57,805 bases of DNA from Polaromonas sp. (GTDB lineage Bacteria; Pseudomonadota; Gammaproteobacteria; Burkholderiales; Burkholderiaceae_C). The notes beneath the pieces are model-generated. The model ran no database searches, had not been told where the DNA came from, and saw only the letters and a list, made by a program, of their open reading frames with translations. The stretch covers positions 1-57,805 of the forward strand of contig JAUSDK010000009.1 in the NCBI GenBank assembly GCA_030650875.1, given 5' to 3'. This document shows, piece after piece, positions 1 through 57,805 of this stretch. Each line of letters starts with the position of its first letter. Position 1 is the stretch's first letter. The translations under genes were made by a program, and so were the position numbers.

Positions 1-2
1 CA

Positions 3-386
3 ACGGCCCCCATCACCACGCTCAACGAAACCGTGATCATGCTGGTGGTGCTGGCGCTGATCTACGTGGTCATGATCTCCAACCTGCTGATCATGGTCAT
101 CGTCGGCGGCTACGAGACCTTTGTCAGCCGCATGAACCTCGAAGGCCACCGCGACCAGCCCGAGAGGCTGAGCGACGTCAACGCCTCGGTGCTCAAGGTC
201 AAGCTGGCCACGGCCATCATCGGCATCAGCTCCATCCACCTGCTGAAAACCTTCATCAATGCCGACAACTACACCGACCGGGTGCTGATCGCGCAGACCG
301 CCATCCACATCACCTTCCTGCTGTCGGCGCTGGCGATTGCCTACACCGACAAGATCATGTCGGGCATTGCCGCGCAAAAACACTGA
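3..386 (+). CDS. UPF0114 / YqhA-like inner membrane protein, 5' end outside window
   Basis: The frame is already open at the window edge, so only the last 127 residues are visible. The first listed ATG is internal. The visible part has hydrophobic segments that read as transmembrane helices, and the stretches GGYETFVS and IGISSIHLLK match the conserved SGYENFVS and VAISSIHLL of E. coli YqhA (about 164 aa), so roughly the last three quarters are present. YqhA has no settled biochemical role; it is an integral inner-membrane protein of the UPF0114 family. The stop is followed by a dispersed GC-rich repeat and then the convergent fumC. The family call is strong; no function can be assigned from sequence. 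Confidence 0.85.
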   Translation, partial: TAPITTLNETVIMLVVLALIYVVMISNLLIMVIVGGYETFVSRMNLEGHRDQPERLSDVNASVLKVKLATAIIGISSIHLLKTFINADNYTDRVLIAQTAIHITFLLSALAIAYTDKIMSGIAAQKH

Positions 387-410
387 TCCTCGCATCACCG
401 AGCTCATACC

Positions 411-500
411 AGCAGGGGCCGCGGATCTGGCTTAGCCAGTCCGCAGGCGCCGCCCCCTGCAAGGGGGGAACAGGCTACACGCAGTGAGCCTGGACGGGGG
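411..500 (+). repeat. Dispersed GC-rich intergenic repeat, copy 1
   Basis: This begins with gcaggggccgcggatctgg, followed by an inverted repeat (CTGGCTTAGCCAG) and a CCCCCTGCAAGGGGGG hairpin. The same core occurs at 3609-3782 on the same strand and at 25392-25484 on the opposite strand. It fills the gap between the yqhA-like gene and fumC, which converge here, so it could act as a bidirectional transcript end. The tail (cgcagtgagc...gacgggggtg) is a diverged version of the other copies' end. Confidence 0.75.
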
Positions 501-505
501 TGAAG

Positions 506-1894
506 CTAAACACGCCCGGTCATGTTTTCCGGCACCACCCAGGCGTCAAACTGCTCGCCCGTGACATGGCCCGAGGCCATCGCCGCATCGCGCAGGCTGC
601 TGCCTTCCTTGTGCGCCTTCTTGGCGATGAAGGCCGCCTTGTCGTAGCCGATGTGCGGGTTGAGCGCCGTCACCAGCATCAGGGAGCGGTCTACCAGTTC
701 GGCGATACGGTCACGGTTCGGCTCAATGCCAACGGCGCAGTGGTCGTTGAAGCTGCGCATGCCGTCGGCCAGCAGGCGCACGCTCTGCAGGAAGTTGTGG
801 GCGATCATGGGCCGGAACACATTGAGTTCGAAATTACCCGCGGCGCCGCCGATGTTGATGGCCACGTCGTTGCCGAAGACCTGGCAGCACAGCATGGTGA
901 CCGCCTCGCTTTGCGTGGGATTGACCTTGCCGGGCATGATGGACGAGCCCGGTTCGTTCTCGGGAATCGACAACTCACCGATGCCGCTGCGCGGCCCGCT
1001 GGCCAGCCAGCGCACGTCGTTGGCGATTTTCATCATGCCGGCGGCCAGGGTCTTGAGCGCGCCGTGCGCATGGACCAGTGCGTCGCAGGACGCCAGGGCC
1101 TCGAACTTGTTGGGCGCCGTCACGAACGGCAGGCCGGTCAGGCGCGCCAGTTCGGCCGCCGCCTGCTCTGCATACCCTTCGGGCGCATTCAGGCCGGTGC
1201 CGACGGCCGTGCCGCCCAGCGCCAGCTCGCACAGGTGCGGCAGCGTGGCCAACAGATGCCGCTGTCCGTGCGCAAGTTGCGCCGCGTAGCCCGAAAACTC
1301 CTGCCCCAGCGTCAACGGCGTGGCGTCCTGCAGATGCGTGCGGCCTATCTTGACGATGCCGTCGAAATCGCGCGCCTTCTGCGCCAGCGGGGCGTGCAGC
1401 TTGTCGATGGCCGGCAGCAGCCGGTGCGTGATGGCGTCCACCGCTGCCACATGCATGGCGGTCGGAAACACGTCGTTGGACGACTGGCTGCGGTTGACCT
1501 CGTCGTTCGGATGCACCAGCCGGTTTTCGCCGCGCTCGCCGCCCAGCAGCACGCTGGCACGATTGGCGAGCACCTCGTTGACATTCATGTTGCTTTGGGT
1601 GCCCGAGCCGGTCTGCCAGACCACCAGCGGAAACTCGCCGGCGTGCTGCCCGGCAATCACCTCGTCGGCCGCCGCCATGATGGCCAGCGCCTTCTTGCCA
1701 TCGAGCAGGCCCAATGCCAGGTTGACGCTGGCCGAAGCCCGCTTGACCTGCGCCAGCGCGCGGATGATCTCGCGCGGCTGCAATTCACCCGAGATGTCGA
1801 AGTTCTGCAGCGAACGCTGGGTCTGCGCGCCCCAGAGCCGGTCGGCCGGCACGGCGATGGGGCCAAAAGTGTCGTGTTCGATGCGGGTTGTCAT
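506..1894 (-). CDS. fumC: Fumarate hydratase, class II
   Basis: The protein interconverts fumarate and L-malate in the TCA cycle in the cytoplasm and needs no iron. It is 462 aa, close to the 467 aa of E. coli FumC. The family signature [13 protein letters not shown] lies at about residues 316-328, and the catalytic histidine lies in [10 protein letters not shown] at about residue 187. I chose the ATG at 1894 because AAGGA lies 6 bp upstream of it. The longer ORF (to 1930) and the ATG at 1900 have no usable spacing. It is divergent from a class I, iron-sulphur fumarase across about 115 bp. A TTGACA with a weak -10 (TTTCAT) on the minus strand in that gap is a possible promoter. Paired iron-free and iron-dependent fumarases usually serve oxidative or iron-limited versus normal growth; the regulation here is inferred. 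Confidence 0.97.
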
Positions 1895-2009
1895 GCTCAT
1901 TCCTTGATATGAAAAGGTGGCTTTTCGCACCCTGTCAAAATACGGGGTTGCGCTTACCGTATCACACGGGCGGCACGTGAAAAGTCATCCTCCCACGAAT
2001 CCCCTGACC

Positions 2010-3563
2010 ATGACCACCATCATCCAACAAGCCGACCTCATCGAATCCGTTGCTGCCGCCCTGCAGTACATCAGCTACTACCACCCGGCCGACTACATTG
2101 CCCACCTGGCGCGCGCCTACGAACGCGAACAAAGCCCGGCCGCCAAGGACGCGATTGCGCAGATTCTGACCAACAGCAAGATGAGCGCCACCGGTCACCG
2201 CCCGATTTGCCAGGACACCGGCATCGTCAATGTGTTCCTCAAGGTTGGCATGGACGTGCGCTGGGACGGCTTCACCGGCAGCCTCGATGACGCCATCAAC
2301 GAAGGCGTTCGGCAAGGCTACAACCACCCCGACAACACCCTGCGCGCCAGTGTGGTGGCCGATCCGCAGTTCGACCGCAAGAACACCAAGGACAACACGC
2401 CTGCCGTGATCTTCACCGAAATCGTTCCCGGCAACAAGGTGGACATCACCGTGGCGGCCAAGGGCGGCGGCAGCGAGAATAAGAGCAAGATGGTCATGCT
2501 CAACCCCGGCGATTCGGTCGTCGACTGGGTCCTCAAGACCGTGCCGACCATGGGCGCCGGCTGGTGCCCGCCCGGTATGCTGGGCATCGGCATTGGCGGC
2601 ACCGCTGAAAAAGCTGTGCTGATGGCCAAGGAAAGCCTGATGGACGACCTGGACATGTACGAGTTGCAGGCCAAGTCGGCTGCCGACGAGGCGCTGACCA
2701 AGGTCGAAGCGCTGCGCCTGGAACTGTTTGAAAAGGTCAACGCCCTGGGCATTGGCGCGCAAGGCCTGGGCGGACTGACCACCGTGCTCGACGTCAAGAT
2801 CAAGATGTACCCGACGCACGCGGCCAGCAAGCCGGTCGCCATGATCCCGAACTGTGCCGCGACGCGCCACGCGCATTTCGTGATGGACGGCAGCGGCCCG
2901 GTCTACCTCACGCCGCCGTCGCTCGACACCTGGCCCGACGTGAACTGGACGCCTGACTACGTCAAGAGCAAAAAGGTCGACCTGAACACGCTGACCAAGG
3001 AAGACGTCGCCAGCTGGACGCCCGGCCAGACCCTGCTGCTCAACGGCAAGATGCTGACCGGCCGCGACGCCGCGCACAAGCGCATTGCCGACATGCTGGC
3101 CAAGGGCGAAAAACTGCCGGTCGACTTCACCAACCGCGTGATTTACTACGTCGGCCCGGTCGATCCGGTCAAGGGCGAAGCGGTCGGCCCCGCCGGCCCA
3201 ACCACGGCGACCCGCATGGACGGCTTTACCGAAATGATGCTGGCGCAGACCGGTTTGATCTCGATGGTGGGCAAGGCTGAGCGCGGCCCGGTGGCGATTG
3301 AAGCCATCAAGAAACACAAGAGCGCCTACCTGATGGCGGTCGGCGGCGCCGCCTACCTGGTGTCCAAGGCCATCAAGCATGCCGAAGTCGTGGGCTTTGC
3401 CGACCTGGGCATGGAAGCGATCTATGAATTCGACGTGGTGGACATGCCCGTGACCGTGGCGGTGGATTCGGGCGGCACCAGCGCCCACATCACCGGCCCG
3501 GCCGAATGGCAGAAAAAAATTGCCATGGGCGAGTTCAGGAACATCCCCGTCACCAACGTTTGA
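2010..3563 (+). CDS. Fumarate hydratase, class I (Fe-S)
   Basis: This is a 517-aa single-chain class I fumarase of the FumA/FumB type, with the N-terminal (alpha-like) and C-terminal (beta-like) fumerase domains fused. It hydrates fumarate to malate with a [4Fe-4S] cluster. Three cysteines sit where cluster ligands are expected: RPICQDTG (about C67), GWCPPG (about C186) and NCAATRHAHF (about C282); the spacings resemble those of E. coli FumA. I chose the ATG at 2010 (MTTIIQQAD) because the upstream extension to 1917 lies in the shared promoter gap and does not look like fumarase. It is divergent from fumC. Related enzymes act on tartrate or mesaconate, but the length and motifs fit fumarase best. 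Confidence 0.94.
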   Translation: MTTIIQQADLIESVAAALQYISYYHPADYIAHLARAYEREQSPAAKDAIAQILTNSKMSATGHRPICQDTGIVNVFLKVGMDVRWDGFTGSLDDAINEGVRQGYNHPDNTLRASVVADPQFDRKNTKDNTPAVIFTEIVPGNKVDITVAAKGGGSENKSKMVMLNPGDSVVDWVLKTVPTMGAGWCPPGMLGIGIGGTAEKAVLMAKESLMDDLDMYELQAKSAADEALTKVEALRLELFEKVNALGIGAQGLGGLTTVLDVKIKMYPTHAASKPVAMIPNCAATRHAHFVMDGSGPVYLTPPSLDTWPDVNWTPDYVKSKKVDLNTLTKEDVASWTPGQTLLLNGKMLTGRDAAHKRIADMLAKGEKLPVDFTNRVIYYVGPVDPVKGEAVGPAGPTTATRMDGFTEMMLAQTGLISMVGKAERGPVAIEAIKKHKSAYLMAVGGAAYLVSKAIKHAEVVGFADLGMEAIYEFDVVDMPVTVAVDSGGTSAHITGPAEWQKKIAMGEFRNIPVTNV

Positions 3564-3608
3564 ACAGAGGCCAGATGGTGAGCAACCGTGGGGGCCATCT
3601 CCATTCAA

Positions 3609-3782
3609 GCAGGGGCCGCGGATCTGGCTTCGCCAGTCCGCGGGCGCAGCGGCCCCCTCGGGGCTGTAGGCTGCGGCTCCGAGCCCGCCTGCGCGGGCTT
3701 GGACAGCCTGCAGATGCGCCGCCTCTGGCGGCGTGGCGCCCTGCAAGGGCAGCGCAGTACGCGAAGCGACAAGCGTGGGGGC
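3609..3782 (+). repeat. Dispersed GC-rich intergenic repeat, copy 2 (longest)
   Basis: This is the fullest copy. It has the GCAGGGGCCGCGGATCTGG head, a CTGGCTTCGCCAG inverted repeat, GGCCCCCTCGGGG, and further internal palindromes (GAGCCCGCCTGCGCGGGC; CGCCGCCTCTGGCGGCG). It ends with a 27-bp block (agtacgcgaagcgacaagcg plus a G run) that recurs exactly at 57402-57428. It occupies nearly the whole gap between the class I fumarase and murI and overlaps the possible GTG start of murI. Confidence 0.8.
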
Positions 3783-4584
3783 CGTCTTGATAGGCGTTTT
3801 TGACAGCGGCATAGGCGGCCTCAGCGTGCTCAAGGCGCTGCGGGCCGAAATGCCGCACGAGCACTTCATCTACGTCGCCGACAGCGGCCACGCGCCCTAC
3901 GGCGAACGCGATGAGGCGCATGTGCTGGAACGCTCGCACGCCGTCACGCGCTATCTGCTCAGCCAGAACGTCAAGGCGATGGTGATCGCCTGCAACACGG
4001 CCACGGCGGCCGCGATTCATTTGCTGCGTGCCGAGCATCCGGAGCTGACGCTGATTGGCGTGGAGCCGGCGCTCAAACCCGCCGTGGCGCTGAGCCGGAC
4101 CGGGCGCATCGGCGTGATGGCCACGCGCGGCACGCTGGCCAGTGCCAAGTTCACGGCGCTGCTGGCGGCGCAGGCGGGGCAGGCTGATTTCGTGCTGCAA
4201 CCGTGCGACGGCCTGGCTGATGCCATCGAGCGCAGCGCCCAAACCGGTGAAACAGCAGAAACCATAGCACTGTGCACGCGCTACACGGGCGCTATGGGTC
4301 TATTTAGCACTCAAACAGGCCAAATCGACACGTTAGTTCTGGGTTGCACGCATTACCCGTTTGCCAGCGACCACCTGCGCGCCATGGTGGGTGCCGACGT
4401 GCAGATCATCGACAACGGCGAGGCCGTTGCGCGTCAGACGCGGCGACTGCTGCAGGGGCATGAAATTGCCAGCGCCGCGCCCGGCCAGGTGAGCCTGTTC
4501 ACGACCGGCCAGCCGTACACCCTGCAGGCCGCTGCGGGGCGCTGGCTGGGTTTGCCAGACCCGGTCAAAACGCTCCTGATTTAA
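3775..4584 (+). CDS. murI: Glutamate racemase
   Basis: The protein makes D-glutamate for peptidoglycan from L-glutamate, without a cofactor. Both catalytic cysteines are present, in ACNTATAAA and LGCTHYP, and the N-terminus has the family start IGVFDSGIGGLSVL. The length is about 269 aa, normal for MurI. The start is uncertain. The GTG at 3775 lies inside the end of a dispersed repeat. A TTG at 3787, directly before IGVFDSG and 6 bp after a G run, is equally plausible, and the ATG at 3733 would translate the repeat itself. The last codon and the TAA stop belong to a short AT-rich motif (ATTTAATAGCTTCT) that recurs inside hpnC, so the 3' end may have been reshaped by a small repeat. Confidence 0.95.
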   Translation: MGAVLIGVFDSGIGGLSVLKALRAEMPHEHFIYVADSGHAPYGERDEAHVLERSHAVTRYLLSQNVKAMVIACNTATAAAIHLLRAEHPELTLIGVEPALKPAVALSRTGRIGVMATRGTLASAKFTALLAAQAGQADFVLQPCDGLADAIERSAQTGETAETIALCTRYTGAMGLFSTQTGQIDTLVLGCTHYPFASDHLRAMVGADVQIIDNGEAVARQTRRLLQGHEIASAAPGQVSLFTTGQPYTLQAAAGRWLGLPDPVKTLLI

Positions 4585-4592
4585 TAGCTTCT
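4579..4592 (+). repeat. Short AT-rich repeat motif, copy at murI stop
   Basis: ATTTAATAGCTTCT occurs here and again at 24265-24278 inside hpnC. It stands out in a GC-rich background. Here it supplies the last isoleucine codon and the TAA stop of murI. The following bases (cgaccgcagctattgggctg) include AGCTATT, roughly an inverted echo of AATAGCT, so the motif may be one arm of a small palindromic element. Confidence 0.5.
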
Positions 4593-4643
4593 TGCGACCG
4601 CAGCTATTGGGCTGGAGCCTTGAAACGCTTAAAAAACAGCCGG

Positions 4644-6098
4644 TTACGGCTTGGATGTGGCCTGTACGTCCAGGCCGTCTACCGGCTCTTTCCAGCCGCC
4701 GCCCAGCGTTTTGTACAGCGTGACCTGGCTTTGCAGCTGCGCCAGCCGGGTTTGCACCACGGCCTGGCGCGCGGTGAACAACGAACGCTGCGCATCGAGC
4801 AGATCCAGATTGCTTGAAATGCCGTTCTGGTAACGCAGGTCGGACAGCTTGAAGCGGGTCGCTTCAGACGTGGCCTGGCGCTGCTGGGCACCCAGCTGGT
4901 CAGCCAGCGTAGCCCGGGTGGCCAGCGCATCGGCGACTTCACGGAAGGCGGTTTGAATCGCCTTTTCGTACTGCGCCAGCGCGATGTCGCGCCCGACCTT
5001 GGCCGAATCGAGTCCGACCTGGTTGCGTCCGGCATCAAAAATCGGCAGCACCAGCTGCGGCGCCAGCGTCCAGCCCCAGGAGCCGTTTTTGAGCAGACCG
5101 GACAGTTGGCCGCTGGCACTTCCAGCGCCCACCGTCAGTGCAATGCGCGGGAAAAACGCGGCGCGCGCGGCGCCAATGTTGGCATTGGAGGCCAGCAGCA
5201 ATTGCTCGGCCTGGCGAATATCGGGCCTGACGGTCAGCAACTCGGACGGCAGACCGGCCGGCACGTCGGCCATGGGGTGCGCCTGCACCAAGGGGGCGCG
5301 CACGCCGGCGGCCACGGGCAGCCCGGCCGACCATTCCGGCAGCGGCTGGCCCACCAGCAGCGTCAAGGCATTCACGTCGAGCGCGCGCTGGCGTTGCTGC
5401 TGGGCATGGGCCACGCGGGCGGCTTCGGTGAGCGATTCGGCCTGACGAAAGTCAAGCTCGGACGTCACGCCGTTGTCAAAGCGCAGCTTGCTGAGCTTCA
5501 TCGAGTCTTCACGCGTCGCCAGCGTCTGGCGCGTAATGTCGAGCAGTTCCTCATCGGCCAGAAGGCTGAGGTAGGTGTTGGCCACCACCGCGATCAGGCT
5601 GATTTGCGCGGTCTTGCGGCCCTCTTGCGTGGCGAGGTACTGGCCCAGCGCCGCTTCCTTGAGGCTGCTGACGCGGCCAAAGAAGTCCAGCTCGTAGGCC
5701 GTGACGGCCAGCCCGACGTTGTACAGACTGTTGATGCCGCCGCTGGCCGTGGGTGTGCGCGAACCGTTGAACACGCCGTTGACGGTGGGGAGCTGGTCCG
5801 CGCGGCGAATCTGGTACTGCGCCCGGGCCTGCTCGATGTTGAGCACCGCCAGCCGCAGGTCGCGGTTGTTGGTCAGCGACAACTCGATCAGGCGCTTGAG
5901 TTCAGGGTCGGCAAAAAAGTCCTGCCAGGCCAGGCTGGAAGCCGGACTGCCCGCAGCGACCGTCGCCGTACCGCCATAAGCCGGGTAAGTCGCGGCAATG
6001 GGCGCCGCAGGACGCTCAAGGACAGGAATCATCGAACAGCCGGCCAGCAGCACTGCAGCGCTCACGGCCAGCAGGGCGGAAAGTCTTGTTTTAGTCAT
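4644..6098 (-). CDS. RND efflux outer-membrane lipoprotein (OprM/NodT family)
   Basis: This is the TolC-like outer-membrane channel of a tripartite drug efflux pump. It is 484 aa, normal for the family. It starts MTKTRLSALLAV and has a lipobox (VLLAGC), so the mature N-terminal cysteine should be lipidated. Two OEP repeats follow; conserved features include AYELDFFGRVSSLKEAA in the first half and LVLPIFDAGRNQVGLDSA in the second. I chose the ATG at 6098 because GAAGG lies 8 bp upstream. It overlaps the stop of the RND permease by 8 bp, so translation is probably coupled. It is the third gene of the adaptor-permease-channel operon. It may also serve the second RND pump in this window, which has no channel gene of its own; that is inference. 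Confidence 0.94.
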   Translation of the reverse strand: MTKTRLSALLAVSAAVLLAGCSMIPVLERPAAPIAATYPAYGGTATVAAGSPASSLAWQDFFADPELKRLIELSLTNNRDLRLAVLNIEQARAQYQIRRADQLPTVNGVFNGSRTPTASGGINSLYNVGLAVTAYELDFFGRVSSLKEAALGQYLATQEGRKTAQISLIAVVANTYLSLLADEELLDITRQTLATREDSMKLSKLRFDNGVTSELDFRQAESLTEAARVAHAQQQRQRALDVNALTLLVGQPLPEWSAGLPVAAGVRAPLVQAHPMADVPAGLPSELLTVRPDIRQAEQLLLASNANIGAARAAFFPRIALTVGAGSASGQLSGLLKNGSWGWTLAPQLVLPIFDAGRNQVGLDSAKVGRDIALAQYEKAIQTAFREVADALATRATLADQLGAQQRQATSEATRFKLSDLRYQNGISSNLDLLDAQRSLFTARQAVVQTRLAQLQSQVTLYKTLGGGWKEPVDGLDVQATSKP

Positions 6099-9000
6099 GC
6101 GTCTTGCCTTCAATAACTTGTTCGCCATGCACACCGGCCGCTTTGGCGTGCTCTGCATAAATTTGTTGCTGTCGTGCACTGCCCTTGAAAAAGCCGCGCA
6201 CCACGACAAAGAAAACCGGCACAAACAGCACCGCCAGCGCCGTGCCGGTGATCATGCCGCCGATCACGCCGGTGCCGATGGCACGCTGGCTGGCCGAACT
6301 CGCGCCAGTGGCAATCGCCAGCGGCAGCACGCCCAGCATGAAGGCAAACGAGGTCATCACAATCGGCCGAAACCGCAGGTGCGCAGCCGTCAGTGCAGAC
6401 TCGATCACGCCCTTGCCCTGCGCCTGCAGGTCTTTGGCAAACTCGATGATCAAGATGGCGTTCTTCGCCGACAGGCCAATGATGGTGATCAGGCCCACCT
6501 GGAAGTACACGTCATTGGCATAGCCGCGGAACAAGGTGGCCAGCAAGACCCCCAGCACGCCGAGCGGCACGACCAGGATCACCGCCAGCGGAATGGTCCA
6601 GCTTTCGTAGAGCGCCGCCAGGCACAGGAACACCGCCAGAATGGCAAAGCCATACAGGATCATGGCCTGCGAGCCGGCGAGCTTTTCCTCGCGTGACTGC
6701 CCGCTCCATTCAAAGCCAAAGCCCTGCGGCAACTGGGCCGCCATCTTTTCCATCTCGGCCATGGCCGCGCCCGTGCTGTAGCCTGGCGCAGCGCCGCCGC
6801 TGATGCGCATGGCCGGATAGCCGTTGTAGCGCACCGTCTGCATCGCGCCCTTGACCCAGCGGGTGGTGGCAAAAGCCGACAGCGGCACCGGCTGCCCGGC
6901 GCTGTTGCTGGCATTGATCCTGAGCAAATCCTCGGGCTGCATACGGGCCGGCGCATCGGCCTGGACCACCACACGCTGCAGGCGGCCCTGGTTCGGGAAG
7001 TCGTTCACATAGCTCGAACCCAGCGAGGTGGACAGAGCGGTATTGATGGCATCAAACGTCACGCCCAGCGCGTTGGCCTTATCACGGTCAATGTCGATCT
7101 GCAGCTGCGGCGCGTCTTCCAGGCCATCGGGCCGAACTTGCGCCAGCGCCGGGTTTTTGCCCGCCATGCCCAGCAACTGATTGCGCGCTGCCAGCAGCGC
7201 CTCGCCACCGGCGCCGGAGCGGTCCTGCAGGCGGAAGGTAAAGCCGCTGGCGGAACCCAGCTCGGGAATCGGCGGCGGGCTGAGCGGAAACACAAACGCA
7301 TCGCGAATGCCCGAGAGCGCGCCAAACGCCCGGCCGGCCAGCGCATCGGCCTTCTGGCTGGCGTCCTTGCGCTCGGACCAGTCTTTGAGCGTCACGAAAG
7401 CGAGTCCGGCATTTTGTCCCTGGCCGGAAAAGCTGAACCCCAGCACACCGACCATGCCTTGCACTTCAGGCTGCTTGAGCATGAAGCCCTCGACCTGCTC
7501 CATCACGGCGCGGGTGCGCTCCTGCGTGGCACCGGGCGGCAGTTGCACATTGACCAGCAGCGTGCCCTGGTCCTCGGCGGGCAAAAAGGAGGTCGGCAGG
7601 CGGGTGTAAACCAGCGCCACCACGCCAATGATGGCCGCGTAAATGATCAGGTAACGGCCGGCGCGTTTCAGCAGGCGCGCCACCAGGCTTTCATAGCCCT
7701 TGGCGGTACGCGAAAAGCCCCGGTTGAACCAGCCGAAGAACCCGGTCTTGGCATGGTGATGACCGGCTTCCACCGGCTTGAGCAGCGTGGCGCACAAGGC
7801 CGGCGTGAGGGACAGCGCCAGAAATGCAGAAAAGCCAATCGACGCGACCATGACGGCGGAGAACTGGCGGTAAATATTGCCCACCGAGCCGGCAAAAAAC
7901 GCCAGCGGCACGAACACCGAGATCAGCACTACCGTGACGCCGATGATGGCGCCCGAAATCTGGCCCATGGCCTTGCGGGTGGCTTCGAGCGGCGGCAAGC
8001 CCTCCTCGCTCATGATGCGCTCGACGTTCTCGACCACCACGATCGCATCATCGACCACGATGCCGATCACCAGCACCATGCCAAACATGGTCAGCACGTT
8101 GATCGAAAAGCCCAGCGCCTGCAGCGTGGCGAAGGTGCCCAGCAGGGCAATCGGCACCACGATGGTCGGGATGATGGTGTAGCGCCAGTTCTGCAGGAAC
8201 AAAAACATCACCAGGAACACCAGCACCACCGCTTCAATCAGGGTGATGGCCACCTGTTGAATCGAGATGCTGACAAAGCGCGAGCTGTCGTAAGGAATCG
8301 AATAGTTCACGCCTTGGGGGAAATAGGGCTTGAGCTGCTCCATCTTGGCCCGCACAGCCTTGGCTGCATTAAGCGCATTGCCGCCCGGCGCCAGCTGCAG
8401 GCCGATGCCGGTGGCCGGCTTGCCGTTCAGGCGCGCCGAGGTGGCATAGGCCTGCGCACCGAGTTCGATCCGGGCCACGTCTTTCAGCCGCACGGTCGAT
8501 CCGTCGGTCTTGGCGCGCAGCACGATGTTGCCGAACTGCTCGACGCTGGAGAGCTGGCCGTTGACGACCACCGTAGCGGCAATGCCCTGCCCGGCCACGT
8601 TGGGCAAATCGCCAATCGTGCCGGAGGCAATCTGGGCGTTCTGGGCGCGAATGGCGTTGGTCACATCAAGCGATGACAGCGCAAAGCCCGCCAGCTTGGC
8701 CGGGTCGATCCAGATGCGCATGGCGCGCTCGGTGCCAAACAGCTGGGCCTGGCCGATGCCGGTCAGGCGCTGAAGCTCGGGAATCACGCTGCGGGACGCA
8801 TAGTCACCCAGCGCCACCGGGTCAATCGCCGGGTTGTCGGACGACAGCATGGTGAACAGCAGGAAGTTCGAGCGCGACTTGTCCACCCGCACGCCCTGCT
8901 GCGTGACCGCCTGCGGCAAGCGCGGCGCGGCGCGCGACAAGCGGTTTTGCACATCGACCTGGGCCAGGTCGGCGTTGGTGCCGGTCTCGAAGGTCAGCGT

Positions 9001-9270
9001 CAGCGTGCCGCTGCCGTTGGCCTGGGAAACCGACTCCATGTAAATCAGCCCGGGCGAGCCGTTCATTTCGCGCTCGATCACGCTCAGCACACTGTCTTCC
9101 AGGGTCTTGGCGGAAGCGCCTGGATAGCTGGCCGTCACCACAATGGAAGGCGGTGCCACCGGCGGGTATTGGGCAATCGGCAGCTGCGTGACTGCCACGG
9201 TGCCCAGCACCAAGATGAACAGGGCGATCACCCACGCAAAGATGGGCCGATCAATAAAAAACTTTGCCAT
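6091..9270 (-). CDS. RND multidrug efflux permease, HAE1 (AcrB/MexB-like)
   Basis: The 1059-aa inner-membrane permease uses the proton gradient to expel hydrophobic or amphiphilic compounds. It begins MAKFFIDRPIFAWVIALFI, the classic AcrB N-terminus, and the proton-relay aspartates are present in GIVVDDAIVVVENV, in the fourth transmembrane helix. A second signature, GLSAKNAILIIEFAKDL, lies in the C-terminal half. The length matches AcrB (1049 aa). The gene follows the adaptor by 12 bp and overlaps the outer-membrane channel gene, forming one operon read leftward. Expression is probably controlled by the divergent TetR-type repressor through the AcrR-like operator at 10691-10714. Substrates cannot be read from the sequence. 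Confidence 0.97.
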   Translation of the reverse strand: MAKFFIDRPIFAWVIALFILVLGTVAVTQLPIAQYPPVAPPSIVVTASYPGASAKTLEDSVLSVIEREMNGSPGLIYMESVSQANGSGTLTLTFETGTNADLAQVDVQNRLSRAAPRLPQAVTQQGVRVDKSRSNFLLFTMLSSDNPAIDPVALGDYASRSVIPELQRLTGIGQAQLFGTERAMRIWIDPAKLAGFALSSLDVTNAIRAQNAQIASGTIGDLPNVAGQGIAATVVVNGQLSSVEQFGNIVLRAKTDGSTVRLKDVARIELGAQAYATSARLNGKPATGIGLQLAPGGNALNAAKAVRAKMEQLKPYFPQGVNYSIPYDSSRFVSISIQQVAITLIEAVVLVFLVMFLFLQNWRYTIIPTIVVPIALLGTFATLQALGFSINVLTMFGMVLVIGIVVDDAIVVVENVERIMSEEGLPPLEATRKAMGQISGAIIGVTVVLISVFVPLAFFAGSVGNIYRQFSAVMVASIGFSAFLALSLTPALCATLLKPVEAGHHHAKTGFFGWFNRGFSRTAKGYESLVARLLKRAGRYLIIYAAIIGVVALVYTRLPTSFLPAEDQGTLLVNVQLPPGATQERTRAVMEQVEGFMLKQPEVQGMVGVLGFSFSGQGQNAGLAFVTLKDWSERKDASQKADALAGRAFGALSGIRDAFVFPLSPPPIPELGSASGFTFRLQDRSGAGGEALLAARNQLLGMAGKNPALAQVRPDGLEDAPQLQIDIDRDKANALGVTFDAINTALSTSLGSSYVNDFPNQGRLQRVVVQADAPARMQPEDLLRINASNSAGQPVPLSAFATTRWVKGAMQTVRYNGYPAMRISGGAAPGYSTGAAMAEMEKMAAQLPQGFGFEWSGQSREEKLAGSQAMILYGFAILAVFLCLAALYESWTIPLAVILVVPLGVLGVLLATLFRGYANDVYFQVGLITIIGLSAKNAILIIEFAKDLQAQGKGVIESALTAAHLRFRPIVMTSFAFMLGVLPLAIATGASSASQRAIGTGVIGGMITGTALAVLFVPVFFVVVRGFFKGSARQQQIYAEHAKAAGVHGEQVIEGKTHD

Positions 9271-9282
9271 GCGGTGTGCTCC

Positions 9283-10572
9283 TTACTTCGCTACCGCGGA
9301 GGCAGCGGGCACTGCGGCGCTGGCCGGTGTCGAAGCGCCTGCTGCGGGCGCGGAAGCCGCACCGGCCGGTGATGCACCTGCCGGCTGCCAGGGCACGGCC
9401 TTGACCGGTGTGCCCGGCGGCATCATCTGCAGTTTCTGGAAGCCATCGACCATCACCTGCTCGCCGGCCTTCAGCCCCTCCAGCACCACCCATTGCGTGC
9501 CTTTGGCCGAGCCAATCTTGATCGGGCGAGGCGTGACCTTGCCATCGCTGCCCACCACCATGACGGTGTCGCCCTGCGCCGTGCGCGTAACCGCCTGCTG
9601 CGGCAAGGTAATGGCATTGGTGGCCTGGGCCTGCTCCAGCCGCACGCGCACATAAAGACCCGGCAACAGTTGTCCGCCCTTGTTGGGAACTTCGGCCCGC
9701 AAGGTGATCTGCCCGGTGGCGGCGTCGACCGTCAGGTCTGAAAACAGCAATTTTCCTGGCTGCTCGTACTCGGTGCCGTCTTCCAGCAGGATGCGAACAC
9801 TGGCCGCCTCATCGCCGCTGGCCCGCTTGAACTGGCCGCTGGCCATGGCCGAACGCAGTTTCATCACGTCGGATGCGGACTGGGTGAAATTGACATACAT
9901 CGGATTGATCTGCTGGATGACCGCGAGCTGCGTGGCGTCGCCCTGCCCCACCAGCGCGCCTTCGGTTACCAGCGAGCGGCCGATACGGCCCGAGATGGGC
10001 GCCGTCACCGAGGCATAGCCCAGGTTGATATTGGCGGTCTGCACATTGGCCTTGCCGACAGCGACATCGGCAGCAGCCTGCTTTTGCGCGGCCACTGCAT
10101 TGGCGTATTCCTGCTTGCTGATCGCGTTGGCCTCGACCAACGGTTTATAGCGCTCGGCCAGGGCCGTGGCTTGCGCCAGATTGGCTTCAGCCCGCGCCTG
10201 GCCGGCCCTGGCGCTCGCGGCGGCAGCGGCATAAGGGGCCGAGTCAATGGTGAACAGGGGCTGGCCCGCCTTGACATCACTGCCTTCACGAAACAGGCGC
10301 TTTTGCAAAATACCGGCGGCGCGCGCCCTGACCTGCGCAACACGCGAAGCCTCCAGCCGACCGGGCAACTCGGTCACCAGGCCCACATCACCCGGCGTCA
10401 CCGTGACGACGCCAACCTGCGGAGGTGGCGGCGCGGCACCAGCCCCGGGAGCCGGTGCATTCCCCTTGCCACATCCGGCCAGGAACAATGAAAGCGCAGC
10501 CACTGCAAGCAGTGGCTGAACGCGGGCAAATGGGGAAAGACCACGAAAATGGGCAAGGCTGGAAGGAGGCAT
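9283..10572 (-). CDS. RND efflux periplasmic adaptor lipoprotein (AcrA/MexA-like)
   Basis: This is a membrane fusion protein that links the permease to the outer-membrane channel. It has 429 aa from the ATG at 10572, which has AGGA just upstream. The longer ORF to 10725 runs through the operator and is not credible. The signal sequence ends in FLAGC, so the mature protein is a lipoprotein. Typical AcrA stretches follow: VTELPGRLEASRVAQVRARA, then the lipoyl-like part with GSDVKAGQPLFTIDSAPY, and an alpha-helical hairpin rich in Ala and Gln at about residues 95-165. The C-terminus is a low-complexity Ala/Pro/Ser tail. First gene of the operon. Confidence 0.96.
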   Translation of the reverse strand: MPPSSLAHFRGLSPFARVQPLLAVAALSLFLAGCGKGNAPAPGAGAAPPPPQVGVVTVTPGDVGLVTELPGRLEASRVAQVRARAAGILQKRLFREGSDVKAGQPLFTIDSAPYAAAAASARAGQARAEANLAQATALAERYKPLVEANAISKQEYANAVAAQKQAAADVAVGKANVQTANINLGYASVTAPISGRIGRSLVTEGALVGQGDATQLAVIQQINPMYVNFTQSASDVMKLRSAMASGQFKRASGDEAASVRILLEDGTEYEQPGKLLFSDLTVDAATGQITLRAEVPNKGGQLLPGLYVRVRLEQAQATNAITLPQQAVTRTAQGDTVMVVGSDGKVTPRPIKIGSAKGTQWVVLEGLKAGEQVMVDGFQKLQMMPPGTPVKAVPWQPAGASPAGAASAPAAGASTPASAAVPAASAVAK

Positions 10573-10690
10573 GCTGTTCCTGGATTTTTTTTGAAGGAAA
10601 CGCGAAAATGAAGCGCAGGGCCTCTCCGGTTGAGGAAAAACTCCACCACCGAAGACGCAAAGAATAAGGGTTTTCGCGAATGCTGCAGTA

Positions 10691-10714
10691 TACATACAGT
10701 TATGAATGTATGAT
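10691..10714. promoter_or_regulatory. AcrR-type operator between efflux operon and its repressor
   Basis: A 24-bp inverted repeat with arms TACATACA and TGAATGTATG lies between the divergent adaptor and TetR genes. From memory, it differs at only a few positions from the AcrR box of E. coli, whose arms are also TACATACA and TGAATGTATG. A TATACT on the minus strand inside the site could be the -10 of the pump promoter, so bound repressor would block polymerase. Binding is inferred from the similarity and position. Confidence 0.8.
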
Positions 10715-10750
10715 GACTCATCCATAAAAACCCTTCAGGAGGTCCCCCCA

Positions 10751-11434
10751 TTGGCCCGTCGAACCAAAGAAGAAGCACTGGAAACCCGCGACAAGCTGCT
10801 GGATGCGGCAGAACATCTGTTTCAGGCACAAGGCGTTTCCCACACCAGCCTGCAAGACATCGCGCGGCGCGCAGGCGCCACGCGCGGTGCCGTCTATTGG
10901 CATTTCAAGGACAAGGCGGACCTGTTCAACGCCATGATGGAGCGCGTCACCCTGCCGATGGAGGCATCGTTCAATCAGGAGGATACCGGCCTTGATGCGG
11001 GCGGCGGCGCAGGCGTGGACGCCTTGAAGCGAATACGTCGCGTCACCGCCGAAGCGCTTCAGCGGATCGTGACCGATGCGCAGACGCGGCGTGTGTTTGA
11101 GGTCGCCACCCACAAAGTGGAATACATCGAAGAACTTCAGGCCGTTCGTCTTCGCCACCTGACGGTGCGCCGCGGTTTTTTGAGCCGGATTGAGCAAAGC
11201 ATGGACGCCGCATGCCATCAGGCCGACATGAAGCTGGCCATGCCCACCGCGATGGCCGCTCAGGGACTGCATGCGCTGATTGACGGCCTGATCCAGAACT
11301 GGCTACTGGAGCCGCAGGCCTTCGACCTGCTCCAGGTCGGCCCTTGCGTGGTAAACGTCTATTTGACTGGCCTGGGCTTTGCCGGGGAACGGGACGCAGG
11401 CATTGAGGGCAGGCAGGAACAAAGCCCGCCTTAG
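10751..11434 (+). CDS. TetR/AcrR-family repressor of the efflux operon
   Basis: The 227-aa protein has an N-terminal helix-turn-helix (TSLQDIARRAGATRGAVYWHFKDKADLF, about residues 33-60), very close to AcrR/TtgR-type regulators, and a C-terminal ligand domain. I chose the TTG at 10751 because AGGAGG lies 8 bp before it and translation then begins MARRTKEEALETR, the usual AcrR opening. The ATG at 10706 would put the operator in the coding region. It is divergent from the pump operon and next to its own operator, so it probably represses both and is released by pump substrates. The regulator-to-operator link is inference; the family is clear. Confidence 0.93.
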   Translation: MARRTKEEALETRDKLLDAAEHLFQAQGVSHTSLQDIARRAGATRGAVYWHFKDKADLFNAMMERVTLPMEASFNQEDTGLDAGGGAGVDALKRIRRVTAEALQRIVTDAQTRRVFEVATHKVEYIEELQAVRLRHLTVRRGFLSRIEQSMDAACHQADMKLAMPTAMAAQGLHALIDGLIQNWLLEPQAFDLLQVGPCVVNVYLTGLGFAGERDAGIEGRQEQSPP

Positions 11435-11441
11435 CGGCGAT

Positions 11442-12077
11442 TCAGTGCAGGTGCCGCGGTTTGCGGCCGCCTCCATGACCCGTTCCGCCCTGCGACCCGC
11501 CGGGTCCGCGCGGCGGCCTGCCGAGCTGCATGGAGTTGACCAGGGAATCAAAGCGGTGGGCAAACAACTTATCCACGGCCAGCACGACATCACCCAACTC
11601 CGAAGCGTCAAAATGCCGCTCCATGAGACCAATCATGTCCTGCACCAGCAAGTCGCGCTGAACCTGCATGATGGCGGCCGGCGTCGGGCCGACGAAATAC
11701 ATGGCAAAGTCATCACGGGCCTCGTCACCTTCGGCAGGCTCCTCCTCATCGTCGAAGTCCGCGTCGTAAAACGTCACCTCGATCGGTGCGCCCACTTCGG
11801 CCAGGTCATTCAGGCCCATGCACATTTCATCGAGTGCCTGACGAAAATCCTCGTCGCCGGGCACCGTCCAGCACATCTGAAGCACATGCTTCTTGACATC
11901 AAATTGAATGCCGGGCTCTTCTTCGTAGGTGCTAGCCGCTGCGGCTGCGAGTGACTTGGAGCCGGCGTAAGCCCACAGCGGCTTGAGCGCCTCCTGCAGT
12001 TGCTCAAAGGTAACATCCGCGCGCAGGGGGACCTCGCCGTGAACGTGGATTTCAAAAGGTGTGTTGTAACGGGTCAT
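11442..12077 (-). CDS. Conserved hypothetical protein (DUF6806-like)
   Basis: A 211-aa protein starting MTRYNTPFEIHVHGEVPL. The N-terminal half is an alpha/beta-looking region ending in a helical patch. An acidic run (DADFDDEEEPAEGDEARDD) lies near the middle, then a helical segment (MQVQRDLLVQDMIGLMERHFDASEL), and the C-terminus is rich in Gly, Arg and His (GHGGGRKPRHLH). There is no signal peptide or membrane helix. I recall similar proteins in Comamonadaceae under DUF6806, but this is from memory. The start at ATG 12077 is the only one consistent with the conserved opening; its ribosome site is weak. It converges with the TetR gene with 7 bp between the stops. No function can be proposed. 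Confidence 0.72.
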   Translation of the reverse strand: MTRYNTPFEIHVHGEVPLRADVTFEQLQEALKPLWAYAGSKSLAAAAASTYEEEPGIQFDVKKHVLQMCWTVPGDEDFRQALDEMCMGLNDLAEVGAPIEVTFYDADFDDEEEPAEGDEARDDFAMYFVGPTPAAIMQVQRDLLVQDMIGLMERHFDASELGDVVLAVDKLFAHRFDSLVNSMQLGRPPRGPGGSQGGTGHGGGRKPRHLH

Positions 12078-12143
12078 GGAATTTATCTTACCCAATATTC
12101 AAGGGGGTGCCCGGGGCGTGGCGCGTGTGTGGGGTCTGGGGTG

Positions 12144-12233
12144 TGCCTGAGACCGGAATCGAACCGGTACGCCCGCTATTCGCGAAGCGGCGGATTTTAA
12201 GTCCGCTGTGTCTACCTATTTCACCACTCAGGC
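12144..12233 (-). tRNA. tRNA-Leu(TAA)
   Basis: The reverse complement folds as a class II tRNA. The acceptor GCCTGAG pairs with CTCAGGC, the anticodon loop is ACTTAAAAT (anticodon TAA), there is a long variable arm (CGCTTCGCGAATAGCG), and the T-loop is GGTTCGATTCC. It is about 90 nt with discriminator A, and CCA is not encoded. It follows the intrinsic terminator of the upstream tRNA-Cys and so probably has its own promoter. Confidence 0.95.
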
Positions 12234-12260
12234 CCAAAACCATTACACCGTATTGTCAAA

Positions 12261-12288
12261 CAAAAAAGCCCCATTGCAGGGGCTTTTG
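12261..12288 (-). terminator. Intrinsic terminator after first tRNA-Cys
   Basis: On the minus strand AAAAGCCCC, a 6-nt loop and GGGGCTTTT form a perfect 9-bp stem followed by more T residues. It sits just past the 3' end of the tRNA-Cys at 12301-12374 and ends the duplicated tRNA block. Confidence 0.8.
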
Positions 12289-12300
12289 ACAACAACTTGA

Positions 12301-12374
12301 TGGAGGCGCGGCCCGGAGTCGAACCGGGCTAGCCGGATTTGCAATCCGGTACATAACCGCTTTGTTACCGCGCC
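12301..12374 (-). tRNA. tRNA-Cys(GCA), copy 1
   Basis: The reverse complement begins GGCGCGGTAAC and ends CCGCGCC-T-CCA, with anticodon GCA in the loop ATTGCAAAT and a normal GGTTCGACTCC T-arm. It is 74 nt including encoded CCA, the same length as E. coli tRNA-Cys. It is identical to copy 2 at 12595-12668. Confidence 0.97.
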
Positions 12375-12401
12375 CTGTCATTTTTCAAATTTTCCAACCA
12401 A

Positions 12402-12431
12402 AAAGGGCAGCATTTTGAAGTGCTGCCCTTT
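12402..12431 (-). terminator. Hairpin between tRNA-Gly and tRNA-Cys, copy 1
   Basis: An 11-bp perfect stem (AAAGGGCAGCA with TGCTGCCCTTT) around an 8-nt loop. On the minus strand it is followed by a short T run. It may terminate part of the tRNA-Gly transcript or mark a processing site before tRNA-Cys. It is repeated exactly at 12696-12725. Confidence 0.6.
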
Positions 12432-12435
12432 GAAT

Positions 12436-12511
12436 TGGAGCGGGAAAAGAGGCTCGAACTCTCGACCTCAACCTTGGCAAGGTTGCGCTCTACCAACTGA
12501 GCTACTCCCGC
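12436..12511 (-). tRNA. tRNA-Gly(GCC), copy 1
   Basis: The reverse complement starts GCGGGAGTAGCTCAGTTGG, has anticodon GCC in CTTGCCAAG, a GAGTTCGAGCCTC T-arm, and encodes CCA; 76 nt. A TATAAT on the minus strand 14 bp before the 5' end (12526-12531) is a likely -10 box. Confidence 0.97.
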
Positions 12512-12525
12512 GAGTCTAGCTATGA

Positions 12526-12531
12526 ATTATA
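12526..12531 (-). promoter_or_regulatory. -10 box of tRNA-Gly copy 1
   Basis: A perfect TATAAT on the minus strand, 14 bp upstream of tRNA-Gly copy 1. No good -35 is visible at 16-18 bp. Copy 2 has a TATAAT at the same distance although the sequences upstream of the duplication differ. Confidence 0.5.
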
Positions 12532-12594
12532 GCTTAATTTATTCACCATTCTGGCTTTGTTGAAAAATCAGCAAAACAAATGACGATGAATTTC

Positions 12595-12668
12595 TGGAGG
12601 CGCGGCCCGGAGTCGAACCGGGCTAGCCGGATTTGCAATCCGGTACATAACCGCTTTGTTACCGCGCC
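12595..12668 (-). tRNA. tRNA-Cys(GCA), copy 2
   Basis: Identical in sequence to the tRNA-Cys at 12301-12374, 74 nt with encoded CCA. Confidence 0.97.
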
Positions 12669-12695
12669 CTGTCATTTTTCAAATTCTCCAACCAA

Positions 12696-12725
12696 AAAGG
12701 GCAGCATTTTGAAGTGCTGCCCTTT
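12696..12725 (-). terminator. Hairpin between tRNA-Gly and tRNA-Cys, copy 2
   Basis: Same 11-bp stem and 8-nt loop as at 12402-12431, carried within the duplicated block. Confidence 0.6.
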
Positions 12726-12729
12726 GAAT

Positions 12730-12805
12730 TGGAGCGGGAAAAGAGGCTCGAACTCTCGACCTCAACCTTGGCAAGGTTGCGCTCTACCAACTGAGCTACT
12801 CCCGC
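12730..12805 (-). tRNA. tRNA-Gly(GCC), copy 2
   Basis: Identical to the tRNA-Gly at 12436-12511, 76 nt with encoded CCA. A TATAAT on the minus strand at 12820-12825 lies 14 bp upstream. The gene follows lon by about 70 bp on the same strand. Confidence 0.97.
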
Positions 12806-12819
12806 GAGTCTAGCTTTCT

Positions 12820-12825
12820 ATTATA
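12820..12825 (-). promoter_or_regulatory. -10 box of tRNA-Gly copy 2
   Basis: A perfect TATAAT on the minus strand, 14 bp upstream of tRNA-Gly copy 2. No clear -35 is visible. It lies just outside the duplicated block. Confidence 0.5.
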
Positions 12826-12878
12826 GCCATAGTTTTTAACCGCTTTTGAATCCCGGCTAAAAATTATTGGCTAGTGGG

Positions 12879-15308
12879 CTAGTGTTTAACGGTCCCCACG
12901 ACTACCGCAGGTGCGGCTGCAACGGCAGCGGCCGACAGGGCAACTTCTTCATCTGTCAGCGGGATAGGCTGGCGCTCAAGCGCAACCTGCAACACCTGGT
13001 CTATCCATTTCACCGGAATAATCTCCAGACCACTCTTCACGTTGTCCGGAATCTCCTGCAGGTCTTTGGCGTTCTCCTGGGGAATGAGCACCGTCTTGAT
13101 CCCGCCACGCAGCGCGGCCAGCAGTTTTTCCTTCAGGCCACCAATGGCGGTGACTTCGCCACGAAGTGTGATCTCACCCGTCATCGCGACGTCGCCGCGC
13201 ACAGGAATACCGGTCAGCGCAGAAACAAAAGCCGTCGTCATGGCGGCCCCGGCGCTCGGGCCGTCTTTGGGTGTGGCGCCGTCCGGCACGTGAATGTGGA
13301 TGTCACGCTTTTCGAACATCTCATCCTTGATGCCGAGCATCCTGGCGCGGCTGCGAACCACGGTCCGGGCCGCCTCCACGGACTCCTTCATGACATCGCC
13401 CAGCGAACCAGTGCGGGTAATCACGCCCTTGCCAGGCATGACGGCCGCTTCAATCGTCAACAGATCACCGCCAACTTCGGTCCATGCCAGGCCAACGACC
13501 TGGCCCACCTGGTTTTTCTGTTCCGCACGGCCGTAATCGAATTTACGGACGCCCAAAAACTCATTGAGGTTGTCTGGCGTCACCACGACCTTGGGCGTCA
13601 TTTTCTTGAGCTGGATGCCTTTGACCACCTTGCGGCAAATCTTGGAGAGCTCACGCTCCAGCGAGCGGACACCGGCTTCGCGCGTGTAATAACGCACGAT
13701 ATCGCGTACCGCCTGCTCCTGAATTTCCAGTTCGGAATCCTTCACGCCGTTGTTTTTGACCTGCTTGGGCAACAGGTAACGCATGGCAATGCTGGTCTTT
13801 TCGTCTTCGGTGTAGCCCGAAAGCCGGATCACTTCCATCCGGTCCAGCAAGGCTGGCGGAATATTCATCGAATTCGACGTCGCCACAAACATGACATCGC
13901 TCAAGTCGAAATCGACCTCGACGTAGTGATCGCCGAAGGTATGGTTTTGCTCGGGATCCAGCACTTCCAGCAAGGCGCTGGAGGGGTCTCCACGGAAATC
14001 AGTGCCCAGCTTGTCGATCTCGTCCAGCAGGAAAAGCGGGTTGCGGGTGCCGGCCTTGGCCAGGCTTTGCAGCACTTTGCCCGGCAAGGCACCAATGTAG
14101 GTACGGCGGTGACCGCGAATTTCAGCTTCATCACGCATGCCGCCCAAGGCCATGCGCACGTACTTGCGTCCCGTTGCCTTGGCGATCGACTGGCCCAGCG
14201 AGGTTTTACCCACGCCCGGAGGGCCGACCAGGCAAAGAATCGGGGCCTTGAGCTTGTCCACGCGCTGCTGCACTGCGAGGTATTCCACAATGCGGTCTTT
14301 GACTTTTTCGAGACCGAAGTGGTCTTCATTGAGCACGTTTTCGGCGTTGACCAGATCGTGCTTGATTTTGGTCTTCTTGCTCCACGGCAGGCCAAGCAGC
14401 ACGTCGATATAGCTGCGCACCACCGTCGATTCGGCCGACATGGGCGACATGAGCTTGAGTTTCTTGAGCTCGCTCTCGACTTTTTTGAGCGCTTCCTGCG
14501 GCATCTTGGCCGCCTTGATTTTCTTTTCGATTTCTTCAATATCGACGCCGTCTTCGCCCTCACCCAGTTCCTTCTGGATGGCTTTGACCTGCTCGTTCAG
14601 GTAGAAATCGCGCTGGTTTTTCTCCATCTGACGCTTGACGCGGCCACGGATTTTTTTGTCGACATTGAGAATATCCACTTCTCGCTCAAGCTGCTCGTAC
14701 AGGTTCTCGAGCCGGAGTTTGACGTCGTCCAGATCCAGGATCACCTGCTTCACATCGAGTTTGAGCGGCAAATGCGCGGCAATCGTATCGGCCAGCCGGC
14801 CGGCATCGTCAATGCTGGAAATCGACGTCAGAATTTCCGGCGGAATTTTTTTGTTCAGTTTGACGTAATGGTCAAACTGCTGCATCACAGCGCGGCGCAA
14901 GGCCTCGACTTCACTGCCCTTGTCACCGGGCAAGGCCACGGTTGCCGCCACAGGCGTGACATTGGCAATGAAGTGCTGCTCGCCGTCTTCAATTTTGTTG
15001 ACGCGCGCGCGCTGCTGCCCCTCGACCAGCACTTTCACGGTGCCGTCAGGCAGCTTGAGCAACTGCAAAATGGTCGCGACACAGCCCACTTCGAACATGT
15101 CCTGCACCGACGGCTCGTCCTTGGCGGCCGCCTTCTGCGCCACCAGCATGATGCGCCGCTCGGCCTCCATGGCCGACTCCAGGGCCTTGATGCTCTTGGG
15201 GCGGCCTACAAACAGCGGAATCACCATGTGCGGAAAGACCACCACATCCCGCAATGGCAACAGCGGCAGATCAACGGGGATGGAAGGTAGAAAAGTTTGT
15301 CCGGACAT
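12879..15308 (-). CDS. lon: Endopeptidase La (ATP-dependent protease Lon)
   Basis: An 809-aa cytosolic AAA+ serine protease that degrades misfolded and regulatory proteins. In order: the N-terminal substrate-binding LON domain (LPLLPLRDVVVFPHMVIPLFVGR), a coiled helical linker, the AAA+ module with Walker A GPPGVGKT and Walker B FLLDEIDK, and the C-terminal protease domain with the catalytic serine in KDGPSAGAAM. The length is normal. I chose the ATG at 15308 (MSGQTFLPSIP) because AAAGG lies 6 bp upstream. It is the last protein gene of tig-clpP-clpX-lon, with a sigma-32-type promoter in the gap before it, so it is probably heat-induced. Confidence 0.98.
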   Translation of the reverse strand: MSGQTFLPSIPVDLPLLPLRDVVVFPHMVIPLFVGRPKSIKALESAMEAERRIMLVAQKAAAKDEPSVQDMFEVGCVATILQLLKLPDGTVKVLVEGQQRARVNKIEDGEQHFIANVTPVAATVALPGDKGSEVEALRRAVMQQFDHYVKLNKKIPPEILTSISSIDDAGRLADTIAAHLPLKLDVKQVILDLDDVKLRLENLYEQLEREVDILNVDKKIRGRVKRQMEKNQRDFYLNEQVKAIQKELGEGEDGVDIEEIEKKIKAAKMPQEALKKVESELKKLKLMSPMSAESTVVRSYIDVLLGLPWSKKTKIKHDLVNAENVLNEDHFGLEKVKDRIVEYLAVQQRVDKLKAPILCLVGPPGVGKTSLGQSIAKATGRKYVRMALGGMRDEAEIRGHRRTYIGALPGKVLQSLAKAGTRNPLFLLDEIDKLGTDFRGDPSSALLEVLDPEQNHTFGDHYVEVDFDLSDVMFVATSNSMNIPPALLDRMEVIRLSGYTEDEKTSIAMRYLLPKQVKNNGVKDSELEIQEQAVRDIVRYYTREAGVRSLERELSKICRKVVKGIQLKKMTPKVVVTPDNLNEFLGVRKFDYGRAEQKNQVGQVVGLAWTEVGGDLLTIEAAVMPGKGVITRTGSLGDVMKESVEAARTVVRSRARMLGIKDEMFEKRDIHIHVPDGATPKDGPSAGAAMTTAFVSALTGIPVRGDVAMTGEITLRGEVTAIGGLKEKLLAALRGGIKTVLIPQENAKDLQEIPDNVKSGLEIIPVKWIDQVLQVALERQPIPLTDEEVALSAAAVAAAPAVVVGTVKH

Positions 15309-15371
15309 ATAAACCTTTAACGTAAGACGCGAACGGCCAAATACATTGGCCGGGCAAAACACAGTCGCTAC

Positions 15372-15401
15372 AGATTGGGGGCGCAGGAAGCGCTTTTCAA
15401 G
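15372..15401 (-). promoter_or_regulatory. Sigma-32 (heat-shock) promoter of lon, inside an inverted repeat
   Basis: On the minus strand CTTGAAA (15401-15395) is followed after 14 bp by CCCCAATCT (15380-15372). This matches the sigma-32 consensus CTTGAAA and CCCCATNT closely. It lies about 65 bp before the lon ATG. The -35 is the loop and part of the stem of an inverted repeat (AGGAGCGCTT gaa AAGCGCTTCCT), which could also end clpX transcripts. Confidence 0.72.
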
Positions 15402-15422
15402 CGCTCCTGCCCTCGCTGGCGC

Positions 15423-16688
15423 TCAGGCCTTCTTCGCAGTTTCGCGGTACACCAGCAGGGGCGCCTTGTTTTCTTCGATCGTGGACTCATCCACCACCAC
15501 TTTTTCAACGTTGCTGACGTTGGGCAGATCGAACATGGTGTCGATCAGTGACTGCTCCAGAATCGAACGCAAACCACGCGCACCCGTTTTTCGCGCCAGG
15601 GCCTTGCGGGCAATGGCTTTCAGTGCGGAAGGCCGGATCTCCAGATCCACGCCTTCCATGGCGAGCAGCTTGCTGAACTGCTTGACCACCGCATTTTTGG
15701 GCTCGGTCAAAATCTGCACGAGTGCGTCTTCGCTGAGTTCAGCCAATGTTGCAATCACAGGCATGCGACCAACCAGTTCGGGAATCAGGCCAAATTTGAC
15801 CAGATCATCGGGCTCGACTTCCTTGAATGCATCCGTCAGGGTACGCGTCTTTTTGCTTTTGACGGCTGCGCCGAAACCAATGCCCGATGCTTCGGTGCGG
15901 TTTTCAATGACTTTTTCGAGCCCCGAAAAAGCGCCGCCGCAAATAAACAGGATATTGGTCGTGTCGACCTGCAGGAAATCCTGGTTCGGATGCTTGCGCC
16001 CGCCTTGTGGCGGCACGGAGGCCATCGTGCCTTCAATCAGTTTGAGCAAGGCTTGTTGCACGCCTTCGCCCGACACGTCCCGGGTGATCGAGGGGTTGTC
16101 GGATTTACGCGATATCTTGTCGATCTCGTCAATGTAGACAATTCCCTGCTGGGCACGCTCGACTTCGTAGTTACAGCTTTGCAGCAATTTCTGGATGATG
16201 TTTTCAACGTCTTCGCCCACATAACCGGCCTCTGTCAAGGTCGTGGCATCCGCCATGACAAATGGTACGTTGAGCGTACGCGCCAGGGTCTGGGCCAGCA
16301 AGGTCTTGCCAGACCCCGTGGGGCCAATCAGCAAAATATTGCTCTTGGTCAGTTCCACATCGTCTTTTTTGGGGCTGTCTTTGTGGCGCAGGCGTTTGTA
16401 GTGGTTGTACACAGCCACGGCCAGCGTGCGCTTGGCCGGGTCCTGGCCAATCACATAGCCGTCCAGCGTAGCCTTGATTTCCGAGGGGGTCGGCAAATCG
16501 GTGCGCGTCTCGCGCACCTCCAGGCCCGCAGGGAGTTCGTCACGAATAATTTCGTTGCAAAGATCTATGCACTCGTCACAAATGAAGACGGACGGACCCG
16601 CAATCAGCTTTTTAACTTCATGCTGGCTTTTACCGCAGAAGGAGCAGTACAGAGTCTTTTCGCTTGAGGAGCCTTTTTTCTCGGCCAT
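15423..16688 (-). CDS. clpX: ClpX ATPase subunit of ClpXP
   Basis: A 421-aa AAA+ unfoldase that feeds proteins to ClpP. The N-terminal zinc-binding domain has four cysteines ([12 protein letters not shown]...CDECIDLC, about residues 15-43). The AAA+ core follows, with Walker [13 protein letters not shown], Walker [10 protein letters not shown] and the ClpP-binding IGF-type loop (residues SGIGFGAA). The length is as in E. coli (424 aa). The start codon is unambiguous. It lies downstream of clpP on the same strand, with an intrinsic terminator between them, so it may be read both by leakage and from its own promoter. Confidence 0.98.
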
Positions 16689-16740
16689 TGATGGGTGCCT
16701 TTAAGGTGCCTGAGTGGAACTAACAGCTAATGATAACCAA

Positions 16741-16776
16741 TAAAAAAACGGCGTTTCCGGTACAGAAAACGCCGTC
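16741..16776 (-). terminator. Intrinsic terminator after clpP
   Basis: On the minus strand ACGGCGTTT, a 10-nt loop and AAACGCCGT form a perfect 9-bp stem, followed directly by seven T residues. It lies about 30 bp past the clpP stop and about 50 bp before the clpX start. Confidence 0.9.
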
Positions 16777-16806
16777 GCTGCCATGCAACTGGAAGCTTTT
16801 AAAAGC

Positions 16807-17460
16807 TTAAGGGCGCTTGGAAATGACCTGATCGACCACGCCGTATTCCTTGGCTTCATCGGCAAACATGAAATAGTCGCGTTCGGTGTCGCGCTCAATT
16901 CTCTCCACCGTCTGGCCGGTGTTTGCCGCCATGATGCGGTTGAGCTGGTCACGCGTTTTCAGGATGTCCCGGGCATGAATTTCAATGTCCGTGGCCTGGC
17001 CTTGCGCGCCGCCCGAAGGCTGGTGAATCATCACGCGCGAATTGGGCAGGGTAAAGCGCTTGCCCTTGGCGCCTGCCGTCAGCAAAAACGCGCCCATGCT
17101 GGCCGCCATGCCAATGCAAAGCGTGGACACATCCGGCTTGATGAACTGCATGGTGTCGTAAATCGCCATGCCCGCCGTCACGGAGCCGCCGGGCGAGTTG
17201 ATGTAGAAGGAAATATCCTTGTCCGGATTTTCGCTTTCCAGAAACAGCAACTGGGCCACCACCAGGTTGGCCGTCTGGTCATTGACCGGGCCCACCAGGA
17301 AAATAACGCGTTCTTTCAGCAGGCGCGAATAAATGTCGTAAGAGCGTTCGCCCCGGCCAGACTGCTCAATCACCATGGGGACCATGCCCAAGCCCTGCGT
17401 GTCCTGGCTGCCCGCTTGCGGGTTGCCGTAGGCGCCCCCGTAAATACTGCTTCGAATCAT
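16807..17460 (-). CDS. clpP: ATP-dependent Clp protease proteolytic subunit
   Basis: A 217-aa serine peptidase subunit that forms the 14-subunit chamber of ClpXP/ClpAP. The catalytic serine is in [11 protein letters not shown], the histidine in NSRVMIHQP, and the aspartate in [13 protein letters not shown] chose the ATG at 17460 (MIRSSIYGG) because GGAG lies about 9 bp upstream; the longer listed ORF extends into the gap to tig. It is followed by a strong terminator. The gap before it holds a hairpin and a weaker sigma-32-like promoter. Confidence 0.97.
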
Positions 17461-17500
17461 CAAGTTTTCTCCAGAGATGTTTGTACTGTACTTGTAATGA

Positions 17501-17527
17501 ATTGGGGCCTGTACCGCAAAGCACAAG
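17501..17527 (-). promoter_or_regulatory. Possible sigma-32 promoter of clpP
   Basis: On the minus strand CTTGTGC (17527-17521) and CCCCAAT (17507-17501) are separated by 13 bp. The -10 fits sigma-32 well, the -35 only in its CTTG half. The site lies 40 bp before the clpP ATG and also forms a hairpin (GGGGCTTGTGC with GGTACAGGCCCC), which may instead be a transcript end for tig. Confidence 0.35.
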
Positions 17528-17555
17528 CCCCAGTTTCAGGAGAGCCTGACGGCGA

Positions 17556-18866
17556 TCAGTTCTGACCCATCAGCTCGTCGAACGAAATGGCCTTTTCGGT
17601 GACTTTGGCCTTGCCCAGCACGAAATCGGTCACATTGTTCTCAATGACCACCCCTTCGACTTCGGCCATGCGGCTGTTGTCGCCCAGGTACCAGCGCACC
17701 ACATCCTGCGGCTTTTCGTAGCTGGCGGCCAGCTCTTCAATGTGGGCCTTGAGCTGCTCAGGCTTGGCCTGCAGTTCGTTGGCGCGCACCAATGCCGCCA
17801 CCACCAGACCCAGACGCACGCGCTTTTCAGCTTGCGGACGGAAAATGTCATCGGGAATCGGTGCCTTGTCAGCGTCCTTGATGCCGCGCTGCTTCAGGTC
17901 GGCACGGGCGCCTTCCACCAGGCGCTCCAGTTCAGCCTGCACGCTTGAATTGGGCAAGTCGAGCTCGGCATTGGCCACGAGCGCGTCCATGACGGCATTC
18001 TTGTTGCGGGCCAGCAAGCGGAATTTGACTTCACGCTCCAGGTTTTTCTTGATGTCTGCGCGCAGGCCTTCGACCGTTGAATCGGCAATGCCGAGCGACT
18101 TGGCCAGTGCTTCGTTGACTTCCGGCAGGTGGGCGGCTTCAATTTTCTTGACGGTCACCAGGAAGTCGGCTTGCTTGCCGGCCACGTCCTTGCCGTGGTA
18201 GTCCTCAGGAAAGCTCAGCGGAAAGGTCTTGCTTTCGCCGCTCTTCATGCCGCGCACGGCATCTTCAAATTCCTTGAGCATCTGGCCATCGCCCACGATG
18301 AACTGGAAATCTTCGGCTTTGCCGCCAGCGAAGGTTTCGCCGTCGATCTTGCCTTCAAAGTCGATGGTGGCACGGTCGCCGTCCTGTGCAGGCGCATCGG
18401 CGGCGCGCTGCGCGAACGTGCGGCGCTGCTTGCGCAAAATGTCGATGGTCTTGTCGATCGCGGCATCGCTGACTTCAGCGGTGACTTTTTCAACTTCGGC
18501 AGTGGCCAGATCAGCGATCTGAACTTCCGGATAGACCTCGAAAAGCGCGTCAAACGTCAACTCGCCTTCAGGTGCGCCTTCTTTTTCGCTGATGCGGGGC
18601 TGGCCGGCAACGCGCAGTTTGGCTTCATTGGCCGCCGAGGCAAAAGCCTCGCCAACCTTGTCGTTCATGACTTCGTAGTGCACGGAGTAACCATAACGCT
18701 GGGCCACGACGCTCATGGGCACCTTGCCGGGACGAAAACCGTCCATTTTTACCGTGCGTGCCAGCTTTTTCAGACGGGAATCAACTTCCGACTGAATGGT
18801 GTTGAGGGGCAGCGTCAGCGTCATTTTGCGCTCGAGCTTTTCAAGAGTTTCGACAGTCACAGCCAT
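17556..18866 (-). CDS. tig: Trigger factor (ribosome-associated chaperone and prolyl isomerase)
   Basis: A 436-aa chaperone that binds nascent chains at the ribosome exit. The N-terminal ribosome-binding domain carries the signature-like GFRPGKVPM at about residues 44-52 (E. coli GFRKGKVPM). An FKBP-type isomerase domain follows (GDRATIDFEGKIDGETFAGGKAEDF, about 160-185), then a helical C-terminal chaperone domain. The length matches the E. coli protein (432 aa). The ribosome site AGGAAACC is well placed. It is the first gene of the proteostasis run and lies just downstream of tRNA-Leu(TAG). Confidence 0.98.
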   Translation of the reverse strand: MAVTVETLEKLERKMTLTLPLNTIQSEVDSRLKKLARTVKMDGFRPGKVPMSVVAQRYGYSVHYEVMNDKVGEAFASAANEAKLRVAGQPRISEKEGAPEGELTFDALFEVYPEVQIADLATAEVEKVTAEVSDAAIDKTIDILRKQRRTFAQRAADAPAQDGDRATIDFEGKIDGETFAGGKAEDFQFIVGDGQMLKEFEDAVRGMKSGESKTFPLSFPEDYHGKDVAGKQADFLVTVKKIEAAHLPEVNEALAKSLGIADSTVEGLRADIKKNLEREVKFRLLARNKNAVMDALVANAELDLPNSSVQAELERLVEGARADLKQRGIKDADKAPIPDDIFRPQAEKRVRLGLVVAALVRANELQAKPEQLKAHIEELAASYEKPQDVVRWYLGDNSRMAEVEGVVIENNVTDFVLGKAKVTEKAISFDELMGQN

Positions 18867-18976
18867 GATGGTTTCCTAAAATCAAAAATATTCAAAGCAG
18901 GGCTTTCACCTGACATGCTGCAGTCAAGCAGCACTACCTGATGGCTTGGGCACGGTTGCCATTCAACCAACAGGGG

Positions 18977-19063
18977 TGGTGCGCGGGGCGGGACTCGAAC
19001 CCGCACAGTATTGCTACCGTCAGGACCTAAACCTGGTGCGTCTACCAATTTCGCCACCCGCGC
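18977..19063 (-). tRNA. tRNA-Leu(TAG)
   Basis: The reverse complement starts GCGCGGGTGGCG, has anticodon TAG in GTTTAGGTC, a long variable arm and a GGGTTCGAGTCCC T-arm, and ends CCCGCGC-A-CCA. It is 87 nt with encoded CCA. It lies about 110 bp upstream of tig on the same strand. Confidence 0.96.
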
Positions 19064-19181
19064 GCCTGAAAAAACGACGGGAATCCATATCTGTTCAGAA
19101 TTCCCGCTTGAAATCGGTCAACTTTTTATTTTAGCCTGTAACAGGGGCGATTTCCCCCGTGCGGTGTATCGCGGCGCGGAT

Positions 19182-22100
19182 TCACGCCGAAGCGGGTGCG
19201 CCAACCGCTTCCCTTTTCACACGGAACCAGGCGGCATACATGGCCGGCAGCGCCAGCAGGGTCAGCACCGTGGCCACAATCAGCCCGCCCATGATGGCCA
19301 CGGCCATCGGCCCCCAGAACACGCTGCGCGACAGCGGAATCATGGCCAGCACGGCGGCCGCGGCCGTCAGCACAATGGGCCGCAGACGCCGCACAGCAGA
19401 CTCGACAATCGCATCCCAGGCGGGTATGCCCTGGGCCCGGTCCTGCTCGATCTGGTCAATCAGGATCACCGAATTGCGCTGGATCATGCCCATGAGCGCA
19501 ATTACACCCAGCAGCGCGACAAAGCCAAACGGCCGGCCCAGCAGCAGCAGGGCTCCGGCCACGCCAGCAATGCCCAGCGGCCCGGTCAGAAACACCAGCA
19601 TGGCGCGGCTGAAGCTGTGCAGCTGCAGCATCAGCAGCGTGAAAGTCAAAAACAGCATGACGGGAATCCCGGCGGCAATGGAGGCCGAGCCCTTGCTGCT
19701 TTCCTCCACCGCGCCGGCCACGTCGATGCGGTAGCCGGCCATGCCGTTGGCGTGCCATTTGGCTTCCAGCGCCTTGAGCGTGGGAAGTAGTTGCTGCGTG
19801 ACGGTCGCGCCCTGCAGGCCTTCGGCAATATCGCCCTGCACCGTGATGGCGTAGTCGCGGTTCTCGCGCCACATCACGCCCGGCTCCCAGGCAAACACCG
19901 GCTTGGCAATCTGCGTGAGCGGAATCGACTGGCCCGACGCGGTTGGCAAATAGGCATTGCCGATATCGGTGATCGCGTTGCGTTCATCCAGCGGCTGGCG
20001 CAGCACGATGTCGATGAGTTTGTCGCCTTCGCGAAACTGGCCCACGGCCTGGCCGCTGAGCAGCGTGCGCGCGGCCTGCGCGATCGACTGGCTGGTCACG
20101 CCCAGCGCGCGTGCCTTGGACTGGTCAACTTCCAGCCGCATCACCTTGACCGACTCATTCCAGTTGTCGTTGACCCCGCGCATGCTGGCGTTTTCCCGCA
20201 TCACGGCCTTGACCTCATCGGCGCGCGCGCGCAGCGCCAGCGGGTCAATGCCCGCGACGCGAAACTGCACCGGATACGGCACCGGCGGCCCGTTGGGCAG
20301 CAGCTTGACGCGGCCGCGCACTTCGGGGAATTCGGTCGCCAGCAAGGCAGGCAGCTTGATGCGCAGCGATTCACGCACCTTCAAGTCCTTGGCCAGCACA
20401 ATCATTTGCGACACGTTGGTTTGCGGAAAGACCTGGTCCAGCGGCAGGTAAAAACGCGGCACGCCCGAGCCCAGCCAGGTGCTGACCGATGCCACGCCCG
20501 CCTCCTGCATCAGGCGCTGCTCGACGCGCTGGGCCGTCGCTTCATTGGCGGCAAACGAGGTGCCTTCGGGGAACCAGATATCGACCATAATCTCGGGCCG
20601 GCTGGAGTCCGGAAAGAACTGCTGCTGCACCCGGCCCATGCCCACGATGCCCAGCGCAAAAATCAGCACCGTGGCGCCAATCGTGAGCCAGCGGTACTCC
20701 ACGCACCAGTTCACCGCGCGGCGAAAGGTGTTGTAGAACGGGCTGTTGAACATCTCGTGCGGGTGGTCCTGGCCAGCCTGCACCTGCAGCACATGCGGCG
20801 GCACTTTAAGCAGCAAGGTGCCCAGGTAAGGCACAAAGTACACCGAAACAATCCAGCTCAGCACCAGCGCAATCACCGTGACGGCAAAAATGGCGTAGGT
20901 ATATTCGCCGGTCACCGACTTGGCCAGGCCGATGGGCAGGAACCCGGCTGCGGTGATCAGGGTGCCGGTTAGCATCGGCATGGCGGTGATCTCGTAGGCA
21001 AAGGTAGCGGCGCGCACCTTGTCGTAGCCTTCCTCCATCTTGCGCACCATCATTTCGACGGCAATGATGGCGTCGTCGACCAGCAGCCCGAGCGCAATGA
21101 TGAGCGAGCCCAGCGAAATCTTGTGCAGCCCGATGTTCAGGTACCACATGGCCAGAAAAGTCAGGCTCAGCACCAGCGGAATCGTGATACCCACGACCAG
21201 GCCGGGCCGGATGTCGATGTAATAACGCTTCCAGAGCGGCAGTTGCCCCGGCCCCTGGTGCGGCCGTTTGTGCAGGCCCAGGCTGATGAAGCTCACCGCC
21301 AGCACGATCAGCACCGCCTCGATCAGCACGCCGATAAACTCATTGACCGAACTTGCCACCGCCCTGGGCTGGTCCTGCATGTGCACCAGCTTGATGCCGG
21401 CGGGCAAGGTGCGGTCAAAACTGGCCGACAGTTTTTCCAGCGACTTGCCCAGCCGGATGATGTCCCCGCCCTTGGTCATGGCCACGCCCAGCGCAATCAC
21501 TTCCTTGCCCTGGTGGTGGACCTTGACCGACGGCGGATCGACATAACCGCGCTTGATGTCGGCAATGTCGCCCAGCCGAAGCTGGTTGCCCGAGCTGCCG
21601 CGAATCGGCATGGCGCGCAGTTGCTCCAAGGCCTCAAACTGGCCGGCCACGCGCACCTGCACCACGTCCAGCGGCGTCTGCACCGCGCCGGCCGACTCAA
21701 CCGCGTTTTGCTGGCCCAGTTGCGCCAGCACCTGGGACAGGTCCAACCCCAGCTTGGCCAGGCGCTTTTGCGACACTTCGATAAATACTTTTTCGTCCTG
21801 CACGCCAAACAGCTCCACCTTGCTGACGTCGGGCACGCGCAGCAGTTGCTGGCGCACGTCATCGGCAAAGGTCTTGAGTTCAGCGTAGTTGAAGCCATCG
21901 GACTCTAGCGCGTAGATCACGCCATAGACGTCGCCAAAGTCATCGTTGAAGAACGGCCCCTGCACGCCAGCCGGCAGCGTGCCGCGCATGTCGCCGATTT
22001 TCTTGCGCACCGAGTACCAGACATTGGGCACTTCGCTGGCTTTGGACGAATCCTTGATCTGGAAAATGATCTGCGACTCGCCGGGTTTGGAATAGCTGCG

Positions 22101-22397
22101 GATGCGGTCCGAATAAGGCACTTCCTGCAGCGTGCGCTCCAGCTTGTCGGTAACCTGCTCGGCCACCTGCTGCGCCGTGGCGCCCGGCCAGTAGGTGCGC
22201 ACCACCATGGCGCGGAAGGTGAACGGCGGGTCTTCGTCCTGGCCGAGTTGAAAATAAGCCGAAAAGCCCAGCACGATCAGCACCAGCAGCAAATAGCGGG
22301 TCAGCGCCGGATGCTCCAGCGCCCAGCGCGACAGGTTGAAACGCGCCGAAGGCGCGTCGCCCGGGCCGGAGGTCTTGTCTGTGGTCGGTTGCGTCAT
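19182..22397 (-). CDS. RND efflux permease (second pump; TriC-like)
   Basis: A 1071-aa inner-membrane RND transporter. The N-terminus (ALEHPALTRYLLLVLIVLGFSAYFQLGQDEDPPFTFRAMVV) and the permease core (LGLLVDDAIIAVEMMVRKMEEG, with the relay aspartates) are typical of the RND branch that includes TriC of Pseudomonas rather than AcrB. I chose the ATG at 22397 (MTQPTTDK), which gives a 7-bp gap from the adaptor's stop. Two-gene operon with the adaptor upstream; no outer-membrane channel gene is adjacent, so it probably shares one, perhaps the OprM-like protein at 4644-6098. The substrate is unknown; the TriC resemblance is from memory. Confidence 0.93.
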   Translation of the reverse strand: MTQPTTDKTSGPGDAPSARFNLSRWALEHPALTRYLLLVLIVLGFSAYFQLGQDEDPPFTFRAMVVRTYWPGATAQQVAEQVTDKLERTLQEVPYSDRIRSYSKPGESQIIFQIKDSSKASEVPNVWYSVRKKIGDMRGTLPAGVQGPFFNDDFGDVYGVIYALESDGFNYAELKTFADDVRQQLLRVPDVSKVELFGVQDEKVFIEVSQKRLAKLGLDLSQVLAQLGQQNAVESAGAVQTPLDVVQVRVAGQFEALEQLRAMPIRGSSGNQLRLGDIADIKRGYVDPPSVKVHHQGKEVIALGVAMTKGGDIIRLGKSLEKLSASFDRTLPAGIKLVHMQDQPRAVASSVNEFIGVLIEAVLIVLAVSFISLGLHKRPHQGPGQLPLWKRYYIDIRPGLVVGITIPLVLSLTFLAMWYLNIGLHKISLGSLIIALGLLVDDAIIAVEMMVRKMEEGYDKVRAATFAYEITAMPMLTGTLITAAGFLPIGLAKSVTGEYTYAIFAVTVIALVLSWIVSVYFVPYLGTLLLKVPPHVLQVQAGQDHPHEMFNSPFYNTFRRAVNWCVEYRWLTIGATVLIFALGIVGMGRVQQQFFPDSSRPEIMVDIWFPEGTSFAANEATAQRVEQRLMQEAGVASVSTWLGSGVPRFYLPLDQVFPQTNVSQMIVLAKDLKVRESLRIKLPALLATEFPEVRGRVKLLPNGPPVPYPVQFRVAGIDPLALRARADEVKAVMRENASMRGVNDNWNESVKVMRLEVDQSKARALGVTSQSIAQAARTLLSGQAVGQFREGDKLIDIVLRQPLDERNAITDIGNAYLPTASGQSIPLTQIAKPVFAWEPGVMWRENRDYAITVQGDIAEGLQGATVTQQLLPTLKALEAKWHANGMAGYRIDVAGAVEESSKGSASIAAGIPVMLFLTFTLLMLQLHSFSRAMLVFLTGPLGIAGVAGALLLLGRPFGFVALLGVIALMGMIQRNSVILIDQIEQDRAQGIPAWDAIVESAVRRLRPIVLTAAAAVLAMIPLSRSVFWGPMAVAIMGGLIVATVLTLLALPAMYAAWFRVKREAVGAPASA

Positions 22398-22404
22398 ACT
22401 GCGC

Positions 22405-23502
22405 TCACTTCGCGCTGGCGGCTGAAACTGCAGGCGCTTTTTGCTGATAAATCGTGACTTTCTGGCCGGGCGACAGCACATGCACCCCGGCACTGACCAC
22501 CAGCATCCCCGGCTGGAGGCCGGCAGCCACCACGACCTCGTTGCCGTCGGCAGTTGCGACCTGGATCACCTGGGAGCGCACCGTCATGTTCGCCTTGTCC
22601 AGCACCCACACGGCCGTGGCCTGGCCGTCCCGCCGCAATGCTGAAGTTGGCAGTTTGATGACAGGCGCACCCACCGCGCTGGATTCAGGCACCACATACA
22701 CCGAGGCCCCCAGCGCTGGCGGCACTTGGGCATCCATCGACACCTTGACCGGATAGGTGCGCGTGACCGGGTCGCTGCTGGCGGCCACCTCGCGTACCTT
22801 GCCGCGCAGTTCAGTGTCTTGCGCCCAGACGCGAATCCGGACCGGCGCGCCCACCTTCAGGCCCGCCACCTTGTCTTCAGGCACCGAAAAAAGCACGTCC
22901 CGCACCCCGTCAGCCGCGATACGCACCACCGGCGCGCCGGCCGCCACGACCTGGCCCGGCTCGGCGTCCACGGCCGTCACCACGCCCGAAACATCGGCCG
23001 TCAGCACCGCATAGCCGGCCTGGTTGCCCTGCACCGCGAGTTGCGCCTGCGCCTGCGCCAGTTGCGCCTGCGCCGCCTTCAGGGCCGCGTCGCGCCGCTC
23101 CAGTTCCGCGCCGCTGATGAAATTCTGGTCTTTCAGCGCCTGGTAGCGCTTGAAGTCGGCTGCGGCCAGGTTGCGGCTGGTAGTGGCCGCATTGACCTGA
23201 GCACGGGCAGCATCGGCTGCCAGACGGTAATCCTGCGGGTCCAGTTGCGCCAGCACCTGCCCTGCGCTGACATGCTGGCCCAGTTCAGCCTGCCGCTTGA
23301 TCAGTTTGCCGCCCACCCTGAATCCCAGCCGTGACTCGACCCGCGCCCGGACTTCACCGGCATATTCGTGGCTGGAGGCATAGGCACTGTTGCCCACCGT
23401 GATCACCTTCACGGCGCGAACCGGCTCCTCGGGCGGCGCGGGCCGTGAACATGCAGCCAGCAACAGGGCGACGCTCGCCAGGGACACAACGGTTTTTTTC
23501 AT
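22405..23502 (-). CDS. RND efflux periplasmic adaptor lipoprotein (second pump)
   Basis: A 365-aa membrane fusion protein with a lipoprotein signal (MKKTVVSLASVALLLAACS). Conserved segments are SHEYAGEVRARVESRLGFRVGGKLIKR and LGQHVSAGQVLAQLDPQDYRLA (lipoyl-like half), a helical hairpin at about residues 100-150, and GVVTAVDAEPGQVVAAGAPVVRIA. I chose the ATG at 23502 because the signal peptide begins there. It is the first gene of the pump operon. A palindrome of TetR-operator type at 23573-23594 lies about 70 bp upstream. Confidence 0.94.
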   Translation of the reverse strand: MKKTVVSLASVALLLAACSRPAPPEEPVRAVKVITVGNSAYASSHEYAGEVRARVESRLGFRVGGKLIKRQAELGQHVSAGQVLAQLDPQDYRLAADAARAQVNAATTSRNLAAADFKRYQALKDQNFISGAELERRDAALKAAQAQLAQAQAQLAVQGNQAGYAVLTADVSGVVTAVDAEPGQVVAAGAPVVRIAADGVRDVLFSVPEDKVAGLKVGAPVRIRVWAQDTELRGKVREVAASSDPVTRTYPVKVSMDAQVPPALGASVYVVPESSAVGAPVIKLPTSALRRDGQATAVWVLDKANMTVRSQVIQVATADGNEVVVAAGLQPGMLVVSAGVHVLSPGQKVTIYQQKAPAVSAASAK

Positions 23503-23572
23503 GATGAACGAAATGGAAAAGGGATTCAGGTGAACCCGGGCAAGAATCGGACAGGACAGCACCCGCGGTCAG

Positions 23573-23594
23573 TTACTGACTGATCGGTTAGTAA
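23573..23594. promoter_or_regulatory. Palindromic TetR-type operator, no regulator gene adjacent
   Basis: A 22-bp imperfect palindrome, TTACTGAC...GGTTAGTAA, matches its own reverse complement at 18 of 22 positions. It lies between the divergent second RND adaptor and hpnC. Sequences of this shape (TTACTNAC with spaced GTNAGTAA) are common TetR-family operators. No tetR gene lies beside it, so the regulator must be encoded elsewhere. Confidence 0.6.
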
Positions 23595-23636
23595 TTTATG
23601 AGAAATGTAATATCTTGTCAAGCGACAATCGACCGC

Positions 23637-24491
23637 ATGAATCCAGGCACCTCTTCGCACTCACCCAGCATGCAAGGCGTGAACCATTATGAGAATTTCC
23701 CGGTCGCATCCCTGCTGTGCCCGCCGCGCTTGCGCCCGGCCATCACAGCCATTTACTGGTTTGCCCGCACCGCCGACGACATGGCCGACGAAGGGGATGC
23801 CCTGCCGCAAACACGGCTGGACGACCTGGCCGCCTACCGCGCCGACCTGGTGGCGACCGCCAGCGGGCAGGCGCCCTCCCCGCGCTGGGCCGGCGTGTTC
23901 GAGCAGTTGGGCCCGGTGATCAGGCAATTCGACCTGCCAGTGCATCTGCTGGCCGATCTGCTCAGCGCCTTCGAGCAGGACGTGGTCAAGCAGCGCTATG
24001 CCAGCCAGGCCGAGTTGCTCGACTACTGCCGCCGCTCGGCCAACCCGGTCGGCCGGCTGCTGCTGCACCTGTACGGCGTGCAGGATGCCCGGTCGCTGCA
24101 GGAAAGTGACTGCATCTGCACCGCGCTGCAACTCATCAACTTCTGGCAGGACCTGAGCGTCGACATTCCGCGCGGGCGAATTTACCTGCCGGCTGATAGC
24201 TGGGCTCGGCACGGCGTGAACGAGGCGCAACTGCTGGAACTGCAAAGCACCAAAATTACTATAAATTTAATAGCTTCTCATGCCGACCAGGCCAGGGCCA
24301 TGATGCAAAAGGGCTTGAAACTGGTAAAAAAAGTGCCCGGGCGCGGCGGCTGGGAACTGCGGCTCGTGGTGCAAGGCGGCTTGCGCATCCTCGACAAGAT
24401 AGAGGCGCAGGGCTACAACACCCTGCAGCAACGGCCCAAGCTCGGCGCGTGGGATGTTGCGGTGATGGGATGGCGCGCGCTCTGGATGTGA
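23637..24491 (+). CDS. hpnC: Squalene synthase HpnC (hydroxysqualene-forming)
   Basis: In the HpnCDE route, HpnD makes presqualene diphosphate from two farnesyl diphosphates, HpnC turns it into hydroxysqualene, and HpnE reduces that to squalene. This 284-aa protein has the squalene/phytoene synthase fold with both Asp-rich motifs: TADDMADEGD (about residues 44-53) and FWQDLSVDIPRGRIYLP (about 170-186). I chose the ATG at 23637; an ATG at 23670 (MQGVNHYENFP, directly before the conserved part) is also possible. An AT-rich repeat motif lies in frame at 24265-24278 and codes for INLIAS between two conserved helices. It is the first gene of hpnCDE. Confidence 0.93.
   Translation: MNPGTSSHSPSMQGVNHYENFPVASLLCPPRLRPAITAIYWFARTADDMADEGDALPQTRLDDLAAYRADLVATASGQAPSPRWAGVFEQLGPVIRQFDLPVHLLADLLSAFEQDVVKQRYASQAELLDYCRRSANPVGRLLLHLYGVQDARSLQESDCICTALQLINFWQDLSVDIPRGRIYLPADSWARHGVNEAQLLELQSTKITINLIASHADQARAMMQKGLKLVKKVPGRGGWELRLVVQGGLRILDKIEAQGYNTLQQRPKLGAWDVAVMGWRALWM
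24265..24278 (+). repeat. Short AT-rich repeat motif, copy inside hpnC
   Basis: ATTTAATAGCTTCT, identical to 4579-4592. It lies in frame in hpnC within the locally AT-rich stretch aattactataaatttaatag, coding for KITINLIAS. The composition differs sharply from the rest of the gene, which suggests a small inserted element that kept the reading frame. Confidence 0.5.
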
Positions 24492-24549
24492 GGCCGCCCG
24501 CGGCTTCAGAATTGAAAAAATAGCCATTTCTGCCTGCGACAATCCCCGC

Positions 24550-25392
24550 ATGACGCCCGAGAACTATGTCCAGCAAAAAGCCGCCGCCTCCGGCAGCAGT
24601 TTCTATTACGCCTTCCTGTTTTTACCCAAGGAACGGCGCGCCGCCATCACTGCGTTTTACGCGTTCTGCCGCGAAATTGACGATGTCGTCGATGAAGTGC
24701 TGGACCCCAGCGTGGCGCACAGCAAGCTGGCTTGGTGGCAGGGTGAAGTCACCCAATCCTTTGCAGGCACGCCCACGCATCCGGTGATGAAGGCCTTGAT
24801 GCCGCTGGCTGCCACCTACCGCATTGAGGCGCGCCACTTGCAGGCGGTGATTGAAGGCTGCCAGATGGACCTGGCGCAAAACCGCTACCTTGATTTTCCG
24901 GGACTCACGCAGTACTGCCACCTGGTGGCGGGCATTGTGGGCGAAGTGGCGGCGCGCATCTTTGGCCAGACCGATGACGCCACCACCGCCTACGCCCACA
25001 AGCTGGGCCTGGCCTTTCAGCTCACCAACATCATCCGCGACGTGGGCGAAGACGCGATGCGCGGCCGCATCTACCTGCCCGTCAATGAACTGCAGCAGTT
25101 TGACGTGAAGTCGCACGAGATCTTGAAGCGCCAATATTCCGAGCGCTTCACCGCTCTGATGAAGTTCCAGACCGAGCGCGCGCTCAGCATCTATGACGAA
25201 GCGATGGCGCTGCTGCCAGACGCCGACCGCCGCGCCCAAAAGCCCGGACTGATGATGGCCAGCATCTACCGCACGCTGCTGCGCGAAATTGCCGACGACG
25301 GCTACCAGGTGCTGCACCAGCGCGTCAGCCTGACGCCGCTGCGCAAGTTCTGGCTGGCCTGGAAAACCCAGGCCTTTGGCCGCGTGGTATGA
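24550..25392 (+). CDS. hpnD: Presqualene diphosphate synthase HpnD
   Basis: A 280-aa prenyl-condensing enzyme that joins two farnesyl diphosphates to presqualene diphosphate. Both Mg-binding Asp-rich motifs are intact: FCREIDDVVDEV (about residues 39-50) and NIIRDVGEDAMRGRIYLP (about 160-177). The start ATG at 24550 directly precedes the conserved opening YVQQKAAASGSSFYYAFLFLP. It lies 58 bp after hpnC and before hpnE, in one transcription direction. No squalene-hopene cyclase gene is in the window, so whether the end product is hopanoid or another triterpene cannot be told here. Confidence 0.95.
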   Translation: MTPENYVQQKAAASGSSFYYAFLFLPKERRAAITAFYAFCREIDDVVDEVLDPSVAHSKLAWWQGEVTQSFAGTPTHPVMKALMPLAATYRIEARHLQAVIEGCQMDLAQNRYLDFPGLTQYCHLVAGIVGEVAARIFGQTDDATTAYAHKLGLAFQLTNIIRDVGEDAMRGRIYLPVNELQQFDVKSHEILKRQYSERFTALMKFQTERALSIYDEAMALLPDADRRAQKPGLMMASIYRTLLREIADDGYQVLHQRVSLTPLRKFWLAWKTQAFGRVV

Positions 25393-25484
25393 CCCCCACG
25401 CTTTTCACTGCGTGTAATGCGCTGCCCCCCAAGGGGGCCGCTGCGCCTGCGGTCTGGCAAAGCCAGTCCCGCGGCCCTTGCTGG
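25392..25484 (-). repeat. Dispersed GC-rich intergenic repeat, copy 3 (inverted)
   Basis: The reverse complement carries the CCGCGGGACTGGCTTTGCCAG core, CGCAGCGGCCCCCTTGGGGGGC, and a CGCAGTGAAAAGCGTGGGGG end, matching copies 1 and 2. It sits between hpnD and hpnE and may place a hairpin in the hpnCDE transcript. Confidence 0.75.
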
Positions 25485-25516
25485 CATGGAGCGCCTCGGG
25501 CCAGGCATTTGGGCAC

Positions 25517-26788
25517 ATGAAAGTTGCTATCGTCGGCGCCGGCTGGGCCGGTTGCGCCGCGGCCGTAGAGGCCAAGCGCCTGGGCCACGAAGTCACCGTA
25601 TTTGAAGCCGCACGCACCCCCGGTGGGCGCGCCCGGCGTGTCAGCGCCACCTGGTCAGGCCAGCCGCTCGAACTGGACAACGGCCAGCACATCCTGATTG
25701 GCGCTTATACCGAAACGCTAGGGCTGATGAAAGAGCTCGGCGTCGATGAAGATGAATCTTTTCTGCGTCTGCCGCTGACCATGCAATTCCCCGAAGGCAG
25801 CGGCGTGACGTTGCCCAACTGGCCGGCCCCGCTGGACGCCCTGGCCGGCATCCTGATGGCGCGCGACTGGCCGTGGGCTGACAAGCTGTCGCTGCTCAAG
25901 GTGGCGCTGGGCTGGCAACTTGGCGGGTTCCGGTGCCGCCCGGGGCAATCCGTCAGCGACCTGTGCCGGGGCCTGGCGCCGGGCGCCATGGCGTCGCTGA
26001 TTGAGCCGCTGTGCGTGTCGGCCCTGAACACCCCGGCCGACCGCGCCAGCGGGCAGGTGTTTTTGCGGGTGATGCGCGATTCGCTGTTTGCGCAGAACGG
26101 CGGCTCGAACCTGCTGCTGCCGCACCGGGACCTGAGCGCCCTGCTGCCCGATGCGGCGCTGGCCTGGCTGACGGCGCAAGGCAGCGTGCCTCGCCTGGGT
26201 GTTCGCGTCCAGGCAATTACGGCGACAGCTGCGGGCTGGACCGTCAGCGCCAATAGCCCGGAGGCCTTTGACCGCGTGCTGCTGGCCTGCCCGCCGCACG
26301 AAGCCGCGCGCCTGGTAGCGGGCAGCGGCGTGGCGGCCGACGCCTGGCTGGCGCACGCGCGCGGCCTGCAGCACGAAGCGCTGACCACCGTGTATGCCCA
26401 CGCGCCCGGTGCGCGCCTGGGCCAGCCCATGCTGGCGCTGCGCGCCACCGCCAGCGAACCGGCGCAATTTGTACTGGACCGGGGCCAGCTCGGCGGGCCA
26501 TCCGGTCTGCTGGCCTTTGTCATCAGCGCCAGCAGCGGCGACAGCGCCACGCTGACGCAGCAGGTGCTGGCGCAGGCGGCCCGGCAATTGGGCCTGGGCG
26601 CGCTGCAGGCCGTGCAAACCATTGTGGAAAAGCGCGCCACCTTTGCCTGCACGCCAGGCCTGCAGCGCCCCGCCGCCGAAGTGGCCACTGGCCTGCTGGC
26701 CTGCGGCGACTACATCGCCGGGCCGTATCCGGCCACGCTGGAAGGCGCGGTGCGGTCCGGCCTGGCGGCAGCGCGGCGCTTGCGCTGA
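25517..26788 (+). CDS. hpnE: Hydroxysqualene dehydroxylase HpnE
   Basis: A 423-aa FAD-dependent amine-oxidase/phytoene-desaturase-like flavoprotein that completes squalene synthesis by reducing hydroxysqualene. The N-terminal dinucleotide-binding motif is VAIVGAGWAGCAAAVEAKRLGHEVTVFEA, with the ribose-binding Glu at its end, followed by GGRARRVS. The C-terminal FAD-contact region reads GLLACGDYIAGPYPATLEGAVRSGLAAA. I chose the ATG at 25517, directly before the Rossmann strand; the listed longer start (25478) lies close to a dispersed repeat. It is separated from hpnD by that repeat but probably belongs to the same operon. Confidence 0.94.
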   Translation: MKVAIVGAGWAGCAAAVEAKRLGHEVTVFEAARTPGGRARRVSATWSGQPLELDNGQHILIGAYTETLGLMKELGVDEDESFLRLPLTMQFPEGSGVTLPNWPAPLDALAGILMARDWPWADKLSLLKVALGWQLGGFRCRPGQSVSDLCRGLAPGAMASLIEPLCVSALNTPADRASGQVFLRVMRDSLFAQNGGSNLLLPHRDLSALLPDAALAWLTAQGSVPRLGVRVQAITATAAGWTVSANSPEAFDRVLLACPPHEAARLVAGSGVAADAWLAHARGLQHEALTTVYAHAPGARLGQPMLALRATASEPAQFVLDRGQLGGPSGLLAFVISASSGDSATLTQQVLAQAARQLGLGALQAVQTIVEKRATFACTPGLQRPAAEVATGLLACGDYIAGPYPATLEGAVRSGLAAARRLR

Positions 26789-26879
26789 ATGTTGTCGGTC
26801 TTTAAAAGATGCTATTCAAACTCGGGCGTCCGCGTGGCGCAGCCAAGCCGTAAATCCTGAGTGCCGCAGTGAACCGGTG

Positions 26880-27575
26880 TTAGCGCGCAAATAACGCGCA
26901 CAGCTCGGTCAGCGTGCGCACGGTGGCATGCGGCGCATCGGCATGCGCCCACGCCGCGTCGGCGCGGTTGACCCAGACGGTCTGCATGCCGCAGCCCAGC
27001 GCGCCCAGCACGTCCAGCGCGGCGTCGTCGCCCACATGCAACACCTGCGCGGGCGCCACGCTGGCGGCGCTGGCGGCGGCGTGAAAAATCCGGGGGTCGG
27101 GCTTGCCCACGCCCAGCTGCTGGGCGCTGATGCTGGCCTTGAAATACGCGTCGATGCCAATGCGCGCGATGTCGGCATTGCCATTGGACAGCGCCACCAG
27201 CGGAAAGCGGCTGGACAAAAATGCCAGTGACTCCAGCGCGTCGTCAAACAAGTCAACCCGGTGGCGCTCGGCAAAAAACACCTCGAAGGCCGGTGCGGCC
27301 AACTGCTGGTCTTCACCGGACTGCTGCAGCGCAAGCCGGATCATCTCGCAGCGAATGGCGCTCAGGTTGTGCGCCAGTTCAGGCCGGGCCTGCGTCACTT
27401 GCGTGCGCACCGCCTGCCGCACCGCCGGATCGGCGAACGACACGGCGGTCTGCGGCGCGTGCCGGGCCAGCCAGTGGCCGAGCGCTTTTTCAGCCCGGGC
27501 TATGGTCGGCCAGATCGGCCACAAGGTGTCGTCCAGATCCAGGGAAATCGCTTTGATGTTGTTCAGGTCCAGCAT
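26880..27575 (-). CDS. HAD-superfamily phosphatase (YigB-like)
   Basis: A 231-aa HAD subfamily IA hydrolase. Motif I is SLDLDDTLW (nucleophile and acid/base aspartates), motif II LVALSNGNAD, motif III the lysine in GVGKPDPRIF, and motif IV VGDDAALDVLGA. It resembles E. coli YigB, which dephosphorylates a flavin-synthesis intermediate and FMN; the true substrate here is unproven. I chose the ATG at 27575 (MLDLNNIKAISLDLDDT); an ATG at 27596 would overlap the divergent hemH start. It converges with hpnE and is divergent from hemH across about 20 bp. Confidence 0.9.
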   Translation of the reverse strand: MLDLNNIKAISLDLDDTLWPIWPTIARAEKALGHWLARHAPQTAVSFADPAVRQAVRTQVTQARPELAHNLSAIRCEMIRLALQQSGEDQQLAAPAFEVFFAERHRVDLFDDALESLAFLSSRFPLVALSNGNADIARIGIDAYFKASISAQQLGVGKPDPRIFHAAASAASVAPAQVLHVGDDAALDVLGALGCGMQTVWVNRADAAWAHADAPHATVRTLTELCALFAR

Positions 27576-27594
27576 AGGTAGGCGAGAATAACCC

Positions 27595-28698
27595 ATGTCT
27601 TTTTCGCCCGAACCCACCCACACCCATGGCGCCCGCCCGGCCGCCACGTCCAGCACCGCCATTCTTTTGTGTAACCTGGGCACGCCCGACGCGCCCACTG
27701 CACCGGCCGTGCGGCGCTACCTGGCGGAATTTTTGAGCGACACGCGCGTGGTGGAAATTCCCAAGGCGCTCTGGTGGCTGATCCTGCACGGCATCATCCT
27801 GCGCACGCGGCCCAAAAAGTCGGCCGCCAAGTACGCCAGCATCTGGACCAGCGAAGGCTCTCCGCTCAAGGTCTGGACGCAGAAACAGGCCCTGATGCTG
27901 CGCGGCTACCTGGGCGTGCGCGGCCACACGGTGGAGGTTCGCTACGCCATGCGCTACGGCAACCCGTCGATTGCCTCGCAGCTGGACCAACTCAAGGCAG
28001 ACGGGGTCACGCGCGTGCTGATCCTGCCGTCTTACCCGCAGTACAGCGGCACCACCACTGCCAGCGTGTTTGACGCGGTGTACAGCTGGGCCGCCAAGGT
28101 GCGCCGGATTCCCGAGTTTCGTTTCATCAACAACTACCACGACGCGCCCGGCTACATTGCCGCGCTGGCCGACAAGATCCGCGCGCACTGGCAGCAAAAC
28201 GGCCAGACCGAGCAACTGGTGATGAGCTTTCACGGCGTGCCCGAACGGACGCTGCTGCTGGGCGATACCTACCACTGCGAATGCTACAAGACCGCGCGCC
28301 TGCTGGCCGAGCAACTCGGGCTAGCCAAAGACCGCTACAAAGTCACCTTCCAGTCGCGTTTCGGCAAAGCCAAATGGCTGCAGCCCTACACCGAGCCGAC
28401 GCTGATCAAAATGGCGCAATCAGGCGTGAAAAGCGTCGATGTGGTGTGCCCGGGGTTTATTGGCGACTGCCTGGAAACACTGGAAGAAATCTCGATGGAA
28501 GCGCGCCACGCCTTTCTGGAGGCCGGCGGCAAGACCTTTCACTACATCGAATGCCTGAACGACAGCCCGAAGTGGATTGCCGCGATGGCTGACCTGAGCA
28601 TTCAGCACCTGGGCGGCTGGCCCACACAGACCGGACCCGACGAGGCCGCGCTGGCCGCCTCGCGCGCCGCCGCGCTGACGCTAGGGGCCAAACAGTAG
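27595..28698 (+). CDS. hemH: Ferrochelatase
   Basis: The protein inserts iron into protoporphyrin IX in the last step of protoheme synthesis. It is 367 aa, typical for proteobacterial HemH. The catalytic histidine lies in VMSFHGVPERT, and the conserved stretch VTFQSRFGKAKWLQPYTEP and the conserved acidic region near CPGFIGDCLETLEEI are intact. The opening AILLCNLGTPDAPTAPAVRRYLAEFL is the family's N-terminal signature. It starts very close to the divergent HAD gene, so the two must share an overlapping promoter region. It converges with tctA, with 37 bp between the stops. Confidence 0.97.
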   Translation: MSFSPEPTHTHGARPAATSSTAILLCNLGTPDAPTAPAVRRYLAEFLSDTRVVEIPKALWWLILHGIILRTRPKKSAAKYASIWTSEGSPLKVWTQKQALMLRGYLGVRGHTVEVRYAMRYGNPSIASQLDQLKADGVTRVLILPSYPQYSGTTTASVFDAVYSWAAKVRRIPEFRFINNYHDAPGYIAALADKIRAHWQQNGQTEQLVMSFHGVPERTLLLGDTYHCECYKTARLLAEQLGLAKDRYKVTFQSRFGKAKWLQPYTEPTLIKMAQSGVKSVDVVCPGFIGDCLETLEEISMEARHAFLEAGGKTFHYIECLNDSPKWIAAMADLSIQHLGGWPTQTGPDEAALAASRAAALTLGAKQ

Positions 28699-28735
28699 CT
28701 CGTGGGTCTCCCGGCGCCAGCGCGTTGTGCGGCGT

Positions 28736-30232
28736 TCAGGCCAGGCCGCGGCGCGCTGACCAATGCTTGGCCAGGCGCGGCAACACCAGCACGGCCACCA
28801 CCACGACGAGCAGCACTGCCGACATCGGCCGCTCGATGAAGACCGTCCACCGGCCTTCGCCAATTGACAGGGCATTGCGCATCTGGGCCTCGGCCATGGG
28901 GCCCAGAATCATGCCCACGATGACCGGCGCGGTCGGGAAATCGTAGCGGCGCATCAGGATGCCCACCAGGCCAATGCCGTACATCAAAAACAAGTCGAAC
29001 GAGCTTTGCCGCATGCCATAGACGCCCACCGTGGCAAAAATCAAAATGCCGGCGTAGAGCTGGGAGCGGGGAATCTTCAACAGCTTGACCCAGAGCCCGA
29101 CCATGGGCAGGTTCAGCACCAGCAGCATCACGTTGCCGATGTAGAGTGAAGCGATCAGCGCCCATACCAGCGCTGAAGAGGTTTCAAACAGCTGGGGGCC
29201 GGCCTGAATGCCGTAGTTTTGCAGGGCGCTCAGCAAGATCGCCGCCGTCACCGACGTCGGGATGCCCAGCGTGAGCAGCGGCACCAGCGTGGCGGTCACG
29301 GCTGCGTTGTTGGCGGCTTCGGGACCGGCCACGCCTTCAATCGCGCCGGTGGTGCCAAACTCTTCCTTGTGCCTGGACAGCTTGCGTTCGGTGGCATAGC
29401 TCAAGAATGTCGGGATTTCCGAGCCCCCCGCCGGAATGGTGCCAAACGGAAAACCAATGGCTGTGCCGCGCAGCCATGCCGGCCACGAGCGGCGCCACTC
29501 CGAGCCGGTCATGTGCACACGGGTGACCTTGTTCATGGACTGCACACTGCGGCCTTCGTAGAGCGCGTTGTAAAGCGCCTCGCCCACGGCAAACAGGCCC
29601 ACAGCCACCAGCACCACTTCAATACCGTCCAGAAATTCAGGAACGCCTGCGGTGTAGCGCACCTGGCCGGTGATCTGGTCCAGCCCGATCAGGCCAATCG
29701 CCAGGCCCAGAAAAAGCGCCGTCATGCCGCGCAAGGTGCTTTTTCCCAGCACCGCGCTGACCGTGATGAAGGCCAGCAGCATCAGGCAAAAATATTCAGG
29801 CGGGCCGAGCTTGACGGCAAACTGCGCCAGCACCGGCGCAAACAGCGTGACCAGTACCGTGGCCACCGTACCGGCCACAAACGAGCCAATCGCCGCCGTG
29901 GCCAGCGCCGCCCCGGCCCGGCCGTTCTTGGCCATCTTGAAGCCTTCAAGCGCCGTCACCATGGTGCCGGTTTCGCCCGGTGTGTTGAGCAAAATGGAGG
30001 TGGTCGAGCCGCCGTACATGGCGCCGTAGTAAATGCCGGCAAAAAAGATCATCGAGGCCGTGGGTTCGACCTGCGTGGTGATGGGCAGCAACATGGCCAC
30101 CGTCACGGCGGGGCCCAGGCCGGGCAGCACGCCAATGGCCGTGCCAATGGCGCAGCCCACAAAGGCCCACAGCAAATTAATGGGCGTGCCGGCCGTGACA
30201 AAGCCGCCAATGAGGTTGTTCCAGATATCCAT
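28736..30232 (-). CDS. tctA: Tripartite tricarboxylate transporter large permease TctA
   Basis: A 498-aa inner-membrane protein with about 12 hydrophobic segments. The TctA signatures are present: the N-terminal [25 protein letters not shown] and [21 protein letters not shown], and in the second half [27 protein letters not shown]. It moves the substrate delivered by TctC, with TctB, using an ion gradient. It is the last gene of tctCBA, 24 bp after tctB. The family imports tricarboxylates or other carboxylates; the substrate cannot be fixed from sequence, although the divergent tctDE supports citrate-type tricarboxylate uptake. Confidence 0.95.
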
Positions 30233-30256
30233 GTCGGTCTCTCGGGGGGTTTGTAG

Positions 30257-30781
30257 TTACAGCCAGCCGGAACTGGTCAGGCCGGGCAGATTGATCGCCA
30301 GCACCTTGGAAAACATCCAGAACACCGGCGCAGCAATCAGCATGCCGGTGGCCGCATCGACCAGGGTCTGGCGCACCGAGCCGGCAGCCCGGCCTTCGGA
30401 AATACGCAAGCCGCGCACCGCCAGCACAAAGCACAAGGCGCAACTCAGAACAAAACCGATGCGGGTGATCAGCGCTGCGTTGCCCAGCACCCCGGCCGAC
30501 ACCCACGCCAGCGCAGTCCAGTCACCGGTGGCGGCACCGGACGGTTCCTCCAGATCGCGAAAGCCGCCGCTGCGGGCCTCCCAGATCAGCCAGACGCCGC
30601 ACACCAGCAGCGCCGCCGACACCAGCCAGGGCAAGAAATTGGGCCCCACGCCGGCATAGCCCGCGTTTGACGAGATTGACAGGGCGCCATACGCGAGCAC
30701 GGCGGCGACGAACACCGCACCGGCGCCGATCAGGGTTTGCGGCAAGACGTCAGGGGGAGAATTTGGCGAAATGGTGGACAT
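30257..30781 (-). CDS. tctB: Tripartite tricarboxylate transporter small subunit TctB
   Basis: A 174-aa membrane protein with four hydrophobic segments: about residues 20-40 (LIGAGAVFVAAVLAYGALSI), 55-75, 95-115 and 135-160. This is the TctB topology. I chose the ATG at 30781 because GAGGG lies about 5 bp upstream; the ORF to 30793 has no such site. TctB is the small partner of TctA, and its sequence is always poorly conserved, so the call rests mainly on length, topology and position between tctC and tctA. Confidence 0.92.
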   Translation of the reverse strand: MSTISPNSPPDVLPQTLIGAGAVFVAAVLAYGALSISSNAGYAGVGPNFLPWLVSAALLVCGVWLIWEARSGGFRDLEEPSGAATGDWTALAWVSAGVLGNAALITRIGFVLSCALCFVLAVRGLRISEGRAAGSVRQTLVDAATGMLIAAPVFWMFSKVLAINLPGLTSSGWL

Positions 30782-30863
30782 AAAAACCCTCAAAAAAGAA
30801 AAAGGGCCGGGCCGGCCCCAATGGTGCCAAGCTCAGCCCTGCCGGGGCCGCTGCAGCGGGCTA

Positions 30864-31823
30864 CTACACCATGCCGGCTTTCACCATGGTGGCGCGCAGA
30901 GACGCGAAGTCGTTGTCCACAAAGGCTTCGAACTCCGGGCCCGCCAGCAGCGCAGAGGTCCAGTTGTTGGCTTGCAGCGCTTGCGCCCAGGCCTTGGATT
31001 TGGTGGCCTGCACCACCATGTCGGTCAGCGCCTTGCGCTGGGCGGGCGTGATACCTGCCGCGCCATACACCCCGCGCCAGTTGCCGATCTCGACATTGAT
31101 GCCCTGCTCCTTGAGCGTGGGCACGTCGATCCCCTTGACGCGCGTGCCGGACGTGATGCCGATGGGGCGCATCTTGCCGCTGCTGATGTACTGCGCAAAC
31201 TCGCTGTAGCCGCTGCCGCCCACGGTGACATTGCCACCCAGGATGGCGGCCACAGCCTCGCCACCGCCGCGAAACGGCACGTAGTTGATCTTGGCGGCAT
31301 CAACCCCCACTTCGCGGGCGATCATGGCGGCTGCAACGTGTTCTGTGGAACCGCGTGAACCACCGCCCCACTTCACGCTGCCCGGGTCTTTCTTCATCTG
31401 CTCAACCACGTCTTTCATGGTTTTGAACGGCGAATTCTCGGGCAACACGAACACGCCGTATTCGGTGGTCAGGCGCGCAATCGGCGTGACCTGGCTCAGG
31501 GCCACAGGCGGCTTGCTGGCGATCATGCCGCCCAGCATCACGGCGCCCATCACCATCAGCGCATTGGGGTCGCCCTTGCTGGCGTTGTAGAACTGGGCCA
31601 GTCCCAGCACGCCGGCGGCACCGCCCTTGTTTTCGTAGGTCACGGTGCTGGCTACGCCTGCGTCCTGCAAGGCCTTGCCCAGGGCGCGGCCCGTGGCGTC
31701 CCAGCCGCCGCCCGGGTTGGCGGGAATCATCATCTTGATGTTGGCTGCGGCAAAGGCGCTCAGCGGCAAACTGCCAGCCGCCGCAAATGCGGCCAGGGAT
31801 TTCAAAAAGGTATCGCGACGCAT
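30864..31823 (-). CDS. tctC: Tripartite tricarboxylate transporter receptor TctC
   Basis: A 319-aa periplasmic substrate-binding protein with a signal peptide (MRRDTFLKSLAAFAAAGSLPLSAFAAA). The Bug/TctC fold is shown by IKMMIPANPGGGWDATGRALGKAL, where the first ligand loop lies. AAGGAG sits 7 bp before the ATG at 31823. It is the first gene of tctCBA and divergent from tctDE across about 170 bp, which should hold the TctD-controlled promoter. Confidence 0.95.
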   Translation of the reverse strand: MRRDTFLKSLAAFAAAGSLPLSAFAAANIKMMIPANPGGGWDATGRALGKALQDAGVASTVTYENKGGAAGVLGLAQFYNASKGDPNALMVMGAVMLGGMIASKPPVALSQVTPIARLTTEYGVFVLPENSPFKTMKDVVEQMKKDPGSVKWGGGSRGSTEHVAAAMIAREVGVDAAKINYVPFRGGGEAVAAILGGNVTVGGSGYSEFAQYISSGKMRPIGITSGTRVKGIDVPTLKEQGINVEIGNWRGVYGAAGITPAQRKALTDMVVQATKSKAWAQALQANNWTSALLAGPEFEAFVDNDFASLRATMVKAGMV

Positions 31824-31991
31824 GGGTGTCTCCTTAAGGCTTTGATTGAATTGACGTGCTTATCATGCGTCTTCAAGCTGTCATCCGGCTGTCCAAACCA
31901 TCAGGGAAACTACCAATGCCCGGCGATTTTTTCATCCGCGCAGGTGCGCGCCTGACGCTTTGACCGGGACAATCGCGTGATGCTGCCCACC

Positions 31992-32681
31992 ATGAAACTC
32001 CTGCTCGTTGAAGACAACGTCTCCATGCACACCGCGCTGCAGCGCACGCTGTCGCGGCGCGGCATGGATGTGACCGTCTGCGCCGACGGCCGGCTGGCGC
32101 TGGCACGCTGGCAGTCCTTCATGCCCGATGTGGTCGTGCTGGACCTGACGCTGCCCGGACTGGACGGGCTGCAGGTACTGCAGCAGGCCCGCGCTGCAGG
32201 GCTGGCCACGCCCGTATTGATCCTGACGGCACGCGGCACGGTGGGCGACCGCATCATCGGCCTCAATTCAGGTGCCGATGACTACCTGCCCAAGCCGTTT
32301 GACCTGGACGAGCTGGAAGCCAGAATACGGGCGCTGGCGCGTCGCTCGGCGGCGCGCGATGCGTTGCGCAGCGAACCGCGGACGGTGACACAAGTGCTGG
32401 GCCAGCTTCGCTACGAAAAGCACACCGGCGCGATTTACCTGTGCGATGAGGTGCTTGATCTGGCACCGCGCGAGCTGGCGCTGCTGCAAGCCCTGATGAG
32501 CAAGCCCGGCCACGCGGTGTCGAAAGAGCGGCTGTTTGAACTGGTCTTTCCGGGCGAGGCAGAAGTGCATTACGAAGCCATTGAAGTCGTGGTCTACCGC
32601 CTGCGAAAAAGGCTGCTGAACACCGGCATGCTGCTGATCACGCTGCGCGGTCTCGGCTATTTACTCAAGGCAACGCCATGA
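31992..32681 (+). CDS. tctD: Response regulator TctD (OmpR family)
   Basis: A 229-aa two-component regulator. The receiver domain (residues 1-115) has the acidic pocket LLLVEDN, the phosphoacceptor aspartate in VVVLDLTLPGLDG (about D51), the TAR switch and the lysine in GADDYLPKPFDL. The C-terminal winged helix DNA-binding domain ends in VVVYRLRKRLL and LRGLGYLL. I chose the ATG at 31992; an ATG at 31980 (MLPTMKLL) is also possible, and neither has a clear ribosome site. It probably activates the divergent tctCBA when the kinase senses tricarboxylates. Confidence 0.93.
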   Translation: MKLLLVEDNVSMHTALQRTLSRRGMDVTVCADGRLALARWQSFMPDVVVLDLTLPGLDGLQVLQQARAAGLATPVLILTARGTVGDRIIGLNSGADDYLPKPFDLDELEARIRALARRSAARDALRSEPRTVTQVLGQLRYEKHTGAIYLCDEVLDLAPRELALLQALMSKPGHAVSKERLFELVFPGEAEVHYEAIEVVVYRLRKRLLNTGMLLITLRGLGYLLKATP

Positions 32682-34150
32682 GCCTTGAAGCGCCGCCGCA
32701 GACGGGCAAGGGGGACGGCCGCGCGGGCGCCCTGTCCCTTCGCCGCTACCTGCTGGCAGGCATCTTGCTGCCGGTCGCCGTGTTTCTGATGGTCAACACG
32801 GTGCTGTTGTACCGCAGCGCGCTGGACGCCGCCGACACGGCCTACGACAGAACCTTGCTGGCATCTGCAAAGACCCTGGCGGAACTGCTGGAGGCCACGG
32901 GCACCGGCGATGCCGTGCGCCTGAAAGCCACCGTCGCCTACTCGGCGCTGGAGGCCTTTGAGGCCGACAACCGCAGCCGGATTTTCTACAAGGTCACGGG
33001 GTTTCAGGGTGAAACCGTGCTGGGCTTCGAGGATCTGCCCGCGTGGCGCGGCAAGTTGCCGGAACAGGGCATCTACGCAGCGCTGGTCGACTTCTACGAC
33101 GACCACTACCTCGGGGACGAAGTGCGGGTGGCTGTGCTGCTGCAGCCCGTGGTCGGCCCCGGGGGGTTCGGCATGGCACGCATCCAGGTGGCCGAAACGC
33201 TGGAGTTAAGACAGACGCTGGCACGCGAAATTCTGGTCGATACCCTGTGGCACCAGGCCGTGCTGATTGCGGTGATTGGACTGGTGGTGATCGTGGTGGT
33301 GCAGCGCGCCACGCGGCCGGTGCGCGCCCTGAGCGCCCGCCTGACGGCGCGGCCCGAAAGCGACCTGACCCCCATCAAGGCACCCGATGCACCGCGCGAG
33401 TTACGCCCGCTGATTGACGCCACCAACCAGGTCATGCTGCGGCTGCAGCATCTGCTGGAGCACCAAAAGCGCTTTGTGCGCGATGCGTCGCACCAATTGC
33501 GCACGCCGCTGGCGGTCCTGAAAATCCAGGTCCAGTCGGCCTTGCGCGGCGACATCGCGCCCCGCGAGGCACTCCTGGAAATCAATGAAACCGTGGACAG
33601 GGCCACCTTGCTGGCCAACCAGATGCTGGCGCTGGCCAAAGTCGAGCAACTGCGCCAGCAAGCACATTTGCAGCCTGCCGACATGACTGCCACCCTGCGC
33701 GCGGTCGCGCTGGACCTGGCACCGCTGATTGCAGAGAAAGAACTGGAATTTGACATCGAAACCGTCCCCGCGATGGTCAACGCCCACGAATGGATGCTCG
33801 GCGAACTCTGCCGCAACCTGCTGCACAACGCCATCAAGAACAGTGACACCGGCGGCGCCCTGACCGTGCGAATCGTCACCGACACGCGCTATCTGGCACT
33901 GACCGTCAGCGACAGCGGTCCCGGCATTTCAGCCGAACTCGCGACGCGCCTGTTCCAGCCCTTTTCGGCAGGCAACGTGCGCCACGGCTCCGGCCTGGGC
34001 CTGGCCATTTGCCGGGAAATCACCGTGGCCCTGGGCGGCAGCATTTCGCTGGACAACCGGATGCATCCGGGCCAGGCTGGCCGGGTTGCGGGTCTGGACG
34101 CCACCGTACGCCTGCCACTGATTGCAGTTAAGGATGAAAATAGCGCCTGA
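32678..34150 (+). CDS. tctE: Sensor histidine kinase TctE
   Basis: A 490-aa inner-membrane kinase. Two transmembrane segments (about residues 27-47 and 192-210) enclose a periplasmic sensor domain of the two-component-sensor N-terminal type. The HisKA motif is FVRDASHQLRTPLAVL (about H275), and the ATPase domain has the N box NLLHNAIKNS, G1 VSDSGPGIS and G2 GSGLGLAI. The ATG overlaps the tctD stop by 4 bp (ATGA), so translation is coupled. Partner of TctD; the ligand is presumably the carboxylate imported by TctABC. Confidence 0.94.
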   Translation: MSLEAPPQTGKGDGRAGALSLRRYLLAGILLPVAVFLMVNTVLLYRSALDAADTAYDRTLLASAKTLAELLEATGTGDAVRLKATVAYSALEAFEADNRSRIFYKVTGFQGETVLGFEDLPAWRGKLPEQGIYAALVDFYDDHYLGDEVRVAVLLQPVVGPGGFGMARIQVAETLELRQTLAREILVDTLWHQAVLIAVIGLVVIVVVQRATRPVRALSARLTARPESDLTPIKAPDAPRELRPLIDATNQVMLRLQHLLEHQKRFVRDASHQLRTPLAVLKIQVQSALRGDIAPREALLEINETVDRATLLANQMLALAKVEQLRQQAHLQPADMTATLRAVALDLAPLIAEKELEFDIETVPAMVNAHEWMLGELCRNLLHNAIKNSDTGGALTVRIVTDTRYLALTVSDSGPGISAELATRLFQPFSAGNVRHGSGLGLAICREITVALGGSISLDNRMHPGQAGRVAGLDATVRLPLIAVKDENSA

Positions 34151-34554
34151 TGGAAAAACTACGTATCGACAAATGGCTGTGGGCCGCCCGCTTTTACAAA
34201 ACCCGTTCACTGGCGGTGGATGAGATCGACAAGGGACGCGTGCGCATCAACGACCAGGAGGCCAAGCCGTCCCGCGAGGTCAAGGTAGGCGACACCGTCA
34301 CCCTGCGGCAAGGCCCGGTGATTCGCACGCTGGTGGTGCGCGGCATCAGCAGCCAGCGCGGCGCAGCACCCGTGGCGCAGCAGCTTTATGAAGAAACCGA
34401 GGAAAGCCTGCGCCGAAAAGCCGAAGCCGCCGAGCAGCGCCGGCTGGGGAGCGAGCCCGCCAGCAGCCAGGAACACGGACGCCCCACAAAACGCGACCGC
34501 CGCACCATAGACAAAGCCTGGAACAGCCGCTGGAGCGCATCGATTGACCCGTAA
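34150..34554 (+). CDS. hslR: S4-domain RNA-binding protein, Hsp15-like
   Basis: A 134-aa protein with an N-terminal S4 RNA-binding domain (MEKLRIDKWLWAARFYKTRSLAVDEIDKGRVRIN, residues 1-34) and a charged, Arg/Lys/Glu-rich C-terminal tail (SLRRKAEAAEQRRL; GRPTKRDRRTIDKAW). E. coli Hsp15 has the same length (133 aa) and plan and recycles 50S subunits carrying stalled nascent chains. Its start overlaps the tctE stop by one base (TGATG), so it is translated from the tctDE messenger, an unexpected partner for a ribosome-rescue protein. Confidence 0.92.
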   Translation: MEKLRIDKWLWAARFYKTRSLAVDEIDKGRVRINDQEAKPSREVKVGDTVTLRQGPVIRTLVVRGISSQRGAAPVAQQLYEETEESLRRKAEAAEQRRLGSEPASSQEHGRPTKRDRRTIDKAWNSRWSASIDP

Positions 34555-34763
34555 TGTGCTGCTATTTTTTTTTAGCAAAACTACTCTTTATCTATTGGGT
34601 CGCTCTCAAATTCCTGGCGCACAAGTCGGGCTTAGAAGCTGAGACCCACCTTTTTTTTCGCTTGCCCTGCTGCCGCGCACGCAGAGCCCAATGCCAACGA
34701 GCAACACCGGACGGCGCCCTTGCGGGGGCTGTTGGCCCGCTTTGAGTTTCAGGAGAAAACCCC

Positions 34764-36170
34764 ATGCAGAGACCCGATTTGAAACCCGCCATCACCGCCG
34801 ACATAGCCGTGATCGGCGCCGGCACCGCAGGACTGGCGGCTTTCAGCGAAATCTCGCGCGCCGGGCGCTCCGCCCTGTTGATCGATCGCGGTCCCTTGGG
34901 AACCACTTGCGCACGCGTGGGCTGCATGCCGTCGAAAGCGGTCCTGCATGCGGGTGAGCAATGGGCGACGTTGTCCCGGCTTGCCCCGGCCGGCCTTCCT
35001 TCTGCCAGCCGGACGCCAGATGGCCTGTGGCAGCAGGCGCGCGCCACGCGCGACCTCCTGGCCCAGGGCGTCGCCGAGCAGACCGTGGCGCAAGCCGGGG
35101 ATCGGCTGATCATGGGAGAAGCGCGTTTCCTGGACGCCCAGACCCTGGACGTCGGTGGCCAGCACATCTGTGCAAAAGCCTTCGTGATCGCGACCGGATC
35201 ACGGCCCGTTCTGCCCAAATTTCTGGCCGATCTCGGCGCACGCGTCGTGACCACGGATACCTTGTTTGAACTCAACAAGCTGCCGCGCAGCATTGGTATT
35301 CTGGGACTTGGCGCTATCGGCCTGGAAATGGGCCTGGCATTGGCCAGACTCGGCGTGCACGTGGTCGCGGGCGACTTGAAGTCCACGCCTGCAGGCATCA
35401 CCGACCCCGAAATTCGGGCGCGGGCGCTTGAACTCTTTAGCCCGGAACTGACGTCCTGGCTAGGCCATCCGGTTGAGGTAGAGATCGTCGGTGATGCGCT
35501 GCAGATGCACAGCGGTGAATCGTCGGCTACGGTTGACCTGGTGCTCGCGGCGCTGGGGCGCCAGCCCAATGTCGATCAGCTCGACCTTGCCAGGGCCGGC
35601 GTCACGCTGGACAGTCACGGCCAGCCTGCCGTCGACGCTGCCAGCCTTCGCGCCGCAGGCAAGGCCGCGATTTTCCTGGCTGGAGATGTCACTCCGGACC
35701 GGCCCTTGATGCATGAGGCCATCGACGAAGGCGTGATGGCCGCACGCGGCGCGTTACGCTCTCTTGATGATGGTTTTGAGAAGGCAGTACCGCACCGCCG
35801 CGCTGCCATCTCGATCGTGTTCAGCAACCCGGATGTTGCAGCAGTGGGGATGGCTTATGACCAGCTCGATATGTCACGCACCGTGATTGGCACGGCCCAG
35901 GGCACAGGCAACGGGCGGTCCCGAATACTGGGTGCACAAGGCAATCTGGTGCGCGTGTATGTGGACCGACACACTGGCGTGCTGCTTGGCGCGGGCCTTG
36001 TCGCCGTGCAGGGCGAGCATCTGGCGCACGCATTGGCTTGGGCGGTGCAACGCGAAGACACGGTCGAGAACTTGTTGGCGATGCCTTACTATCATCCCAG
36101 CATTGAGGAAATGCTTCAGTCCGCGTTGAAAGATGCGGCCAAGCAGATGGCTGCGAACAGGCACAAATAG
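34764..36170 (+). CDS. Dihydrolipoyl dehydrogenase-like flavoprotein
   Basis: A 468-aa pyridine-nucleotide disulphide oxidoreductase. It has an FAD Rossmann motif (IAVIGAGTAGLAAFSEISRAGRSALLIDRG), the redox cysteine pair in GTTCARVGCMPSK (CxxxxC), an NAD(P) motif (GILGLGAIGLEMGLALARLGVHVV), FAD-binding IFLAGDVTPD, and the C-terminal active-site histidine in YYHPSIEEMLQ. AGGAG lies 10 bp before the start. No 2-oxoacid dehydrogenase or other partner gene is adjacent. The type is closest to Lpd (the GTTCARVGCMPSK variant), but a mercuric-reductase-like or soluble transhydrogenase relative is not excluded. It converges with a small lipoprotein with only 6 bp between stops. Confidence 0.88.
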   Translation: MQRPDLKPAITADIAVIGAGTAGLAAFSEISRAGRSALLIDRGPLGTTCARVGCMPSKAVLHAGEQWATLSRLAPAGLPSASRTPDGLWQQARATRDLLAQGVAEQTVAQAGDRLIMGEARFLDAQTLDVGGQHICAKAFVIATGSRPVLPKFLADLGARVVTTDTLFELNKLPRSIGILGLGAIGLEMGLALARLGVHVVAGDLKSTPAGITDPEIRARALELFSPELTSWLGHPVEVEIVGDALQMHSGESSATVDLVLAALGRQPNVDQLDLARAGVTLDSHGQPAVDAASLRAAGKAAIFLAGDVTPDRPLMHEAIDEGVMAARGALRSLDDGFEKAVPHRRAAISIVFSNPDVAAVGMAYDQLDMSRTVIGTAQGTGNGRSRILGAQGNLVRVYVDRHTGVLLGAGLVAVQGEHLAHALAWAVQREDTVENLLAMPYYHPSIEEMLQSALKDAAKQMAANRHK

Positions 36171-36176
36171 GCGACT

Positions 36177-36368
36177 TTATTTGGCAGGTGTTTCGCCTGC
36201 TTTTCCTGGGGCACCAGTTGCGCCGGTAGCACCCGTGGCGCCACTATCACCTGTTGAACCTGTTGCGCCGGTGGCACCTGCAGGACCCGCCGGGGTCACA
36301 ACAGTTTTTTCACAGGCGGCAAGGCCAAGAGTCATAACGAGTGCGGCTGAAAGTAATATGTATTTCAT
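36177..36368 (-). CDS. Small lipoprotein with collagen-like Gly-X-Y repeats
   Basis: A 63-aa protein. MKYILLSAALVMTLGLAAC is a clear lipoprotein signal with cysteine at residue 19, followed by EKTVVTPA and then eleven Gly-X-Y triplets (GPAGATGATGSTGDSG...) to near the C-terminus. AAGG lies 6-8 bp before the ATG at 36368, which supports real translation; the longer listed ORF adds only a hydrophilic lead. Collagen-like triplets rich in Thr and Ala can trimerise, so this might form a short envelope-anchored triple helix. Function unknown. I recall similar tiny proteins in Burkholderiales but cannot check. Confidence 0.75.
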   Translation of the reverse strand: MKYILLSAALVMTLGLAACEKTVVTPAGPAGATGATGSTGDSGATGATGATGAPGKAGETPAK

Positions 36369-36398
36369 GGTGACCTTTTTAAGTGGCATTATTTGCAT

Positions 36399-36789
36399 CA
36401 GTGGATGCGCAAGTTTTCCCTCTGCAAGGTTAACGAATCAATGCAATCGCGGCAGTAGGACAGACACGCCTCCTGCCGTCCCTTTTCCGCAGCAATGCAA
36501 GGTTTACTTCACCCACGGTTTGCCCGTGGTTTCCTGAGTGCCACGAATTTTTACCTGGAAATTTTTGTCAGTCGTACTGATACCTGGACTGGCAAGTGAT
36601 GACCTCATCCGTTGAAAAAATCGACCACGTGCGCTTGGGCGGCATCTGGATATAGCTGTTTTAAAGACACCTGCCCACGCCGCGCTGGAAAGCAACAGAC
36701 AGAAAAGCTGCGAATTGGCCCATTTCCGTGCGTTGAATCGCATGCTGCCGATGGGCTGCATGGGAGGACAGCAACCCCGAAAAACAAAA
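36399..36789. other. Gene-free stretch between lipoprotein and integrase
   Basis: About 390 bp with lower GC than its surroundings and no ORF that I can support. Two short minus-strand ORFs (85 and 60 aa) overlap here in different frames without ribosome sites or recognisable motifs. It may be a remnant of the mobile element whose truncated integrase follows. Confidence 0.5.
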
Positions 36790-36820
36790 AAACCCCAAGT
36801 GAATCAATAACTTAGGGTTT
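36790..36820 (-). terminator. Terminator-like hairpin abutting the integrase start
   Basis: An 11-bp stem with one mismatch (AAACCCCAAGT with ACTTAGGGTTT) and a 9-nt loop. On the minus strand it is followed by a T-rich tail (GGGGTTTTTTTG). It ends only 5 bp before the ATG of the truncated integrase. Such hairpins are often found at the ends of integrated elements. Confidence 0.5.
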
Positions 36821-36824
36821 TGTT

Positions 36825-37886
36825 ATGACGGAAACGGAGCGAGCACTGGATCAGCGCAAGTTGCTGGCTGATGGGAAGGATCCTTTGGGATTCAAGCGCG
36901 CAGCGCAGCTTGAACGCAGCATGGCCGAAGCCAGCATCATCACCTTCGACTCCGCGGCAGCGAGCTACATTGCCAGCCACAAACACGGCTGGAAAAACGA
37001 GAAGCATGAGCAGCATGAGCAGCAGTGGAAAAACACACTCGCAACTTACTCAAGTCCGGCATTTGGCAGTCTGCCCGTCGGCCAGATCGAGACGGCGCTG
37101 GTCATGCGGGTTCTGGAGCCCATTTGGGCGTCCAAGACCGAAACCGCCAGCCGCATCCGCGGCCGAATCGAGAAAATCCTAGACTGGTGCAAGACGCAAG
37201 GTTATCGCCAGGCTGAGAACCCGGCGCGATGGAAAGGCCATCTGGAAAATCTGCTCAGTGCACCGAAAAAGACAAAGAAGGTGGAGCACCATCCGGCAAT
37301 GCCTTGGCGGGATATAGGTACCTTCATGCAGGAGCTTCGCAAAAGGCCTGGTAGTTCAGCACTGGCACTGGAGGTCATCATCCTGACCAACTGCCGCACC
37401 AACGAAGCCCTCCAGGCGACATGGACGGAATTTGACTTCGATGCAGCGCTCTGGACCATCCCCGCCGGGCGCATGAAGGGCGAAAAGGAACACTTTATTC
37501 CCCTGAGTGATCCAGCGCTGGCAGTATTCAGACTGGCGCGAGCCAAAGCTGGTGAGAGTGCGTTTGTTTTTCCGGGCGCACGGTCAAAAATCAAGCCGCT
37601 ATCGAACATGGCCTGTCTTGAACTGCTCAAGCAGATGGGGCACGGCGATGTGACGGTTCACGGTTTCCGCAGCAGCTTTAGGGATTGGGCTGGTGAATCC
37701 ACATCACGCGCGCGCGAGGTCATCGAACATGCCATGAGCCATCAACTGAAAGACAAAGCCGAGGCAGCGTATGCGCGCGGTACCATGCTGGAGCGACGGC
37801 GAGGCTTGATGGCCCACTGGGCCGCATACTGTGCACAGCCTGCGCTAACTCCTGGCGTGGTGCCGATTCGATCAACGGTCGCTTGA
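36825..37886 (+). pseudogene. Tyrosine integrase lacking its N-terminal arm-binding domain
   Basis: A 353-aa phage/island integrase of the P4 type. The visible start (DQRKLLADGKDPLGFKR) corresponds to the end of the usual DUF4102 domain, so about 80 N-terminal residues are missing; a TAG lies in frame 12 bp before the ATG. The core-binding domain (about residues 40-130) and the catalytic domain are intact: Arg in NCRTNEAL, Lys in MKGEKEHF, HGFR box VTVHGFRSSFRDWAGE, the second His in AMSHQ and Tyr in AAYARG. Without the arm domain it should not assemble a normal excision complex. It marks the left edge of an apparent accessory region. No tRNA attachment site is visible nearby. Confidence 0.82.
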
Positions 37887-37999
37887 TCCATTTCGCCACA
37901 GCCAGGATTAGATATCCCAGGGCAGATCAATCCAAGTGGACACTGTTCACCTTTGAGGCATATCCGGCACCCAGCGGCGCTCAGCTTTGCAGTTTTTTT

Positions 38000-38959
38000 T
38001 TACACGCATGCCTTTGAAGCAGTGGCTATATGCTTGGCGTCCCGCGACAGGGCTGGTGCGACAGACGCGGCGTCCGCAACGAGCAAATCCACCAGATCGC
38101 GTGCAAACAAGGGCAATGCGCCCAAGCTGCGAACACAAATTTGCATCGAACGGATCGCCCACGGGTCTGCCAGTGGCACGATGGCGATAGCCATGACTTG
38201 AGCGTGCCGGCGGGCAGCCGACTCAGGCAGGATGGCGACACCGACCGTGGCCTCGATCATCCGGCAAGCCGCCTCGAAATTGCCGACCTGAATGCGCAGC
38301 TTCAGCGGTCGGTGCAGCTGGTTGCAGACCTGGCGTAAGAAGCCATGGATAGCGCTCGATTCCTGCAGACCGATATGGTCATAGTCCAGCGTGTCCGAGA
38401 AATCCACCGCTGCCGTGCCCGCCAGAACATGTGCCCGCGGCACCACAAGCACAAGACGGTCACTGCGGTAGGGAATAGTCTCCAGGCTCTCGGTTCGCAC
38501 CAGGCCCGCGACGATACCAATGTCAGTCTGTCCCTCGGATACGGCCCGGATGATGTCATTGGAGAGCCGCTCGCGCAGGTCGATGTTGACATCTGGATGG
38601 CTGAACAGGTAGCTGCGCAACACAGGTGGTAGGAACTCACCCAGCGCGGTGGTGTTGGCAAAAACCCGCAAGTGGCCTTTGACGCCGCGTGCGTACTCCT
38701 GCAAGTCGCCACGCAGGTGCTGGATCTGACCCAATACCATCCGGGCGTGGTGTACAAAGGCCAGCCCCGGCGGCGTGAGCGTGACGCCCTGGCTGGTGCG
38801 ATTGAGCAGCCGGGTGCCAATGCCCTCCTCCAGGTTCTTGATGCGCGTGCTGGCCGCTGGCAGTGAGATATGAGAAGCTTCAGCGCCTTTGGTCAGGCTG
38901 TTGGCTTCGGCAATGCGCACCATCAGGCGCAGGTCAACGAGATCGAAGTGCATGGACAT
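38000..38959 (-). CDS. LysR-family regulator of the itaconate-type operon
   Basis: A 319-aa regulator. The winged helix-turn-helix is at residues 1-60 (DLRLMVRIAEANSLTKGAEASHISLPAASTRIKNLE), followed by a substrate-binding domain of normal length. I chose the ATG at 38959; an ATG at 38953 is equally usable. It lies at the 3' end of the catabolic operon on the same strand, 129 bp after the last receptor gene. In P. aeruginosa a LysR gene (PA0877) also flanks the itaconate genes, so this is the likely inducer-sensing activator. A separate promoter in the gap is possible. Confidence 0.9.
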   Translation of the reverse strand: MSMHFDLVDLRLMVRIAEANSLTKGAEASHISLPAASTRIKNLEEGIGTRLLNRTSQGVTLTPPGLAFVHHARMVLGQIQHLRGDLQEYARGVKGHLRVFANTTALGEFLPPVLRSYLFSHPDVNIDLRERLSNDIIRAVSEGQTDIGIVAGLVRTESLETIPYRSDRLVLVVPRAHVLAGTAAVDFSDTLDYDHIGLQESSAIHGFLRQVCNQLHRPLKLRIQVGNFEAACRMIEATVGVAILPESAARRHAQVMAIAIVPLADPWAIRSMQICVRSLGALPLFARDLVDLLVADAASVAPALSRDAKHIATASKACV

Positions 38960-39088
38960 GGCGGGATTATCCCCCCCGGTCACACCAAAAAAAGCCACTG
39001 CCAGGAGTGGCAACGGCTTGATCATCTTATTTTTTATATCAGCGATATGATTATTTCATGCCTGCCACAGGCCAACACTTAAAGGCAA

Positions 39089-40063
39089 TCAATCAGCGTA
39101 AATGCCAGCCTTCTTGATTACCGGGCCCCACTTGGCGATTTCAGCTTCCAGGTGGGTCTTCAGGCCGGCCGGGGTGATCTTGTCGGTCGGCGGGATGTCG
39201 GAGCTGAGTTCCGCCAGGCGGGTCTTGACCATCGGGTCGGCCAGCGCCGCGCGCAGGGCAACGTTGATCTTGTCCAGCACCGGTGCGGGCGTGCCCTTGG
39301 GCGCGTACATGCCATGCCAGACCTTGACCTCAAAGCCCTTGAGGCCCTGCTCGTCGAGCGTGGGCACATTGGGCAAGGCGCTCAGGCGCTTCAGGGTGGT
39401 GACGCCATAGACCTTGACCCGACCGTCCTTGATCATGGGCACGGTCTGGGTGGTCTGGTCGCACAGCAAGTCCACCTGGCCGCCGAGCAGGTCGTTCATG
39501 GCCGGACCCGTGCCTTTGTAGGGAATGGTGTTGAGCTCTACGCCCAACTGGGTCTGGAACAGCAAGCCGCACAGGTGCGAGACGGCGCCCAGGCCGGCAT
39601 TGGCCAGCGAGACCTTGTTTTTGTTGGCCTTGACGTAGGCCTCCAGCTCCTGGTAGTTGGCGGCGGGGAAGTCCTTGCGCGCCAGCAGTGTCATGGGCAC
39701 ATCGACCACCTGGCCGATGTATTCGAAGTCTTTGAGCGGATCAAACGAGAGCTTCTTGTACAGGGCGGGCGCGGTGGACATGCCCATGTGGTGGATGAAG
39801 ATGGCGTTGCCGTTGGGGGCGGCGCGCGCCACCTTGGTGGCCGCAATGGTGCCGCCTGCACCCACGGTGTTTTCCACAATCACGCTTTGCCCCAGCGACT
39901 TGCCCATCGGGATGGCGATCATGCGGGCCACCACGTCGGTGGGGCCACCGGCGGCAAAGGGGACGATCAGCGTGACCGGCTTGTCGGGCCAGGCCTGCGC
40001 CATGGCACCCAGGCTGGCGGCAGCCAGGGATGCGGTGAGTATCGATTTGAATTTAAATTTCAT
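39089..40063 (-). CDS. Bug/TctC-family periplasmic receptor (second of the catabolic operon)
   Basis: A 324-aa periplasmic binding protein with signal peptide MKFKFKSILTASLAAASLGAMAQA and the Bug ligand loop VTLIVPFAAGGPTDVVARMIA. GGAGACAAC precedes the ATG at 40063. Bug proteins of Burkholderiales bind carboxylates such as dicarboxylates, aromatic acids or amides, and most are orphans without their own TctAB. It lies between the CitE-like lyase and the LysR gene, so it probably binds the pathway substrate or a related acid, for uptake through a TctAB pair elsewhere (one exists at 28.7-30.8 kb) or for signalling. Confidence 0.93.
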   Translation of the reverse strand: MKFKFKSILTASLAAASLGAMAQAWPDKPVTLIVPFAAGGPTDVVARMIAIPMGKSLGQSVIVENTVGAGGTIAATKVARAAPNGNAIFIHHMGMSTAPALYKKLSFDPLKDFEYIGQVVDVPMTLLARKDFPAANYQELEAYVKANKNKVSLANAGLGAVSHLCGLLFQTQLGVELNTIPYKGTGPAMNDLLGGQVDLLCDQTTQTVPMIKDGRVKVYGVTTLKRLSALPNVPTLDEQGLKGFEVKVWHGMYAPKGTPAPVLDKINVALRAALADPMVKTRLAELSSDIPPTDKITPAGLKTHLEAEIAKWGPVIKKAGIYAD

Positions 40064-40196
40064 GTTGTCTCCGTTAAAAATCATCAAAACCGGTCACGCT
40101 GCGCGCACCACGTGGGTTGCCTGTCGTGTCTCAGGATAAGTTGGCGCCTGTTGCGCGTCGTGCACCACCGTCAAAATACCCTACTGAATGTCTGGC

Positions 40197-41060
40197 TTAT
40201 GCCACTCTGTGGCCTTGCGCCAGCGTGCGTTGCGCCAGGCGCACCACCGGCGCATCGACCATGCGGCCGTCCAGGATGAACACGCCGCCACCTGCCGCCT
40301 CAAAAGCGGCCAGCACGCGCTGTGCCCAGTCCAGCGCGGTGGGCGTGGGCGTGAACTCGGCATTGACCCCGGCCACCTGCGCCGGATGAATGCAGAGCTT
40401 GGCGCCAAAGCCACCGCGGCGCGCGCGCGCGGTGTCCATCTGCAGCTGCGCCATGTCCTGGGTGCCGGGCGTGACGCCATCCACCGGCGGCGCCAATGAG
40501 GCACGGCGCGCGGCCAGCACCACCGCCAGGCGCACCGGCACCAGTTCCGCCTCGTCCGGGCCACACGCCAGCCCCAGATCGGCCTGGAAATCGAGGTTGC
40601 CAAAGGCCAGACGCAGCACCTGCGGCCCCTTGGCCAGTGCATCGATCGCGTCCAGCCCGGCCACCGATTCGATCAGCGGCAGCAAGGCGCCCGCCGGGCC
40701 GATGGCCTGGGCCACCTGCTGCAATCCCGCCAGCGACTCGGCCTTGGGCACCATCACGCCGGCCAGCCCCTGCGCCGTGAGCTGGCCCAACAAGGCCAGA
40801 TCCTCGTCATGAAACGGCGTGCCCAACGCATTCATGCGCACCACCAGCCGCGCCCGGTCGGGCCACGGGAGTTGCGCAAACGCTGCCGCCAGCTGGGCGC
40901 GCGCACCGGGCTTATCAGCCGGGGAAACCGCGTCTTCCAGGTCAATGATGACCGCATCGGCACCTGAGGCCAGCGCCTTGGCGTAGCGCTCGGGCCGGTT
41001 GGCGGGCACAAACAAAAAGGAGCGCGCGCCAGCAAGCGCGGCGTGAGAAGAACAGCTCAT
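40197..41060 (-). CDS. ccl: CitE-like citramalyl-CoA lyase
   Basis: A 287-aa HpcH/HpaI aldolase/CitE-family protein. Conserved residues: Arg in ARSFLFVPANRPERY, Glu-Asp in IIDLEDAVSPADK, Glu in LLPLIESVAGLDAI and the metal-binding Asp in AFGNLDFQADLG. Stand-alone CitE homologues cleave beta-hydroxyacyl-CoAs; in the itaconate route, Ccl splits citramalyl-CoA to acetyl-CoA and pyruvate. That specificity is inferred from the gene set (ich, acyl-CoA dehydrogenase, ict, MmgE/PrpD, ccl). I chose the ATG at 41060, 14 bp after the MmgE/PrpD stop; the longer ORF overlaps that gene. Malyl-CoA lyase activity is the main alternative. Confidence 0.85.
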   Translation of the reverse strand: MSCSSHAALAGARSFLFVPANRPERYAKALASGADAVIIDLEDAVSPADKPGARAQLAAAFAQLPWPDRARLVVRMNALGTPFHDEDLALLGQLTAQGLAGVMVPKAESLAGLQQVAQAIGPAGALLPLIESVAGLDAIDALAKGPQVLRLAFGNLDFQADLGLACGPDEAELVPVRLAVVLAARRASLAPPVDGVTPGTQDMAQLQMDTARARRGGFGAKLCIHPAQVAGVNAEFTPTPTALDWAQRVLAAFEAAGGGVFILDGRMVDAPVVRLAQRTLAQGHRVA

Positions 41061-41074
41061 GGCGTCACCGGCCT

Positions 41075-42436
41075 TCACGCCAGGGGCGCCAGCAAGGCAC
41101 CCACACGCGGCCAGGCGGCCACACCCCACAGCGCATCCACGGCCGCCTGCATCTCGGGCGCGGTCGCACCGCCACTGAAGGCGGCCAGGCGCAAGGCCTT
41201 GGCGGTGATTTCTTCACGGCTCAGGGTATTGCCGGGGTCGCCCTTGGGCTCGTCCACCCGGCCGTGCAAGACACGGCCGTCGGTGGTGTGCACAGTGACC
41301 TTGCCAATCCAGCGCTGGGGGTAGGCGGCATCGACCTCGGGGTCCAGCTCCATGGTGACCCGGTCGCGCAGCGCCTGGGTCGCGTCGTCAATGAAATGCT
41401 GGTCAAACTCGACCAGACCGGCGCGGCCGAATTGCGCCACCAGCGCCAGCACCGTGCCCATGGAGAACTTGCTCTGGTGCACGGTGACCGGGCGCACCAC
41501 CGGGCCCAGCACGTCAATGGCGCCCTGGTGCACGTGGGTCACCACGCGCGCGAGGTCTTCAGGCTGCAGGCCATTCGCGTGAATCACTTGCAAGAGCGCA
41601 TCGGCCGCCGGGTGGGTGTGGCGACACGAGGCGTGAAACTTGAACGAGGTCTCGGCGGTGGCCCAGCGGATGCCCAACCGGTCAGTGAGCTTGGCCGGGT
41701 TGGCGTCGCTGGACATGCCCGCGGCCATGCCCTGCGGGCCTTCCAGAATCTGCGCCGCACCGGTGAAACCGTCCTGGGCCAGGTAAGCGGCCATCAAACC
41801 GGCCGCCGCCGCATGGGCCGTGTGCAACTGCTTGCTGTCGGCAGCGGTGCGCAAAAACTCCCACAAGCCCGCCGCCTGGGTGCCCGCCGAGCCAAAGGCG
41901 TGCTGCATCTGCGCGGCATCCAGCCCGAGCAAGTGCCCCACCGCAGCGGCGGAAGCCAGCGTGCCGGCGGTGCCAGTGGTGTGAAACACCTTGTAGTGCG
42001 AGCGACCCAAAAACTCCCCCACCCGAATGCCGACCTCGTAGCCGGCCACGGAGGCGGTCAGCAACTGCTGGCCGCTGGCGCCGAGTGCCTGCGCCACGGC
42101 CACCGCCGCTGGAAACACCACCGTGGCGGGGTGAAACACTGAGCCGTTGTGCACATCGTCCTGCTCGGCCACATGCGAGGCCGCGGCATTGGCCATGGCC
42201 GCCAGGTACGGGCTGGTGCGAGCGCGGTTGATGATGACTTCGCTGTGGCCGGCCTGCGACCCCATGGCCAGCGCAAAGCGGGTGATGCTGGCCACCGGGC
42301 GCGAGCCGTGGCCGGCCACGGTGGAGCCGAACCAGTCGACCAGCAGGTCTTCGGTCTTGTGGATCACCGACGCGGGAATGTCGGCAAAGCGCAAATTGGC
42401 GGCAAAGGCCGCGAGTTGGGCACCGGGAGTGGTCAT
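41075..42436 (-). CDS. MmgE/PrpD-family protein
   Basis: A 453-aa protein of the family that holds 2-methylcitrate dehydratase (PrpD) and cis-aconitate decarboxylase, the enzyme that makes itaconate in fungi and mammals. The opening LAAFAANLRFADIPASVIHKTEDLLVDWFGSTVAG is typical, and the conserved SFKFHASCRHTHPAADALLQ is present. The same family member lies in the P. aeruginosa itaconate cluster (PA0881), where its reaction was not clear to me. Here it lies between ict and ccl. It could dehydrate or isomerise a branched hydroxy-dicarboxylate feeding the pathway. Family certain, reaction unknown. Confidence 0.9.
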   Translation of the reverse strand: MTTPGAQLAAFAANLRFADIPASVIHKTEDLLVDWFGSTVAGHGSRPVASITRFALAMGSQAGHSEVIINRARTSPYLAAMANAAASHVAEQDDVHNGSVFHPATVVFPAAVAVAQALGASGQQLLTASVAGYEVGIRVGEFLGRSHYKVFHTTGTAGTLASAAAVGHLLGLDAAQMQHAFGSAGTQAAGLWEFLRTAADSKQLHTAHAAAAGLMAAYLAQDGFTGAAQILEGPQGMAAGMSSDANPAKLTDRLGIRWATAETSFKFHASCRHTHPAADALLQVIHANGLQPEDLARVVTHVHQGAIDVLGPVVRPVTVHQSKFSMGTVLALVAQFGRAGLVEFDQHFIDDATQALRDRVTMELDPEVDAAYPQRWIGKVTVHTTDGRVLHGRVDEPKGDPGNTLSREEITAKALRLAAFSGGATAPEMQAAVDALWGVAAWPRVGALLAPLA

Positions 42437-42543
42437 GGGGAGTTCCTGAGATATTTAAGTCAAATTGGCATCAAGCCCTCGTTAAATAACACTTTTTTGC
42501 TATTTAATCAGGAGCATTCAAGCCGACGCTGTGGGTGGCGGGT

Positions 42544-43725
42544 TCAAATCGCGCCGCTGGCCCGCAAGGCCGCAATCGCGGCTTCTGATTGCCCCAGCTC
42601 GCGCAGGATGGCCTCGGTATGCTCACCCACCGCCGGTACCGGGTCCATGCGGTAGTCAAAGGCGTTGTTGCGCCCGGGCGGCAGCAAGGCGGGAATGTCA
42701 CCCGCGGGCGAACCCACGGTGTGCCAGCGCTGACGCGCCTGCAGCTGCGGGTGCGCCCACAGGTCGGCCATGTCGTTCATGCGGGCGTTGGCAATTTGCG
42801 CCTGGTCCAGCCGCGCCACCACCTGCTCAGTGCTGAGCTTGCCAAACAGGTCCAGAATAATGGCCCTGAGCGCCTCGCGGTGCTCATTGCGACTGGCGTT
42901 GCTGTCAAAGCGCGGGTCCACGGCCAGCGCGGCGTCTTGCAGTACCACCTCACAAAACGCCTTCCATTCGCGCTCGTTTTGCAGGCCCAGCATCACTGTG
43001 CCGCCATCGCCCGCGGCGAACGGGCCATAGGGGTAGATGCTGGCATGGGCCGCGGCCGTGCGTGGCGGTGGCGGGGCGCCATCAAACGCGTAATACAGCG
43101 GGTAGCCCATCCACTCGCTCAAGGATTCGAGCATGGAGACATCAATGTGCGAGCCGCGCCCCGTGCGCCCGCGCAGCAGCAGCGCCGACAGGATGTTGGT
43201 GTAGGCGTACATGCCGGCGGCAATGTCGGCCACCGAGTTGCCGGCCTTGCTCGGCACCTCGGGCGTGCCGGTGATCGACAGGAAACCGGCCTCGCTCTGA
43301 ATCAACAGGTCGTAGGCTTTTTTGTCGCGGTACGGCCCGTCTTCACCGTAGCCCGAGATGTCGCACACGATCAGGTCGGGGTGCACCGGGCTCAGTGCCT
43401 CATAGCCCAGCCCCATGCGCGCCGCCGCTCCGGGGGCCAGGTTTTGCACCAGCACATCGGCCTGGCCCAGCAGGGTCTTGAGCGCGGCCAGGGCAGCGGG
43501 CTGTTTGAGGTCCAGCGTCAGGCTTTCCTTGGAGCGGTTGGTCCAGACAAAGTGCGAGGCAAGGCCTTTGACCCGGCTGTCATAAGCGCGCGCAAAGTCA
43601 CCGGCACCGGGCCGCTCCACCTTGATGACGCGGGCGCCCAGGTCAGCCAGCTGGCGCGTACAAAACGGCGCCGCAATGGCGTGCTCCAGGGAAACAACGG
43701 TAATGCCGTCCAGGGGTCGGATCAT
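42544..43725 (-). CDS. ict: CaiB/BaiF family CoA-transferase (itaconate CoA-transferase-like)
   Basis: A 393-aa class III CoA-transferase. The catalytic aspartate lies in GRGSHIDVSMLESLSEWMG, and the N-terminal CoA-binding region is LEHAIAAPFCTRQLADLGARVIKVERPGAGDFARAYD. In the itaconate pathway, Ict of this class transfers CoA from succinyl-CoA to itaconate. I chose the ATG at 43725 because GAGG lies 6 bp upstream; the other ATG (43731) directly abuts it. Oxalate-, mesaconate- and citramalate-specific members look alike, so substrate is inferred from neighbours. A 107-bp AT-rich gap separates it from the MmgE/PrpD gene. Confidence 0.85.
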   Translation of the reverse strand: MIRPLDGITVVSLEHAIAAPFCTRQLADLGARVIKVERPGAGDFARAYDSRVKGLASHFVWTNRSKESLTLDLKQPAALAALKTLLGQADVLVQNLAPGAAARMGLGYEALSPVHPDLIVCDISGYGEDGPYRDKKAYDLLIQSEAGFLSITGTPEVPSKAGNSVADIAAGMYAYTNILSALLLRGRTGRGSHIDVSMLESLSEWMGYPLYYAFDGAPPPPRTAAAHASIYPYGPFAAGDGGTVMLGLQNEREWKAFCEVVLQDAALAVDPRFDSNASRNEHREALRAIILDLFGKLSTEQVVARLDQAQIANARMNDMADLWAHPQLQARQRWHTVGSPAGDIPALLPPGRNNAFDYRMDPVPAVGEHTEAILRELGQSEAAIAALRASGAI

Positions 43726-43767
43726 GCTCATCCTCGGTCAGTGGGTGCTTTGGGTTTCAGGGTGGGT

Positions 43768-44928
43768 TCAGAACGACCTGGGCAAGCCCAGGATGTGCTC
43801 GGCCACATAGGAGTAAATCAGGTTGGTCGAGATCGGGGCCACTTGGTACAGGCGCGTCTCGCGGAACTTGCGCTCCACGTCATATTCGCAAGCAAAGCCA
43901 AAACCGCCGTGATACTGGATGCAGACATTGGCCGCTTCCCAACTGGCCTTGGCCGCCAGGTACTTCGACATGTTGGCCTCGGCACCGCAGGGAAGGTGTG
44001 CGTCAAACAACTCGCAGGCCTTGAAGCGCATCAGATTGGCGGCCTCCAGCTCGATGTAGGCGTCGGCAATGGGGAACTGCACACCCTGGTTCTGGCCAAT
44101 CGGGCGACCAAACACCACGCGGTCCTTCACGTACTTGGTCACGCGGTCAATGAACCAGTAGCCGTCGCCAATGCACTCGGCGGCAATCAGCGTGCGCTCG
44201 GCGTTCAGGCCGTCCAGGATGTACTTGAAGCCCTTGCCTTCTTCGCCGATCAGGTTTTCTTCCGGGATTTCGAGGTTCTCGAAAAACAGCTCATTGGTTT
44301 CGTGGTTGACCATGTTGGGGATGGGGCGAACGGTCATGCCGGTTTTTTCGGCCAGGCGCAGGTCCACCATGAAGATGGACATGCCTTCGGACTTTTTCTT
44401 GACGTCGGCCAAGGGCGTGGTGCGGGCCAGCAAAATCATCCAGTCGGAGTGCTGCACGCGGGAGATCCAGACCTTTTGGCCGTTGATGACGTAGCGGTCG
44501 CCTTTTTTGACGGCCGTGGTCTTGATTTTGGTGGTGTCCGTGCCGGTGGTGGGCTCGGTCACCCCCATGGACTGCAGACGCAGGTCGCCGCTGGCGATCT
44601 TGGGCAGGTAAAACTCTTTTTGCGCTTTGGAGCCGTGGCGCAGCAGAGTGCCCATGTTGTACATCTGGCCGTGGCAGGCGCCGGAGTTGCCACCGCTGCG
44701 GTTGATTTCCTCCATGATGACCGAAGCCTCGGCCAAGCCCAAGCCAGAGCCGCCGTACTCGGCCGGTACCAGCGCGGCGAGCCAGCCGGCTTTGGTCAGG
44801 GCGTCGACAAAGGTCTCGGGGTAGGCGCGCTGCTGATCGATCTTGCGGTGGTATTCATCCGGAAACTCGGCGCACAGCGCACGCACGGCATCACGGATGT
44901 CTTGGTATTTGTCAGGGGTGTGTTGCAT
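43768..44928 (-). CDS. Acyl-CoA dehydrogenase
   Basis: A 386-aa FAD-dependent acyl-CoA dehydrogenase. Signature stretches: LRLQSMGVTEPTTGTDTTKIKTTA (FAD and substrate loop), KVWISRVQHSDWMILLART, and the C-terminal IQYHGGFGFACEYDVERKFRETR, where the Glu of ACEYDVER is placed like a catalytic base. A homologue (PA0879) lies in the P. aeruginosa itaconate cluster. It could oxidise a saturated C5 acyl-CoA such as methylsuccinyl-CoA into the pathway; this is inference. It lies 42 bp before ict and 34 bp after ich on the same strand. Confidence 0.92.
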   Translation of the reverse strand: MQHTPDKYQDIRDAVRALCAEFPDEYHRKIDQQRAYPETFVDALTKAGWLAALVPAEYGGSGLGLAEASVIMEEINRSGGNSGACHGQMYNMGTLLRHGSKAQKEFYLPKIASGDLRLQSMGVTEPTTGTDTTKIKTTAVKKGDRYVINGQKVWISRVQHSDWMILLARTTPLADVKKKSEGMSIFMVDLRLAEKTGMTVRPIPNMVNHETNELFFENLEIPEENLIGEEGKGFKYILDGLNAERTLIAAECIGDGYWFIDRVTKYVKDRVVFGRPIGQNQGVQFPIADAYIELEAANLMRFKACELFDAHLPCGAEANMSKYLAAKASWEAANVCIQYHGGFGFACEYDVERKFRETRLYQVAPISTNLIYSYVAEHILGLPRSF

Positions 44929-44962
44929 GGTGGGTCAATGAAGAGGTCAAAAAGATGGGAAC

Positions 44963-45847
44963 TCAAGCCAGTTCGACGCTGCCTTGCATGGTGAGCCAAC
45001 CGTCATGGTCTTGGGCCCAGACGCGCACGGTCTTGCCATCTGTCGAGGGCTGCGCGTTGAGGCGAAACGGGTGCAGGTCAAAGGTCGGGCGCACTGCCTT
45101 GAAGTCAAAGCGTTGGATGAAGGCGCCCGGCGCATGGCGGCGTACCAAGTCGACCAGCAGCGTGGCAATCAGTGGGCCGTGCACGATCAGGCCGGGGTAG
45201 CCTTCCACCTCGGTCACGTATTTGCGGTCATAGTGGATCCGGTGGCCATTAAAGGTGAGCGCCGAATAGCGAAACAGCAGCACGTCGTCCGGCACCACTT
45301 CGCGCTGCCAGGCGGCGCCGGGCTCGGCGGCCACAGGCGGCGGCACCGGGTCGGTGGATTGGGCGGCAGCGCGGTAAACAATGTCGTGCTCCTCGGTCAG
45401 CGCCAGGCCCCGGGCGTTGTGCACCGCATGCTTGACCAGCACAAACAGCAGGTCGCCAGTGCGCCCGGCCTTGTGCGTGACCGACGCAATGGTGGAGATG
45501 CGCTGCACCGCATCGCCTACCACCAGCGGATTTTCGGACTGCCATTGCAGGCGACCTCCGGCCCACATGCGCCGCGGGAGCGGCACCGGCGGCAGGAAAC
45601 CACCGCGCTTGGCGTGACCGTCGGGGCCAATCTCGCTCTGGCGGTGCTGCGGCAAAAAATACAACCAATGCCACAGTGCGGGCAACGGCGTGCCGGGCAC
45701 GGGCAAGGGGTCATCGCGGTCCAGCGTGGCGCTCAAGGCGCGCACGGGCGCGGCCGTGATGTCGTCGGTGAGGGTTTCGGTCTTACCAACCCAGCTTTGC
45801 AGGTGGGCCAGCGTGGCGGCGTCGAGGGTGCGCAGGTCGTTGCTCAT
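44963..45847 (-). CDS. ich: MaoC-type hydratase, itaconyl-CoA/mesaconyl-CoA hydratase-like
   Basis: A 294-aa double-hotdog protein of the mesaconyl-C4-CoA hydratase / HTD2 type. The C-terminal half has the hydratase motif FNGHRIHYDRKYVTEVEGYPGLIVHGPL. The N-terminal half is the degenerate hotdog with LPALWHWLYFLPQHRQSEIGPDGHAKRGGFLPPVPLPRRMWAGG. Ich of P. aeruginosa hydrates itaconyl-CoA to citramalyl-CoA; mesaconyl-C4-CoA hydratase of the hydroxypropionate cycle also makes citramalyl-CoA. The neighbouring ict and ccl favour the itaconate role. I chose the ATG at 45847 (MSNDLRTLD); it lies 14 bp after the receptor gene stop. Confidence 0.85.
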   Translation of the reverse strand: MSNDLRTLDAATLAHLQSWVGKTETLTDDITAAPVRALSATLDRDDPLPVPGTPLPALWHWLYFLPQHRQSEIGPDGHAKRGGFLPPVPLPRRMWAGGRLQWQSENPLVVGDAVQRISTIASVTHKAGRTGDLLFVLVKHAVHNARGLALTEEHDIVYRAAAQSTDPVPPPVAAEPGAAWQREVVPDDVLLFRYSALTFNGHRIHYDRKYVTEVEGYPGLIVHGPLIATLLVDLVRRHAPGAFIQRFDFKAVRPTFDLHPFRLNAQPSTDGKTVRVWAQDHDGWLTMQGSVELA

Positions 45848-45861
45848 GATGATGTGCCGGT

Positions 45862-46869
45862 TCAGTCCACCGAGGCGCCGGAGGTTTTCACGATGCGCGC
45901 CCATTTGGCGATATCTTCATTCAACAGGGCGCCAAACTGCGCGGGGGTCACCGGCTTGTCGGCCGTGCCCGCCAGTTCCACCCCCTGCTGCTCCAGCTTG
46001 TCGCGCAGGTCTTTGGCCGCCAGGGTCTTGTTCATGGCGTCACTGAGTTTGTTGAACACATCTTGCGGCATGCCGGCGGGGGCAAACAGGCCGATCCACA
46101 GCGTGCCGTTGTAGCCTGCCACGGTCTCGGTCAGCGCTGGCACATCGGGCAGTACGGGCGAGCGGGTCGCACCACTGACCGCCAGTGCGCGCAGTTTGCC
46201 GGCCTTGATGTGCGCCAGGGACGAAGGCAAGCTGGCGAACAGCATCGGCAACTGACCGCCCAGCACGTCATTGAGCGCAGGCGCCACCCCCTTGTAGGGC
46301 ACATGCTGCAGGCTGACACCGGCCATGGTGTTGAGCATTTCGCCCAGCAGGTGGTTCAGCGTGCCGTTGCCCGCAGAGGCGTACTGATAGAAGCCCGGCT
46401 TGCTCTTGGCCAGCGCCAACAACTCCGGCACGGATTTGGCCGGGAACGAGGGGTGCACCAGCAGGACATTGGGCACGGCGCCAATCAGGCTGACCGGGTT
46501 GAAGTCCTTGACCGGATCGAAACCGGCGTTTTTGTACAACGCGGGGTTGATGGCCTGGCTGCTGCTGATGGTCATGAGCAGGGTATGACCATCCTTGTTG
46601 GCCTTGGCCGCCAGCTGCGTGCCGATGTTGCCACCCGCACCGGGCCGGTTCTCCACCACCACGGAGGCGCCGAGCACCTCACCCAGTTTTTGACTGACCA
46701 CGCGCCCGACGATGTCGTTGGTGCCGCCTGCGGCCTGCGGCACGATCATGACGATCGGACGGCTGGGCCAGGCCGACTGCGCCCAGGCGGAGGCACCGGT
46801 GGCCAAGGCCGTGAGCAGCATGGCGGTGAAGGCGCGGCGGCCCCAATGTTTGTAAGCGGATTTGCGCAT
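45862..46869 (-). CDS. Bug/TctC-family periplasmic receptor (first gene of catabolic operon)
   Basis: A 335-aa periplasmic binding protein. The signal peptide begins MRKSAYKHWGRRAFTAMLL and contains a twin arginine (GRRAF), so Tat export is possible. The ligand loop is IVMIVPQAAGGTNDIVGRVVSQKLGE. AGGAG lies 8 bp before the ATG at 46869. It starts the operon that encodes the hydratase, dehydrogenase, CoA-transferase and lyase, which points to the same carboxylate substrate. The shared 42-bp operator-like sequence lies 50 bp upstream. No TctAB genes are adjacent. Confidence 0.93.
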   Translation of the reverse strand: MRKSAYKHWGRRAFTAMLLTALATGASAWAQSAWPSRPIVMIVPQAAGGTNDIVGRVVSQKLGEVLGASVVVENRPGAGGNIGTQLAAKANKDGHTLLMTISSSQAINPALYKNAGFDPVKDFNPVSLIGAVPNVLLVHPSFPAKSVPELLALAKSKPGFYQYASAGNGTLNHLLGEMLNTMAGVSLQHVPYKGVAPALNDVLGGQLPMLFASLPSSLAHIKAGKLRALAVSGATRSPVLPDVPALTETVAGYNGTLWIGLFAPAGMPQDVFNKLSDAMNKTLAAKDLRDKLEQQGVELAGTADKPVTPAQFGALLNEDIAKWARIVKTSGASVD

Positions 46870-46918
46870 GGTCTTGACTCCTAGTGAGATGGATGTTCGC
46901 CGCGCGATTGACAAAGTG

Positions 46919-46960
46919 CAATCTCTGATTTCAGAACCGGCACTTCAGATTATCCGAAGG
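46919..46960 (-). promoter_or_regulatory. Operator-like sequence shared with the liv operon, copy A
   Basis: On the minus strand this 42-bp stretch contains TTCGGATAATCTGAA (a 15-bp near-palindrome) followed after 7 bp by TTCTGAAATCAGAGATTG. An aligned sequence lies upstream of livK at 55248-55289, with about 70% identity and no gaps. Both end 50-54 bp before the first ATG of their operons. The palindrome resembles IclR-type or other dimeric operators; the regulator is not known. This copy lies between the Bug receptor and the divergent alcohol dehydrogenase and could serve both. Confidence 0.55.
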
Positions 46961-47102
46961 GCTGCACCCCGGTCAGGGCCAGGAGATCAGGGTTTTCCCG
47001 GCTCCAAAATCGCAGAAGGGTGGGTCGCAAAAATACCAAGACCCTGGCGGCCCACGCGGGCCTAGACTGGCGCGCTGAAGACCACATTTGGAGACCACCA
47101 CC

Positions 47103-48227
47103 ATGAAGATCCGAGCCGCAGTGCTGGAAACCATCGGCGCACCTGCGCCCTACGCGCAGAGCCAGCCGCTCAAGATTCGCGAGGTCGAGCTGGCCCCGCC
47201 CGGCCCCGACGAGGTACTGATCCGCGTCCGCGCCGCCGGCCTATGCCACTCCGACCTGTCGGTGATCTCGGGCGACCGGCCCCGACCCGTGCCGATGGTG
47301 CTGGGCCACGAGTCCGCCGGCGAGGTGATCGAATGCGGCCCAGGTGTCACCGACCTCGCGCCAGGCGACCGGGTGGTGCTGGTGTTCATGCCCAGTTGCG
47401 GCTGCTGCATGCCGTGCATGGAGGGGCGTCCAGCCCTGTGTGAGCCCGGCGCGGCCAGCAACGGCGCGGGTACCTTGCTCTCGGGCGCGCGTCGCCTGAG
47501 CCTGAACGACCAGCCGGTCTACCACCATGTGGGGGTGTCGTGCTTTGCCGATTACGCGGTGGTGTCGCGCCGCTCGTGTGTCAAGCTGGAGGCCGACATC
47601 AGCTTCGAAGAAGCGTCGCTGTTTGGCTGCGCCGTGCTGACCGGCGTGGGTGCGGTGATCAACACCGCGCGTCTGCAGGCCGGCACCACGGCGGCGGTAT
47701 TGGGCTTGGGCGGCGTGGGCTTCAGCGCCCTGCTCGCCGCCGTGGCCAGTGGCGCGCGCCAGGTGATTGCGCTGGACTTGAACGAAAGCAAACTGGCCCT
47801 CGCAAGTGAGTTGGGTGCCACCGCCACCGTCAATGCGGGTGACCCGGACGCGATGGAACAGGTCAAGGCGCTGACCCAAGGGGGTGTAGATGTGGCGTTC
47901 GAGATGGCGGGGGCGATTCCGGCGATGGAGCTGGCTTGGCGCATCACGCGGCGTGGCGGCAGCACGGTAACGGCCGGTTTGCCGCACCCGGACCGTCGCT
48001 TTGCCCTGCCGCCGGTGCAACTGGTGGCCGAAGAGCGCACGCTGCGCGGCAGCTACATCGGCTCGTCCGTGCCGGCGCGAGACATTCCGCGCTACATCGA
48101 GATGTACCAGCGCGGCAAACTGCCTGTGGACCGACTGATGGGGGAAAGGCTGACGCTGGAAGACATCAACCGCGGCTTTGACCGGATGGCCAGCGGCATG
48201 TCCCTGCGCGATGTGATCGTGCCCTGA
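47103..48227 (+). CDS. Zinc-dependent alcohol dehydrogenase
   Basis: A 374-aa medium-chain dehydrogenase of the class III / aryl-alcohol type. Catalytic zinc ligands: Cys in GLCHSD and His in VLGHESAGEV, with a third Cys expected in SLFGCAVLTGVGAVINTA. The structural zinc site is four cysteines in CGCCMPCMEGRPALC. The NAD-binding motif is VLGLGGVGFSALLAAVASGARQVIALD, and the Asp at its end favours NAD over NADP. I chose the ATG at 47103 with GGAG 9 bp upstream; the TTG at 47088 is unlikely. It is divergent from the itaconate-type operon and may share its operator. Confidence 0.93.
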   Translation: MKIRAAVLETIGAPAPYAQSQPLKIREVELAPPGPDEVLIRVRAAGLCHSDLSVISGDRPRPVPMVLGHESAGEVIECGPGVTDLAPGDRVVLVFMPSCGCCMPCMEGRPALCEPGAASNGAGTLLSGARRLSLNDQPVYHHVGVSCFADYAVVSRRSCVKLEADISFEEASLFGCAVLTGVGAVINTARLQAGTTAAVLGLGGVGFSALLAAVASGARQVIALDLNESKLALASELGATATVNAGDPDAMEQVKALTQGGVDVAFEMAGAIPAMELAWRITRRGGSTVTAGLPHPDRRFALPPVQLVAEERTLRGSYIGSSVPARDIPRYIEMYQRGKLPVDRLMGERLTLEDINRGFDRMASGMSLRDVIVP

Positions 48228-48241
48228 CACGACGCTGTGAC

Positions 48242-48272
48242 CACCCAACCGCCCTCCACGGGCGATTGGGTG
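48242..48272. terminator. Bidirectional hairpin between convergent genes
   Basis: CACCCAACCGCCC and GGGCGATTGGGTG form a 13-bp stem with one mismatch and a 5-nt loop, between the stops of the alcohol dehydrogenase and the SDR gene. There is no T run on either side, so termination efficiency is uncertain. Confidence 0.6.
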
Positions 48273-48279
48273 AGCCGGG

Positions 48280-49029
48280 TTAAACGGTACGCGCGCCGTC
48301 CACCGGAAACTCGACCCCGCTGATGAACTCCGCATCGTCACTGCCCAAGTACACCGCCGCGCGGGCAATGTCCTTGGGCTGGGACAGGCGCCCCAGCGGA
48401 ATGGTGCTGATGAACTTCTGACGGTTCTCGGGCGTGTCGGGCATACCCATGAAAGACTCCAGCAAGCCAGTGGCCCCCATCACCGGGCAAATGGCGTTGA
48501 CCCGGATGTTGTCAGGGCCGAGCTCCACCGCCATGGATTTGGAGAGCAGGTTCACTGCGCCCTTGGAGCTGTTGTACCAGGTCAGGCCCGGACGCGGGCG
48601 GATACCGGCCGTGGAGCCGATGTTCAAAATCACGCCGCCGCCCTGCTTGCGCATGATCGGCACCACGGCGTGGGTCATGTGAAAGATCGACTTGACGTTG
48701 ATGTCGAACACTTTGTCAAACGTGGCTTCGTCCACCTCCAGCATGGGCTGGTTCTTGTGGGTCCAGCCGGCGTTGTTGACCACAATGTCCAGCCGGCCAA
48801 ACTTGGCGATGGTGGCAGCGACCAGCGCGTCAATCGCGGGGCGCTTGGTCACGTCGCAGCCCACTGCAATGGCGTTGGCGCCCAAGGCGTCGGCCACGGT
48901 TTTGGCACCGGCCTCGTTGATGTCGGCCACCACCACCAGGGCGCCCTCCAGCACATACTGGCGTGCAATCTCGGCACCAAAACCACTGGCGGCACCGGTC
49001 ACGATGGCGACTTTGTCTTTCAATCTCAT
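48280..49029 (-). CDS. Short-chain dehydrogenase/reductase (SDR)
   Basis: A 249-aa classical SDR. Cofactor motif VTGAASGFGAEIARQY with Asp in VVADINEAG (favours NAD), NNAG at about residue 87, and the catalytic Ser in NIGSTAG and Tyr-Lys in YNSSKGA. I chose the ATG at 49029 (MRLKDKVAIVTG). It is the last gene of the liv-aldehyde dehydrogenase operon, 54 bp after the aldehyde dehydrogenase. It probably oxidises a hydroxyl group of the imported compound or an intermediate; the substrate is unknown. Confidence 0.93.
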   Translation of the reverse strand: MRLKDKVAIVTGAASGFGAEIARQYVLEGALVVVADINEAGAKTVADALGANAIAVGCDVTKRPAIDALVAATIAKFGRLDIVVNNAGWTHKNQPMLEVDEATFDKVFDINVKSIFHMTHAVVPIMRKQGGGVILNIGSTAGIRPRPGLTWYNSSKGAVNLLSKSMAVELGPDNIRVNAICPVMGATGLLESFMGMPDTPENRQKFISTIPLGRLSQPKDIARAAVYLGSDDAEFISGVEFPVDGARTV

Positions 49030-49083
49030 GGGGTTCTCGCTTTCAATAAAACAGTTCAGAAAAATCAAAAAAAATACATACCA

Positions 49084-50520
49084 TCATTCACCGTGGTACT
49101 GAACCACGGTCTTCACGTTGCAAAACTCTTCCAGTGCCATGAAGCCTTTTTCACGGCCATGGCCGCTGCGCTTGACGCCGCCAAACGGCAGCTCGACACC
49201 ACCACCGGCACCGTAGCAGTTGATGTAGACCTGGCCGCATTGCATGCGCTTGGCCATGCGGATCTGGCGCCCCCCGTCGCGCGTCCAGATGCCGGCCAGC
49301 AGGCCAAAATCAGTGGCGTTGGCCAGCGCAATCGCGTCTTCCTCGTCGTCAAACGGAATCACGGCCAGCACCGGGCCAAATACCTCCTCGCAAGCCAACT
49401 GGTGGTCGCGCGGCACCGCGCCAAAGAGCGTGGGCGCCACATAAAAGCCGCCGACCGGCACGCCGTCGGCCACCGTGCCCTGGGCCAGCACCGCGATGCC
49501 GCTATCAACGGCGCGCTTGATGAAGCCCTCGACCCGCTTCTTCTGGTCGGCATTGATCAATGGGCCGCAGTCGCGGTCCATGGCCGGGGCGCCGGCGGAT
49601 GACTGCTTGAAGCGCTCCACCACCTGACCCACAAAGCGGTCGTAAATCGAGCGCTGCACCAGCAAGCGGCTGCCGGCCGAGCAGGTCTGGCCGCCGTTTT
49701 GCGTGATGGCCTTGAGCACAAACGTGGCCGCGCGGTCCAGGTCGGCGTCTTCAAACACGATCTGGGGCGACTTGCCGCCCAGTTCCAGCACGCACTTGAG
49801 GGTACGGTTGGCGGCGGCCTTTTGCACCAGCGTGCCGACCTCGGGCGAGCCAGTGAAAGTCACAAAATCAATGTCATGGTGGCCGGTGAGCGCGGCACCG
49901 GCTTCTTCGCCCAGCCCGGTCACCACATTGAGCGCGCCGTCGGGCAAGCCCGCCTCGCGCGCAATGTCGCAAAACGCCAGGGGCGTGAGGCAGGCGTCTT
50001 CAGACGGTTTGAGCACCGCAGCATTGCCCATGGCCAGCGACGGCACGACCGAGCGGCCAAACATCTGCGCCGGGTAATTCCAGGGAAGGATGTGCGCCGT
50101 GACACCATAGGGCTCACGCAGCACCACCACATGGAAGTCATTGAGGTAGGGAATCTGCTGGCCGTGCACCTTGTCAGCCGCACCGCCATAAAACTCGCAG
50201 TAGCGGGCCGACACAATGATGTCGTTGCGCGCCTGGGAGATGGGCTTGCCGGTGTCACGCGACTCCAGCAGGGCCAGGGCATCGACGCGCTCCAGCATGA
50301 TCTGGGACATCTTGCTCAGGATGCGGCCCCGCTCGGTGGCGGTCAGACGCCCCCATGGGCCGCTCAACGCCGCGCGCGCGGCGGCCACCGCTTTGTCAAT
50401 GTCGGTCGCGTTGCCGCGGGCCAGGGTTTCAAACACCTCGCCGGTGCTGGGGTCGATCACGGGCAAGGTCTGCCCGTTGCTGGCGGCCACCCACTGGCCG
50501 TTGATGAAATGTTGGGCCAT
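49084..50520 (-). CDS. NAD-dependent aldehyde dehydrogenase
   Basis: A 478-aa aldehyde dehydrogenase. General-base Glu in VLELGGKSPQIVFEDADLD, catalytic Cys in NGGQTCSAGSR, and cofactor-binding ILPWNYPAQM and TFTGSPEVG. The length is normal. It oxidises an aldehyde to a carboxylate; with the nearby alcohol dehydrogenase it would complete alcohol to acid. It lies 39 bp after livF and before the SDR on the same strand, so it should be co-transcribed with the importer. The substrate is not readable from sequence. Confidence 0.95.
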   Translation of the reverse strand: MAQHFINGQWVAASNGQTLPVIDPSTGEVFETLARGNATDIDKAVAAARAALSGPWGRLTATERGRILSKMSQIMLERVDALALLESRDTGKPISQARNDIIVSARYCEFYGGAADKVHGQQIPYLNDFHVVVLREPYGVTAHILPWNYPAQMFGRSVVPSLAMGNAAVLKPSEDACLTPLAFCDIAREAGLPDGALNVVTGLGEEAGAALTGHHDIDFVTFTGSPEVGTLVQKAAANRTLKCVLELGGKSPQIVFEDADLDRAATFVLKAITQNGGQTCSAGSRLLVQRSIYDRFVGQVVERFKQSSAGAPAMDRDCGPLINADQKKRVEGFIKRAVDSGIAVLAQGTVADGVPVGGFYVAPTLFGAVPRDHQLACEEVFGPVLAVIPFDDEEDAIALANATDFGLLAGIWTRDGGRQIRMAKRMQCGQVYINCYGAGGGVELPFGGVKRSGHGREKGFMALEEFCNVKTVVQYHGE

Positions 50521-50559
50521 AAGGGGCTCCTCAGGTTAAAAATAAATGATGGACCACGA

Positions 50560-51237
50560 TCAGTGCACCGCAGCAGCGGCTTCGTCCAGCTGCAACTCGC
50601 CACGCTCCAGCACCATGGTTTTGTCAGGAATGTCCTTGAGCAGGCTGCGGTTGGACTCGGTGATCACCACGCACAACTCAGGCCGGGCTTGTTTGAGGCG
50701 CTCCAGTGAGGCTGAATACTGCTGCGCCAACACCGGCGCCAAACCCTGAAACGGCTCGTCCAGCAACACCAGACGCTCACCGGCCATCACGGCGCGGCCC
50801 AACGCCACCATCTTGCCCTGCCCGCCCGAAAGTGCGGCGCCCGAGCGCGGCAGCATCACCCCCAACTCGGGCACGATGGTCAGGGTCTCGGCCAGGCGCT
50901 CGTCTACGGCGCGCCGGCTCATGCCATTGACCTCGCACGGAAAGCGCAGGTTTTCTTCCACGCTGAAGGTGGGGAACAGCACCCGGTCCTCCGGGGCGTA
51001 GCCGATCCCTAAGCGTGCACGGTGGCGGGCCGGCACTTGCGCCAGGTTCTCGCCGTCGAGCAGCACACGGCCCTCATGGCCGGGCAAAAAGCCCATGATC
51101 AGGCGCAACAAGGTGGTCTTGCCGGCGCCATTGCGCCCGACCACGGCGACAATCGAGCCACGCGTAAGCTGGGCCGAGATGCCGCGCAGCACCGAAATAC
51201 CGGCAATGGTGGCGGAGATGTTTTCAAGACTCAGCAT
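50560..51237 (-). CDS. livF: Branched-chain-type ABC transporter ATPase LivF
   Basis: A 225-aa ABC ATPase. Walker A GRNGAGKTTLLRL, signature LSGGQGKMVALGRA, Walker B RLVLLDEPFQGLAP. LivF of E. coli is 237 aa. I chose the ATG at 51237, just past the livG stop; an upstream TTG at 51249 would overlap livG. It works with LivG as the heterodimeric energy unit of the importer. Confidence 0.93.
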   Translation of the reverse strand: MLSLENISATIAGISVLRGISAQLTRGSIVAVVGRNGAGKTTLLRLIMGFLPGHEGRVLLDGENLAQVPARHRARLGIGYAPEDRVLFPTFSVEENLRFPCEVNGMSRRAVDERLAETLTIVPELGVMLPRSGAALSGGQGKMVALGRAVMAGERLVLLDEPFQGLAPVLAQQYSASLERLKQARPELCVVITESNRSLLKDIPDKTMVLERGELQLDEAAAAVH

Positions 51238-51238
51238 G

Positions 51239-51985
51239 TCATTCGCCAATCACGTTTTTGACCACGATCGGGTCGCGTAACACCTCTTCGGGCGCACCGT
51301 CGGCGGCGATACGGCCCGCAATCCACGCGCACAGGCGGGTGGCGTAGCGGCGCACGATGTCGATGTCGTGTTCCACAAAAATACTGGTGACCTGGCGCTC
51401 GTCCAGCGCGCGCATCAGCACTGCCATGAGGCCATGTTTTTCGTCAGTGGACACGCCGCTGGTGGGCTCGTCCATGATCATCAGCTTGGGGCGCAGCACC
51501 AGGGCCATGGCCACATCGAGCAGCTTGCGCTGACCCTCCGGCAAGGACCCCGCCAAGTCATGAGCGCGCGCGCTCAATTGCAGCAACTCCAGGGTCGCGT
51601 CCACCTCGTGGGCGTCCACCGCCTGGGTGAGTGGCAAGAAGAAGCCGTGCTTTTGTTTGACCGACGAGGCCGCCAGCATCAGGCATTCACGCACCGTGTG
51701 CTCGGTAAACACCTGCGGCAACTGGAACGAGCGCCCCACGCCGCGCCGCGTGATCGCGCGGGGTGTGTGGCCAGTGATGTCCACCGCGTCAAACAGCACC
51801 GTGCCAGACGTGGGCTTGAGGTAGCCGGTACAGATGTTGATGAAGGTGGTCTTGCCGGCGCCGTTTTGCCCGACCACCGCCAGGCGTTCGCCGGGCTGCA
51901 GGTCAAAGTCAATCGCATCGGCCGCCACCACCCCGCCAAAGGACAGCGAGAGCCCACGGGTGGAGAGTAATCCGTAGCCGCTCAT
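51239..51985 (-). CDS. livG: Branched-chain-type ABC transporter ATPase LivG
   Basis: A 248-aa ABC ATPase. Walker A GQNGAGKTTFINICTG, a signature region LPEGQRKLLDVAMAL (family variant of LSGGQ), Walker B PKLMIMDEPTSGVS, and the switch His in SIFVEHDIDIV. Its ATG overlaps the livM stop by 4 bp, so translation is coupled. Partner of LivF. Confidence 0.94.
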   Translation of the reverse strand: MSGYGLLSTRGLSLSFGGVVAADAIDFDLQPGERLAVVGQNGAGKTTFINICTGYLKPTSGTVLFDAVDITGHTPRAITRRGVGRSFQLPQVFTEHTVRECLMLAASSVKQKHGFFLPLTQAVDAHEVDATLELLQLSARAHDLAGSLPEGQRKLLDVAMALVLRPKLMIMDEPTSGVSTDEKHGLMAVLMRALDERQVTSIFVEHDIDIVRRYATRLCAWIAGRIAADGAPEEVLRDPIVVKNVIGE

Positions 51986-52917
51986 GCCGACCTCCCGGGG
52001 CGCAGACGCCGCTCAATCATGCCAAACACTCCCGTGGGGGCCACAAACACCATCACCAACAACACCAAGCCCATCACCAGCTGCCAGGCTCCCGTCAGCA
52101 GGGCTGCCGCATACAGCTTCATGAACTCGAACACAAAGGCGCCAATGAACGCCCCCAGCGCATGGCCGGAGCCGCCCAAAATCGCAATGAAGACCAGCTC
52201 GCCCGAGCGCACCCAGTAACCCATCTCGGGGGTGACCAGGCCCTGCGTCAGGGCAAACAGGCTGCCGCCCAGGCCGCACAGCGTGGCGGCCAACACATAG
52301 CCGCCCCAGAACACGCGCTTGGCCGAAATCCCCAGATACTCCAGCCGGGTCTCATTGGTCTTGATGGCCGCCAGCGCCTGACCCGATACGCTGGCAAAGT
52401 AGCGCTGCACCACCCAGCCGGCGATGATCGACAAGACTAGGGCCAGCACCAGCAAGGCGGTCTCGAACGGTTCGCGCTCCAGGTGCACAAAGCCCAGCGT
52501 GGGCCGGTCGAACCGCAGCCCGTCGGTGCCGCCGGTGAAGCCGCCGAACTTGCCCAGCACCGAGAACAACACCATCGACAGCGCCAGGTTCAACATGCCA
52601 AAAAAGATGCCGCGGTAGCGCACGATGAACAAGCCGATCACCGCCCCCGCCAGGGCAGCAAAGAGGCAACTCAGCGCAATCAGCAGCAAGGCATCCAGAT
52701 GCCAGGCGCGGGCCAGAAAGGCCGCGCTGTAACCGGCCAGGCAGGCAAACATGGCGTTGCCAAACGAGACCTGGCCGGCCCGGATCAGCACAATCACGCC
52801 AGAAACGGCCAGGCCATTGGCCAGCGCCAGCAAGATCGGCGTCTTGAGCCAGGGAAAAGTGAAGGCCAGTCCCAGCACTGCAGCCGCCAACACCGCAATC
52901 AACAATCGCAGTCGCAT
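51982..52917 (-). CDS. livM: Branched-chain-type ABC transporter permease LivM
   Basis: A 311-aa inner-membrane permease with about 9-10 hydrophobic segments. Typical LivM features are RAGQVSFGNAMFACLAGYSAAFL, the region RYRGIFFGMLNLALSMVLFSV, and AIKTNETRLEYLGIS, which contacts the ATPases. I chose the ATG at 52917, which overlaps the livH stop (TGATG). The C-terminus is basic (IERRLRPGRSA). Confidence 0.94.
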   Translation of the reverse strand: MRLRLLIAVLAAAVLGLAFTFPWLKTPILLALANGLAVSGVIVLIRAGQVSFGNAMFACLAGYSAAFLARAWHLDALLLIALSCLFAALAGAVIGLFIVRYRGIFFGMLNLALSMVLFSVLGKFGGFTGGTDGLRFDRPTLGFVHLEREPFETALLVLALVLSIIAGWVVQRYFASVSGQALAAIKTNETRLEYLGISAKRVFWGGYVLAATLCGLGGSLFALTQGLVTPEMGYWVRSGELVFIAILGGSGHALGAFIGAFVFEFMKLYAAALLTGAWQLVMGLVLLVMVFVAPTGVFGMIERRLRPGRSA

Positions 52918-53822
52918 CAAATTCTCCTGGTGGCCGCGGTAGAAAACAGGCCCTCGGGTCGCACAAGCAGTACCCCCACCATGATCAGGTAGGGCACCAG
53001 CACTTCAACTTCAGGCATCAGGTAGACCGCAAAGGAGCGTGTCAGCCCGATCATCAGCGCGGCCAGGGCCGCGCCGCCAATTTGCCCCAGGCCACCAGTG
53101 GCCACCACTGCAAAGGACAGCACCATCATTTCGGCCCCAATGCCCGGGGTGAACGAGGTGGTGGGCGACGCCAACGCGCCGCCTAAAGCGCCCAGCGCCC
53201 CGCCCACCGCGATGGTGAGCCAGGTGACTCGCCCGGTGTTGACACCCATGGCCGTGGCCACCTCACGGTGGTGCGTCACCGCCGTGACTTGGCGGCCCAG
53301 CGCGGTGCGCCCGAGAAACCAGCGCAGGCCAAAAAACGCCAGCACCGCCACCGCGGGCAGCACCAGCAACTGGTAGCGGGTGTAGGTCACACCCGCCACG
53401 CTGAGTGTGCCGAGCTGGGTGACCACGTCTGACACAAATACAGGCTGCACGCCCCAGATCATGCGTTGCAGGTCTTCGAGCACCATGAAGGCGGCGAAGG
53501 TCACCAGCAGTTGGAGAATGGGGTCTTTGTCCAGAATTCGGCGCAGCAGCGCAAATTCCAGCACCGTGGCCAGAAAGACACCAATCACGATGGCCGCCAC
53601 AAACAGGGCGGGAAGTCCCAGCAAGGGCGACAAGCCGAAATGGGTGATGCCGACACCCAGCGTGGCTGCAAAGTAGCCACCCCAGGCATACAGGCTGCCG
53701 TGCGCGATGTTCAAAATACGCATCACCCCAAAAATCAGGGTAAGGCCCAGCGCCACCAGAAACAGCAGGGCGGCGTAGGACACGCCGTCCATCAAGGCCA
53801 GGGCAAACAAGCTTGAATTCAT
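52917..53822 (-). CDS. livH: Branched-chain-type ABC transporter permease LivH
   Basis: A 301-aa inner-membrane permease. The opening MDGVSYAALLFLVALGLTLIFGVMRILNIAHGSLYAWGGY is the LivH signature, and the ATPase-contact loop is RQVTAVTHHREVATAMGVNTGRVTWL. A hairpin between livK and livH (53853-53881) may reduce transcription of the membrane and ATPase genes relative to livK. Confidence 0.94.
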   Translation of the reverse strand: MNSSLFALALMDGVSYAALLFLVALGLTLIFGVMRILNIAHGSLYAWGGYFAATLGVGITHFGLSPLLGLPALFVAAIVIGVFLATVLEFALLRRILDKDPILQLLVTFAAFMVLEDLQRMIWGVQPVFVSDVVTQLGTLSVAGVTYTRYQLLVLPAVAVLAFFGLRWFLGRTALGRQVTAVTHHREVATAMGVNTGRVTWLTIAVGGALGALGGALASPTTSFTPGIGAEMMVLSFAVVATGGLGQIGGAALAALMIGLTRSFAVYLMPEVEVLVPYLIMVGVLLVRPEGLFSTAATRRI

Positions 53823-53852
53823 GGAAGAAGTCGGTTCGAAGAGGAAAGACGG

Positions 53853-53881
53853 ACTGGCTCACCACAGCGCGGCGAGCCAGT
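53853..53881 (-). other. Hairpin between livK and livH
   Basis: ACTGGCTC and GAGCCAGT form an 8-bp perfect stem around a 13-nt loop, just after the livK stop. There is no T run. Such hairpins downstream of receptor genes often stabilise the upstream messenger or attenuate the rest, giving an excess of receptor. Confidence 0.4.
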
Positions 53882-53892
53882 GGCGGGTCAGG

Positions 53893-55194
53893 TCACTTGA
53901 AGTCGTAGCTCTTCAAGCGATCGCTCTTGAGGACATCGGCCTTGAGGGTCTTGACCCAGGCGACGGATTTTTGGCCCACCGGGGTGGTGACCAGATCGGC
54001 AGGCACCAGCACCATCTTGTCCATCACGGCAAACGGGTACTGGGGCACACGCTTGGTAATGCCCAGCAACTGAGCCTCCAGGCCCTGGCCGTCCTCACGC
54101 ATGGTAACGGTGCGGCCATAGGCCTTGAACTCCATCTTGCGCATGGCATCGGCCACTTGCTCGCTGCTCGGCCACTTGCCGCCGTTGGCCTTGATGGCGC
54201 TCTCGTACCCGGTCTTCAAACCAACCAGGGCCTGCGCCATGTGGTAAGTGGGATAGATCGGGTAGGCACCGGTCTTGGCGCGGAACTTGGCCACAAAGTC
54301 CTTGTGTGCCGGCTCGTCCTTGGTCTCGGGGTGCAGGAAGTAATGGTCGCCGCGTCCACCCACGATCACGCCTTCAGGCATGGTCGCGCCCAGACGCTCG
54401 AGCGAGCTTTCAGCCAAAGGCAACACCATGGTGGCGCCCTGCGTAAACAGACCGCGTTGTGACGCCTGACGCACAAAGGTATCAAGGTCACCACCCCAAG
54501 AGGTGTTGAGCACCACATCGGGCCGCAAGGCTTGCAGACGGCTGATTTCTGTCGAGAAGTCGGACGCTCCCAACTTGGGGAACATCTCGGCCACGACCTT
54601 CACGTCCGGCTTGAAGGCCTTGAGGGTGTTGAGGAAAATCTCCCACGAGTCGCGGCCCCAGGCGTAGTCCTGGTTAACCACGGCAATGGTGGAGAAATTG
54701 GGTTTGGTCTTCAAGAGGTACAGCACCGTAGCAACCATCTCGGTGGTGGCGTTGGCCTGGGTGCGCACCACATACTTGTAGCGCTTGTCTTCCAGCACTT
54801 TTTCAGTGCCGCAGTCCCACATGACGTTGAGCACCTTCAAATCTTCGGCCACGGGCGCGACGATGTTGCAGTTGCCGCTGGAGATGGCGGACAGCATGGT
54901 ACGAACGCCCTGCTCCTGCACCAGACGGCGGTATTCGCTGAGCAGTTTATCGCCGCCGATACCCTCGTCAATGTAGGTTGCGGCAACCTTGACGCCACCA
55001 ATGCCGCCCTTGGCGTTCATCTCGTCAATGAGCAACTCGGCGGCCGCCTTGGCAGGCACGCCAAACACGGAAGCTGCGCCTGAAGTGAAGGTGGTGATGC
55101 CGATTTTCAACTCGGCAGGTTTGTCCTGGGCTTGCGCCAGACCAGAACCCAAGGTCATCACGGCAATGGCCGTCAGCGTTTTCAATAGTTTCAT
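53893..55194 (-). CDS. Branched-chain-type ABC transporter substrate-binding protein LivK-like
   Basis: A 433-aa periplasmic type I binding protein (Peripla_BP_6). The signal peptide is MKLLKTLTAIAVMTLGSGLAQAQ with cleavage after AQA. The mature part has LKIGITTFTSGAASVFGVPAKAAAELLIDEMNAKGGIGG and VVNQDYAWGRDSWEIF. AGGAGG lies 4 bp before the ATG at 55194. It is the first gene of the importer operon. LivK relatives in this family bind many things besides leucine (aromatic acids, amides, urea), and the catabolic dehydrogenases downstream suggest a carbon substrate rather than an amino acid. The operator-like sequence shared with the itaconate-type operon lies 54 bp upstream. Confidence 0.92.
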   Translation of the reverse strand: MKLLKTLTAIAVMTLGSGLAQAQDKPAELKIGITTFTSGAASVFGVPAKAAAELLIDEMNAKGGIGGVKVAATYIDEGIGGDKLLSEYRRLVQEQGVRTMLSAISSGNCNIVAPVAEDLKVLNVMWDCGTEKVLEDKRYKYVVRTQANATTEMVATVLYLLKTKPNFSTIAVVNQDYAWGRDSWEIFLNTLKAFKPDVKVVAEMFPKLGASDFSTEISRLQALRPDVVLNTSWGGDLDTFVRQASQRGLFTQGATMVLPLAESSLERLGATMPEGVIVGGRGDHYFLHPETKDEPAHKDFVAKFRAKTGAYPIYPTYHMAQALVGLKTGYESAIKANGGKWPSSEQVADAMRKMEFKAYGRTVTMREDGQGLEAQLLGITKRVPQYPFAVMDKMVLVPADLVTTPVGQKSVAWVKTLKADVLKSDRLKSYDFK

Positions 55195-55247
55195 CATGCC
55201 TCCTGTTTGATTCAGGCTTGAATGATGGCTCCTTGGACCGACCGCCA

Positions 55248-55289
55248 CAATCTCTCATTTCAAAACTACGACTTCGGAAATCCCGAAGG
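55248..55289 (-). promoter_or_regulatory. Operator-like sequence shared with the itaconate-type operon, copy B
   Basis: On the minus strand it contains TTCGGGATTTCCGAA, a 15-bp palindrome with perfect six-base arms, then TTTTGAAATGAGAGATTG. It aligns without gaps to 46919-46960, with about 70% identity over 42 bp, and lies 54 bp before the livK ATG. Confidence 0.55.
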
Positions 55290-55567
55290 ATTTCAGGGTT
55301 TACACGAGTATTCAACGATGTACTTTGAGCTCACTGATTTTCGTCTTGGTTGCGAATGAAGGAAGCCTCACCCATGCCACTCAACGCCGACAGTCTGTTA
55401 TCACACTGTTGGCGCTCTTGGTCAATTTCAGGTAGGAGCCAACAGCACAGCACTTCTTTACTTCTTTGTTTCGTTGACCATGTTTGCCCGCTTTCCTCCC
55501 AGTCTCAAGATGGCATGGCCCACCGCTGGCACTTCACGGGCGTGCCGATCCGTCTTGCTGCGCTTGG
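55290..55567. other. Stretch without recognisable genes upstream of livK
   Basis: About 280 bp with no supportable ORF. The plus-strand ORF at 55350-55898 runs antisense to two gene remnants and has no recognisable domain. The minus strand here reads like a frameshifted continuation of the metallophosphoesterase remnant but I could not match it to a family. Confidence 0.4.
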
Positions 55568-55732
55568 TCAAAGATTCGGGATTGACCTCCATCGTCTCGG
55601 TGTGCTAAAAATCATCAATGGCGCTTGCAAGTCACCGAGGAGGATGACGGCGGTAGGTTGGTGCTCCTGGACGGCTTCGATGATGTGGCCGAATTGCCCG
55701 TGCGGGTCGCCGCAAAACAGGATCGCGGTCAC
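55568..55732 (-). pseudogene. Metallophosphoesterase remnant
   Basis: From a GTG at 55732 the minus strand reads TAILFCGDPHGQFGHIIEAV and then AVILLGDLQAPL. GDPHG and GD are the first metal-binding motifs of calcineurin-like phosphoesterases. The frame then turns to unrelated sequence and stops after 54 codons, while family members have well over 150 residues with further His motifs. The start overlaps the stop of the upstream antitoxin-like remnant by 4 bp, so the two were once an operon. Confidence 0.65.
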
Positions 55733-55935
55733 TCGATACCACCTTGCTGAGCCAATCTCTGCGCTGCGCATTCAACATTACGCGTCTCATCAAAGCCGCT
55801 TTCATAAGCCTCCACCAGTAGACCCAACGCTTCAAGGCGGTCGGCCTCCAATGTGCCGCGTTGTGGGTCTACGTCCACCAAAGCAGAAACGATCTTGAGC
55901 GTAGCCTTGTAGTCGGCCTCATTTTGGATAAGCAG
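55729..55935 (-). pseudogene. HigA-type antitoxin-like remnant
   Basis: The minus strand reads LLIQNEADYKATLKIVSALV, then DVDPQRGTLEADRLEALGLL and VEAYE, which matches the N-terminal part of HigA/XRE antitoxins (EADYKAAL..., EGDRLEVL..., VEAYE). It has no start codon: the frame opens right after the stop of the aldo/keto reductase. The usual helix-turn-helix after VEAYE is missing, and the frame ends 23 codons later. No toxin gene is visible. Confidence 0.65.
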
Positions 55936-55941
55936 GGGGCC

Positions 55942-56943
55942 CTAGACCGGGCGGCCAAAGAACGGGTAGCCCGGGTCGTTGTAGCCGGGACTGGAGGCAT
56001 GGCCCGGCACCACCAGCGCATTGACGAAGGCCTCGTCGTCTTGGTCGAGCACCAGGTCCACTGCGCCATACACTTCTTCCAGATGCGACAGCAGGCGGGG
56101 TCCGGCGATCACCGAACTGACCAGCGGATTGGCGAGTACCCAGGCGGCGGCAAACTGTCCGGGGACCAAGCCTTTCGCTTCGCAGCGTGCCTTGATTTTT
56201 TGTGCAATCAGGAGCGACTCTTCGCGGAACTCGGTTTCCAGAATGCGTTGGTCGCCACTACCGGCGCGTGAGCCCTCGGCCGGCGGCTGGCCGGGCGGAT
56301 ATTTGCCCGTCAATACGCCGCGCGCCAGCGGGCTGTAGGGAACCACGCCCAGCCCGTAGTGAGCACAGGCTGGCAAAATTTCAACTTCCGGTCCGCGGTT
56401 GAGCAGGTTGTAATACGGCTGGCACACGACCGGCTGCGGCACGCCGGTCTTCTCGCACAGGCGATGCACCTCGGCGATGCGCCAGCCGCGAAAGTTGGAC
56501 AGGCCAAAGCTGCGGATTTTTCCTAGACGGATCAGGTCGCCCAGCGCACGCACCGCTTCTTCAAGGTTTTCCTCGTGGTAGTCGAGGTGCAGATAAAGAA
56601 TGTCGAGGTAGTCGGTTTGCAGCCGGGCCAACATGGTGTCGGTTTCCTGCATCAGCCAGCGGCGCGAGTAGTGGCTCTGGTTGGGGGCCTCGCTTACCGG
56701 GTTGCCCAGCTTGCTGGCCAGCACCCAGTGGTGGCGCTGGCCAACGAGCAGTTTCCCGACATCTATCTCCGATTGCCCATGGTTGTAAACGTCGGCGGTG
56801 TCGATGAAGTTGAGCCCATGCTCGCGTGCCGAAGCCACGATGCGTGCCGCCTCGTCAAAAGGTGTCTGCCGACCGAACATCATGGTGCCCAGGCACAGGG
56901 TTGAAACCTTCAGGTTGCTGTTTCCGAGGCGACGGTATTGCAT
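55942..56943 (-). CDS. Aldo/keto reductase
   Basis: A 333-aa NADPH-dependent oxidoreductase with a TIM-barrel fold. The catalytic tetrad is visible: Asp in FIDTADVYNHGQSE, Tyr in the same motif, Lys in VLASKLGNPV and His in DILYLHLDYH. The C-terminal cofactor region includes SSVIAGPRLLSHLEEV. I chose the ATG at 56943 (MQYRRLGNSNLKVSTLCLG) because AAGGG lies 7 bp upstream; the longer listed ORF has no such site. The type resembles the AKR11/12-like reductases acting on small aldehydes or keto-sugars. Its stop is in the same frame as the antitoxin-like remnant that follows. Confidence 0.94.
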   Translation of the reverse strand: MQYRRLGNSNLKVSTLCLGTMMFGRQTPFDEAARIVASAREHGLNFIDTADVYNHGQSEIDVGKLLVGQRHHWVLASKLGNPVSEAPNQSHYSRRWLMQETDTMLARLQTDYLDILYLHLDYHEENLEEAVRALGDLIRLGKIRSFGLSNFRGWRIAEVHRLCEKTGVPQPVVCQPYYNLLNRGPEVEILPACAHYGLGVVPYSPLARGVLTGKYPPGQPPAEGSRAGSGDQRILETEFREESLLIAQKIKARCEAKGLVPGQFAAAWVLANPLVSSVIAGPRLLSHLEEVYGAVDLVLDQDDEAFVNALVVPGHASSPGYNDPGYPFFGRPV

Positions 56944-57111
56944 AACGATCCCTTGTTGTAAAAGGTGGCTGGCCCACCGGTGCTCAGGGTCCAGTGGACC
57001 CATCCGTCAAGACAGAAATCAACCTAGTTTAAGCTGTACTGTCTGCCTTACACACAGCTGCATAGCGCTGCCCGATTCTTGCTAAACGTTTTTATTATCC
57101 TTGCGCCGCCT

Positions 57112-57401
57112 CTTGACGCCCGGTTCGCCGTCCCCCTTCCGCGCGAGGAACCACCCGTGCATGGCGACGCGGCGCACCACATCGTTAAGATTCGGCGGCT
57201 TCGACGGCAGCGGTTTCTTGGTCAGCACGTAGGCGGCTCGTATCTCGCCGGGATTGAACATCAATGAGGCGGGCAACTCAGAGCAGGTGGCCCCAGACGC
57301 ATCAGCCGTGCGATGCGCCAGGACACCACCATGAACAGCGCCAGCGCACGCTCGATCTTGGGCAGGCTCGCCAACTGCAATGCCTCACCCGGCCCTCGCT
57401 T
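57112..57401 (-). pseudogene. IS4-type transposase C-terminal fragment, frameshifted
   Basis: Two minus-strand frames together read like the C-terminus of an IS4/Tn5-type transposase. First GEALQLASLPKIERALALFM and VVSWRIARLMRLG, then, after a shift near 57285, MFNPGEIRAAYVLTKKPLPS and VAMHGWFLARKGDGEPGVK. The order and motifs (IERALALFMVVxWRIAxLMRLG; RKGDGEPGVK) match the family. The N-terminal catalytic part and the expected end after GVK are missing. The fragment abuts a dispersed repeat at 57402. Confidence 0.75.
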
Positions 57402-57428
57402 AGTACGCGAAGCGACAAGCGTGGGGGC
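57402..57428 (+). repeat. Dispersed GC-rich repeat, partial copy 4
   Basis: These 27 bp (agtacgcgaagcgacaagcg plus a G run) are identical to the right end of copy 2 at 3756-3782. Only this end is present. It lies exactly between the transposase fragment and the stop of the dipeptide-type receptor gene. Confidence 0.75.
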
Positions 57429-57429
57429 A

Positions 57430-57804
57430 TTAGTTCTTCAGGCCGGTGTTCCAGAAGAAGGGGTAGGTCGAAGGGACATAGCCTTGCAACGCAGGCGACC
57501 TGGCCGACAGGCTGCTGAATTTGCCCACATTGATATACGGCACTTCGTCATAGATCACCTGCTGCACCGCACCCCACAAAGCGCCGCGCTTGGCGGGATT
57601 GGTTTCCTGGTTCAGCGCAGCCAGCGCGGCCTGCTTGGCCGGCGAGCTCCACCAGCCCGGCGCTCCCTCGCCCAGTTGCGGCGGCGACAGCATGGGTTCA
57701 GGGAACTGGCCCGAATGCGTGATGTAAATGTCCCAGAGCCTGGCGTCGCCGCGGCGCTGTATCAGCGTGGCCCAATCCACCACGTTCAAATCGGCCTTGA
57801 AGCC
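57430..57804 (-). CDS. Dipeptide/oligopeptide-type ABC substrate-binding protein, C-terminus only
   Basis: The frame is open to the right edge, so only the last 124 residues are seen. They include VDWATLIQRRGDARLWDIYITHSG, ALNQETNPAKRGALWGAVQQVIYDEVPYINVGKF and the end GYVPSTYPFFWNTGLKN. This is the C-terminal lobe of family 5 solute-binding proteins (DppA/OppA type), which bind peptides, glutathione, opines or sugars. The methionine listed as the start is internal. The specificity cannot be told from this part. Confidence 0.85.
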   Translation of the reverse strand, partial: GFKADLNVVDWATLIQRRGDARLWDIYITHSGQFPEPMLSPPQLGEGAPGWWSSPAKQAALAALNQETNPAKRGALWGAVQQVIYDEVPYINVGKFSSLSARSPALQGYVPSTYPFFWNTGLKN

Positions 57805-57805
57805 G

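Follow-up and report, generated by a model that had tools for sequence, protein, structure and literature searches.

The two 42-bp sequences at positions 46919–46960 (site A) and 55248–55289 (site B) of the window, the whole 57,805-nucleotide stretch of Polaromonas sp. DNA analyzed here, are very probably copies of one promoter activated by a LysR-type transcriptional regulator (LTTR), designated LysR1. The two copies would jointly switch operons A and B, and a weaker third site would serve the alcohol dehydrogenase gene (Table 1). The two-part form of the site, its promoter spacing, its conservation and, in relatives, its constant pairing with a LysR1 gene were observed; LysR1 binding, activation and an inducer at A and B are what we infer.

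Table 1. Features of the window related to sites A and B
Feature	Position	Strand	Basis or remark
LysR2 gene, intact, end of operon A, sister clade	38000..39025	-	Pfam HTH_1 + LysR_substrate; tree
Operon A: tctC1, ich (MaoC), mcd (acyl-CoA dehydrogenase), ict (CoA transferase III), mmgE/prpD, ccl (HpcH/HpaI), tctC2	39089..46869	-	itaconate/methylsuccinate type
Site A, putative -10 hexamer GAACAT, 17-bp spacer	46893..46898	-	A2/T6 in 97% of 38 sites
Site A, putative -35 hexamer TTGCAC	46916..46921	-	invariant/near-invariant CAAT end of 42-mer
Site A, activation half TCTGAAATCAGAG (TCTGA-N2-TCAGA), centre about -43	46923..46935	-	sequence; conserved block beside -35, 38 sites
Site A, recognition half CTTCGGATAATCTGAAG, centre about -65	46943..46959	-	sequence; palindrome kept in relatives
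Weak third site facing alcohol dehydrogenase gene (42-mer on minus strand)	47001..47042	+	third best in window, 33-site motif
Putative -10 TAGACT of alcohol dehydrogenase promoter, at predicted 17-bp spacing from third site	47063..47068	+	sequence, motif
Zinc alcohol dehydrogenase; frame listed from 47088, ATG likely near 47104	47104..48227	+	reading frame, domains
Operon B: livK, livH, livM, livG, livF, aldehyde dehydrogenase, SDR	48280..55197	-	domain matches
Site B, putative -10 hexamer CATCAT, 17-bp spacer	55222..55227	-	38-site alignment
Site B, putative -35 hexamer TTGTGG	55245..55250	-	38-site alignment
Site B, activation half TTTGAAATGAGAG	55252..55264	-	38-site alignment; sequence
Site B, recognition half CTTCGGGATTTCCGAAG, perfect 6-bp arms	55272..55288	-	38-site alignment; sequence
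LysR1 gene remnant of some 30 codons, frameshifted by an 8-bp deletion and followed by unrelated sequence	55318..55390	+	tblastn with G132 protein, DNA alignment

Two copies of a probable promoter element

Sites A and B align without gaps and are identical at 31 of the 42 positions (74%), a likeness far above chance and stronger than the roughly 70% that an earlier note on this DNA had estimated by eye. The next best match to either copy within the window is 23/42. The same note had described unlike flanks, nearly equal distances to the first start codons (50 and 54 bp) and, in copy B, a palindrome with perfect six-base arms. The alignment bears out these descriptions: the flanks of A and B are unlike, the start codon lies 50 bp from site A (ATG at 46869) and 51–54 bp from site B (ATG at 55197 or 55194), and the palindrome CTTCGG-N5-CCGAAG is perfect in B and imperfect in A. 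Occurrence at many unrelated places in the genome, by which the note proposed to judge the motif, was not observed. In the 3.23-Mb assembly to which the window belongs (291 contigs, 87.6% complete), the consensus of the 31 positions, with up to three mismatches allowed, matched only A and B, and the reversed pattern, used as a control, gave no match. The motif is confined to this cluster in the assembly, since the motif model R1 gave no site beyond A, B, and the third site at E values up to 1 (150 of the 866 candidates scored).

The 42 bp comprise most of what would be an LTTR-activated promoter: the upstream palindrome, another pair of half-sites some 21 bp further downstream, and a -35 element, TTGnnn, read from the invariant end of the 42-mer, which is ATTG in the sense direction. 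Exactly 17 bp past the -35 element lies a -10 element, absent from the earlier note, with A at its second and T at its sixth position in 97% of the 38 aligned sites. The shared promoter form, TTGnnn-17-nAnnAT, is of a weak sigma-70 type and adjoins the activation site. The upstream site contains a T-N11-A dyad (TCGGATAATCTGA in A and TCGGGATTTCCGA in B). The centres of the recognition and activation halves are 21.5 bp apart, at about -65 and -43 as counted from a start predicted to lie about 7 bp beyond the conserved -10 element, near 46886 in A and 55215 in B. The recognition site of an LTTR is usually found near -65. The layout predicted for A and B is the usual two-site arrangement of LTTRs, with a recognition and an activation site (PMC11739112, PMC5002191), and sites of this kind are well known; no described motif of the present kind was found in the open-access literature.

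In the mechanism that we propose, one dimer of a LysR1-clade tetramer would hold the palindrome at about -65, and an inducer would bring the other dimer onto the activation half, which lies some 21 bp further downstream and adjoins the weak -35/-10 promoter. Operon A, for itaconate/methylsuccinate breakdown, and operon B, for ABC-type uptake with an aldehyde dehydrogenase and an SDR, would be turned on together, and the divergent alcohol dehydrogenase gene would be served by the weaker third site.

Conservation in relatives and the third site

Among 300 further genomes of the family, the pattern was found in one, G132, which belongs to another genus. It occurs there twice, 8.3 kb apart, before the same two operons and arranged as in the window. 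Between the window and G132, the assemblies of which are both fragmented and incomplete with some estimated contamination, site A differs at seven positions and site B at four, and all 11 differences lie outside the 21 positions that relatives conserve (P = 0.0002), which shows that A and B were under constraint during most of the period after the two lineages parted. That time includes a period in which LysR1 was still present, and the conservation of the sites cannot date the loss of LysR1. When the MaoC gene of operon A was used to retrieve loci from relatives, these carried related sites between a divergent LysR-type gene and a MaoC or TctC gene.

For an independent motif, 33 sites were taken from other genomes, and neither the window nor G132 contributed to it. 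Its two best places in the window were A (44.2) and B (41.7), the maximum of 60 dinucleotide shuffles being 17.8. When the -10 element was included, the scores were 50.2 for B, 49.1 for A, and 6.6 for the third site, with the next place at -4.0. The shared regulator site claimed in the earlier note is thus backed both by the independent motif and by conservation in relatives. The third site was also found by model R1 (E 0.10), as was the orthologous place in G132 (E 0.018), which reads CTCCGG-N5-CCGGAG. The alcohol dehydrogenase gene, which the earlier note had joined to the regulon, appears to have a weaker site of its own and not to share site A. Another weak match, at 39086–39127 beside the LysR2 gene (14.4 with the 42-bp motif), was rejected; it lies in the coding end of tctC2 in the wrong orientation and drops out of the top places when the -10 element is included.

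A regulator clade paired with the site

In a tree of 97 LysR proteins, LysR1 falls in a clade of 43 members (support 100/98), and 38 rows lie on the side of LysR2. Each of the 43 LysR1-clade genes has the site, always in one orientation, in the intergenic region between the gene and its divergent neighbour; the scores came from a model without the sites similar to the one scored. The LysR1 genes that were fetched by protein similarity alone all have the site, and most of them lie next to the MaoC, TctC or acyl-CoA dehydrogenase gene in an operon related to operon A. The site of this clade usually faces an itaconate/methylsuccinate operon, and in G132 an intact LysR1 gene and livK are transcribed away from each other at site B. 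In relatives, the regulators observed next to the site are of the LysR type, and the evidence points to an LTTR as the probable regulator, more than to an IclR- or GntR-type protein. The earlier note had named the LysR protein at the operon end as one candidate. That protein (LysR2), however, is a member of the sister group, and of the clade paired with the site this genome shows only a broken gene. No other copy of LysR1 was found in the assembly (87.6% complete, 291 contigs), in which its closest relative is LysR2 (52%; the next is at 41%).

Some further observations were made on these genes. Beyond the break in LysR1, positions 55391–55941 of the window contain no clear gene, and about 140 bp there are 95% identical to a Polaromonas naphthalenivorans plasmid. 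At the locus L031 (8900–9960), a LysR1 gene is interrupted by a single in-frame stop (LEA*AGL), and another lineage may thus also be losing LysR1. The operon-end LysR2 gene is adjoined by a phage-type integrase gene (Phage_int_M, Phage_integrase; 36825–37886), near which no tRNA gene was found.

Possible readers of the sites in the window

Because LysR1 is a remnant here, A and B would now have no regulator at all or be read by a different protein, for which LysR2 is the likeliest candidate. LysR2 is not of the lineage that made the sites and can be regarded only as a possible successor to LysR1. That it now reads A and B, the sites having outlived LysR1, is a tentative reading to which we give somewhat less than an even chance. 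LysR2 is encoded in operon A and is the protein of the assembly nearest to LysR1. The recognition helices of LysR2 (SLPAASTRIKNLE) and of the LysR1 of G132 (SLAAASTRIKSLE) are close, and the LysR1-clade proteins of L150 and L056 also have the proline, yet keep the site; these two break the rule by which a Pro/Ala difference in the helix would be a specificity switch, and that idea was dropped. A and B retain all conserved positions relative to G132. A LysR2-clade gene in a Hydrogenophaga bin (L010, 8700–9960) occupies the LysR1 position over a LysR1-type site, but is itself truncated after about 180 residues. G134 has LysR2 without LysR1 and both gene sets nearby, but its site pair is only marginally alike (20/30, with a shuffle maximum of 20). 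Moreover, 35 of the 38 LysR2-side genes have no site upstream, the exceptions being L010, L112, and the marginal, wrongly oriented match in the window, and those beside a similar operon (L073, L082, L110, and L112) have variant sites. The LysR2 sites differ from group to group, and no single consensus for them emerged. A LysR2 protein encoded at the operon end could act at a distance, and hence the missing upstream site lowers the claim of LysR2 without excluding it.

It is rather unlikely, though conceivable, that LysR1 was lost without replacement and that the sites are decaying relics whose promoters are unregulated or hardly run. The remnant beside B and the lack of a second copy in the assembly agree with such a loss; the absence of changes at conserved positions since the split from G132 (P = 0.0002) does not, although LysR1 was present for part of that time. 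We consider it unlikely that an intact LysR1 exists in the organism and is missing from the assembly, or that the break is an assembly fault. The incompleteness and fragmentation of the assembly would allow the former. As for the latter, the 8-bp deletion precedes the break within one contig, which is unexpected from an assembly join, and the 140 bp beyond the break are those matching the Polaromonas plasmid.

It is very improbable that A and B resemble each other by chance, which is excluded by the alignment within the window and by the motif derived from relatives only, or that one is a functionless copy of the promoter region of the other. The two could stem from a single ancestral operator that was duplicated as operon B moved in between LysR1 and operon A; such common descent is likely, yet it is compatible with function, and both sites keep the conserved positions. 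We can practically dismiss a transcription terminator or RNA element in place of an operator, since a terminator scan flags site B (CTTCGGGATTTCCGAAG TCGTAGTTTT) but not site A, the whole 42 bp and the -10 spacing are conserved rather than the stem only, and the stem lies upstream of the promoter.

Operons A and B as a probable regulon

An LTTR-activated promoter shared by the two operons would place them in one regulon, as the earlier note had proposed. This is well supported by the genomic arrangement in relatives: G132 has the same site pair, and the genes of operons A and B are close together in G132 and G134. In G081 (L194, C1:832000–851999) they form a single apparent one-strand operon in the order acyl-CoA dehydrogenase, CoA transferase, PrpD, HpcH, livHMGF, aldehyde dehydrogenase, SDR and, last, livK. 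The linkage in these three genomes supports one pathway. Close relatives of LivK were found in only 5 of 251 genomes of the family. LysR1 faces operon A directly in relatives, and the liv operon and the alcohol dehydrogenase gene intervene in the window and G132. An operator stands at the head of each operon, as if a cassette had been inserted at, or together with, a copy of the ancestral operator.

The itaconate/methylsuccinate cluster of Cupriavidus necator and Pseudomonas aeruginosa comprises five enzyme types (PMC12290011). Operon A probably holds all five enzyme genes of such a cluster, although the NCBIfam cut-offs were not reached: it resembles the known cluster in having an itaconyl-CoA hydratase, a methylsuccinyl-CoA dehydrogenase type, a CoA transferase, an MmgE/PrpD isomerase type, and a citramalyl-CoA lyase. 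It differs in the TctC-type binding proteins, the linked liv/aldehyde dehydrogenase/SDR operon and the alcohol dehydrogenase of the window. We presume that a reduced precursor is taken up and oxidized by the products of operon B and the alcohol dehydrogenase, and that it enters the pathway as methylsuccinate or a similar acid. An extra operon for uptake and alcohol/aldehyde oxidation would in this way be tied to the itaconate/methylsuccinate pathway, hinting at a reduced C5 substrate.

RipR/ItcR is a LysR-type regulator of an itaconate cluster. It is only distantly related to LysR2 and LysR1: structures of RipR match LysR2 at E 1.5e-8, and for LysR1 no match was found at E 1e-8. Known systems of like layout are divergent regulator/operon pairs such as IlvY-ilvC and MetR-metE, which have two tandem inverted-repeat sites and a T-N11-A core (PMC5002191). 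A and B share with them the two tandem inverted-repeat sites before the activated gene, the divergent regulator gene and T-N11-A; in contrast to these pairs, the sequence is another, two operons would be controlled, and the regulator's own gene is broken. With these sites, a LysR clade that seems not to have been described before, and that lies beside the itaconate/methylsuccinate operon in Comamonadaceae and relatives, gains an operator and promoter open to testing, and a broken regulator beside intact operators may be a natural case of regulation lost or handed to a sister protein.

Two variations on the arrangement were observed in relatives. In L141, L143, L016, L134, and others, the first ATG lies only about 6–10 bp past the conserved -10 element, so that the operon transcript would be leaderless or nearly so. 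In a genome of the same genus (L167 in G201, 9324–18706), LysR1 together with its site adjoins an SDR/TctC/acyl-CoA dehydrogenase gene group that is neither operon A nor operon B, suggesting that LysR1 has been redeployed there.
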